32,154 bases of DNA. Source: Desulfobulbaceae bacterium (lineage in GTDB: Bacteria > Desulfobacterota > Desulfobulbia > Desulfobulbales > VMSU01). A program made the position numbers and the translations under genes. The stretch covers positions 1-32,154 of the forward strand of contig JAQUKQ010000022.1 in assembly GCA_028718985.1 (NCBI GenBank), written 5' to 3'. This document shows positions 1-32,154 of the stretch, piece after piece. Numbering within the stretch: the stretch's first letter is position 1; the number at the start of each line of letters is the position of its first letter. The notes under the pieces are model-generated. The model was not told where the DNA came from and searched no databases. It saw only the letters and a program-made list of their open reading frames with translations.

Positions 1-114
1 CGGTTTCGGGGCTTCTGGCGCGGGAGGTTGACTGACACAGCCAGCCATCAGCGCGAAAAAGATTGCCGAAACGATGGAGTTCATTAGGGTGGATTTTTTT
101 TGGTGCTTACACAT
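1..114 (-). CDS. Lipoprotein, N-terminal part only (runs off window start)
   Basis: Reading the minus strand from an ATG at 114 gives 38 codons open to the window edge. The N-terminus has basic residues (KHQKK), a hydrophobic stretch and a lipobox LMAGC with the acceptor cysteine at residue 26. A proline-rich linker (SQPPAPEAPKP) follows, as in many outer-membrane lipoproteins. A Shine-Dalgarno AAGGAG lies about 7 bases before the ATG, which supports the start. The body of the protein is outside the window, so its function cannot be assigned; proline-rich lipoprotein starts of this kind occur in many unrelated families. Confidence 0.75.
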   Translation of the reverse strand, partial: MCKHQKKSTLMNSIVSAIFFALMAGCVSQPPAPEAPKP

Positions 115-400
115 GTTGCTTCTCCTTATGTGGCTAATGTAGATCTATACGATAGCTTTTTGTTTTTTGGGGGGAATCAATTTCGTTGGATGGCCGTTTA
201 CCTGTCTGGGAAGAGGAGGTAGGCAAACAGGATCCTTCGAGAGAATAGGTGTATCTGAAGCGAGTCATGTCGAGCTGCCGACAACAGCGTAATATAATAC
301 CGTAAGAGAGGACTTCTTGTAAAGGCATAACCGTAGCGTATTTTAAGGACTAGAGGGTGGTCAGAAGAGAAGTGGGGGGGGGCGCTCTTGAAAAGGGGGG
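115..400. other. Intergenic region upstream of the lipoprotein gene
   Basis: About 285 bases lie between the divergent side of the lipoprotein gene and the stop codon of the permease gene. Apart from the ribosome-binding site of the lipoprotein gene near 122-128 I see no convincing coding sequence. Short open frames here have no ribosome-binding site and no recognisable protein features. There are homopolymer runs (G-rich near 371-380 and 395-400) but no clear terminator hairpin. The promoter of the lipoprotein gene probably lies here, but I could not pick one reliably. Confidence 0.4.
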
Positions 401-1354
401 TCAGCGGAAAAATCCAAGAATATACTTCAGTGCCGGGAATAGGATGCAAAAAATGAGTAGACATTTAATTCCTCGAGATGGCATGAATTTTTGGAGGCGA
501 GCTCCGCAGTACATTCCTGCAAAACCGCCGATGCCGAAGAGGAAGCCTAAAAGCCAGTCTGGGGCGATGGCCATCCTCGGGTAGTAGGGCGCTAGAAACT
601 GGTAGAAGGCAACTCCTGCAACAGAGGTGACAAAGGTACCCATCAGTGCAGCGCCAGCGACAGTGTAGACGGGGAGTTCGAAAAAGCTGACAAAGAAGGG
701 AGCCATGATCGCTCCACCCCCAATCCCGTATACCCCGCCTGCTATGCCAACCACAAAGCTTAGTGCCGTGACCCCCAAGGTCGGAATGTCAAATGCTTGT
801 CCGTAAAAGTCATAACGAACATGGGTGAGGCTGCACTCTTTGACAGCGACTCTTGGCAGGGTCTGGTGCCCGGCCGATTGGCGGTGCTGCTGTTCTTTTC
901 GATATCGGGAGACCAGGGCTTGAAATTCTTCCTCCGTGGAGACATTCTTCCTTTGTCTCTTGTTGAGTAAATCGCACATCAAGCGGCTGCCGATATAAAA
1001 AAGGAGCAGGCCTGCGAATAGGCTAAAGTTTTTGGGGTTGGGAAGGTAGCGGATGCGGATGATTGCCCCCAGCAGAACTCCGGGGAGCGTCCCGATAATT
1101 ACTACCCAGGTCAACGGCCAGATCATGCGCCCCTCCTTGATGTAGCGATAGACTCCGCTGGGGATGGCGATGATGTTGAAAAGTTGATTGGTGGCACTGA
1201 CTGCAGGACTGGTAAAGCCGAGAACGGTGACCTGAAATGGCAGCAGAAGAAAGGCCCCCGAGACTCCGCCCATGGAGGTGAAAAAAGAGATGATAAAGGC
1301 GACTAGCGGCGGCAGCCAAGGGGAGACGTTGATGCCAGCTGAAGGAAAATACAT
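401..1354 (-). CDS. TauE/SafE-family membrane permease (anion/sulfite export type)
   Basis: A 317-residue polytopic membrane protein. It shows the internal duplication of the TauE/SafE (DUF81) family: an N-terminal half with SMGGVSGAFLLLP near residue 28 and a C-terminal half with GGVYGIGGGAIMAPFF near residue 208, each a glycine-rich loop followed by membrane helices. A hydrophilic loop of about 50 residues (about 135-185, with RKEQQHRQ) separates the halves and is probably cytoplasmic. Family members export sulfite, sulfoacetate or related small anions, or take up sulfur compounds; the substrate here is unknown. It starts 10 bases after the stop of the CDP-alcohol phosphatidyltransferase gene on the same strand and has no good ribosome-binding site of its own, so it is likely translated from that transcript. 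Confidence 0.85.
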   Translation of the reverse strand: MYFPSAGINVSPWLPPLVAFIISFFTSMGGVSGAFLLLPFQVTVLGFTSPAVSATNQLFNIIAIPSGVYRYIKEGRMIWPLTWVVIIGTLPGVLLGAIIRIRYLPNPKNFSLFAGLLLFYIGSRLMCDLLNKRQRKNVSTEEEFQALVSRYRKEQQHRQSAGHQTLPRVAVKECSLTHVRYDFYGQAFDIPTLGVTALSFVVGIAGGVYGIGGGAIMAPFFVSFFELPVYTVAGAALMGTFVTSVAGVAFYQFLAPYYPRMAIAPDWLLGFLFGIGGFAGMYCGARLQKFMPSRGIKCLLIFCILFPALKYILGFFR

Positions 1355-1364
1355 TGGACACGAA

Positions 1365-2606
1365 TTATCTTAGAGGCTTACGCCAAATAGGTGAAAAAAC
1401 ATAGACGATGATCGGGGCGGCAAAGAGGGTGGCTGCAGTGTGTGTCGCCAGTGCCAAGATCAACCCTGATGTCAGTGATGCAATGATTTCGCTGCTGCGT
1501 ATGGTGGGTATGACTTGGTTGAAGTGGATCCAGTTGATGCGGAAGGAGCACATCAGGATAGCGGCAGCAACCAGTATCAGCAGGCTGAGTGATGGGTTTG
1601 GAAAGAGGACGGAGGAGATGACCACCCAGGCCGCTGCCGGGCTGGGAAGACCGCGGAAGAAGCCTTTAGGGGTTCGGTCCTTGGAGCGACCGTAGTCATA
1701 GAGTCGGAAGAGGGTGGCCGCGACGTAGAAAGCTCCCAGGCTCATGGGAAGTATTGACCAGCCAGCTGTGGAGCAAACGATAACGGCAGGGGCCAAGCCA
1801 AAGCTTACCATGTCGGCAATGGTGTCGAATTGTTTGCCAAAGGTGCTTGATACCCCGAGCTTGCGGGCCACGGCACCATCGCTCAAGTCGAAAAACATGG
1901 CGGCGAAACTAAATGCCACGCCAAGGCCAATTTTGCCTTGCGTGGCGCACCAGATGGCGGTAACCCCAGCCCCTAAATTGCTGAGGGTAAGAATCTGGGG
2001 AATCGCTACCAGGATTGAACTCTGAATTTTGGCGGGTAGAATCCGGACCCCGACAGAGATACTGGCTAAGCCTACGGCCATCCAAATCAGGGCATTGCCG
2101 CCAATATTCAAAAAAGGTGTGGCGCAGAGAACGGCGAAGGCGAAGAAGATTTTTGCGATGTTTTGGGCTAAAGCTTTGAATTTGCCGAAGTGGTTGGCAC
2201 CTTCGACCTGGACGCCGCGTAGCAGGGTGGAAGCTAAATCAAGAAGGAAGAGGATCAGGAGGCCAAGATGGTCAATTGCCCCCCAGAACAAGCCAAGCGT
2301 GCTGTAGGTGATCAGTTTGTCGGCAAGGGGATCAAGAATCTTGCCTTGATCACTCACCTGCCCAGTTTCTCTGGCAAGTGCTCCATCGACGACATCAAAC
2401 AGGATGACAGTGCTTACGGCGACAATGGCGAAGGCCCCGATGACCTGCCAAGGGAGGCCGGTATGAACTGCCAGTTCTTGGCGATAGAACCAGGCCAGCC
2501 AGCCAGGAACGAAAAAAAAGAGGCGGCCCAGGGTGATTTGGTTTGGGGAGATGCCAAGGTCGTAGCCGACCCAGCGCACAAATCTGACAAAAAGTCTTTT
2601 ATGCAT
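1365..2606 (-). CDS. Tandem CDP-alcohol phosphatidyltransferase (PgsA-like + PssA-like domains)
   Basis: A 413-residue membrane protein with two complete CDP-alcohol phosphatidyltransferase signatures, D-x2-D-G-x2-A-R-x8-G-x3-D-x3-D. The first runs from D71 to D96 (DVVDGALAR, then G88, D92, D96). The second runs from D240 to D265 (DLSDGAVAR, then G257, D261, D265). All metal-binding and catalytic residues of both copies are present. The first half resembles phosphatidylglycerophosphate synthase-like enzymes. The second carries FRGLPSPAAA near 317-326, typical of CDP-diacylglycerol-serine O-phosphatidyltransferase (PssA). Single enzymes of the family are usually 180-260 residues, so this is a fusion. 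It probably makes anionic or amino phospholipid headgroups at the inner membrane; which alcohol each domain uses cannot be read from the sequence. It shares a strand with the downstream TauE-like permease, 10 bases away. No strong ribosome-binding site is seen before the ATG. Confidence 0.85.
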   Translation of the reverse strand: MHKRLFVRFVRWVGYDLGISPNQITLGRLFFFVPGWLAWFYRQELAVHTGLPWQVIGAFAIVAVSTVILFDVVDGALARETGQVSDQGKILDPLADKLITYSTLGLFWGAIDHLGLLILFLLDLASTLLRGVQVEGANHFGKFKALAQNIAKIFFAFAVLCATPFLNIGGNALIWMAVGLASISVGVRILPAKIQSSILVAIPQILTLSNLGAGVTAIWCATQGKIGLGVAFSFAAMFFDLSDGAVARKLGVSSTFGKQFDTIADMVSFGLAPAVIVCSTAGWSILPMSLGAFYVAATLFRLYDYGRSKDRTPKGFFRGLPSPAAAWVVISSVLFPNPSLSLLILVAAAILMCSFRINWIHFNQVIPTIRSSEIIASLTSGLILALATHTAATLFAAPIIVYVFSPIWRKPLR

Positions 2607-2742
2607 GGTTGGAACCCAGAGAGAGAGTGAGGTGAGCGATAGGGGAAGGTGGTGATTTCGGTCGATTTAGGATTGCTTAAGTGCTGCATACTAAACTCAA
2701 TTTGTTGTCATTTGGCAAGGGAGATTCGTGTCTGGGACAGGA

Positions 2743-4251
2743 TTACCAAGGCGCTTTGACATGGATCTGTTTCATTGATTCGCGAAACAAACCATGCCGG
2801 TAGGTGACATTTAATGTTGCAATGTAGGAACCAGGGCTTTGATACGTATGTCGAGGGCTTAATGTGTTGGCGACATCACCGTCGCCGAAATCCCATTGGA
2901 CGGAGATGGGGGCCGGGCCAGTATCGATGATGGCGTGGAACGTTGTGGTTAGTGGGGCTGCTCCGGAACTTGGCTCGACGGTGAAAGAGACTGGCGGGAT
3001 CTCTTTCTGCTCGCCGGACTTGCTGACGGTTTGTTTTAGGTTGAGCAGGCCGAAACCGTCAAAGCCGCTGACTTGCGTCGGGACAAAACGATTTTCGAGG
3101 GAACCGTCACCAAGCTGGCCGTAATTGTTCAGGCCCCAGGCCCAAACAGAGCCGTCAGCCTTAGTCGCTACACTGAACATGGCCCCAGCCGCAATGCCGG
3201 TAACGGCCCGCAGTCCTTCTATCTTTACAGGTTGGTCATGGGAAGTGGTTGTGCCCAGACCCAGTTGACCGAAGTCGTTGACTCCCCAGGCCCAGACCGT
3301 CCCATCGGTTTGCATGGCTAGGGAGTGCTGGTCGCATGTGACGGCGATGATGTTGTTGAGGCCATGTACGACTGTTGGTTGGGATGAGTTGGTGTGGCTA
3401 CCGTTGCCAAGTTGGCCATCGCGGTTGTAGCCCCACGACCATATCTCACCGGTCGAACTTAAAGCGATAGTGTGATTCGATGCCGCAACTCCGGTCAGGC
3501 AGGCGGAGAGATTGGCTCGCGCCGGTTTAGTCTGGTTTGGGCTAATGTCGTTGCCGAGTTGGCCGAAAGAGTTTTTGCCCCAGGCCCAGAGGGAGCAATC
3601 GAAGGTAAAGGTGAAGATAGAGGATTGGCCGAGAGCAATGCCTGCCACCCTGTCCAAGGCGGGGAGTTGTGTAGGGGTAAGTCCATTGTCTTGACCCCAG
3701 AGCCAGAGGGTGCCGTCGTCTCGGATGGCCATTCCGGTGCCGGCATTCAAGGCAATGGCGTTGATGTGGTTGAGTCCTTTGATCTTTTCTGGTCTGGAGT
3801 GGTTAGCGGTGGTGCCGTTGCCTAATTCGCCAAATTGGTTGGAGCCCCAGGTCCAGACGAAGCCTTCCCGGTCAAGTGCCATCGAGTTGGTGAAACCGGC
3901 ACTGATAGCCTTGATAGCGGGTAGGCCTTGGACTTGAATGGGTGCGGTCGAGTATTGGAGGGAACCATCGCCCAGTTGGCCTTGATCGTTAAAGCCCCAA
4001 GTCCAGACAGTGCCGTCATCGGCCAAGGCCATGGCATGGGCACCTCCGGCGGCAACGGTCGTGCTCGTTGTCGATCCGGTGGCCAACAGAGGGAGAAAGA
4101 TGGCGATGAGCAGCGCGAAGGAGGCGCAGAGCGTTTTGCTCGGGGCGCTTATCAAAAAAAGGTCTTGGCGTGGCACGATACGTTCAGGGCGGAAAGGAAC
4201 AATGGTGATCTTGTGAAACCTCGTAGTACCTGTCGGGTGGCACATTTCCAC
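2743..4251 (-). CDS. Exported RCC1-repeat beta-propeller protein with C-terminal PKD domain
   Basis: A 502-residue protein. A hydrophobic segment at about 42-57 (CASFALLIAIFLPLLA) looks like a signal peptide, preceded by an unusually long N-terminus; the true start may be downstream of the ATG at 4251. Residues 65-400 hold seven RCC1-type repeats built on W-x-W-G-x-N-x2-G-Q-L-G-x-G, at about 83, 133, 183 (shortened), 222, 271, 320 and 370, enough for one closed seven-bladed propeller. Residues 422-498 form a PKD domain with VQWDFGDGD and HTYQSPGSYIATL. Exported RCC1/PKD proteins are usually envelope or secreted adhesion or protein-interaction modules; no enzymatic motif is visible. The ATG lies 8 bases after the PilZ gene stop, suggesting co-transcription and possible translational coupling. 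Confidence 0.88.
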   Translation of the reverse strand: MEMCHPTGTTRFHKITIVPFRPERIVPRQDLFLISAPSKTLCASFALLIAIFLPLLATGSTTSTTVAAGGAHAMALADDGTVWTWGFNDQGQLGDGSLQYSTAPIQVQGLPAIKAISAGFTNSMALDREGFVWTWGSNQFGELGNGTTANHSRPEKIKGLNHINAIALNAGTGMAIRDDGTLWLWGQDNGLTPTQLPALDRVAGIALGQSSIFTFTFDCSLWAWGKNSFGQLGNDISPNQTKPARANLSACLTGVAASNHTIALSSTGEIWSWGYNRDGQLGNGSHTNSSQPTVVHGLNNIIAVTCDQHSLAMQTDGTVWAWGVNDFGQLGLGTTTSHDQPVKIEGLRAVTGIAAGAMFSVATKADGSVWAWGLNNYGQLGDGSLENRFVPTQVSGFDGFGLLNLKQTVSKSGEQKEIPPVSFTVEPSSGAAPLTTTFHAIIDTGPAPISVQWDFGDGDVANTLSPRHTYQSPGSYIATLNVTYRHGLFRESMKQIHVKAPW

Positions 4252-4259
4252 AAGAGGGC

Positions 4260-4613
4260 TCAGCGCGTGAACTCTTGCTCAATGGTGTCTGGGTCCTCAG
4301 CGTTATAGTAGATGATGTTTTTGAGATGATAGAAGCTGTCGAGATCAATTTCATTAAAGTGAAGGCCGATACGGTCTGTCTCTATGTGGACAATTTCGGC
4401 CTTCATGGTTAGCCGCAGTTGGCTAGTGCTGCCACTTAAGGCCAAGGAGAGGGTGCAGGTCTCACCCGGTCGATGTCCGGAGATTCCTAAGACCGAAACA
4501 CCCTTGATGCTCAAGTCGTCGGTTGCACAATTGCTGTATTGCTTGTCGTGAAAGATAACATCGGCTGTCGTCTGAAAGGGGACGCGGGTGTTTTTGCGGC
4601 GTTCTGTGCCCAT
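4260..4613 (-). CDS. PilZ-domain protein (probable cyclic-di-GMP receptor)
   Basis: A 117-residue single-domain PilZ protein. Both parts of the cyclic-di-GMP binding signature are present: RRKNTR at residues 5-10 (RxxxR) and DLSIKGV at about 33-39 (D/N-x-S-x2-G). The rest has the alternating strand pattern of a PilZ barrel (for example LRLTMKAEIVHIETDRIGLHF) and ends in a short helix. A Shine-Dalgarno AGAGGAG lies about 6 bases before the ATG. It is likely a cytoplasmic effector that passes the second-messenger level to a partner. It sits between a CheW-like gene and the exported propeller gene, with only an 8-base gap to the latter, so surface behaviour or motility are possible outputs (inference). 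Confidence 0.9.
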   Translation of the reverse strand: MGTERRKNTRVPFQTTADVIFHDKQYSNCATDDLSIKGVSVLGISGHRPGETCTLSLALSGSTSQLRLTMKAEIVHIETDRIGLHFNEIDLDSFYHLKNIIYYNAEDPDTIEQEFTR

Positions 4614-4664
4614 TCCATTCTCCTCTTTGGTAAGGCTGATACGGTGTTAAGGCGATCAGCGCGG

Positions 4665-5789
4665 TTAGCGCATCAGTAAAATTCCTTCGCGGCGCAGCAT
4701 GGACAAAGGGTCGAGCAGGGGGAGTTGACTCCCATCCTCCAGACAAGCTGTTCCTGCGAGATCGCCATTTTGTTGTTTGATGAATTGGTGCATGATATGT
4801 TCGGTCTTTTGAATTTCATCGCAGGCAAGTGCCCCATGCCAGTTGCCATTGGAGATAATGAGCAGCGTGCTGAACTCTCCATGCGGAATCTCTGGCAGCT
4901 CATGCCCTTGCGGAAGGATAAGCGGCAGGTCCAACTCTTTTAGTGTCCGTTCCGGCACTAAGGCCAGGCTCCCATTGAAGAGGCTGGAAAGCTTGAGGAG
5001 GAATCTGGAAAAATCTCTTAGTGGCACGGTACCGTTCTGGAGATAGGTCTTGGCGGCGCTTGCTTTCATGGGCCGTATTAAGGCGATGACGCTGCTTTGG
5101 ATGGCAAGGGGCACGCCGCTGACGGTCAGAAGCCTGATTTTCGTCGGCGGGCAGGAGTGATCATACTCTGCGGCCTTGGGCGTGTGTTGTTGTATCTCAC
5201 TTTCTTTATCGATGTCTCCTCGCAGGATGGCCGCTACTTTTGGAGAATCAAGCCAGAGCTCAAACAGGTGCTCTAGCGCGCGCCCGGTCTCTCCTGCGTC
5301 GGCTAAAGAGTTTTTGAATTCTTCAATGTGCTGGTGTAGGATGAGATCATCGTTTTCTTGGGCTTCGTTGTCTTGCTCCGTTGTAACAGGTTGCGCTGTG
5401 TGGCTACTTGCTGGCACGGCGGCTTTGGCGGGCGATTTTTGCTGGATTTTTTCTTTTAAGGTATTGAAGCGGGCAAAAAGGCTTTGGAATATCTCATCCT
5501 CTTTTGGTCGGTCGTCGTCTAAGTCTTCATAGATGTTGACGATATGGGCCATCGCCTCTTTCAGGAAGTCAATTGTTTCAGGCGGAGAGGCGCCACGGTT
5601 TTTGATATAACCCAAGACATTGGCTGCCATCACCAGCATGGCATGGGTGGCCTTGCGGTTGGTGAAGTGGTCGAGCAGACATTGGAAGGCGGATTCCAGC
5701 TGGTCGGCCCGTTTGGGGCTCAGTCGCCAGTCTTGGGCAATGATTTCTGCTTTGAGCCGCAGGATGGAATCTTCAATGGACAGTGTCAC
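4665..5789 (-). CDS. Two-part protein with C-terminal CheW-like domain
   Basis: A 374-residue soluble protein of uncertain function. Residues 1-115 are largely alpha-helical (RLKAEIIAQDWRLS, then a run of amphipathic helices) and I do not recognise a named domain. Residues 116-215 are low-complexity, acidic and alanine-rich linker. Residues 218-370 follow the CheW pattern: a first strand and helix (LLTVSGVPLAIQSSVIALI), a central strand (STLLIISNGNWHGALACDEI) and the closing segment GTACLEDGSQLPLLDPLSML, which parallels the usual ending with LLD and a hydrophobic helix. CheW domains couple chemoreceptors to CheA kinases. The homology is weak by eye, so this is a tentative call. It heads the transcription unit with PilZ and the RCC1-PKD gene; the gap to PilZ is 51 bases. 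Confidence 0.6.
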   Translation of the reverse strand: MTLSIEDSILRLKAEIIAQDWRLSPKRADQLESAFQCLLDHFTNRKATHAMLVMAANVLGYIKNRGASPPETIDFLKEAMAHIVNIYEDLDDDRPKEDEIFQSLFARFNTLKEKIQQKSPAKAAVPASSHTAQPVTTEQDNEAQENDDLILHQHIEEFKNSLADAGETGRALEHLFELWLDSPKVAAILRGDIDKESEIQQHTPKAAEYDHSCPPTKIRLLTVSGVPLAIQSSVIALIRPMKASAAKTYLQNGTVPLRDFSRFLLKLSSLFNGSLALVPERTLKELDLPLILPQGHELPEIPHGEFSTLLIISNGNWHGALACDEIQKTEHIMHQFIKQQNGDLAGTACLEDGSQLPLLDPLSMLRREGILLMR

Positions 5790-6289
5790 TAGTGCTTTCC
5801 TTGCGTCATGCGTGGCATGGTCTTGAGAGATGAAGCAGAGTTTATGGTGGTGTATTCCAACGGACGCGTGTACAATCTATCAGCCTTCTGGCATTAAGAA
5901 TACCATGGGGCTCTGGTAACCGTTCAGCAGCCCCACATCTGCCTTGTCATCGGCCTACTCATGGGCAACTGGCACACTTCGCAGGCCTCTTTCCCGTGCC
6001 TGATGAACGATTACGGGCTCTGAGTCCTTTACGGGGTCACGTGTCAGCTCGATCAAAGCGCGGGGACTCGCTCAGTGTGGCGTGGCTGTTATTGAATTAC
6101 CACCAATTGGTTACCATTACTGTACTATTAACAAGCTCTGTTCGTTAGCACAATCTGAAAATCCAAAGTAAGCGATCGCAGGATACCCCATCCACTTCGC
6201 AACCTCGCTGCACCCGCTTACTGTTCTGGGGCAAAGCTTCACGATGAGTGTCTGCCCTATGCTCAGAGTCACGACAAAGGAATAAAAAG
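5790..6289. other. 500-base intergenic region with no convincing gene
   Basis: This divergent gap must carry the promoters of the CheW-like operon (leftward) and pilD (rightward), but I could not choose them with confidence. It contains a hairpin at 5906-5935, a 41-codon open frame at 5898-6023 on the plus strand that lacks a ribosome-binding site, a 10-base palindrome ACCAATTGGT at 6102-6111, and an 8-base inverted repeat AGTAAGCG/CGCTTACT at 6167-6174 and 6215-6222. No tRNA cloverleaf is seen. The size and the partial frame suggest a decayed gene or mobile-element remnant, which is inference. Confidence 0.4.
5906..5935. repeat. Imperfect hairpin in the 5790-6289 intergenic region
   Basis: TGGGGCT at 5906-5912 pairs with AGCCCCA at 5929-5935. 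CTG at 5913-5915 then pairs with CAG at 5925-5927, leaving one bulged C and a 9-base loop. No T-tract follows on either strand, so it does not look like an intrinsic terminator. It may be part of an RNA leader, a protein-binding site or a remnant element. Confidence 0.45.
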
Positions 6290-7057
6290 GTGGAATTGAT
6301 TTTTGCCGCAGTGTTAGGTGCGTTGGTAGGCTCGTTTTTGAATGTTGTCATTTTGCGCCTGCCGGAGGAGGGAGAGTCTATTGTCTTTCCTCCATCGCAT
6401 TGTCCGCAATGCCAGGCGTTGATTCATTGGTATGACAATATTCCGATGATCAGTTTTCTGTTGCTTGGCGGGCGTTGTCGCCACTGCCGAAAATCGATCT
6501 CGTGGCAGTACCCGATAGTTGAGCTGATCATGGCTCTCTTGTCGTTTGCCCTGTTTTATCGTTTTGGCCTAACAGCTGATTTTTTTGTCTATTTTGTTTT
6601 TTGCGCAGCGTTACTGGTTGTCATTGTCATCGATTTGTATCATCAAATCATCCCGGATGTCATCAGCCTGCCGGGGATAATTCTTGGTTTTGCCGCCTCT
6701 TTTCTCCTGCCAGGGCTTTCATGGCAGGACTCTGCTTTGGGCATTCTTTTGGGTGGCGGGATATTCTATGCGATCGCGGCGGGTTATTATCTTCTGGCCA
6801 AGCGTGCAGGGATGGGGGGAGGAGACATCAAATTGTTGGCCATGATCGGTGCTTTTCTCGGTTGGCGGGCCCTACCGTTTGTTATCTTCGCCAGCGCGCT
6901 TTTGGGATCGGTTATTGGTATTGGTGCGATGATCAAGCAGAAAAAAGGTGGCAAGACAGTTATCCCCTATGGGCCTTTCTTGGCGATGGCCAGTTATTTG
7001 TATCTTTTTTTCGCCAAAGAGATCTGGTTCGTTGTTGATCGTTACTACCTGCAATAA
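6290..7057 (+). CDS. pilD: Prepilin peptidase / N-methyltransferase (type IV pilus)
   Basis: A membrane aspartyl protease of 255 residues that cleaves type IV prepilin and pseudopilin leaders and N-methylates the new N-terminus. The N-terminal GSFLNVVILRLP motif is followed by the cytoplasmic zinc-binding tetrad C38-x2-C41 and C63-x2-C66, then membrane helices with the two catalytic aspartates, D115 (VIDLYHQIIPD) and D179 in GMGGGD. The chosen start is GTG at 6290, with AGGA 8 bases upstream. An ATG at 6248 would add 14 residues that family members lack and that look non-native (CSESRQRNKK). The TAA TAA end lies just before the response regulator gene, so the two are likely one operon. No pilin genes lie nearby. 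Confidence 0.95.
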   Translation: MELIFAAVLGALVGSFLNVVILRLPEEGESIVFPPSHCPQCQALIHWYDNIPMISFLLLGGRCRHCRKSISWQYPIVELIMALLSFALFYRFGLTADFFVYFVFCAALLVVIVIDLYHQIIPDVISLPGIILGFAASFLLPGLSWQDSALGILLGGGIFYAIAAGYYLLAKRAGMGGGDIKLLAMIGAFLGWRALPFVIFASALLGSVIGIGAMIKQKKGGKTVIPYGPFLAMASYLYLFFAKEIWFVVDRYYLQ

Positions 7058-7075
7058 TAAATGGAGGGATCCAGT

Positions 7076-8452
7076 TTGAGTGATATGCATAAACGGGTTT
7101 TGCTGGTCGATGATGACGAGGTTATTCGAGATGTGTTGGGCACCATCCTGAGCAAGCACGGCTATCAAGTTGATACGGCGGCCGATGGCAGGGAGGCCTT
7201 GGCCAAGGTTGCGGGTGGTTTTTTCGATCACATCATCACTGATCTCAGTATGCCGATCATGGATGGACTTGAATTACTACAGGCCCTTCAGGATATGGAG
7301 GTTGACGCTATCCGTACCGTAATTTCAGGCAATACGGAATTTTCCTCAGTCAGTCAGGCCTTTAAGCTTGGCGCTAGTGATTTTATTGCCAAACCGTTTC
7401 AGTCTGATCAGGAAATTTTGCTTACCCTTCGTCAGGCCGAAGAGAAGGGGCGGCTTCAGAAAGATAATGTTCGCCTACAAAAGGAGTTGGAAGAGAATTA
7501 TATCTTCTCAAACATCGTAGCCCGCAGTCGGGCAATGACCACGATCTTTAAGACTATCACCAAGATCGCCGACTATAAAACTACCGTGCTGATCACCGGC
7601 GAGAGCGGGACAGGGAAGGAGTTGATTGCCAGAGCCATCCATTACAACAGCATCCGAAAGGCTAAACCCCTAGTTGATGTCAATTGTGGTGGTATTCCTG
7701 AGAATCTCTTGGAAAGCGAGATGTTTGGTTATGTGAAGGGGGCGTTTACCGATGCCAATCGCACCAAGAAAGGGTTGTTTGAGGAGGCAGATGGCGGCAC
7801 CTTGTTTCTCGATGAGATCGGAGATATGCCAATGTCACTGCAGGTCAAATTGCTGCGGGCTTTGCAGGAGGAAGAGATTCGTCCGCTCGGCTATGGCCAG
7901 TCAATCAAGGTTGACGTGCGGATTATTGCCGCGACAGCCAAGAAACTGCGGGATCAGGTGCGGGATAAACAATTCAGGGACGATCTCTTCTACCGAATTA
8001 ATGTTTTGGCCATTGAGGTGCCACCGCTCAGGGAGAGGCAGGAGGATATCCCACTGCTGATTGATCACTTTGTCAAGAAGTATAACCAGCGTTTGGGGCT
8101 TTCGATTGTGGATATTGACAAGACCTGTCTGCACAAGTTGATGTATTATAGCTGGCCAGGGAATGTCCGAGAGTTGGAAAATGTTATCGAACGGGGCATG
8201 GCGCTCGCCGAAGGGGATGTTCTAACCGTCAAGAATCTGCCGGCAGAGCTTTTTCAGGGGGGGGAGGCTTCTGCCCCCTTTGACTTGGCGAACGCGGGAT
8301 TTTCTATCAAGCAAAATCGGGCGGCTATGGAGAGGCAGTTGATTGCCAAGGCCTTAAGCGAAACTAGTGGTAATAGGACACATAGCGCAGCGTTGCTTGA
8401 AATTAGTATTCCAGCCCTCCTGTATAAGATGAAGGAGTATGAGCTGAGTTGA
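7076..8452 (+). CDS. NtrC-family sigma-54-dependent response regulator
   Basis: A 458-residue regulator from the TTG start. The receiver domain (about 5-120) has the acidic cluster DDDE at 12-15, phosphoacceptor D56, S84 and K106. A coiled linker leads to the AAA+ domain: Walker A GESGTGKE at 175-182, sigma-54 contact loop GAFTDA at 222-227 (most members have GAFTGA), Walker B GGTLFLDEIGD and arginine-finger region FRDDLFYRIN. A Fis-type helix-turn-helix ends the protein (ALLEISIPALLYKMKEY). The chosen start is TTG at 7076, 8 bases after GGAGG (7063-7067); the in-frame ATG at 7061 would overlap that site and lacks its own. It follows pilD by 18 bases. No histidine kinase gene is adjacent. Targets could be pilus genes or the sigma-54 flagellar promoters in this window, which is inference. 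Confidence 0.93.
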   Translation: MSDMHKRVLLVDDDEVIRDVLGTILSKHGYQVDTAADGREALAKVAGGFFDHIITDLSMPIMDGLELLQALQDMEVDAIRTVISGNTEFSSVSQAFKLGASDFIAKPFQSDQEILLTLRQAEEKGRLQKDNVRLQKELEENYIFSNIVARSRAMTTIFKTITKIADYKTTVLITGESGTGKELIARAIHYNSIRKAKPLVDVNCGGIPENLLESEMFGYVKGAFTDANRTKKGLFEEADGGTLFLDEIGDMPMSLQVKLLRALQEEEIRPLGYGQSIKVDVRIIAATAKKLRDQVRDKQFRDDLFYRINVLAIEVPPLRERQEDIPLLIDHFVKKYNQRLGLSIVDIDKTCLHKLMYYSWPGNVRELENVIERGMALAEGDVLTVKNLPAELFQGGEASAPFDLANAGFSIKQNRAAMERQLIAKALSETSGNRTHSAALLEISIPALLYKMKEYELS

Positions 8453-8456
8453 TAGA

Positions 8457-8990
8457 CTAACGGGGGGTGGTAGCGGCGGTTTTTACAATGTTTGCGAGCT
8501 GCTCACTAAGCGCCGGGTTAAGCTCTTTGATGATGGCGATTTGTCGGCTTGTCGCCTCTAGGTCATTCAAATGGAAAAAGGTCAGTCCCAGGCTGTATTG
8601 AGCTTTGAAGTGGGTAGGTTGGAGCTGGGTAATTTGTTGCAGTAGGTTTTGCGCCATGTTGTACTCTTTTTTATAAAAATGCAGGGCTGCTATTTTGTAC
8701 AGGATGCTGAGATTGTCTGGTGCTATGCGGAGGGCTCTTTCCAGGACAGAGGCAGCGTCAAGGTAGTTGCCAACTTTTATGTAGGCATGGCCCAGCATGT
8801 TTAAGACGGAAACCGAGGCTTCTCCTTTTTCGAGAATTTTGGTGAAGGCGGCGATTGCCTCCTGCCATTGACCGAGTTTGCCATGGCAGAAGCCGATGTC
8901 GTACCAGTATGACCCTTTTATTGGCTCTACTTGGGCGGCTTTCAGGAAAAAAGAGAGCACTCTCTGGTATTCCTTTGAAGACAACTTCAT
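8457..8990 (-). CDS. TPR-repeat protein
   Basis: A 177-residue protein made almost wholly of about four tetratricopeptide repeats, from residue 22 to about 160. The TPR pattern is clear in WYDIGFCHGKLGQWQEAIAAF, LNMLGHAYIKVGNYLDAASVL, LYKIAALHFYKKEYNMAQNLL and AQYSLGLTFFHLNDLEATSRQ, each with the small/aromatic/Ala positions of the fold. There is no signal peptide or membrane segment, so it is probably a cytoplasmic scaffold; the partner is unknown. It is convergent with the response regulator gene, the two stop codons being 4 bases apart with no visible terminator hairpin. The ribosome-binding site is weak (AAAAG), but no alternative start exists upstream before a stop. Confidence 0.85.
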   Translation of the reverse strand: MKLSSKEYQRVLSFFLKAAQVEPIKGSYWYDIGFCHGKLGQWQEAIAAFTKILEKGEASVSVLNMLGHAYIKVGNYLDAASVLERALRIAPDNLSILYKIAALHFYKKEYNMAQNLLQQITQLQPTHFKAQYSLGLTFFHLNDLEATSRQIAIIKELNPALSEQLANIVKTAATTPR

Positions 8991-9239
8991 CTTTTGGGCT
9001 TTTTCGTTTTGAAAGTGCTGCCGGGATTATGAGCTGGTTCTGCCGAGAAGGCGCTGAATTTTCCTAAAATAAATGTAACTGGATAGCAAGCAGGTTCTCT
9101 TAGTTTCCGGCTGAGGGGAAGTCAAGAAGAATTCGTCAGGAAAATGTGTGTGTTCGTGGCTATGTCTGCTGTGCATCACGCTTTACGGTCAAGTAAATAC
9201 GTCTTTTCTGCGAATTTATCAATATCTGAGGGAGGGCTT

Positions 9240-9458
9240 ATGCATCAAACAGGACGTTATTTGTTGCTGCTGGGAGGTTTTTTTTTGTTGGGGGTGTTTG
9301 GATGCACCAGGCATGTGATTGAGAGTAAGAGCGAAGTGGCCCTGGCTCCGGTTGAAATTAAGCCTATTCACATAACAATCGATATCAATATTAAGATAGA
9401 CCGGGCGCTTGATAATTTTTTCGATGATATCGATAAGGCCTCTGCGGCCAAAAACTAA
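9240..9458 (+). CDS. ynbE: YnbE-like outer-membrane lipoprotein
   Basis: A 72-residue lipoprotein. The N-terminus is a lipoprotein signal (MHQTGRYLLLLGGFFLLGVFGC) with lipobox GVFGC and acceptor cysteine at 22. The mature part carries VALAPVEIKPIHITIDINIKIDRALDNFF split by no gaps, matching the YnbE pattern of a proline-bearing lead-in and alternating hydrophobic strand (INxNVKI) before an amphipathic end. GAGGGAGG lies just before the ATG at 9240; an upstream in-frame ATG at 9144 is rejected because it would bury the signal. In E. coli, YnbE partners YdbH, an AsmA-like protein, in an envelope-spanning bridge for lipid homeostasis. ydbL follows here, but ydbH is not in the window. Confidence 0.8.
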   Translation: MHQTGRYLLLLGGFFLLGVFGCTRHVIESKSEVALAPVEIKPIHITIDINIKIDRALDNFFDDIDKASAAKN

Positions 9459-9476
9459 TTGTACATGGAGGCGAAT

Positions 9477-9848
9477 ATGGGCATGAAAAACGTGTGGTGG
9501 GTGATGGCGTTGTGTCTTGTATGGGGCCTGACGTCTGGAAACGCTTTGGCGGCAGATGGGATTAAGGCTAGGATGCTTGCTCGGGTACCTGAAATAAATG
9601 CTTTGAAGACCGCGGGAGTGGTTGGAGAGAACAGTAAGGGGTATCTCGAGTTTGTGGGAGCCAGGCAAGAAAAAGTCTCGCTAGTGGAAAGCGAAAACGC
9701 CGATCGCAGGCAGGTGTATGAGGCGATTGCCGCGCAGCAGGGAACCAGCTCCGAACGGGTTGGCCAGCGTCGCGCTTTGCAGATAGCGGAGAGTGCCGAA
9801 TCGGGTAGTTTGCTGCAGGCCGCGGATGGTTCATGGCGAAAGAAGTAG
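9477..9848 (+). CDS. ydbL: YdbL family (DUF1318) periplasmic protein
   Basis: A 123-residue exported protein. A signal peptide (KNVWWVMALCLVWG, cleavage after NALA) precedes a DUF1318 domain. Family landmarks are visible: VVGENSKGYLEF (the G-x-V-G-E-x3-G-Y-L motif), SLVESENADRRQVYEAIAAQQG, a helix with a conserved alanine-rich face, and the ending LLQAADGSWRKK. GGAGG at 9467-9471 lies 5 bases before ATG 9477; ATG 9483 is an alternative. In E. coli, YdbL is encoded with YnbE and YdbH and is reported to modulate their function. It follows ynbE by 18 bases, and its last 16 bases overlap the phosphoribosyltransferase gene. Confidence 0.88.
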   Translation: MGMKNVWWVMALCLVWGLTSGNALAADGIKARMLARVPEINALKTAGVVGENSKGYLEFVGARQEKVSLVESENADRRQVYEAIAAQQGTSSERVGQRRALQIAESAESGSLLQAADGSWRKK

Positions 9849-10645
9849 ACCTCTATCCCTTGCGGGCCGCGCCTCCTGGTCAATACCTGTCCGGGGGGGT
9901 GTCATATCCACGGGGGTATGTTTTCTCTGATGGCAGTGTTGCCCCGCTATTTAAACACGGAGTCCTTTCTGCGCTTGAGATCGGAGAAATTGCTCAGGGA
10001 ACGGCCCTCTCCATTGCCCAACGCTACGGTGGACAGCGTCTACTGGTCGTCGTGATCTTGGAGGGGGGGCGCTGTTTCGGTGAGATGGTGATTGAGGAGC
10101 TTGCGGCGCTGCAAAAGGAGTACGCCTTGCACTATGAGGTGGCTACGATCCAAATCCGGAGCTACGGACAGGGGAGTCAGGCCGCTCGGCACAAAGTCTT
10201 GCAGCCACTGAGGGATCCTCTCGGCCGGGAGATACGCGATTGCGCAGGCTTTGATGGGGTGCTGCTGGTCGATGACTTGATTGACGGTGGCGCGACTTTG
10301 GCGTGGTTGATCGGCGATTATCTGCCGCTGCTGTCCGCTAAAGTGGTCGGTGTTTACACGATGCTGGAGAAGGAGAGGCAGCGGAGCAGAGCGATCGACG
10401 AGCTTCTTGCCGGGCACCTGGTCTGGACCGGAAAACGGGTGTCCGACGAGTGGTTAGTGGGGTACGGCTTGGACTTGGCGCTACCAGGTGGTGCGGATGG
10501 TTCAACCTTGCATCTGTTTCGTCAAGCCTTGCCTGGCGGCATTTATGCCTTCAATGAGCAGATTGAACAGCGATTGACTGCTGAGTGTCAGCTCAATCCA
10601 CAGTCGGTTATCCAGCAGTTGGGGGTCTATCTGAGCTCAAGGTAA
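9833..10645 (+). CDS. HPRT-like type I phosphoribosyltransferase
   Basis: A 270-residue cytoplasmic protein with a type I phosphoribosyltransferase core. The PRPP-binding loop is VLLVDDLIDGGAT at residues 143-155. VVVILEGGRCFGEMVI (about 72-87) matches the first loop of hypoxanthine phosphoribosyltransferase, where LKGG is usual. DEWLVGYGLD at 205-214 matches the C-terminal FVVGYGLD motif of HPRT. It is about 90 residues longer than typical HPRT, with an N-terminal lead (1-35) and a C-terminal tail (about 225-270). The role is probably purine salvage, or regulation by a PRT-like protein; the base specificity cannot be read. The start overlaps the ydbL end by 16 bases in another frame and has only a weak ribosome-binding site, so translation is likely coupled. 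It is convergent with the NIL-ferredoxin gene. Confidence 0.8.
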   Translation: MAKEVDLYPLRAAPPGQYLSGGVSYPRGYVFSDGSVAPLFKHGVLSALEIGEIAQGTALSIAQRYGGQRLLVVVILEGGRCFGEMVIEELAALQKEYALHYEVATIQIRSYGQGSQAARHKVLQPLRDPLGREIRDCAGFDGVLLVDDLIDGGATLAWLIGDYLPLLSAKVVGVYTMLEKERQRSRAIDELLAGHLVWTGKRVSDEWLVGYGLDLALPGGADGSTLHLFRQALPGGIYAFNEQIEQRLTAECQLNPQSVIQQLGVYLSSR

Positions 10646-10659
10646 TTATTACGAGGGGA

Positions 10660-11091
10660 CTACTCACGCGTGATAGACTGTGGATCGAGGGTGATGGCCA
10701 TGGCTCGAACCGGGCAGACCGTCACACACAGGCCACAACCGGTGCATTTTTCCGGATCAAAAAGAACGGCCATTTCCGGGCGTTTGATGGCGAGGGCGCC
10801 GGTGGCGCAGAGACCGGTGCAGGCACCACACTGGAAGCATTTTTCGTCATCTCGTGTAATGACTGTGGCGAGGGTTTCGACGGTGATTCCTTGCTTCTTG
10901 ATATAGTTTATCCCGGCCTGAACGTTCTTTTTATGGCCGGACAACTCGAGCACCATGACGCCGTCCTGTTGGAGAAAGATGTCTGCCTTCAGAATATTGA
11001 ACTCAATGTCGTAGCGCTTGACCAGATTGCAGATGATCGGCTGGCCGAGGCTCTCCTTGGGGAATCGCAGTAAATACATTCTGTTATACAT
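10660..11091 (-). CDS. NIL-domain ferredoxin with two [4Fe-4S] clusters
   Basis: A 143-residue protein. Residues 1-78 form a NIL domain, an ACT-like fold also found at the end of methionine ABC transporter ATPases (LRFPKESLGQPIICNLVKRYDIEFNIL). Residues 80-130 are a two-cluster ferredoxin: C85-x2-C88-x2-C91-x3-C95 and C116-x2-C119-x2-C122-x3-C126-P. The first motif lacks the usual proline after the last cysteine. In methanogens and sulfate reducers, NIL-ferredoxins act with a DUF39 protein in making homocysteine from aspartate semialdehyde and sulfide; no DUF39 gene is adjacent here, so that role is not established. The ATG at 11091 has a weak ribosome-binding site; an in-frame ATG at 11079 is the alternative. 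Confidence 0.88.
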   Translation of the reverse strand: MYNRMYLLRFPKESLGQPIICNLVKRYDIEFNILKADIFLQQDGVMVLELSGHKKNVQAGINYIKKQGITVETLATVITRDDEKCFQCGACTGLCATGALAIKRPEMAVLFDPEKCTGCGLCVTVCPVRAMAITLDPQSITRE

Positions 11092-11130
11092 GTCTTTGTG
11101 GTTTTTTTTTGCTGAAGTTAAGGGAAAGTT

Positions 11131-11703
11131 TCAGGGGTGACTTGTTTCGAGCATGTCGCTTAGTTGAGAGAGTAGGGTTGTCACCGGCGAGTTGGTGTCG
11201 ATTGTTATGATGGCGTTGGCTGGCAATTCATCGGGAGCCTCAAAGCGGCTCTTTTGCTGAACATAAATTTCCCAGCGACCATCGGAGACAGCCTGCGGGT
11301 CTTGCGCCCGCAGAGCCATGCGCTCTTTCATGATCTCTTCTGGACAGCGGCACAAAATAAAGGTGGGGATTGCCTTGTGTGCCTGGGCAAGCAAGAGCAG
11401 CCGCGACCGTTCTTTCTCTGCCTGGTAGGAACCATCCAAGATGACAGAGCGATTATGCCCCAGTTCAGCTGCAGCAAGGTCCAGCAGTGCGTCATAGGTT
11501 TTTTGCGAGAAAGCCGTGCTGTAAATGCCGCTTGCAAAAGACTCCTGTTGTGGGGCATTGGTTGCCAGCCCGGCCAACTCTTTTCTGACCCGGTCGGAAT
11601 TGTAATACTTGGCACTGATGGCCTTGGCCCAGGCCTCTGCCAGGGTGCTCTTGCCAGAGGCGATCAATCCGAAAAAGATGTAGAGGCGGGGGCGTTTGCT
11701 CAT
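11131..11703 (-). CDS. P-loop kinase-like ATPase (AAA_33 type)
   Basis: A 190-residue protein with an N-terminal Walker A motif FFGLIASGKST (P-loop at about 12-19). YYNSDRVRKELAG follows, where the aspartate and arginines fit nucleoside or gluconate kinase-like folds, then SVILDGSYQAEKERSRLL as the second conserved block and CRCPEEIMKERMALR as the lid region. This pattern is common in small AAA_33 proteins and in the C-terminal half of aminoglycoside phosphotransferase-like fusions. The substrate is unknown; a small-molecule kinase is the likeliest role. It lies 39 bases upstream of the NIL-ferredoxin gene on the same strand, so the two may be co-transcribed. The N-terminus MSKRPRLYIFFG fits the family. 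Confidence 0.8.
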   Translation of the reverse strand: MSKRPRLYIFFGLIASGKSTLAEAWAKAISAKYYNSDRVRKELAGLATNAPQQESFASGIYSTAFSQKTYDALLDLAAAELGHNRSVILDGSYQAEKERSRLLLLAQAHKAIPTFILCRCPEEIMKERMALRAQDPQAVSDGRWEIYVQQKSRFEAPDELPANAIITIDTNSPVTTLLSQLSDMLETSHP

Positions 11704-12041
11704 GGTTCTTATTAGCCCTCCGGTTTGCGCAAGTCAAGGACGAATTGCTGTGGATAGAGACCTCCTTCATCGCGGGCGTTGCAATTTTTTGTAAAATGAA
11801 GAATATAGAGACGAGTATCGGTCTTGAATGGTGGCCCATTGTCTGATGATCTGCCTGAATTGAAGATTGCCACTCTACACAGAAAAAAGGATCTGAAAAC
11901 GGCATAAACAGAACCGATCGAAAAAAGAGAACACTCCGAGCCAAAAACCCTACGTCACGGCGCTACGCGATAAGGGTTCCGGCCGATAGGGTAGGGTTGG
12001 AAACGACCTTGCCTCCCCGTATTTTTGGAAAGGAGAGTATC
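11704..12041. other. Intergenic region carrying the moaA leader
   Basis: About 340 bases between the divergent P-loop kinase gene and moaA. The right half (about 11930-12025) is a structured leader, listed separately. In the left half, a possible sigma-70 promoter for moaA is TTGCAA at about 11778-11783 with AATATA 17 bases later; this is a weak guess. No coding sequence in this stretch is convincing, and an in-frame TTG at 11997 would start moaA inside the leader and is rejected. Confidence 0.4.
11930..12025 (+). promoter_or_regulatory. Probable Moco riboswitch leader of moaA
   Basis: Directly upstream of moaA lies a sequence resembling the Moco RNA motif: ACACTCCGAGCC near 11931-11942 at the 5-prime side and CTTGCCTCCCCG near 12009-12019 at the 3-prime side. 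AACCCTAC (11946-11953) pairs perfectly with GTAGGGTT (11991-11998). GGTTG-GAAA-CGACC (11995-12008) can form a GNRA-capped stem that partly competes with it. CTCC at 12013-12016 could pair with the GGAG of the moaA Shine-Dalgarno (12032-12035), suggesting control of translation start by cofactor level. The match is from memory of the consensus, not from a covariance search, and the closing P1 stem was not resolved by eye. Confidence 0.72.
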
Positions 12042-13073
12042 ATGACAGCGCATCAACAAGGGACAACTGTCCCTTATTCCCCACCTCCCCAATCGAATCG
12101 ACTGATCGATAATCACGGTCGGCCGATTACCTATTTGCGGCTCTCGATTACTGACCGCTGTAATCTCCGTTGTCACTACTGCATGCCAGAAGGAGGGGCC
12201 GACTTTGTCCCTCACGCCGAGATCCTCACCTTCGAGGAGTTGGAGCGTGTGGTGCGCTTGCTTTCGGCTCTTGGGGTGTCAAAGGTTCGCATCACGGGCG
12301 GTGAGCCCTTTGTCCGTCAGGGTTGCATGTCGTTTTTGCAGAGATTGAGGGGTATTGATACGGTGCGTTCTCTGCATGTCACGACCAATGGCGTGGAAAC
12401 CTTTCGCTATCTCGATGACCTTGCTGCCTTGCGGATCAATGGCGTCAATCTCAGCCTTGACAGCTTGGATCCCGGCCGCTTCTGGCAGATTAGCCGCCGC
12501 AATCTCTTGCACACTGTTTTGTCCACTCTCGACGGCTGCCTCAAACGATCGCTCCCTTTGAAGATCAACGCCGTGGTGCAGGAAGATACTGAGGATAGCG
12601 AAATTGTCGCCTTAGCGGATCTTGCCCGCCAGCATCCGCTTTGCCTGCGTTTTATCGAAAAAATGCCGTTTTCTGGGGTGTGGAGTGTACGGGCGAAATC
12701 GACACGCTCCTTGCGGCAACGTTTGCACGTTCTCTTCCCAGAGATGACGCCGCTTGTGACGAACGGCCCGTCGACAGCCCGCCTGTACACCTTGCCTGGT
12801 TATGCCGGCCAGGTGGGTGTCATTGAGGGCAATTCCCGTCGCTTCTGCACGACTTGTAATAAGATCCGGATTACGCCAGTGGGGATGTTAAAGGCCTGCT
12901 TGTATGATAACGGTGTGTTAGACTTGAAGGCCATGTTGCGGCGTGGGGCCGATGACAGCGAAATTACGCAGGCTGTCATTGGCGCGGTGGCGCAGCGCTA
13001 TCGTGATGGTATGGAGACCGAGGAGCATTGCGCCAGAGAGTGTGATCCCGCCATGGCCAGTATCGGTGGATAA
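12042..13073 (+). CDS. moaA: GTP 3',8-cyclase MoaA (molybdenum cofactor biosynthesis)
   Basis: A radical SAM enzyme of 343 residues that converts GTP to 3',8-cH2GTP, the first step of molybdopterin synthesis. The radical SAM cluster motif is CNLRCHYC near residue 45. VRITGGEPFVR is the SAM-binding GGEP motif. The second cluster ligands are in RRFCTTCNKIRIT and the following KACL. The protein ends in SIGG, the C-terminal double glycine required in MoaA. AAAGGAGA lies about 5 bases before ATG 12042. It leads an operon with the moaC-mogA fusion, moeA and MOSC genes and sits behind a Moco-like leader, so feedback by the cofactor is likely. The glycine-rich radical SAM core is intact. Confidence 0.97.
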   Translation: MTAHQQGTTVPYSPPPQSNRLIDNHGRPITYLRLSITDRCNLRCHYCMPEGGADFVPHAEILTFEELERVVRLLSALGVSKVRITGGEPFVRQGCMSFLQRLRGIDTVRSLHVTTNGVETFRYLDDLAALRINGVNLSLDSLDPGRFWQISRRNLLHTVLSTLDGCLKRSLPLKINAVVQEDTEDSEIVALADLARQHPLCLRFIEKMPFSGVWSVRAKSTRSLRQRLHVLFPEMTPLVTNGPSTARLYTLPGYAGQVGVIEGNSRRFCTTCNKIRITPVGMLKACLYDNGVLDLKAMLRRGADDSEITQAVIGAVAQRYRDGMETEEHCARECDPAMASIGG

Positions 13074-13105
13074 CTAACCTTATTTTACCCCAAAGGAAAT
13101 CACTC

Positions 13106-14032
13106 ATGATCGATGTAAGTCCCAAGTTTAACTCCTTGCGGTATGCTCTGGCCGAAGGGTTTTTGTTCGGTAATCCTGATGTGTTGCAGCGAGTTTTCGA
13201 TAAAACGGTGCCCAAAGGTGATGTTGCCGAAGTGGCTCGGGCTGCAGGGATCATGGCCGCCAAGCATTGCAGCGATCTGATTGTTTTCTGTCACCCTATC
13301 CCGCTTGATTGGATCGAGATCTCTCTTGAGCCGCACGAAAGGGGGATTAGGGTGTCCGCTGAGGTGCGGTCGGTTTGGAAAACCGGGGTCGAGGTCGAGG
13401 CGATCACCGCAGTTACCGGTGCTTTGCTCAATGCCTACGACATGTTGAAACCGTTGGATCAGGAGCTCTCATTCGGTGATATTCGGGTGGTGAAGAAAAA
13501 AGGGGGCAAGAGTGACTTCCAGGATCGTTTTGCCGTGCCGGTAAAAACGGCGGTTTTAGTGATGTCCGATTCTACTTTTGCCGGGACACGGCAGGATAAG
13601 TCTGGAAAAGTGATTGTTGACTATCTTGCCAGGCAGCCGGTCGCGGTGGATTGTTACGAGATATTACCGGATGATCGGGATGCGATTGCTCGTCGCCTCA
13701 AGCAGCTGGCCGACGAGGAAAAATATCAATTAATTTTTACGACCGGCGGCACGGGACTTGGGCCGCGGGACGTTACCCCGGAGGCGACGTTGAGTGTCCT
13801 CGAACGGACGGTGCCGGGGATTGCCGAGTCTATCCGCAAACATGGCAAGGATCGGACGCCCTACGCCATGCTCTCACGCGGCGAGGCAGGGCTGCGTGGT
13901 GATTGCCTGATCATTAATTTGCCGGGGAGCTCAAGGGGGGCGGAGGAGAGCCTACAGGCGCTTTTCCCCGGATTGCTGCATATCTTCCCGATGATGCAGG
14001 GCAAGGGCCATGAGGGGGGTGTGTGCAAGTAG
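13106..14032 (+). CDS. Bifunctional MoaC-MogA/MoaB fusion
   Basis: A 308-residue fusion. Residues 1-150 are MoaC (cyclic pyranopterin monophosphate synthase): MIDVSPKFNSLRYALAEG, the PKGDV lysine loop, HCSDLIVFCHPIPL, GVEVEAITAVTGALLNAYDMLKP and KKKGGKSDF. Residues 152-308 are MogA/MoaB-like (molybdopterin adenylyltransferase): VLVMSDSTFAG, FTTGGTGLGPRDVTPEAT and INLPGSSRGAEESL. Together they would make the pyranopterin ring after MoaA and activate molybdopterin with AMP before MoeA inserts molybdate. Such fusions are known in several bacterial groups. AAAGGA lies about 8 bases before the ATG. The fusion starts 32 bases after moaA and ends 20 bases before moeA. Confidence 0.95.
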   Translation: MIDVSPKFNSLRYALAEGFLFGNPDVLQRVFDKTVPKGDVAEVARAAGIMAAKHCSDLIVFCHPIPLDWIEISLEPHERGIRVSAEVRSVWKTGVEVEAITAVTGALLNAYDMLKPLDQELSFGDIRVVKKKGGKSDFQDRFAVPVKTAVLVMSDSTFAGTRQDKSGKVIVDYLARQPVAVDCYEILPDDRDAIARRLKQLADEEKYQLIFTTGGTGLGPRDVTPEATLSVLERTVPGIAESIRKHGKDRTPYAMLSRGEAGLRGDCLIINLPGSSRGAEESLQALFPGLLHIFPMMQGKGHEGGVCK

Positions 14033-14052
14033 GAAGAGGGAGGCAAGAGGGC

Positions 14053-15297
14053 ATGATCTCATTGAATGAAGCCGTGGCGATTGTCAAAAATAACCTGCCG
14101 CCGTCAGGCGAGAAGTCTCTGTCTTTAGCCGAGGCTTTGGGGCACTTTTTGGCGGAGGATATCGTAGCACCTGAACCATCGCCACGCTACACCAACTCGG
14201 CAATGGACGGCATTGCGGTGCGCTTTGTCGATGTGGCAGGGGCGAAGGAAGAGTCTCCGGTGCTGCTTACGATCATCGGTGAGAGCCGGGCTGGATTACC
14301 ATTTTCTGGCAGTGTCGGTGTTGGTGAGGCTGTTCGCATCAGCACCGGGGCGATGCTTGCTGATGGTGCCGATACGGTAATTCGCCTGGAAGAGACCCGT
14401 GAGGCTGGCAACAGCGTTGCCGTACTTGCGGTGCGGAAAAAAGGCCAGGATGTCAGGCGCCAGGGAGAGGAGTTTGAGACTGGAACGCTGCTGTTACGCC
14501 GGGGGACAAGGCTTGCTGCGCCACAGGCGGCTTTGCTGGCAGCCGTGGGTATCGATCATGTGCGGGTGTTTACGCCCTGCACCGTTGCCTTGCTGGTTAC
14601 CGGTTCTGAGTTGGTTGCCGCTGGAGACCAGATCGAGAGGTATCAAATCCGCGATTCTAACATGATGATGCTGCAGGCGGCGGTTCGTGAGGCTGGAGGC
14701 AACCTGCTCTCCAGCCGACGAGTCGTTGATGAGCGGGAGGCGACCTCGGAGGCGATTGCAACGTCTGACGCCGACATCATCCTCTGTACCGGTGGGGTCT
14801 CGGTTGGTCGTCACGATCATGTCAAGGAGGCTGCAGAAGAGAATGGCTTTGCCCCGCTTTTTTGGCGAATCCGCCAAAAGCCGGGGAAGCCGCTCTACTG
14901 CGCGCGCAAGGGCAACACTCTGCTTTTTGGATTGCCGGGGAATCCGGTTTCGGCCTTTATGTGTTTTGCTCATTATGTCCGGCCGGTGCTGGGGGCCCTC
15001 TGTGGCCAACCATTCGGCTGGCCAAGCTGCATGGCGCAGGCCGTGGTTAAGCTCACCAATAAGGGCAGTCGTCCTAATATGGTAAGGGTTCGGCTAACCG
15101 CAACGCCAGAAGGAGGGCATGGGGTCGGCAGTGTTGAGCACCAGGGGTCACACATGTTGACTTCTTTGGCGGAGGCCAATGGTTATGTGATCCTCGAACC
15201 TGGGCAGAGCGTTGACGTTGGGGAGATGATTAGGGTGTATTCCTATGACTTCCGCTGTGAACCGGGAACGGTTTGGAGACACTTGTATCTCTCATGA
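14053..15297 (+). CDS. moeA: Molybdopterin molybdenumtransferase MoeA
   Basis: A 414-residue protein that inserts molybdate into adenylated molybdopterin. Family landmarks are SAMDGIAVR near residue 50, MoeA N-terminal barrel blocks (VRISTGAMLADGADTVIRLEE), GSELVAAGDQIERYQIRDSN, the catalytic MogA-like part with CTGGVSVGRHDHVKE, and KPGKPLYCARKGNTLLFGLPGNPVSAF. The C-terminal domain IV follows. The start is ATG 14053, 9 bases after GGGAGG (14038-14043); the upstream in-frame ATG at 14023 overlaps the previous gene and is rejected. It sits between the MoaC-MogA fusion and the MOSC gene with short gaps, so it is in the same transcript. Confidence 0.96.
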   Translation: MISLNEAVAIVKNNLPPSGEKSLSLAEALGHFLAEDIVAPEPSPRYTNSAMDGIAVRFVDVAGAKEESPVLLTIIGESRAGLPFSGSVGVGEAVRISTGAMLADGADTVIRLEETREAGNSVAVLAVRKKGQDVRRQGEEFETGTLLLRRGTRLAAPQAALLAAVGIDHVRVFTPCTVALLVTGSELVAAGDQIERYQIRDSNMMMLQAAVREAGGNLLSSRRVVDEREATSEAIATSDADIILCTGGVSVGRHDHVKEAAEENGFAPLFWRIRQKPGKPLYCARKGNTLLFGLPGNPVSAFMCFAHYVRPVLGALCGQPFGWPSCMAQAVVKLTNKGSRPNMVRVRLTATPEGGHGVGSVEHQGSHMLTSLAEANGYVILEPGQSVDVGEMIRVYSYDFRCEPGTVWRHLYLS

Positions 15298-15311
15298 AGA
15301 AGGAGGAGGGA

Positions 15312-15743
15312 ATGGCGCACGTAGAGGCGGTTTGCATCAGTGACAAGAAAGGAGTCGTCAAGCGGGAGCGGGCAGAAGTCATGCTCAAGGCTGCCTGGGG
15401 CATGGAGGGTGACGCCCACGCCGGGGAGTGGCATCGGCAGATATCGCTGTTAGCCGGTGAGTCTATTGACAACGTTAAAAAAATCTTGCCTACCCTTAAG
15501 AATGGGGCCTTTGCCGAAAATATCATCACCCGAGGTCTCGATCTTACATCATTAACAATTGGTGATCGATTGCGGGTGGGTGAAGAGGTGCTTCTTGAAA
15601 TTACTCAGATAGGTAAGGAGTGCCACAATCAGGGCTGTGCCATCAAAAAAGCGACCGGGGATTGCATCATGCCGCGCGAGGGGCTGTTTGCCAAGGTGAT
15701 TGAGGGCGGTCTGTTGAAGCCGGGTGACAGCATTAAGGTCTAG
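15312..15743 (+). CDS. MOSC-domain protein
   Basis: A 143-residue stand-alone MOSC domain, the fold of the molybdenum cofactor sulfurase C-terminus and of YiiM/YuaD. Visible landmarks are GMEGDAHAGEWHRQISLLAGESID near residue 33, split by normal spacing, the FAENI motif, GDRLRVGEEVLLEITQIG, and the cysteine-bearing CHNQGCAI, where the conserved cysteine sits. MOSC proteins bind Moco or handle sulfur for it, and small ones close to moa genes are common. GGAGG precedes ATG 15312; the upstream in-frame ATG at 15273 overlaps moeA and is rejected. It is 14 bases after moeA. Its last 11 bases overlap the convergent UPF0462 gene. The exact reaction is unknown. Confidence 0.9.
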   Translation: MAHVEAVCISDKKGVVKRERAEVMLKAAWGMEGDAHAGEWHRQISLLAGESIDNVKKILPTLKNGAFAENIITRGLDLTSLTIGDRLRVGEEVLLEITQIGKECHNQGCAIKKATGDCIMPREGLFAKVIEGGLLKPGDSIKV

Positions 15744-16281
15744 CAGGAGAGGCTTGCCAGGGTTGAAAAAAATGCGGTTGGTGAAAATCCGGACGTGGGC
15801 CCGGCACGGGGAAGGCTGCCAGGTAGCGCCGATTTGGTGCTTGGCCATGAATGGCGTAGGCATTGGCGCGGCATAGTCGGGTTGGCAGATAGGATGAGCT
15901 AACCAGTGCGGTTCCGTGCCAGGTCCCTTCGACTATTTTTGTGTCGAAGGAGAGGGAGATATCCTGTCGTTGTATCTTTCGGATGCCGGAAAAGAGTAGG
16001 GCCAGGTAGTGGCCATGTGGGCCAAATTCCAACTCCAGGTAGTGGCCGGCGTCATTGGCCAAGAAAAGTTCTATCACCTCGAAGTTCCAAAGCGAAGCAG
16101 TCCTGCCAGGTTCAGTTGCAGGCGGCTTGTCATCATGAAACTTTGCCGTAATTTTGACGGAAAGCCCTTCCGCATTTAAGGCAAAAGCCACTTCACTTCT
16201 CTCGGAGGGTAGGGCCTGCTCTCCATTCCAAAGCTGGTCGATAACCCAATGTGACCATTTCGTCACTCTCTCTGTTTGCAT
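15733..16281 (-). CDS. UPF0462 (C4orf33-like) family protein, CBM9-like fold
   Basis: A protein of about 182 residues without signal peptide. It matches the family named after human C4orf33: LWNFEVIELFLANDAGHYLELEFGP, GHYLALLFSGIRK, QDISLSF, EGTWHGTALVSSSYLP, NAYAIHG, RRYLAAFPVPG and PDFHQPHFFQP follow in family order. The fold resembles the carbohydrate-binding module 9 / DOMON-like sandwich, but no function is known. The chosen start is ATG 16281; a GTG at 16299 would add six residues. Neither has a good ribosome-binding site. It is convergent with the MOSC gene (11-base tail overlap) and lies 59 bases downstream of fliW on the same strand. It may be unrelated to motility. Confidence 0.78.
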   Translation of the reverse strand: MQTERVTKWSHWVIDQLWNGEQALPSERSEVAFALNAEGLSVKITAKFHDDKPPATEPGRTASLWNFEVIELFLANDAGHYLELEFGPHGHYLALLFSGIRKIQRQDISLSFDTKIVEGTWHGTALVSSSYLPTRLCRANAYAIHGQAPNRRYLAAFPVPGPRPDFHQPHFFQPWQASPARP

Positions 16282-16340
16282 TTCGGAAATTTGCGGCACT
16301 GCTCGATTGCAACGTCTGCCGGTCGTTTACTGCTGGAGCA

Positions 16341-16775
16341 TCAGGCAGCCATGACCGGCCAGCAAAGGTCATATTGGGCAGGGTCGAGGAGTACCTGTTT
16401 AGCAAGTTTTTTGGTAGGGTTGAGGACAACCGGTCCTAAGAGGTTCGCGGTCATTGCCTCTGGTTGTCCTTTGGGGATGGTCAGGATGACCAGGATCTCC
16501 AGTTCACTTTGGCTGGCAACCTGCAGTTCCTGCTGGCAATGGGGCGGGATGGCTGGTTGATACGCTTGATTGATGATCGTAGGCTGAATGACGACAAAGG
16601 CGAGGTCTGGATTGCCTACTGACTGTAGCCACCAGAAGGCAGATTTCGGGCCATGGGGCAGAAGAATGAATTGGCGTTCCTCGGCAAAGCCCAGCAAAGG
16701 GGTGGTCATGGTGATGATTTTATCCTCGTCGATTTCGAGGTTGCCGAATCTGTTTGTGCGAATGATCGTTGTCAT
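16341..16775 (-). CDS. fliW: Flagellar assembly factor FliW
   Basis: A 144-residue cytoplasmic protein that binds flagellin and, when free, the regulator CsrA, so linking flagellin translation to its own export. Family landmarks are FGNLEIDEDKIITMTTPLLGFAE near the start, an aromatic stretch (FWWLQSVGNPDLAFVVIQP), the ILVILTIPKG strand and TANLLGPVVLNPTKKLAKQVLL in the second half. csrA lies 73 bases upstream on the same strand, the classic pairing for the FliW-CsrA partner switch, and both follow flgL. Flagellin itself is not in this window. The start ATG is consistent with the family length of about 140-160. Confidence 0.95.
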   Translation of the reverse strand: MTTIIRTNRFGNLEIDEDKIITMTTPLLGFAEERQFILLPHGPKSAFWWLQSVGNPDLAFVVIQPTIINQAYQPAIPPHCQQELQVASQSELEILVILTIPKGQPEAMTANLLGPVVLNPTKKLAKQVLLDPAQYDLCWPVMAA

Positions 16776-16848
16776 GAGCTGGCCTGCAGGGTGTTGGTGT
16801 CACTGCTTGGCAGAAGAGGATGGCTCTTTGCCCTTACCTGTTTTTGAT

Positions 16849-17097
16849 TTAAATCTTACGGGCGGTATTTTGCTCGAGGAGCTGGGTGATGTGGTCCAGG
16901 TCGGTTGGAGGCTCGCTTGCCGCCGCTTTTCGGTTCTCATCCTGAATGCGGGCCAGAACTTCTTCCCGGTGAACGGCAACATGGCTAGGGGCTTTGACGC
17001 CCAATTTGATTTGGCCGCCTTTTATTTCGAGAAGTGTAACGGTGATGTGCTCATCAATGACAATGGCCTCTCCAACCTTTCTGGTCAGAATCAGCAT
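16849..17097 (-). CDS. csrA: Carbon storage regulator CsrA
   Basis: An 82-residue RNA-binding regulator. The N-terminus MLILTRKVGEAIVI and the core IKGGQIKLGVKAPSHVAVHREEV are the typical CsrA signature, with the RNA-contacting residues near the first strand and in VHREE. The C-terminal tail (about 60-82, DHITQLLEQ) is longer than the E. coli protein and fits species that pair CsrA with FliW. It binds GGA-containing leaders to block translation, flagellin mRNA being the main known target in such species. AAGGAGG lies about 9 bases before the ATG. It follows flgL by 55 bases and precedes fliW. Confidence 0.97.
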   Translation of the reverse strand: MLILTRKVGEAIVIDEHITVTLLEIKGGQIKLGVKAPSHVAVHREEVLARIQDENRKAAASEPPTDLDHITQLLEQNTARKI

Positions 17098-17152
17098 AGG
17101 AAAACCCTCCTTGGTTGCCTAGGTGTGTACGGTGGCGGCAACTATACAGCGC

Positions 17153-19159
17153 TTACCGTAAATAATCAACCAGGCTGAGCTGCATGGTCTTCGAGGCAGA
17201 GGAGAGGGCGGCTTCGTAGGCGGTTTCCTTGGCTTTCAGCTCCAGGATTGCCTTGACCATATCGGTGTCTTGCACCTCGGAGAGGTTTTCCTTGGTGGTA
17301 AGGATCATGTTGCTATAAATCTGGCTCTGAATGTCGATCCGATTCGCCCGGGAGCCGAAGTCTGAGACTTGGCTGGTCAGGTTCTCCATCAGGGTGTCCA
17401 GATTGCCAAGCGATTGATTGATTCCTTCATTCTGCATGAATTCGAAGCTGACGCCGGTCGCTTTCAGGAAGTTGCTGCCGTCTTCTGTTAGAGCGATGGT
17501 GTAGCGAGGGTTATCGGGGTAGCTGGCGTTGTCGGCACTGATCGACAGATGGCCATCGGTCGTCCAACTGGCGCTGACATGGGGAATGCCATTAATCTTG
17601 GCGGTGACGCTCTCCAAGGTGTCGACTGTGGGGTCAACGCTAATGGTCATTGCTGTCAAGGTTGGCGGGGAGGTGTCGTGGTCGAGAACGGAGACTTTGA
17701 ATGTCCCCGCCGTAAACAGAGCTTCGCCTGCTAAGAGTGTTTCCGGCTCAAGGCCTGTGGCGTTACTGTCTAAGGTGACGTTGGTGGCGGTAGCGGAGTG
17801 GATACCGGTTATGCTGGTGAACTTGTTGCCGCGCAGGGAATCTTCCAGGGATTTTAGCGTGCTGAAGATGGTGGTGTCCATGACGCCGGACTTACCGTTT
17901 TCACCAACGGTCATGGTGTTGGTTTTACCGATCTTGATCTGTAAGTCGTTGACCCGATCACCGGCATAACGCACGGTGCCGCTTCGCTCATGGATGCTGA
18001 AGACTTCGATCTTGCCGTCATTTGGCGTGTCACCTGCTTCGCCGCTTGTAGCCGTGCCGCCCGCCAGGCCGAGAGGGGTTAAGGCGGTATCGGTTGCAGC
18101 GCTTGTCTCGATGATGAACTTACGATCGGAGCGCAGTTGCAGAGAGCCGAAAGAGACTTGCTCTCCGGCGACACCCGAGCCCGCTCCTGTGAGTTGGGTG
18201 ATGGTTTCGCCATTGGCGGAGGTCTCAACATGGATGTTGCGGCCGTCGATGGCTGTGAGCTGCAATATCCCATTTTGGTCGCGAGTGGCTGTGAGGCCCG
18301 TTTGGGTGGTCTTGGCGTTGATGGCGTTGAGGATGGTGTTGTCAGTGTCTGTGGCGATGATGTTGGTGGGGGACGCAAAAATATCTACGCCGTTGATTAT
18401 TAAGTCGCCGGTATCGAGGATCCCTGTGCCGAGCGCCACAGGTCCACTGGCTTTTGCCTCAGCTGAGACGATGATTGCTTTGACGCCGGTCTTGTTTGCA
18501 ATGTCGTTGACGACCTTGGCCTTGGCCTCTGCCGAGGCGTCGGCGTATACGTCTGAACCCGTATCGTTACTGGAGCCAAGGACGGCAATGCCGTTGATCG
18601 TCAGGTCTCCTGTTGCGATTTGATAGCCGGAGGATGCAGGCAGAGGGCCGGAGAGGGTGGCCGGTGCTTTGCCGTTAACCCAATATCCATCTCCCTTGTC
18701 CATCATGAATGGCATCGGTTCATCTGCTGGATAGCCGGTAGTGCGATAGCCACCAAAGATGTATTTGCCGTTGACTTGTGTGTTCGCAAGGGCCACCGCC
18801 TGCTCGTGCATGTTTTTGATCTCTTCGGCGATCGCTTCGCGGTTGGCGGCACTGTTACCGGGGCTAGTGGCTTGAATGGCCAGGGTCTTGGCTCGTAGGG
18901 CCAGATCCTTCATCTGGGTCAGGGCAGATTCGGCGGCGGTGATGATGGTGTTGCCATTCTGAATGTTTTCGGTGAATTGACCCAGTTCGGTGATGACGGT
19001 GCGGAAACGCAGGGCGCTGGCCAGATTAACCGGTTGATCCGACAGTTTGCTCATCTGCATACCGGACGAGATCTGCTCATTGATCTTGCCCATATCAGTG
19101 GTGATTTTGCCGAGATTTGTATTGATCCTCGAATAGATGGTGTTCAGAGTTGTGCGCAT
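17153..19159 (-). CDS. flgL: Flagellar hook-associated protein FlgL (HAP3), enlarged
   Basis: A 668-residue protein; E. coli FlgL has 317 residues. The N-terminal flagellin-like domain is typical (INEQISSGMQMSKLSDQPV, ALRFRTVITELGQF, NGKYIFGGYRT at about 130-139), as is the C-terminal helix (EVQDTDMVKAILELKAKETAYEAALS). The centre holds two Flagellin_IN-like repeats, each starting GDL-x-INGV/I (about 184 and 251) and ending in AIDGRNIHVET-type strands, followed by further beta-rich sequence. These extra domains would face outward from the filament junction. It is a junction protein between hook and filament. It starts 4 bases after the flgK stop, so translation is probably coupled. Confidence 0.95.
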   Translation of the reverse strand: MRTTLNTIYSRINTNLGKITTDMGKINEQISSGMQMSKLSDQPVNLASALRFRTVITELGQFTENIQNGNTIITAAESALTQMKDLALRAKTLAIQATSPGNSAANREAIAEEIKNMHEQAVALANTQVNGKYIFGGYRTTGYPADEPMPFMMDKGDGYWVNGKAPATLSGPLPASSGYQIATGDLTINGIAVLGSSNDTGSDVYADASAEAKAKVVNDIANKTGVKAIIVSAEAKASGPVALGTGILDTGDLIINGVDIFASPTNIIATDTDNTILNAINAKTTQTGLTATRDQNGILQLTAIDGRNIHVETSANGETITQLTGAGSGVAGEQVSFGSLQLRSDRKFIIETSAATDTALTPLGLAGGTATSGEAGDTPNDGKIEVFSIHERSGTVRYAGDRVNDLQIKIGKTNTMTVGENGKSGVMDTTIFSTLKSLEDSLRGNKFTSITGIHSATATNVTLDSNATGLEPETLLAGEALFTAGTFKVSVLDHDTSPPTLTAMTISVDPTVDTLESVTAKINGIPHVSASWTTDGHLSISADNASYPDNPRYTIALTEDGSNFLKATGVSFEFMQNEGINQSLGNLDTLMENLTSQVSDFGSRANRIDIQSQIYSNMILTTKENLSEVQDTDMVKAILELKAKETAYEAALSSASKTMQLSLVDYLR

Positions 19160-19163
19160 AGCG

Positions 19164-21725
19164 TCACCGAATTGTTTCTAGCAGAGTTACCATCATCTCA
19201 TCCGCGGTAGAGATGAGTTTTGCTGCTGCTGAATAGGCGTGTTGAAATTTGATCAGGTTCGACATCTCCTCATCAAGCGATACTCCGGAGGTGGCATCTC
19301 TGATTTCGTTGAGTTGGTCGAATACCAGATTGTTATACTCCAAATCGGAGTTGATACTCTTGCCCTTCAGGCCGATATCGGCGACCAGGGAGTTGTAGAA
19401 GCCGTCCAGGGTGTCGGTCTGTGATCCATGCCCCGTGAATGTGATGTTCTCATCCCCCTGAATATTGGTGATCAACAGGGAGTTTGTGTTGTCACCACGA
19501 AATATTTCGCCAAAGCTATTGATTTTTCCGGCGGCCAGATTGTCCAGGTTGTCGGTGACGGCTTGGTTGAGCCCTATGGTGCCGGCGCTGTGGCCACTGA
19601 AAAAAGTGTTGATGCCGATGGCGGCCAAGAAGTTGGAGGTGTCGTTGCCAAAGGCGAAATTGTGGTTGCCGTCAGGCGTTAAGAGCAGTTGATTGCCAAC
19701 GACGCTTGCGCTTACCCAGGGGGTCGGTGCTGGAACGGTCGGATCGTTAACGGCATTTTTGATACTGTTGTTGATGGTGCTCGCGACGTCATCTAAGGTG
19801 TAAGCCCGGGTCAGGTCTATTTTGACGGGCTGGGCCAGGGCAAGTGAGCCGTTTGTGTTGTAGAGAAAGAGGTCGAAAGTGCCGCCATCGGTTTGCAGGG
19901 TGTCGGCGTAGTCGAGGCCCATGAGGGAGTTGGAGACACTGCCGTTGGTGTAGTCAAAGCTCAGTTTGCCATCGTCAGGGCTCTTATCGACAGCAGCCAT
20001 GCCAGGACCTGCCCAACCTAGTTGCACCAGTTTATTGTCATTAGCACCGCCATCGATAATGATTGGACCATTATGGGAGAAGAGGGCTAGTTCGCCGGTG
20101 TTGTGTGTGGCATCGGCTTTGTAATTGCCAACGGTCAAGCCGATTTTGTCGATAGTGGTGGCGCCAGGGATGCTGCTGAGGTCTGCGATGTCGATTGTTG
20201 ACTCATCCCCCTTGTTCCTGTTTCGTAGGACGATAGAGTTAGCTGGCCCACCGTTGGTGCCGTCGCCAAGGACGGCATCAATCGTGATTTTTGGTATGTT
20301 TGTTTGGGGTGAAGGCAGACCAACATTGTTGTTGTAGTTACTAATAGCGGTATTGATTGTTGCGACAAGATTGTTGGCCAGTGTTGCTGGGTCGGTATCA
20401 TTGTTTGGCAGGGTGGTGCTGTCCACTGTGTAGGAAATAGCGAGACCGTTAATGGTAAAGCTTAGTGTTGAGGCATCTTCTCCTGCTGTCATAGCCGTTA
20501 CGGTACCCCCTGCCACCTGTGTCGTCATCCTGGCCAATACCCCGGCCGAGGCGCTATTGATCGCTTCTGCCGCGTTGGCGGTCTTGCCCATTGCCAAGCC
20601 GTTGATGAGCCCCGATTTGTCGATCCTGCCAATGTCGTGTCCATTGATTGTTAACGAGCCGGCGGCCAAAGTTTCACTGGCGGTGAGCGGGTCGACCGTG
20701 GTGTTGAGGAGAACGGCGTTATCGGCGGACTCGGAGCTGGTCAATTTGTCGGAAAAACTGACCAGCCCTACCCCTTGGCTGTGCTGCTGATTAAACTCCC
20801 GAATGATGGCATTGGCCAAGCCATCCAGGCGGCCAAGGTAGTTGTTCGGGTCGCCCTCTGCCAGTTGGTTGTTGATTTCCATTAAGCCGCCGATTTTGCT
20901 GCCTAAGATAGTACTATTGTCGAGGGCGGCGCGTGTCTCCTTGCCGGTCGACTGAACATTGACCCATTGCAGGGTATTGTCCTTCCAGTCTAGACTCCAC
21001 GCCTCGTTGTTATTGACCAAGGAGTGCCCGTCAGACATCATGATGGTGTAGGCCCCGCTGCCTGACTCATAGTAGTTGATGTCTAGGTAACCACCTAGAT
21101 CTTTCATCAGATTGTCTCTGGTGTCCCGCAGGTCATTTTGCTGTTGCTGGGAGGTTTCTGAAGTGGTGATTTTAACATTCAGATCGGCAAGTTGTTTGGT
21201 AAGGGAGTTGACTTCACCAATGGCAGCTCGTAAAGCAACCCCGGTCTCGTAACGGGTTTGGGACAACTCGTTATTCATACTATGCAGCTGCTCATTTAAG
21301 AGCTGCGCCTGTTGGATAACTGTCTGACGGTTAGAGCTAAGCTCTGGATTGTTGCTCAAAGCCTGCCAAGACTCAAACAATTTGCTGAGGAGATCGTTGA
21401 CCGCAAGTCCTGGAACTTCGTTGAAAGAGGTTTCGATGACCCGCATGGATTGTTGTTGGGTGGTAAGGTTGTTGATGGTGGAATTTTGGCTCATCAGCCG
21501 CTGAACCATAAACAGGTCGTATTGTCTGCTGATGCTGTCGCCGCGGACGCCATTTCCTTGAAAGCCGATGCCGGTAGGGGTGGCGACTGAAGTGGTCAGG
21601 CCAAGGACCTGCCGTGAGTACCCCGGCGTGTTAACGTTTGCAATATTATGGCCGGTAACGGTGATAGCTGACATGTGAGTCAGCAGGGCTTCTTTGGCAA
21701 TATTAAGGGTGGCGGAAACACTCAT
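19164..21725 (-). CDS. flgK: Flagellar hook-associated protein FlgK (HAP1), enlarged
   Basis: An 853-residue protein; enterobacterial FlgK is about 550. The N-terminus is diagnostic: ITVTGHNIANVNTPGYSRQV and the region with QNSTINNLTTQQQSMRVIETSFNEVPG. The C-terminus ends with GVSLDEEMSNLIKFQHAYSAA and the terminal helix, as in rod/hook/HAP proteins. The centre has extra beta-rich segments, including a Flagellin_IN-like start (GSLTINGHDIGRI, about 350) and a run of T/N/D-rich strands up to about 700. These may form decorated outer domains. FlgK is the first junction protein on the hook. GGAG lies about 7 bases before the ATG. The gene follows flgN by 2 bases. Confidence 0.95.
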   Translation of the reverse strand: MSVSATLNIAKEALLTHMSAITVTGHNIANVNTPGYSRQVLGLTTSVATPTGIGFQGNGVRGDSISRQYDLFMVQRLMSQNSTINNLTTQQQSMRVIETSFNEVPGLAVNDLLSKLFESWQALSNNPELSSNRQTVIQQAQLLNEQLHSMNNELSQTRYETGVALRAAIGEVNSLTKQLADLNVKITTSETSQQQQNDLRDTRDNLMKDLGGYLDINYYESGSGAYTIMMSDGHSLVNNNEAWSLDWKDNTLQWVNVQSTGKETRAALDNSTILGSKIGGLMEINNQLAEGDPNNYLGRLDGLANAIIREFNQQHSQGVGLVSFSDKLTSSESADNAVLLNTTVDPLTASETLAAGSLTINGHDIGRIDKSGLINGLAMGKTANAAEAINSASAGVLARMTTQVAGGTVTAMTAGEDASTLSFTINGLAISYTVDSTTLPNNDTDPATLANNLVATINTAISNYNNNVGLPSPQTNIPKITIDAVLGDGTNGGPANSIVLRNRNKGDESTIDIADLSSIPGATTIDKIGLTVGNYKADATHNTGELALFSHNGPIIIDGGANDNKLVQLGWAGPGMAAVDKSPDDGKLSFDYTNGSVSNSLMGLDYADTLQTDGGTFDLFLYNTNGSLALAQPVKIDLTRAYTLDDVASTINNSIKNAVNDPTVPAPTPWVSASVVGNQLLLTPDGNHNFAFGNDTSNFLAAIGINTFFSGHSAGTIGLNQAVTDNLDNLAAGKINSFGEIFRGDNTNSLLITNIQGDENITFTGHGSQTDTLDGFYNSLVADIGLKGKSINSDLEYNNLVFDQLNEIRDATSGVSLDEEMSNLIKFQHAYSAAAKLISTADEMMVTLLETIR

Positions 21726-21727
21726 GG

Positions 21728-22219
21728 CTAGACTCCGCAGCTGATATAGCTTGGCATGTTTTTGCCTCGTGCCAGGGAGCGGCCCGGGATGCGGTAGGTG
21801 TTGTCAGCCTCGGCGGGTCTGGTGATCAGGGCGATGGCGTCGCTCAAATAGCGCAAGGTATCTTCGGTGAAGCGCTTGTTGATTGTGTTTTTGGTCTGAA
21901 TTTCTTGTCGGACGTTGGTGATTTTAGTTTTGTAGCTGTCGATCAGGCTGGATTGTTCAGGTGTCAGGCTGGTTGAGGCAGGATCTTTACGCAGCGCCGA
22001 AAACGAGCTTTGCAGTGCATCGTCAAGGTAGTGGATCTTGGAGAGGAGGACATCCTTTTGATGGCTTATGCGAAAGAGTTCCTGGGTGCTCATTGTCCGG
22101 AGCGCCTTGCTCTCTTCATGGAGGCTGGCAAGGAGATCTTGGGAGAGCTTGAGGCTGACAGCCAGACCTTCAATAATCTCTTGCCCACTTTTGGTCTTTG
22201 TTTCGCTTGTTGTGGTCAT
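21728..22219 (-). CDS. flgN: FlgN-family flagellar export chaperone
   Basis: A 163-residue helical protein placed directly before flgK, the usual position of the chaperone that delivers FlgK and FlgL to the export gate. The sequence is a long amphipathic helix pair (GLAVSLKLSQDLLASLHEESKALRT, then ELFRISHQKDVLLSKIHYLDD) followed by a helical tail (SLIDSYKTKITNVRQEIQTKNTINKRF), the FlgN pattern. The C-terminal 25 residues are basic and likely disordered. Sequence identity in this family is low, so context carries much of the call. It ends 2 bases before flgK and starts 60 bases after the flgJ stop. There is no flgM between them. Confidence 0.85.
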   Translation of the reverse strand: MTTTSETKTKSGQEIIEGLAVSLKLSQDLLASLHEESKALRTMSTQELFRISHQKDVLLSKIHYLDDALQSSFSALRKDPASTSLTPEQSSLIDSYKTKITNVRQEIQTKNTINKRFTEDTLRYLSDAIALITRPAEADNTYRIPGRSLARGKNMPSYISCGV

Positions 22220-22279
22220 TGTTGCACCTTCTTTGGGTGGACGATGATTCTCATATCCGAAAGAGAAATCATCGCCTTG

Positions 22280-22585
22280 CTATTTTGTCGGGGGTGTTAT
22301 CCCGCCTGAGAGTTGTTTGTAGAGGACATCCGCCAGGCCAAGCCCTCTGCCACTGGCGATCTCTTTGGATAATCCTTCATCGTACATTGACTGATACATA
22401 TCCTCTGCGTAACCGCTGGTGAAGAGGCCGTCTTTCGGGACGGTCTTGCGCATGGCGGTCAGCATTTGCTGGATAATAATGGCCTCGAAATTTTGACAGG
22501 CCTCTTTCAATTTCCTCTCTTTAGGTGTATCGGTTGTTTGCCCAATTTTCTTGAATGGAAACGAGGGGCTCTGTTGAATCTGCAT
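22280..22585 (-). CDS. flgJ: FlgJ N-terminal rod-binding protein (no muramidase domain)
   Basis: A 101-residue protein matching only the N-terminal rod-binding domain of FlgJ: LKEACQNFEAIIIQQMLTAMRKTVPKDGLF and SGYAEDMYQSMYDEGLSKEIASGRGLGLADVLYKQL are in family order. E. coli FlgJ has about 313 residues with a C-terminal peptidoglycan hydrolase; that domain is absent here, which is normal for many deltaproteobacteria and others, where a separate hydrolase opens the wall. It helps cap and assemble the rod in the periplasm. It starts 14 bases after the flgI stop on the same strand. Confidence 0.93.
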   Translation of the reverse strand: MQIQQSPSFPFKKIGQTTDTPKERKLKEACQNFEAIIIQQMLTAMRKTVPKDGLFTSGYAEDMYQSMYDEGLSKEIASGRGLGLADVLYKQLSGGITPPTK

Positions 22586-22599
22586 GGCGTGGCTCTCAA

Positions 22600-23721
22600 C
22601 TAGATGATGGTTAATTCAGCTTGCATGGCACCTGCGGCCTTGATGGCTTGAAAGATGGCGATCAAGTCACGGGGGGCAGCCCCGACTGAGTTTAAGGCGC
22701 GGACCAGTTCCCCCAAGGTGACGCCAGGGGATAACTTGACCAGTCGATTGCTCTGTGGAGAGCCATTTTTCGCTGCAATGTCTGCGGTCATTTGTCTGAC
22801 CATGTCGTCGGTCAAGACTTTGCCGACCATATCTTTGCCAACATTCTGATTCGGGTCGTTGGCCACCTGGATGCTCAGGGTCCCATGGGAGAGGGCCAGC
22901 TGGCTGATGAGGACATTTTCTCCCATGACGATGGTGCCGGTCCGCTCATCGACCACTACTTTAGAGATCGCGGCTGGCGTGACATCGAGATTTTCGAGAT
23001 CGGCCAGGAGGACAATCTCCTGCTGGCGGTATTTGTCTGGCACCACCACCGTAACGGTGGAACCATCCTTAGCGGAGGCATAGCTGCTACCAAGGAAACT
23101 GTTGATCGCCGTAGTCAGCCGCGAAACGGTGGTGAAATCGGCAGAGTTCAGGCTTAAGGTGATTTCGTTTTTCCCGCCGAAGGAGACGGGCACCTCTTTT
23201 TCGACAGTGGCGCCTGCCGGGATGCGGGCGACGGTAAGGTGGTTCTCCTGGCTACCATCCGGCGGGTTGCCGGTCACCTTGAAGCCTCCGATACTGACTG
23301 GGCCTTGGGCAATGGCGTAGGTCTCCTCGTCCAAGCCTTTCAGGGGGGTCACCACCAGGGTGCCGCCCTGCAGGGAAGAGGCGTCGCCGAGCGAGGAGAG
23401 GGTGACATCCAGGCTCTGTCCGGCCTTGATGAAGGGGGGCAGGGTGGCGGTGACCATGACCCCTGCGACGTTTTTCACCTTCAGGTCTTTTTCGTTTACA
23501 CTCATGCCGATGTTCTTGAGCATGTTGGCTAAGCCCTGGGTGGTGAAGGCGGATTTGTTGCCGTCACCAGTGCCGTTTAGGCCGACAACCAGACCATAAC
23601 CGACCAGTTGGTTGCCACGTACGCCTTTGACTGAGGCCAAATCTTTGACGAGAACGGCTTTGGCCTGAGTTGCCAAACTTAGCAGGGCGATAACGAGAAG
23701 GGTTGTTTTTATGATCCGCAT
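22600..23721 (-). CDS. flgI: Flagellar P-ring protein FlgI
   Basis: A 373-residue periplasmic protein that forms the P-ring around the rod in the peptidoglycan layer. It begins with a signal peptide (MRIIKTTLLVIALLSLATQAKA). Family landmarks follow: VKDLASVKGVRGNQLVGYGLVVGLNGTGD, FTTQGLANMLKNIG, DVTLSSLGDASSLQGGTLV, VDERTGTIVMGENV and the C-terminal LVRALNSVGAAPRDLIAIFQAIKAAGAMQAEL. AAGGA lies 6 bases before ATG 23721; the upstream frame from 23742 adds seven residues and lacks such a site. A sigma-54-type promoter lies at 23794-23808, so flgI probably starts its own transcript leading to flgJ, flgN, flgK and flgL. Confidence 0.97.
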   Translation of the reverse strand: MRIIKTTLLVIALLSLATQAKAVLVKDLASVKGVRGNQLVGYGLVVGLNGTGDGNKSAFTTQGLANMLKNIGMSVNEKDLKVKNVAGVMVTATLPPFIKAGQSLDVTLSSLGDASSLQGGTLVVTPLKGLDEETYAIAQGPVSIGGFKVTGNPPDGSQENHLTVARIPAGATVEKEVPVSFGGKNEITLSLNSADFTTVSRLTTAINSFLGSSYASAKDGSTVTVVVPDKYRQQEIVLLADLENLDVTPAAISKVVVDERTGTIVMGENVLISQLALSHGTLSIQVANDPNQNVGKDMVGKVLTDDMVRQMTADIAAKNGSPQSNRLVKLSPGVTLGELVRALNSVGAAPRDLIAIFQAIKAAGAMQAELTII

Positions 23722-23793
23722 GGCGATTCCTTGTCTAGGCAAAGGGTGGTTGGGGTATTTTCTGCTTTGCTGCGGTCGTGCTTTATCGTTAGA

Positions 23794-23808
23794 GCAATTG
23801 ATATGCCA
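23794..23808 (-). promoter_or_regulatory. Sigma-54 -24/-12 promoter upstream of flgI
   Basis: The minus strand reads TGGCAT-N5-TTGC at these positions, matching the sigma-54 consensus TGGCAY-N5-TTGC. Transcription would start about 12 bases past the TTGC, near 23782, giving a leader of roughly 60 bases to the flgI ATG. An identical pattern lies upstream of flgF, in the same operon and orientation, which argues against chance. The activator that would drive it is not proven. Confidence 0.82.
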
Positions 23809-23917
23809 GTGACCGGGAGAATAAAATAGAGCAGTGATCCTGTGGTGTTGCGTCGAGCCAGTTTGCCTTGAGGCTGTGGCTGGGCAATAAATTCCTAGCA
23901 GGGCATAGGTGCCGGGT

Positions 23918-24610
23918 CTAGAACGGCCAGATCACATCCAGGGCGTTCGTCAGCCAGCCGGGTTCTTGCTTGGAGGCCAGGGCGCCAGTGCCGTTATACT
24001 CAATCCTGGCGTCGGCAATATTTGAAGATAGGATTGAGTTGTCTTGAGTGATGTCCGAGGGCCTGACGATACCGGAGAGGATGATGTGCTGGGTCTCGTT
24101 GTTGACCCGAATTTCTCGGTATCCTTGAATCATCAGATTGCCGTCCATGGCGATGTCGACCACTTTGGCGGACATCGTGGCGGTGACGGAGCTGCTGCGG
24201 TCGGTATCGCCCTTCCCTTCAAAGGAGTTGCTCAGGTTAGCGTTGATGCTGGTCAGGGAGGGGGTGTGCGTGCCGCCGTTGGTGAGCAAGGATTGTTCAA
24301 AGCCAAACAACGAGGCGATACCGCCGGTGAAGCTTGAATCACGAGTGGTCTTGGTGTTGGCGCTTTTCTTACCATTTGAGGTTTCGACGATCTTGACCAG
24401 CACGATGTCGCCGATCCGTCTGGCCCGGTTGTCCTGGTAGATATTTTTGGACTTGGCCGAGTAGATCGATCCCTCGCTCGGTTGTGCCATCTTCTCCTCG
24501 ACCATGGGCAGGCTGTAGCGCTCCGGGATAGGTGGCGGTACTTGCGAGGTTTGGTTGACACAGCCAGTTAGGGCGCATAGCAGGGTGATGGCGGGGATAA
24601 CGTGCTTCAT
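23918..24610 (-). CDS. flgH: Flagellar L-ring lipoprotein FlgH
   Basis: A 230-residue outer-membrane lipoprotein that forms the L-ring. The signal peptide ends in lipobox ALTGC with acceptor cysteine at residue 17. Family landmarks are GSIYSAKSKNIYQDNRARRIGDIVLVKIVE, the central serine/glycine-rich stretch, MSAKVVDIAMDGNLMIQGYREIRVNNETQHIILSGIVRPSDI and the closing VARIEYNGTGALA-type strand (ADARIEYNGTGALASKQEPGWL). AAGGAG lies 6 bases before the ATG. It sits 100 bases after flgA and 196 bases before flgI, with the sigma-54 element of flgI in between. Confidence 0.96.
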   Translation of the reverse strand: MKHVIPAITLLCALTGCVNQTSQVPPPIPERYSLPMVEEKMAQPSEGSIYSAKSKNIYQDNRARRIGDIVLVKIVETSNGKKSANTKTTRDSSFTGGIASLFGFEQSLLTNGGTHTPSLTSINANLSNSFEGKGDTDRSSSVTATMSAKVVDIAMDGNLMIQGYREIRVNNETQHIILSGIVRPSDITQDNSILSSNIADARIEYNGTGALASKQEPGWLTNALDVIWPF

Positions 24611-24710
24611 GATCTGCTCCTTGTGCAGAGGGCTTACGCTGCGAATGGAAATTTAAAGGAACTTGCCTGTTCTTTTCTCAAACGGAATGAAAAAGCCAAA
24701 GTGGTTACGG

Positions 24711-25445
24711 TTAGAATTGAGTCTGGACGGTGCTTGGTCCAATGATTGTTGCGAAAATCTCCTTGCGGCTCATCAGGTTTTTGACCTTGATTATCTCGCC
24801 TTTGGCACCGGACTTCAAAACTCGGCCTGGCACGCTTACCGTCAGGAGATCATTGGTGGCCAGGATAGAGATGATGTCGCCGCGTTTGACCAGTTCTGGT
24901 TCCTTGAGGGTTTTGCCATAGAGAATAGATCCTGCCTGCAGCGTTGTCGTGAGCTCCTTGCCGATCGCGGCGGACTCGTCGGTGATGATATCTGGCCCGA
25001 GCATGGTGATCTCTTGCCGCACGCGTTTGATGTGCTGGGCGAGGATGATGCTTTTGCGGGGCAAGGCGCTGGTCGTGCAAATCACGTCTCCGAAAAGCGC
25101 GAGGTCTCCACTTAATTTGATTCTCTTTTGCGCAACGCCGTCTACCAAGACATCGGTGATGATCGTTTGTTGACCGAGGGGTTTGCCTGGTTGCAACCCA
25201 GAGATGATTTGGAAATCGAGCGATCCTGTCGGGACGGTGACCGATTGAGGGGTTGCACTGAATTTTTTGACGATAATGTCCTGTTTCGCTAATGCACCCT
25301 TGGTCGTCAGCAGATCGAAGAAGACGTGTTGCAGCTGATCGCCCTCTAAGGTGACTTCGTTTTCCGTTGACCAAGCTGGCTGGCTCGGGAGCAGGTAAAG
25401 CAAAATCAGGCAGAGGCTTGAGAGGGCAAGAGAAAAGCGTTTCAT
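24711..25445 (-). CDS. flgA: Flagellar P-ring chaperone FlgA
   Basis: A 244-residue periplasmic protein required to assemble FlgI into the P-ring. It starts with a signal peptide (KRFSLALSSLCLILLYLLPSQPAWS). The C-terminal two-thirds is the SAF/FlgA domain: RKSIILAQHIKRVRQEITMLG, AIGKELTTTLQAGSILYGKTLKEPELVKRGD, and the closing TVSVPGRVLKSGAKGEIIKVKNLMSRKEIFATIIGPSTV, where SGAKGEIIKVKN is diagnostic. The N-terminal part (28-110) is less conserved. The start is 2 bases downstream of the flgG stop, so translation is probably coupled to flgG, as the ribosome-binding site is weak. Confidence 0.95.
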   Translation of the reverse strand: MKRFSLALSSLCLILLYLLPSQPAWSTENEVTLEGDQLQHVFFDLLTTKGALAKQDIIVKKFSATPQSVTVPTGSLDFQIISGLQPGKPLGQQTIITDVLVDGVAQKRIKLSGDLALFGDVICTTSALPRKSIILAQHIKRVRQEITMLGPDIITDESAAIGKELTTTLQAGSILYGKTLKEPELVKRGDIISILATNDLLTVSVPGRVLKSGAKGEIIKVKNLMSRKEIFATIIGPSTVQTQF

Positions 25446-25447
25446 GA

Positions 25448-26230
25448 CTACCGTTTCAGGGTGTTGGCTATTTCGAGTAACTGGTCGGCCGTGGTTACGG
25501 CCTTGGAGTTGCTTTCAAAGGCCCTCTGGGTGATGATCAGGTTGACCATCTCCTCGGTGACGTTGACGTTTGAGGTCTCAAGAAAGTTTTGGGTCAAGGT
25601 GCCGATCCCGTTGCTGCCGGGGTTAGCCTCGGTGGGTGCACCGGAGGCATCGCTTTCGAGATAGAGATTGCCGCCCTCGCTTTTCAGACCGGCTGGGTTG
25701 ATGAAGTTGTGGAGGGTCAGTTGTACCGACCCTAGAGTCTGCTCGGCCTGATCTTTTGCTACCAACATACCGCCTGAGTCAACATTGATAGTGGTGGTGC
25801 CGGTAGGGATGGCAAATTCCGGCTGCAGGCGATCGCCATTGGCGGTAACAATATAGCCGTCGGCATCTCTTTTGAAGCTGCCGTCCCGGGTGTAATAAGA
25901 TACGCCATCTCGGACGATTTTAAAAAAGCCGTCACCCTGAATGGCCATGTCCAAATCATTGCCGGTCTCGGTGATTGACCCTTGTGTAAACACCTTTTGG
26001 ATGGAGGTGACTCGGGTGCCAAGACCCACTTGCACGCCGGTGGGGACCATGCCACCCGCTACCGTTTCTGCTCCTACCGAGCGCAGGGATTGATAGAAGA
26101 GATCCTCGAACTGGGTGCGGCTCTTCTTGAAGCCACCGGTGTTGACATTGGCCAGGTTGTTGGAAATGACATCCAGTTGTGTCTGTTGGCCGTTCATGCC
26201 GGTGCGGGCTGAGTAGAGGGCGCGAATCAT
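25448..26230 (-). CDS. flgG: Flagellar distal rod protein FlgG
   Basis: A 260-residue distal rod protein, the standard family length. The N-terminal rod motif is [64 protein letters not shown] follows, and the C-terminus [42 protein letters not shown] (here FLETSNVNV) carries the conserved helix. AGGAG lies about 6 bases before the ATG. It follows flgF by 90 bases, with no promoter match in that gap, so the two are probably on the transcript that begins at the sigma-54 site upstream of flgF. Confidence 0.97.
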   Translation of the reverse strand: [260 protein letters not shown]

Positions 26231-26320
26231 GGTGTTCTCCTAAAAAAAATAATTTTGGCGAGCTGGTTGGAAGCGTGGAGTGTCGTTCTTTCCCACAGGA
26301 CTCTGTCCGCTTCATTGGCG

Positions 26321-27049
26321 TTATGTCAATTTGCCAACTCTGGATGTTGACTGCTGGTCGATATCGTCTGTCGTCTGGATGGCTTTCTGTTGACTTTGGT
26401 AAGCCCGTTGCAGGTCGATCATCTCGGTCATCTCGGCCACGACGTTAACATTAGCGCCTTCGAGATGTCCTTGTTGGATGTTTGGTGCTTCAACCGCCTG
26501 TTCCTGGGCACCACCTTCCTTGACCCTGAAGAGATTGGTGCCCTCTTTTTCGAGGCCTTGCAGGTCAGGAAAGGATGCAAGTGAGAGACGGTTGATCTGC
26601 TCGCCGTTGGCGGTAATCTGGCCGTCACGGCCAACATGGATATTTTGGTCTGGCAGGGTAATGGCACCGCCGTCTCCCAGGACCAGGTAACCGTCGAAGG
26701 TGCTGAGTTGCCCTTCGTTGTTTAAGGTGAAATTACCGTTTCTGGTGTAGCGGATCCCATTTGGCGTCTGGACCTTAAAAAAACCATCCCCGTTGATGGC
26801 AAAATCAAGAGGGTTGTCGGTTTGTTTGGCACTGCCCTGCGCATGGTTTGTAAGTACTTTCAGCCCCTTACCGACACGAGTACGGTGGTCTGCCGTTTTG
26901 AACATCATCTCCCAGAAGGTGATCTCCTCCTTTTTATAGCCAGCAGTGTCGACGTTGGCTAAGTTGTTGGATATTTGGTCCATTCGGTGTTCATGGGCCA
27001 GCATGGTTTCAGTCCCTTCGATCATGCCGAGGCGGTTTTGGACGAACAC
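26321..27049 (-). CDS. flgF: Flagellar proximal rod protein FlgF
   Basis: A 242-residue proximal rod protein of the FlgF/FlgG family. The sequence has [28 protein letters not shown] near residue 25, [37 protein letters not shown] and the terminal [34 protein letters not shown] helix. The start is GTG 27049: AAGGAGG sits 5 bases before it. The longer frame from a TTG at 27064 would have that ribosome-binding site inside the coding sequence. A sigma-54-type promoter lies about 50 bases upstream at 27098-27112, which fits this start. It heads the transcript flgF-flgG-flgA-flgH. Confidence 0.94.
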   Translation of the reverse strand: [242 protein letters not shown]

Positions 27050-27097
27050 GGTTTCCTCCTTCAATGAGTAATAACTTAGACTTTGGTTGTGACTTCT

Positions 27098-27112
27098 GCA
27101 ACTTGTATGCCA
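27098..27112 (-). promoter_or_regulatory. Sigma-54 -24/-12 promoter upstream of flgF
   Basis: On the minus strand these bases read TGGCAT-N5-TTGC, followed by A, an almost perfect sigma-54 promoter. Start of transcription would be near 27086, leaving a leader of about 37 bases to the GTG of flgF. It lies in the 150-base gap after the FlhB-like gene, so flgF and following genes likely have their own transcript. Confidence 0.83.
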
Positions 27113-27201
27113 AGGGGTAATGGTGGGGTAGGGCTTGTGCGGCGGAGGATGGATGCGGTCTTGCCGTCAGAGGTGAGGCAATTTTTGCCTAGGAGGAGGG
27201 G

Positions 27202-27501
27202 TCAGCGTTTCGGGGTGTAACTCTGGTTGGTGCGGTAGACGAAGGCCAGGATCTCAGCGACGAGAATGTATGTCTCGGGAGGGATCTCTTGATTGAGATT
27301 TAAGCGGGAGAGGATTTCGACTAAATCGCTGTTTGGCTGAATGGGGATGCCGTGTTCTTCAGCCAGTGAGATGATCTTATCTGCCAGGAGACCCATGCCT
27401 TTACCTACCAGGCGTGGGGAAGCGTCCTTCTCCTTATCATATTTGATGGCGACGGCTTTTTTTTGAGGCTTTGTCTTGCTGGATGCAGGGTTTTGCGTCA
27501 T
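27202..27501 (-). CDS. Stand-alone FlhB C-terminal-domain-like protein (FlhX type)
   Basis: A 99-residue cytoplasmic protein resembling the C-terminal cytoplasmic domain of the export gate protein FlhB. The match is AVAIKYDKEKDASPRLVGKGMGLLADKIISLAEEHGIPIQPNSDLVEILS, where full FlhB has A-L-x-Y-x(5-7)-P-x-V-x-A-K-G-x-G-x2-A-x2-I-x2-A-x3-G-I-P, and IPPETYILVAEILAFVYRTN at the end. The autocleavage motif NPTH is absent, as in small FlhB-like proteins known as FlhX or YlqH, so this is not a truncated flhB gene. The chosen start is ATG 27501; the ATG at 27573 would add a poorly conserved lead. It probably modulates export substrate switching, or is a regulator; this is inference. Confidence 0.85.
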   Translation of the reverse strand: MTQNPASSKTKPQKKAVAIKYDKEKDASPRLVGKGMGLLADKIISLAEEHGIPIQPNSDLVEILSRLNLNQEIPPETYILVAEILAFVYRTNQSYTPKR

Positions 27502-27666
27502 ACTGAGGGAGAAAACGGTGCGAGGTTGGGGTTGTATAGAGGTTGGCCACAACGCCCCGTGGACAGGTGTCAACGGCAGTTTGTCCTCTGAATGTTTACC
27601 TAATATGAAATTTCCCCGGACTTTGCAACCGGCAATTTTTTTTGGAAGGAGTCAAGACAACGAATT

Positions 27667-28401
27667 ATGAGAGAAAAGAAGCAGGGGAGAGCCGTTGTCT
27701 TGTTGAGCGGGGGGCTTGATTCGACAACTGTCCTGGCGATGGCCAGGCAGCAGGGGTATCAGTGCTATTGTTTGAGTTTTTCCTATGGACAACGGCAAAC
27801 GATTGAGCTGAAACGGGCGCAAGAAAATGCGGCGTTCTATCAGGCTGAACGGCACCTCGTGTTGGAGTTGGGCCTTGATAAGATTGGAGGTTCCGCCTTG
27901 ACTGAGGATATTGCGGTGCCAAAGAATACATCGGTCTGCCAGGACGGAGGTGCGCAGGCGGGGGAAATTCCGGTTACCTATGTGCCGGGGCGCAATACAA
28001 TATTTTTGTCATATGCCATGGCTTGGGCCGAGGTCGTAGGGGCGTGGGATATCTTTATTGGAGTCAATGCCATGGACTATAGTGGTTATCCAGATTGTCG
28101 CCCTGAGTATCTGCATGCTTTTGGAGAGTTGGCTAATCTGGCGACACGGGTCGGGGTGTTGGGCGGAGGCAAGTTCGTTGTTCATGCGCCTCTCTTGCGG
28201 ATGACGAAGAAGGAGATTATTTTGGCGGGAATGGCCTTGGGTGTGGATTATCAAAAGACGCACAGCTGTTATGATCCAAACTTGCAAGGGTTAGCCTGCG
28301 GCGCTTGTGATGCCTGCCAGCTTCGCCAAAAAGGTTTTGCCGAAGCTGGGTTGCTTGACCCGTTGGAATATCAGGAGAAGAGAGGAGGTTCTTGTGATTG
28401 A
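27667..28401 (+). CDS. queC: 7-cyano-7-deazaguanine synthase QueC
   Basis: A 244-residue enzyme that makes preQ0 from 7-carboxy-7-deazaguanine and ammonia with ATP, in queuosine biosynthesis. The ATP pyrophosphatase P-loop VVLLSGGLDSTT lies near residue 9. YVPGRNTIFLSYAMAWAE and GVNAMDYSGYPDCRPEYL are family blocks, and the C-terminal zinc ligands are in HSCYD and ACGACDACQLR. The ATG at 27667 is 18 bases past an AAGGAG run (27643-27648), longer than normal spacing; no better start is in frame. It overlaps nagZ by 8 bases. No preQ1 riboswitch motif is visible upstream. Confidence 0.96.
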   Translation: MREKKQGRAVVLLSGGLDSTTVLAMARQQGYQCYCLSFSYGQRQTIELKRAQENAAFYQAERHLVLELGLDKIGGSALTEDIAVPKNTSVCQDGGAQAGEIPVTYVPGRNTIFLSYAMAWAEVVGAWDIFIGVNAMDYSGYPDCRPEYLHAFGELANLATRVGVLGGGKFVVHAPLLRMTKKEIILAGMALGVDYQKTHSCYDPNLQGLACGACDACQLRQKGFAEAGLLDPLEYQEKRGGSCD

Positions 28402-29401
28402 TTCACGCCTCGCGACACATCCTGGGCATCTGCTGATGATTGGTCTTCCCGGCTGTGAACTTGATGCTTCGACTTTGGATTTGATTCGGCAAGAAGGGAT
28501 TCATAACTTTATCTTGTTTCGGAGAAATGTTCGGGATCGAAAGCAATTGACCGATTTGTGCACCGCCTTGCGGGAGAGCTGTCTGGAGCAAGGTCTGCCG
28601 CGTCCGTTGATTGCAATTGACCAAGAGGGGGGGCAGGTGGCGCGCTTGCCTCCGCCATTTTCGATTTTTCCTGAGCCTCGGCAGGTGGCAGCAGGGGCCG
28701 ACTGTCGGCCCCTGCTGCATCAATATGCAACGATCTGCGCGACTGAGCTTGTGGAAGTTGGTATCAACATGAATCTGGCCCCGGTGTTGGATGTTTGCCC
28801 AACGGGGCAAGGGTTATTCATGGAGCGCCGCTGTCTTGGCGATGACCCACAGCTGGTGGCAGAATTGGGCGTGATTGTGATCAATGGTTTGCAGGGGTGT
28901 GGTGTGGCCGCCTGTGCCAAGCATTTCCCCGGTCTGGGTGCGGCCATGTTGGACCCGCATTTAGAACTACCGGTGGTAGATCTGTCAGAAGAGCGGATTG
29001 TGAGCAACGAGATGGAGCCTTTCCGGTTGGCCTTTGCCAAGAAGGTCGCCTCGGTCATGACCTCGCATGCTCTTTATGCCAATTTGGATCCAGAGTTACC
29101 GGGCACATTGTCCGGCAAGGTGGTGCATGATCTCCTGCGGCAACGTTGTGCCTACGATGGTTTAATTGTGACCGACGACATGGAGATGGGGGCGATTGGT
29201 AACTTCATGGAATTTCCTGAGGCGGTTGTTAAGGCCTTCCAGGCTGGAGCCGATCTGGTGCTGATCTGTCAGGATCACACCAAGATCAGACGAGCGCTGC
29301 CGGCGCTGCGAGATGCCCTGCGCAGTGGCCTCATTGAAAATGCTAGGTGCCAGGATTCACTGCGTCGTCAGGCAGAGATTTTGCGGTGGGCTGCGATTTG
29401 A
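28394..29401 (+). CDS. nagZ: Beta-N-acetylhexosaminidase NagZ (glycoside hydrolase family 3)
   Basis: A 335-residue cytoplasmic glycosidase that removes N-acetylglucosamine from muropeptides in peptidoglycan recycling. Family blocks are LFRRNVRDRKQLTDLCTALRE, LIAIDQEGGQVARL, INMNLAPVLDV, RCLGDDPQLVAELG, KHFPGLGAAMLDPHLELPVVDLS and VTDDMEMGAI, where the aspartate is the nucleophile. KHFPGLG replaces the usual KHFPGHG, while the histidine of the D-x-H loop is kept. The start is GTG 28394, with GAGGAGG about 5 bases upstream; it overlaps the queC stop by 8 bases. An in-frame ATG far inside queC (28307) is rejected. Confidence 0.93.
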   Translation: MIDSRLATHPGHLLMIGLPGCELDASTLDLIRQEGIHNFILFRRNVRDRKQLTDLCTALRESCLEQGLPRPLIAIDQEGGQVARLPPPFSIFPEPRQVAAGADCRPLLHQYATICATELVEVGINMNLAPVLDVCPTGQGLFMERRCLGDDPQLVAELGVIVINGLQGCGVAACAKHFPGLGAAMLDPHLELPVVDLSEERIVSNEMEPFRLAFAKKVASVMTSHALYANLDPELPGTLSGKVVHDLLRQRCAYDGLIVTDDMEMGAIGNFMEFPEAVVKAFQAGADLVLICQDHTKIRRALPALRDALRSGLIENARCQDSLRRQAEILRWAAI

Positions 29402-29712
29402 TGACCGATAGGTCCGGTCTATTCCATGGCGTTGCGAGAAAGAATAAGATTTAAATAAACTGGCTGGTCAAGTGACTGGACTTTGTGTATCATTAAGATG
29501 AAGGGGTTGTTCAATAGTCCCGCAGCCGAGGAGCGCTTGTGAAACGAGAGCGAGTATCCTTTGCGCGGCTGAGAAAACGATGCGTGTGTCGCAGTCATGA
29601 TGCCGCTTGGCGGCAAAAAAGGCGTAGAGCAGAATTCCTGCGCCGTGGCGTATCTGTCTTCGCTTGTTTTTCGAGGAGAGATGCAGGGTGAAAACATCTA
29701 TAGGAGGGTTCT
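29402..29712. other. Intergenic region before the S30AE-cold-shock gene
   Basis: About 310 bases between nagZ and the hibernation factor gene. A small inverted repeat GACCG-N7-CGGTC occurs at 29402-29418 right after the nagZ stop but lacks a T-tract. A 6-bp hairpin TGCCGC-TTG-GCGGCA at 29601-29615 is followed by AAAAAA on the plus strand, so it is not a terminator in either direction. A ribosome-binding site AGGAGG is at 29702-29707. The promoter of the downstream gene should be here, but I could not choose one; no coding sequence is convincing. Confidence 0.4.
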
Positions 29713-30246
29713 ATGGAGCTTCAAGTAGAAGGCCGGAATGTCGAGATCAGAAAGTCGTGGCAGGAGAAGATTGAAGAAGAGAAGGTTCGTCTCGATCGCC
29801 ATCACCCGGGCCTGGTTCTTAATCTAAGGGTCACTATTGCCGGGACGGCCCATCATAAGGAAGGTGGCCATGAATTGCAGTTGGTGGCAGCCGTACCCAA
29901 TGATACAGTCGTGGTGAAGAGGAAGGGAGAAAATGTTAAGGCCCTGCTCTGTGATGCCTTTGATACGATGGGATTGCAATTGAAGGAGTTGCAACGCAAG
30001 CGTCGGCAGAGTGTCAAGATCGTCGATGCTGCTCAGGATGGTGCGGTAGTGGAAGGGGTAGTCAAAAAATTGATGCCTCACGAATCGTACGGTTTTATTG
30101 CTGGCCCTGATGGGCGAGAGGTCTATTTTCATGAGAACGCCTTGAAAGATTTGAAAATGGATCAGCTTACCGAGGGAGATTTGGTGAAATTTTGCGAGTC
30201 GGACGGCGACAAGGGGCCCTGTGCCTCATGGGTTAGATCTGTCTAA
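29713..30246 (+). CDS. S30AE (HPF/RaiA-like) protein fused to a cold-shock domain
   Basis: A 177-residue two-domain protein. Residues 1-100 resemble S30AE ribosome-associated inhibitors: MELQVEGRNVEIRKSWQEKIEEE, HELQLVAAVPNDTVVVKRKGENVKALLCDAFDTM and the helix LKELQRKRRQ. Residues 112-177 form a cold-shock domain: VVEGVVKKLMPHESYGFIAGPDGREVYFHENAL, where YGFI and VYFH correspond to the RNA-binding motifs RNP1 and RNP2. The second helix of S30AE runs straight into it. The likely role is to bind ribosomes and RNA under stress or stationary phase. AGGAGG lies 5 bases before the ATG, and an intrinsic terminator follows at 30333-30366, so it is probably monocistronic. Confidence 0.86.
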   Translation: MELQVEGRNVEIRKSWQEKIEEEKVRLDRHHPGLVLNLRVTIAGTAHHKEGGHELQLVAAVPNDTVVVKRKGENVKALLCDAFDTMGLQLKELQRKRRQSVKIVDAAQDGAVVEGVVKKLMPHESYGFIAGPDGREVYFHENALKDLKMDQLTEGDLVKFCESDGDKGPCASWVRSV

Positions 30247-30332
30247 GTCTTAGTAAGTTCGCGCGAGTCGTGAGTCGGCTTTGGCCCATTGCACGAAACA
30301 AAGCGACCTGATCCAGTTGCGAAATTGTTATG

Positions 30333-30366
30333 AGCCCACAGGGAAAACCTCTGTGGGCTTTCCTTA
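30333..30366 (+). terminator. Intrinsic terminator after the S30AE-cold-shock gene
   Basis: AGCCCACAG at 30333-30341 pairs fully with CTGTGGGCT at 30351-30359 (9 bp, GC-rich, 9-base loop), followed by TTTCCTTATT. The upstream A-rich side and downstream T-rich side fit a factor-independent terminator for the plus strand, 87 bases after the stop codon. It separates this gene from nadA. Confidence 0.85.
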
Positions 30367-30421
30367 TTCTGCCGGTTGAGAGAGCAGTTTTTGCTGTTAA
30401 ATGGAAAAGAAGGTGTGATCT

Positions 30422-31516
30422 ATGAGTTTGTTGAATCAGGTTGATATTGGTAATGAGTACCGTGCCGCCAAAGCAGAGGTGTTGGCCGAGAGGATCGCGA
30501 TCCGCAAGCAGGAGTTGGCCGATGACCTCCTGATTCTCTGTCATCACTACCAGCAGGACGCGGTCTTTGCTTTCGCCCATGAAACGGGGGATTCGCTGAA
30601 ATTGGCGAAGCGTGCGGCAGAGTCGTCTTCACGGCGTTACATCGTCTTCTGCGGGGTGCATTTCATGGCGGAATCTGCCGACATCCTGACTTCGGAAGGA
30701 CAGGTTGTCATCCTGCCAGACCTAACCGCAGGCTGTTCGATGGCGGATATGGCGACCTATGAGGAGGTTGAAGGCGCTTGGCGAGAGTTGGCGACGCTGA
30801 TCGATGTCGAGAAGATGCTTCCCGTTACCTATGTCAACTCTTCGGCCAGACTGAAGGCCTTTGTCGGTGAGCATGGCGGCTCAGTCTGTACCTCCTCCAA
30901 TGCTGAGCGGGTTCTGACCTGGGGCTTGGAGCGTGGTGAAAAGGTTTTTTTCTTTCCTGACGAGCACTTAGGACGCAATTCTGCTCATGCGTTGGGGATT
31001 CCCGCTGATGAAGTCGTGTTGTGGACTCGTGGTGAAAAACTGGGGGGGAACACCCCGGAGGCTCTGTCGCGAGCAAAAGTCATTCTCTGGGATGGCTACT
31101 GCACGGTGCATATGCAGTTTTCAGTCGATCAGATCAATACCCTGCGGCAGGAAGATCCGGATGTGCAGGTGATTGTTCACCCTGAGTGTCGTCGGGAGGT
31201 GGTGCAGGCCGCCGACAGTTATGGCTCGACTGAGATGATAATCAAGGCAGTGTCGCAGTCGCCGGCGGGATCAAGTTGGGCGGTGGGGACGGAGATCAAT
31301 TTGGTGAAGCGACTGGCGCAAGCCTTCCCGGAGAAAAATATACGTTCCGTGTCACCTTTTGAGTGCCTGTGCTCGACTATGTATCGCATCGATCCGGCTC
31401 ATTTACTGTGGGCCTTGGATAATCTGGCAGCGGGTAAAGTGGTGAACCGGATTACGGTAGATGCCGCTACTGCCAAGCAGGCCAAGAAGGCCTTGGATCG
31501 GATGTTGATGATTTAG
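30422..31516 (+). CDS. nadA: Quinolinate synthase NadA
   Basis: A 364-residue [4Fe-4S] enzyme that condenses iminoaspartate with dihydroxyacetone phosphate to quinolinate in NAD synthesis. Family blocks are LILCHHYQQDAVFAFAHETGDSLKLAKRA, YIVFCGVHFMAESADIL, LPDLTAGCSMADM (first cluster cysteine), VTYVNSSARLKAFVGEHGGSVCTSSNA, KVFFFPDEHLGRNSA, ILWDGYCTVHMQF, VHPECRREVV (second cysteine) and SPFECLCSTMYRI (third). The cluster ligands and the HHY/HPEC catalytic blocks are intact. AAGG lies 8 bases before the ATG. nadB and nadC are not adjacent. The gene is preceded by a terminator, so it has its own promoter in the short gap after 30366. Confidence 0.97.
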   Translation: MSLLNQVDIGNEYRAAKAEVLAERIAIRKQELADDLLILCHHYQQDAVFAFAHETGDSLKLAKRAAESSSRRYIVFCGVHFMAESADILTSEGQVVILPDLTAGCSMADMATYEEVEGAWRELATLIDVEKMLPVTYVNSSARLKAFVGEHGGSVCTSSNAERVLTWGLERGEKVFFFPDEHLGRNSAHALGIPADEVVLWTRGEKLGGNTPEALSRAKVILWDGYCTVHMQFSVDQINTLRQEDPDVQVIVHPECRREVVQAADSYGSTEMIIKAVSQSPAGSSWAVGTEINLVKRLAQAFPEKNIRSVSPFECLCSTMYRIDPAHLLWALDNLAAGKVVNRITVDAATAKQAKKALDRMLMI

Positions 31517-31577
31517 GATTGGATTGTTTCCGCCTGTACTTGACAGTTTCCTGATGCGTGGAGCCGAAGGAGCTCAA

Positions 31578-32154
31578 TTATTGTGGGGGCCAGTACGCCC
31601 TCCCCTTGCTTTGCACAAATTCCATGTCCGGCAGGATGAGACAGGTGAGATGTCCGCCGTACACCGCGCCGGTGTCGATGCCGATTCGATGTTGGTCGAT
31701 ACGTGGTTTTGAAAATGGCGTATGTCCGAAGATCACCGGTTTGCCGAAGTTGAAGTCGGAGGCAAGAAATTCCTCTCGAGCCCAGAAAAGCCAGGATTTT
31801 GGTTGCAGCGCCAATGGACGGCCCGGCAGCAGTCCGGCGTGGACGTAAAGCGCTTCTTGGTTTTGCCAGAACGGGATCAAGTTACGGAAAAAATCGAGAT
31901 GGGTTGGCGGAAGCTCCGGGACCGCAGACTCTCCGGGGATTATGCCGTAACTGGCCAGAGTCTCGGCACCACCGACTTCCAGAAATGGTGTCTCCTCCTT
32001 TCCTTCCAGAAAAGTGAGCAGCATCTGCTCGTGATTGCCCATGAGGGTGATGACGCGCGGCAGGCGTTTTTTGATGGAGAATATTTCATCGATCACCTGT
32101 CGTGAATCAGGGCCGCGATCAATGTAATCGCCGAGAAAGACCACGGTGTCTTCT
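31578..32154 (-). CDS. PPP-family metallophosphatase (Ser/Thr phosphatase or Ap4A hydrolase-like), truncated at window end
   Basis: The open frame on the minus strand enters from the window edge, so the N-terminus is missing. Two calcineurin-like signatures are present: VVFLGDYIDRGPDS (GDxxDRG) and ITLMGNHEQMLL (GNHE), followed by LYVHAGLLPGRPL and VIFGHTPFSKPRI, with GIDTGAVYGGHL near the end. This pattern fits the PPP family, including bacterial serine/threonine protein phosphatases and symmetrical diadenosine tetraphosphatases. The missing part should contain the first metal-binding motif (GDIHG). The stop is 61 bases downstream of nadA on the opposite strand, so the genes are convergent. 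Confidence 0.88.
   Translation of the reverse strand, partial: EDTVVFLGDYIDRGPDSRQVIDEIFSIKKRLPRVITLMGNHEQMLLTFLEGKEETPFLEVGGAETLASYGIIPGESAVPELPPTHLDFFRNLIPFWQNQEALYVHAGLLPGRPLALQPKSWLFWAREEFLASDFNFGKPVIFGHTPFSKPRIDQHRIGIDTGAVYGGHLTCLILPDMEFVQSKGRAYWPPQ

Follow-up and report, generated by a model that had tools for sequence, protein, structure and literature searches.

One fused enzyme appears to make both main membrane phospholipids in a sulfate-reducer-type bacterium

A tandem CDP-alcohol phosphatidyltransferase is encoded at positions 1365..2606 (minus strand) of the window, the whole 32,154-nucleotide stretch of contig JAQUKQ010000022.1 from a Desulfobulbaceae bacterium. The protein is most likely a bifunctional PGP/PS synthase, a reading from sequence to which we give a probability of about 75%. 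Its N-half and C-half would together provide both enzymes of the CDP-diacylglycerol (CDP-DAG) branch point. The N-half would take the phosphatidyl group from CDP-DAG and place it on glycerol-3-phosphate, its presumed acceptor, to give PGP, which PgpA converts to PG. The C-half would move it to L-serine, likewise a presumed acceptor, to give PS, which Psd converts to PE. Both PGP and PS would be drawn from a single CDP-DAG pool. The two separate genes of related bacteria are missing from the genome to which the window belongs (G000; draft, 93.7% complete), and this sulfate-reducer-type bacterium therefore appears to make both main membrane phospholipids by one fused enzyme. One gene would supply two predicted active sites, always in a 1:1 ratio, and pssA is absent from its usual site.

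The open reading frame begins with ATG and encodes 413 aa with zero internal stops. CDP-OH_P_transf is the sole Pfam domain family matched and it is matched twice (PF01066; 121.3 bits on the protein over two stretches, cut-off 22). Scored separately in a whole-genome search, the halves reach 71.8 bits (N-half) and 66.8 bits (C-half). All parts of the gene lie on the minus strand, with the PgsA-like N-half at 2031..2606 (residues 1-192), the junction at 2013..2030 (residues 193-198) and the PssA-like C-half at 1365..2012 (residues 199-413). The signature D-x2-D-G-x2-A-R-x8-G-x3-D-x3-D is complete in both halves. Motif 1 (2319..2396) reads D71-VV-DG-AL-AR-ETGQVSDQ-G-KIL-D92-PLA-D96 and motif 2 (1812..1889) reads D240-LS-DG-AV-AR-KLGVSSTF-G-KQF-D261-TIA-D265. 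The sequence-only reading had described two such domains in one polypeptide with full signatures at D71-D96 and D240-D265, and both statements hold. When the residues of the protein were shuffled 200,000 times, not even one full motif turned up.

Both full motifs are kept, at a spacing of exactly 169 residues, in 12/12 complete tandems of the same type (type A), 11 of which come from other genomes. This count leaves out G001, where the gene is split over two contig ends, and G005, where it carries an in-frame TAA. Because all complete homologues checked hold both motifs 169 residues apart, the fusion is real; a frame error joining two genes, which had been raised as a possibility, is ruled out, as is a chimera. 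The TAA of the G005 tandem (L007/L016) falls within the region of the first motif and reflects either sequencing error or decay. Substitution counts point to purifying selection on both halves, for example with pN 0.14 and pS 0.65 in the N-half and pN 0.21 and pS 0.57 in the C-half between the window's genome and G002. The 413-aa protein is thus real and conserved, and is probably a bifunctional branch-point enzyme assembled from two known kinds.

The best NCBIfam model for the N-half is TIGR00560 (pgsA), with 59.2 bits for the N-half alone and 71.3 bits for the whole tandem protein, below a cut-off of 109.1 that is reached in just 6 of 14 control genomes. A profile built from eight tandems matches S. 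aureus PgsA (7drj) over positions 21-184 (E 2.5e-8). Residues R130, K142, K144 and Q148 are the same in 12/12 canonical PgsA rows and in E. coli PgsA, which also share the G141-K142-x-K144 stretch. T127 agrees with the 12 canonical rows and is Ser in E. coli PgsA. Position 122 is Leu, against Arg in all 12 canonical rows and in E. coli PgsA. Extra PgsA-like single genes (g3, G018, G012, G037; group "other") were considered as canonical PgsA and rejected, because they fall into a clade apart, in whose rows K144 and R130 are missing. In G012, which has no canonical PgsA, an intact lone N-half stops at about the fusion point, and in G037 a lone N-half is broken across two frames.

For the whole protein the best NCBIfam model is TIGR00473 (pssA), with 109.8 bits summed over two stretches (cut-off 107) and its best stretch at residues 207-354. 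The eight-tandem profile matches the M. jannaschii enzyme MjPSS (7b1k) over positions 199-387 (E 5e-16). By profile alignment, with MjPSS numbered as in excerpts of PMC8633023, D240 corresponds to Asp41, D243 to Asp44, R248 to Arg49, D261 to Asp62, D265 to Asp66 and R301 to Arg101. The C-half keeps R248, R301 and all four motif Asp. Of the MjPSS serine-site residues, Asp62, Asp66 and Arg101 are kept, whereas Ser63, Arg104 and Phe105 are replaced by T262, D304 and Y305. Among 13 type-A C-halves D304 and Y305 are invariant, and position 262 is T in 11, S in one and M in one.

Phylogeny and fold comparison point the same way. In a 108-row tree all N-halves group with PgsA and all C-halves with PssA (split support 99), and the PgsA group needs two changes. 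This tree took in 11 of the 21 other-genome tandems of a phylum survey and left out 18 loci (long-branch or other families), type-B N-halves and 10 canonical rows. The PgsA and PssA labels came from motif patterns, and the groups so labelled turned out to be one-sided (94 and 98) in a first tree, which left out duplicates (L002-L010, L027), rows that were fragments or held a stop (L016, L011, L039, L044) and domains shorter than 100 residues. An AlphaFold (AF2) model of the tandem is of only moderate quality (pLDDT 65, pTM 0.50), too weak a basis for dimer geometry. Fold alignment with VIA-align places residues 19-189 closest to S. aureus PgsA (7drk, Z 14.4) and residues 193-368 closest to MjPSS (Z 14.1), where helical-bundle matches may be unspecific up to Z ~13. 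The top 18 rows are CDP-alcohol enzymes without exception. Foldseek with the same model gave no match at E <= 0.001, the best being 7pow (E 3.4e-3). The earlier assignment of a PgsA-like first half and a PssA-like second half is thereby agreed by HMM, tree, solved-structure profile and fold comparison.

Gene content fits the proposed bifunctional role. The tandem is the only PF01066 match in the window's genome, and its two domains are the only such matches in six family genomes (G000-G004, G006), lying at two contig ends in G001. CdsA, PgpA and Psd are present in the window's genome and the PGP and PS steps are missing, and therefore the gap consists of exactly the steps expected of the tandem. 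The genome also has a PLD-type cardiolipin synthase matching the ClsB model (374.5 bits, cut-off 281). Of the matches C8, C90 and C176, the PLD protein C8 was scored against PRK09428, the PLD-type PS synthase model with a cut-off of 314, and reaches 33.2 bits. Psd is present in 25/28 relatives and in 12/12 genomes of a second set (G018 belongs to both sets), and PgpA in 24/28 relatives. Among the draft tandem genomes, Psd was not found in G003, G004 and G009, and PgpA was not found in G003, G005 and G009. The suggestion that one protein may feed two lipid branches is backed by this gene content.

Stand-alone genes are largely absent where the tandem occurs. Relatives with single genes share the cluster order ilvB-ilvN-psd-pssA-leuA-asd, and pssA sits between psd and leuA in 4/4 pssA-bearing genomes with a stretch reaching leuA (G023, G025, G035, G238), in a gap of ~880-1060 bases. 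In 6/6 pssA-less tandem genomes examined (G000, G001, G002, G006, G008, G018) psd adjoins leuA, with a gap of 15 to ~150 bases. Across 41 genomes, a canonical PgsA-clade gene occurs in 1/14 type-A genomes, 0/8 type-D genomes and 16/19 others, the last being genomes that have no complete A or D tandem; canonical PssA occurs in 3/14, 1/8 and 15/19, respectively. Fisher p for type A versus others is 1e-5 (PgsA) and 2e-3 (PssA), values that are descriptive given the relatedness of the genomes. The type-D genome G079 lies outside these PF01066 gene counts, and one of the 19 others, G240, carries a C-half fragment at a contig end. The others without canonical PgsA are G012, G037 and G014, of which G014 also has no lone N-half. 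A survey of separate pgsA and pssA genes, which the sequence-only reading had called for, thus finds both missing from most tandem genomes. G035 keeps the tandem along with both single genes and G238 keeps it along with pssA, and both genomes are possible intermediates. We infer that the fusion came first and that pssA and pgsA would have been lost afterwards, the fusion taking over from the stand-alone genes.

Both halves would be active if the tandem is a PGP/PS synthase, and three other readings compete with this one. In the first, which we consider unlikely, the N-half yields not PGP but some different product, such as an alcohol-phosphate lipid of another kind, and PG arises through a ClsB-type exchange of PE ethanolamine for glycerol. 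The sub-threshold pgsA score, the missing Arg at 122 and the ClsB-model match would suit such a route, and in pgsA null strains of E. coli PG can be formed from PE by ClsB (PMC8027125, in excerpt). The same source reports, however, that the ClsB route in E. coli yields just trace cardiolipin. Canonical pgsA is mostly absent from tandem genomes, and PgpA, whose substrate is PGP, persists in G000, G001, G002, G004 and G006 (partial match in G006), though not found in G003.

A quite improbable reading, already entertained as an option before, holds that one half alone is catalytic and that the other acts as an inbuilt partner for regulation or dimerisation. Such a silent half would be conceivable in a family of dimers (PMC8633023, in excerpt), and related tandems have the Arg of the AR motif replaced in type-D C-halves and a degenerate N-half in type B. 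Yet type A keeps every motif residue in both halves (12/12) under purifying selection on both, and the window's genome has zero further PF01066 genes to carry out the missing step. The regulatory-half option is disfavoured because both halves are conserved with all motif residues kept. An acceptor other than serine for the C-half is highly improbable: three residues near the MjPSS serine site do differ (Thr, Ser or Met for Ser63, Asp for Arg104, Tyr for Phe105), but Psd is kept, R301, the equivalent of the essential Arg101, is invariant, MjPSS R104E retains ~50% activity (both MjPSS results from excerpts of PMC8633023), and six tandem genomes have no pssA at its usual site.

CDP-alcohol phosphatidyltransferases characterised so far are homodimers, and because known relatives dimerise (PMC8633023, in excerpt), pairing of the unlike halves is possible. 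Most probably the halves associate with one another, or the protein may form a tandem dimer. A tentative and rather doubtful extension is that the halves pair internally as a PgsA:PssA pseudo-heterodimer whose sites are coupled, setting or sensing how CDP-DAG is divided between anionic and zwitterionic lipids; this form would have arisen once and spread in the phylum. Such a pseudo-heterodimer would be a built-in branch-point valve in place of two independent genes.

Tandems of this kind are scattered. In a collection of 84,980 species, a search that detects close relatives only retrieved eight loci at 53-64% identity, all from MAGs labelled Deltaproteobacteria, Desulfobacterales, Desulfobulbaceae or Candidatus Desulfobia. 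Class-wide, 26/257 genomes match the tandem, with 14 of type A, nine of type D and three with a part only (G012, G037, G240). An even draw of the phylum gave 22/395 matching genomes at E 1e-40 or better. The earlier reading had allowed that the architecture might prove common and already characterised. It does recur, but it is uncommon within the phylum, and a search of the open-licence PMC literature found no paper on a characterised tandem or PgsA-PssA fusion, in line with the earlier failure to recall one; annotation in databases is possible.

Type-D tandems (~31-35% identity), from other families of the same phylum, likewise join a PgsA-like N-half to a PssA-like C-half. They differ in the C-half, where the Arg of the AR motif is E, L, D or Q and Ser63 is replaced by Asp. 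All 11 other-genome loci opened in the phylum survey resemble type D in having this Arg replaced and Asp for Ser63, and type A is therefore the version with the full signature in both halves. In three genomes (G048, G049, G157; loci L032, L036, L029) the type-D tandem is the only PF01066 gene and Psd is present; their C-halves carry Glu in place of the Arg of the AR motif, and Asp replaces the serine-site Ser. Either the C-half works there without that Arg, or PS comes from another source. Type-B tandems (L023, L024, L025 and L043, from G024, G012, G011 and G037) have ~500 aa, a degenerate motif in an N-half that differs from type A, and a PssA-like C-half that carries an insertion; canonical pssA is missing from G011 and G024. 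A type-C tandem (L022:3744-5276, G016) has a PgsA-like domain (97 bits) followed by a PssA-like one (98.8 bits), its N-half again unlike that of type A; single pgsA and pssA genes are present in G016 as well.

Free trees are unclear on a single fusion, since type-A N-halves group with type-D N-halves at 91 in the first tree and with PgsA at 83 in the 108-row tree. Constraining all tandem N-halves to one clade improves lnL by 33.6 (p-AU 0.942), and constraining all type A/D/X C-halves improves it by 34.4 (p-AU 0.904), in trees of a quick kind with groups named after a tree had been viewed. One old origin of the fusion is favoured because either grouping raises the likelihood. Lone N-halves, type-D tandems with an altered C-half and genomes with both fusion and single genes offer natural variants for comparison.

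The genomic surroundings are not shared widely. Downstream of the tandem lies a TauE/SafE permease (401..1354, minus strand; Pfam), which was not found beside the tandem in the relatives compared. Upstream is an RCC1-repeat/PKD protein (2743..4251, minus strand), which holds this position also in G001 and G006 only. A lipid-gene operon was considered and rejected, as none was seen at nine loci and neighbours are shared solely within the genus and with G006 (judged partly by eye). Elsewhere in the window, a 374-aa ORF without Pfam match (4665-5789) is conserved in three genus genomes at 47-54% identity. A MoaC/MoaB fusion (13106-14032) adjoins MoaA, MoeA and a MOSC protein and fits the known bifunctional family NF002947. 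A flagellar cluster (FliW, FlgL, FlgK, FlgI, FlgH, FlgA-type, FlgG-type) occupies 16341-27064 on the minus strand.

Among known systems, PgsA of S. aureus (7drj/7drk) and E. coli shares with the tandem N-half the CDP-alcohol motif, D-P-x-x-D-K, R130, GKxK and Q148, and the S. aureus structure is its best fold match. Unlike these enzymes, the N-half is fused to a PssA-like half, scores below the curated cut-off and has Leu for Arg at 122. Type II PssA, represented by MjPSS (7b1k/7pow), is the best match of the C-half by profile and fold and shares the CDP-alcohol motif, SFG, R301 (Arg101) and G-x-P-x-P. The C-half differs in sitting behind a PgsA-like half and in having Asp304 and Tyr305 in place of Arg104 and Phe105. 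The bifunctional membrane protein IPCT-DIPPS of A. fulgidus (4mnd, by its structure title) likewise contains a CDP-alcohol phosphotransferase domain. Its partner domain, however, we take to be the cytidylyltransferase of the preceding step and not a second CDP-alcohol phosphotransferase. The bifunctional synthase of Xanthomonas is reportedly PLD-type and not a CDP-alcohol tandem. It is comparable to the proposed PGP/PS synthase in that a single protein yields two phospholipid end products, cardiolipin and PE (Moser et al. 2014, as cited in excerpts of PMC11150832).
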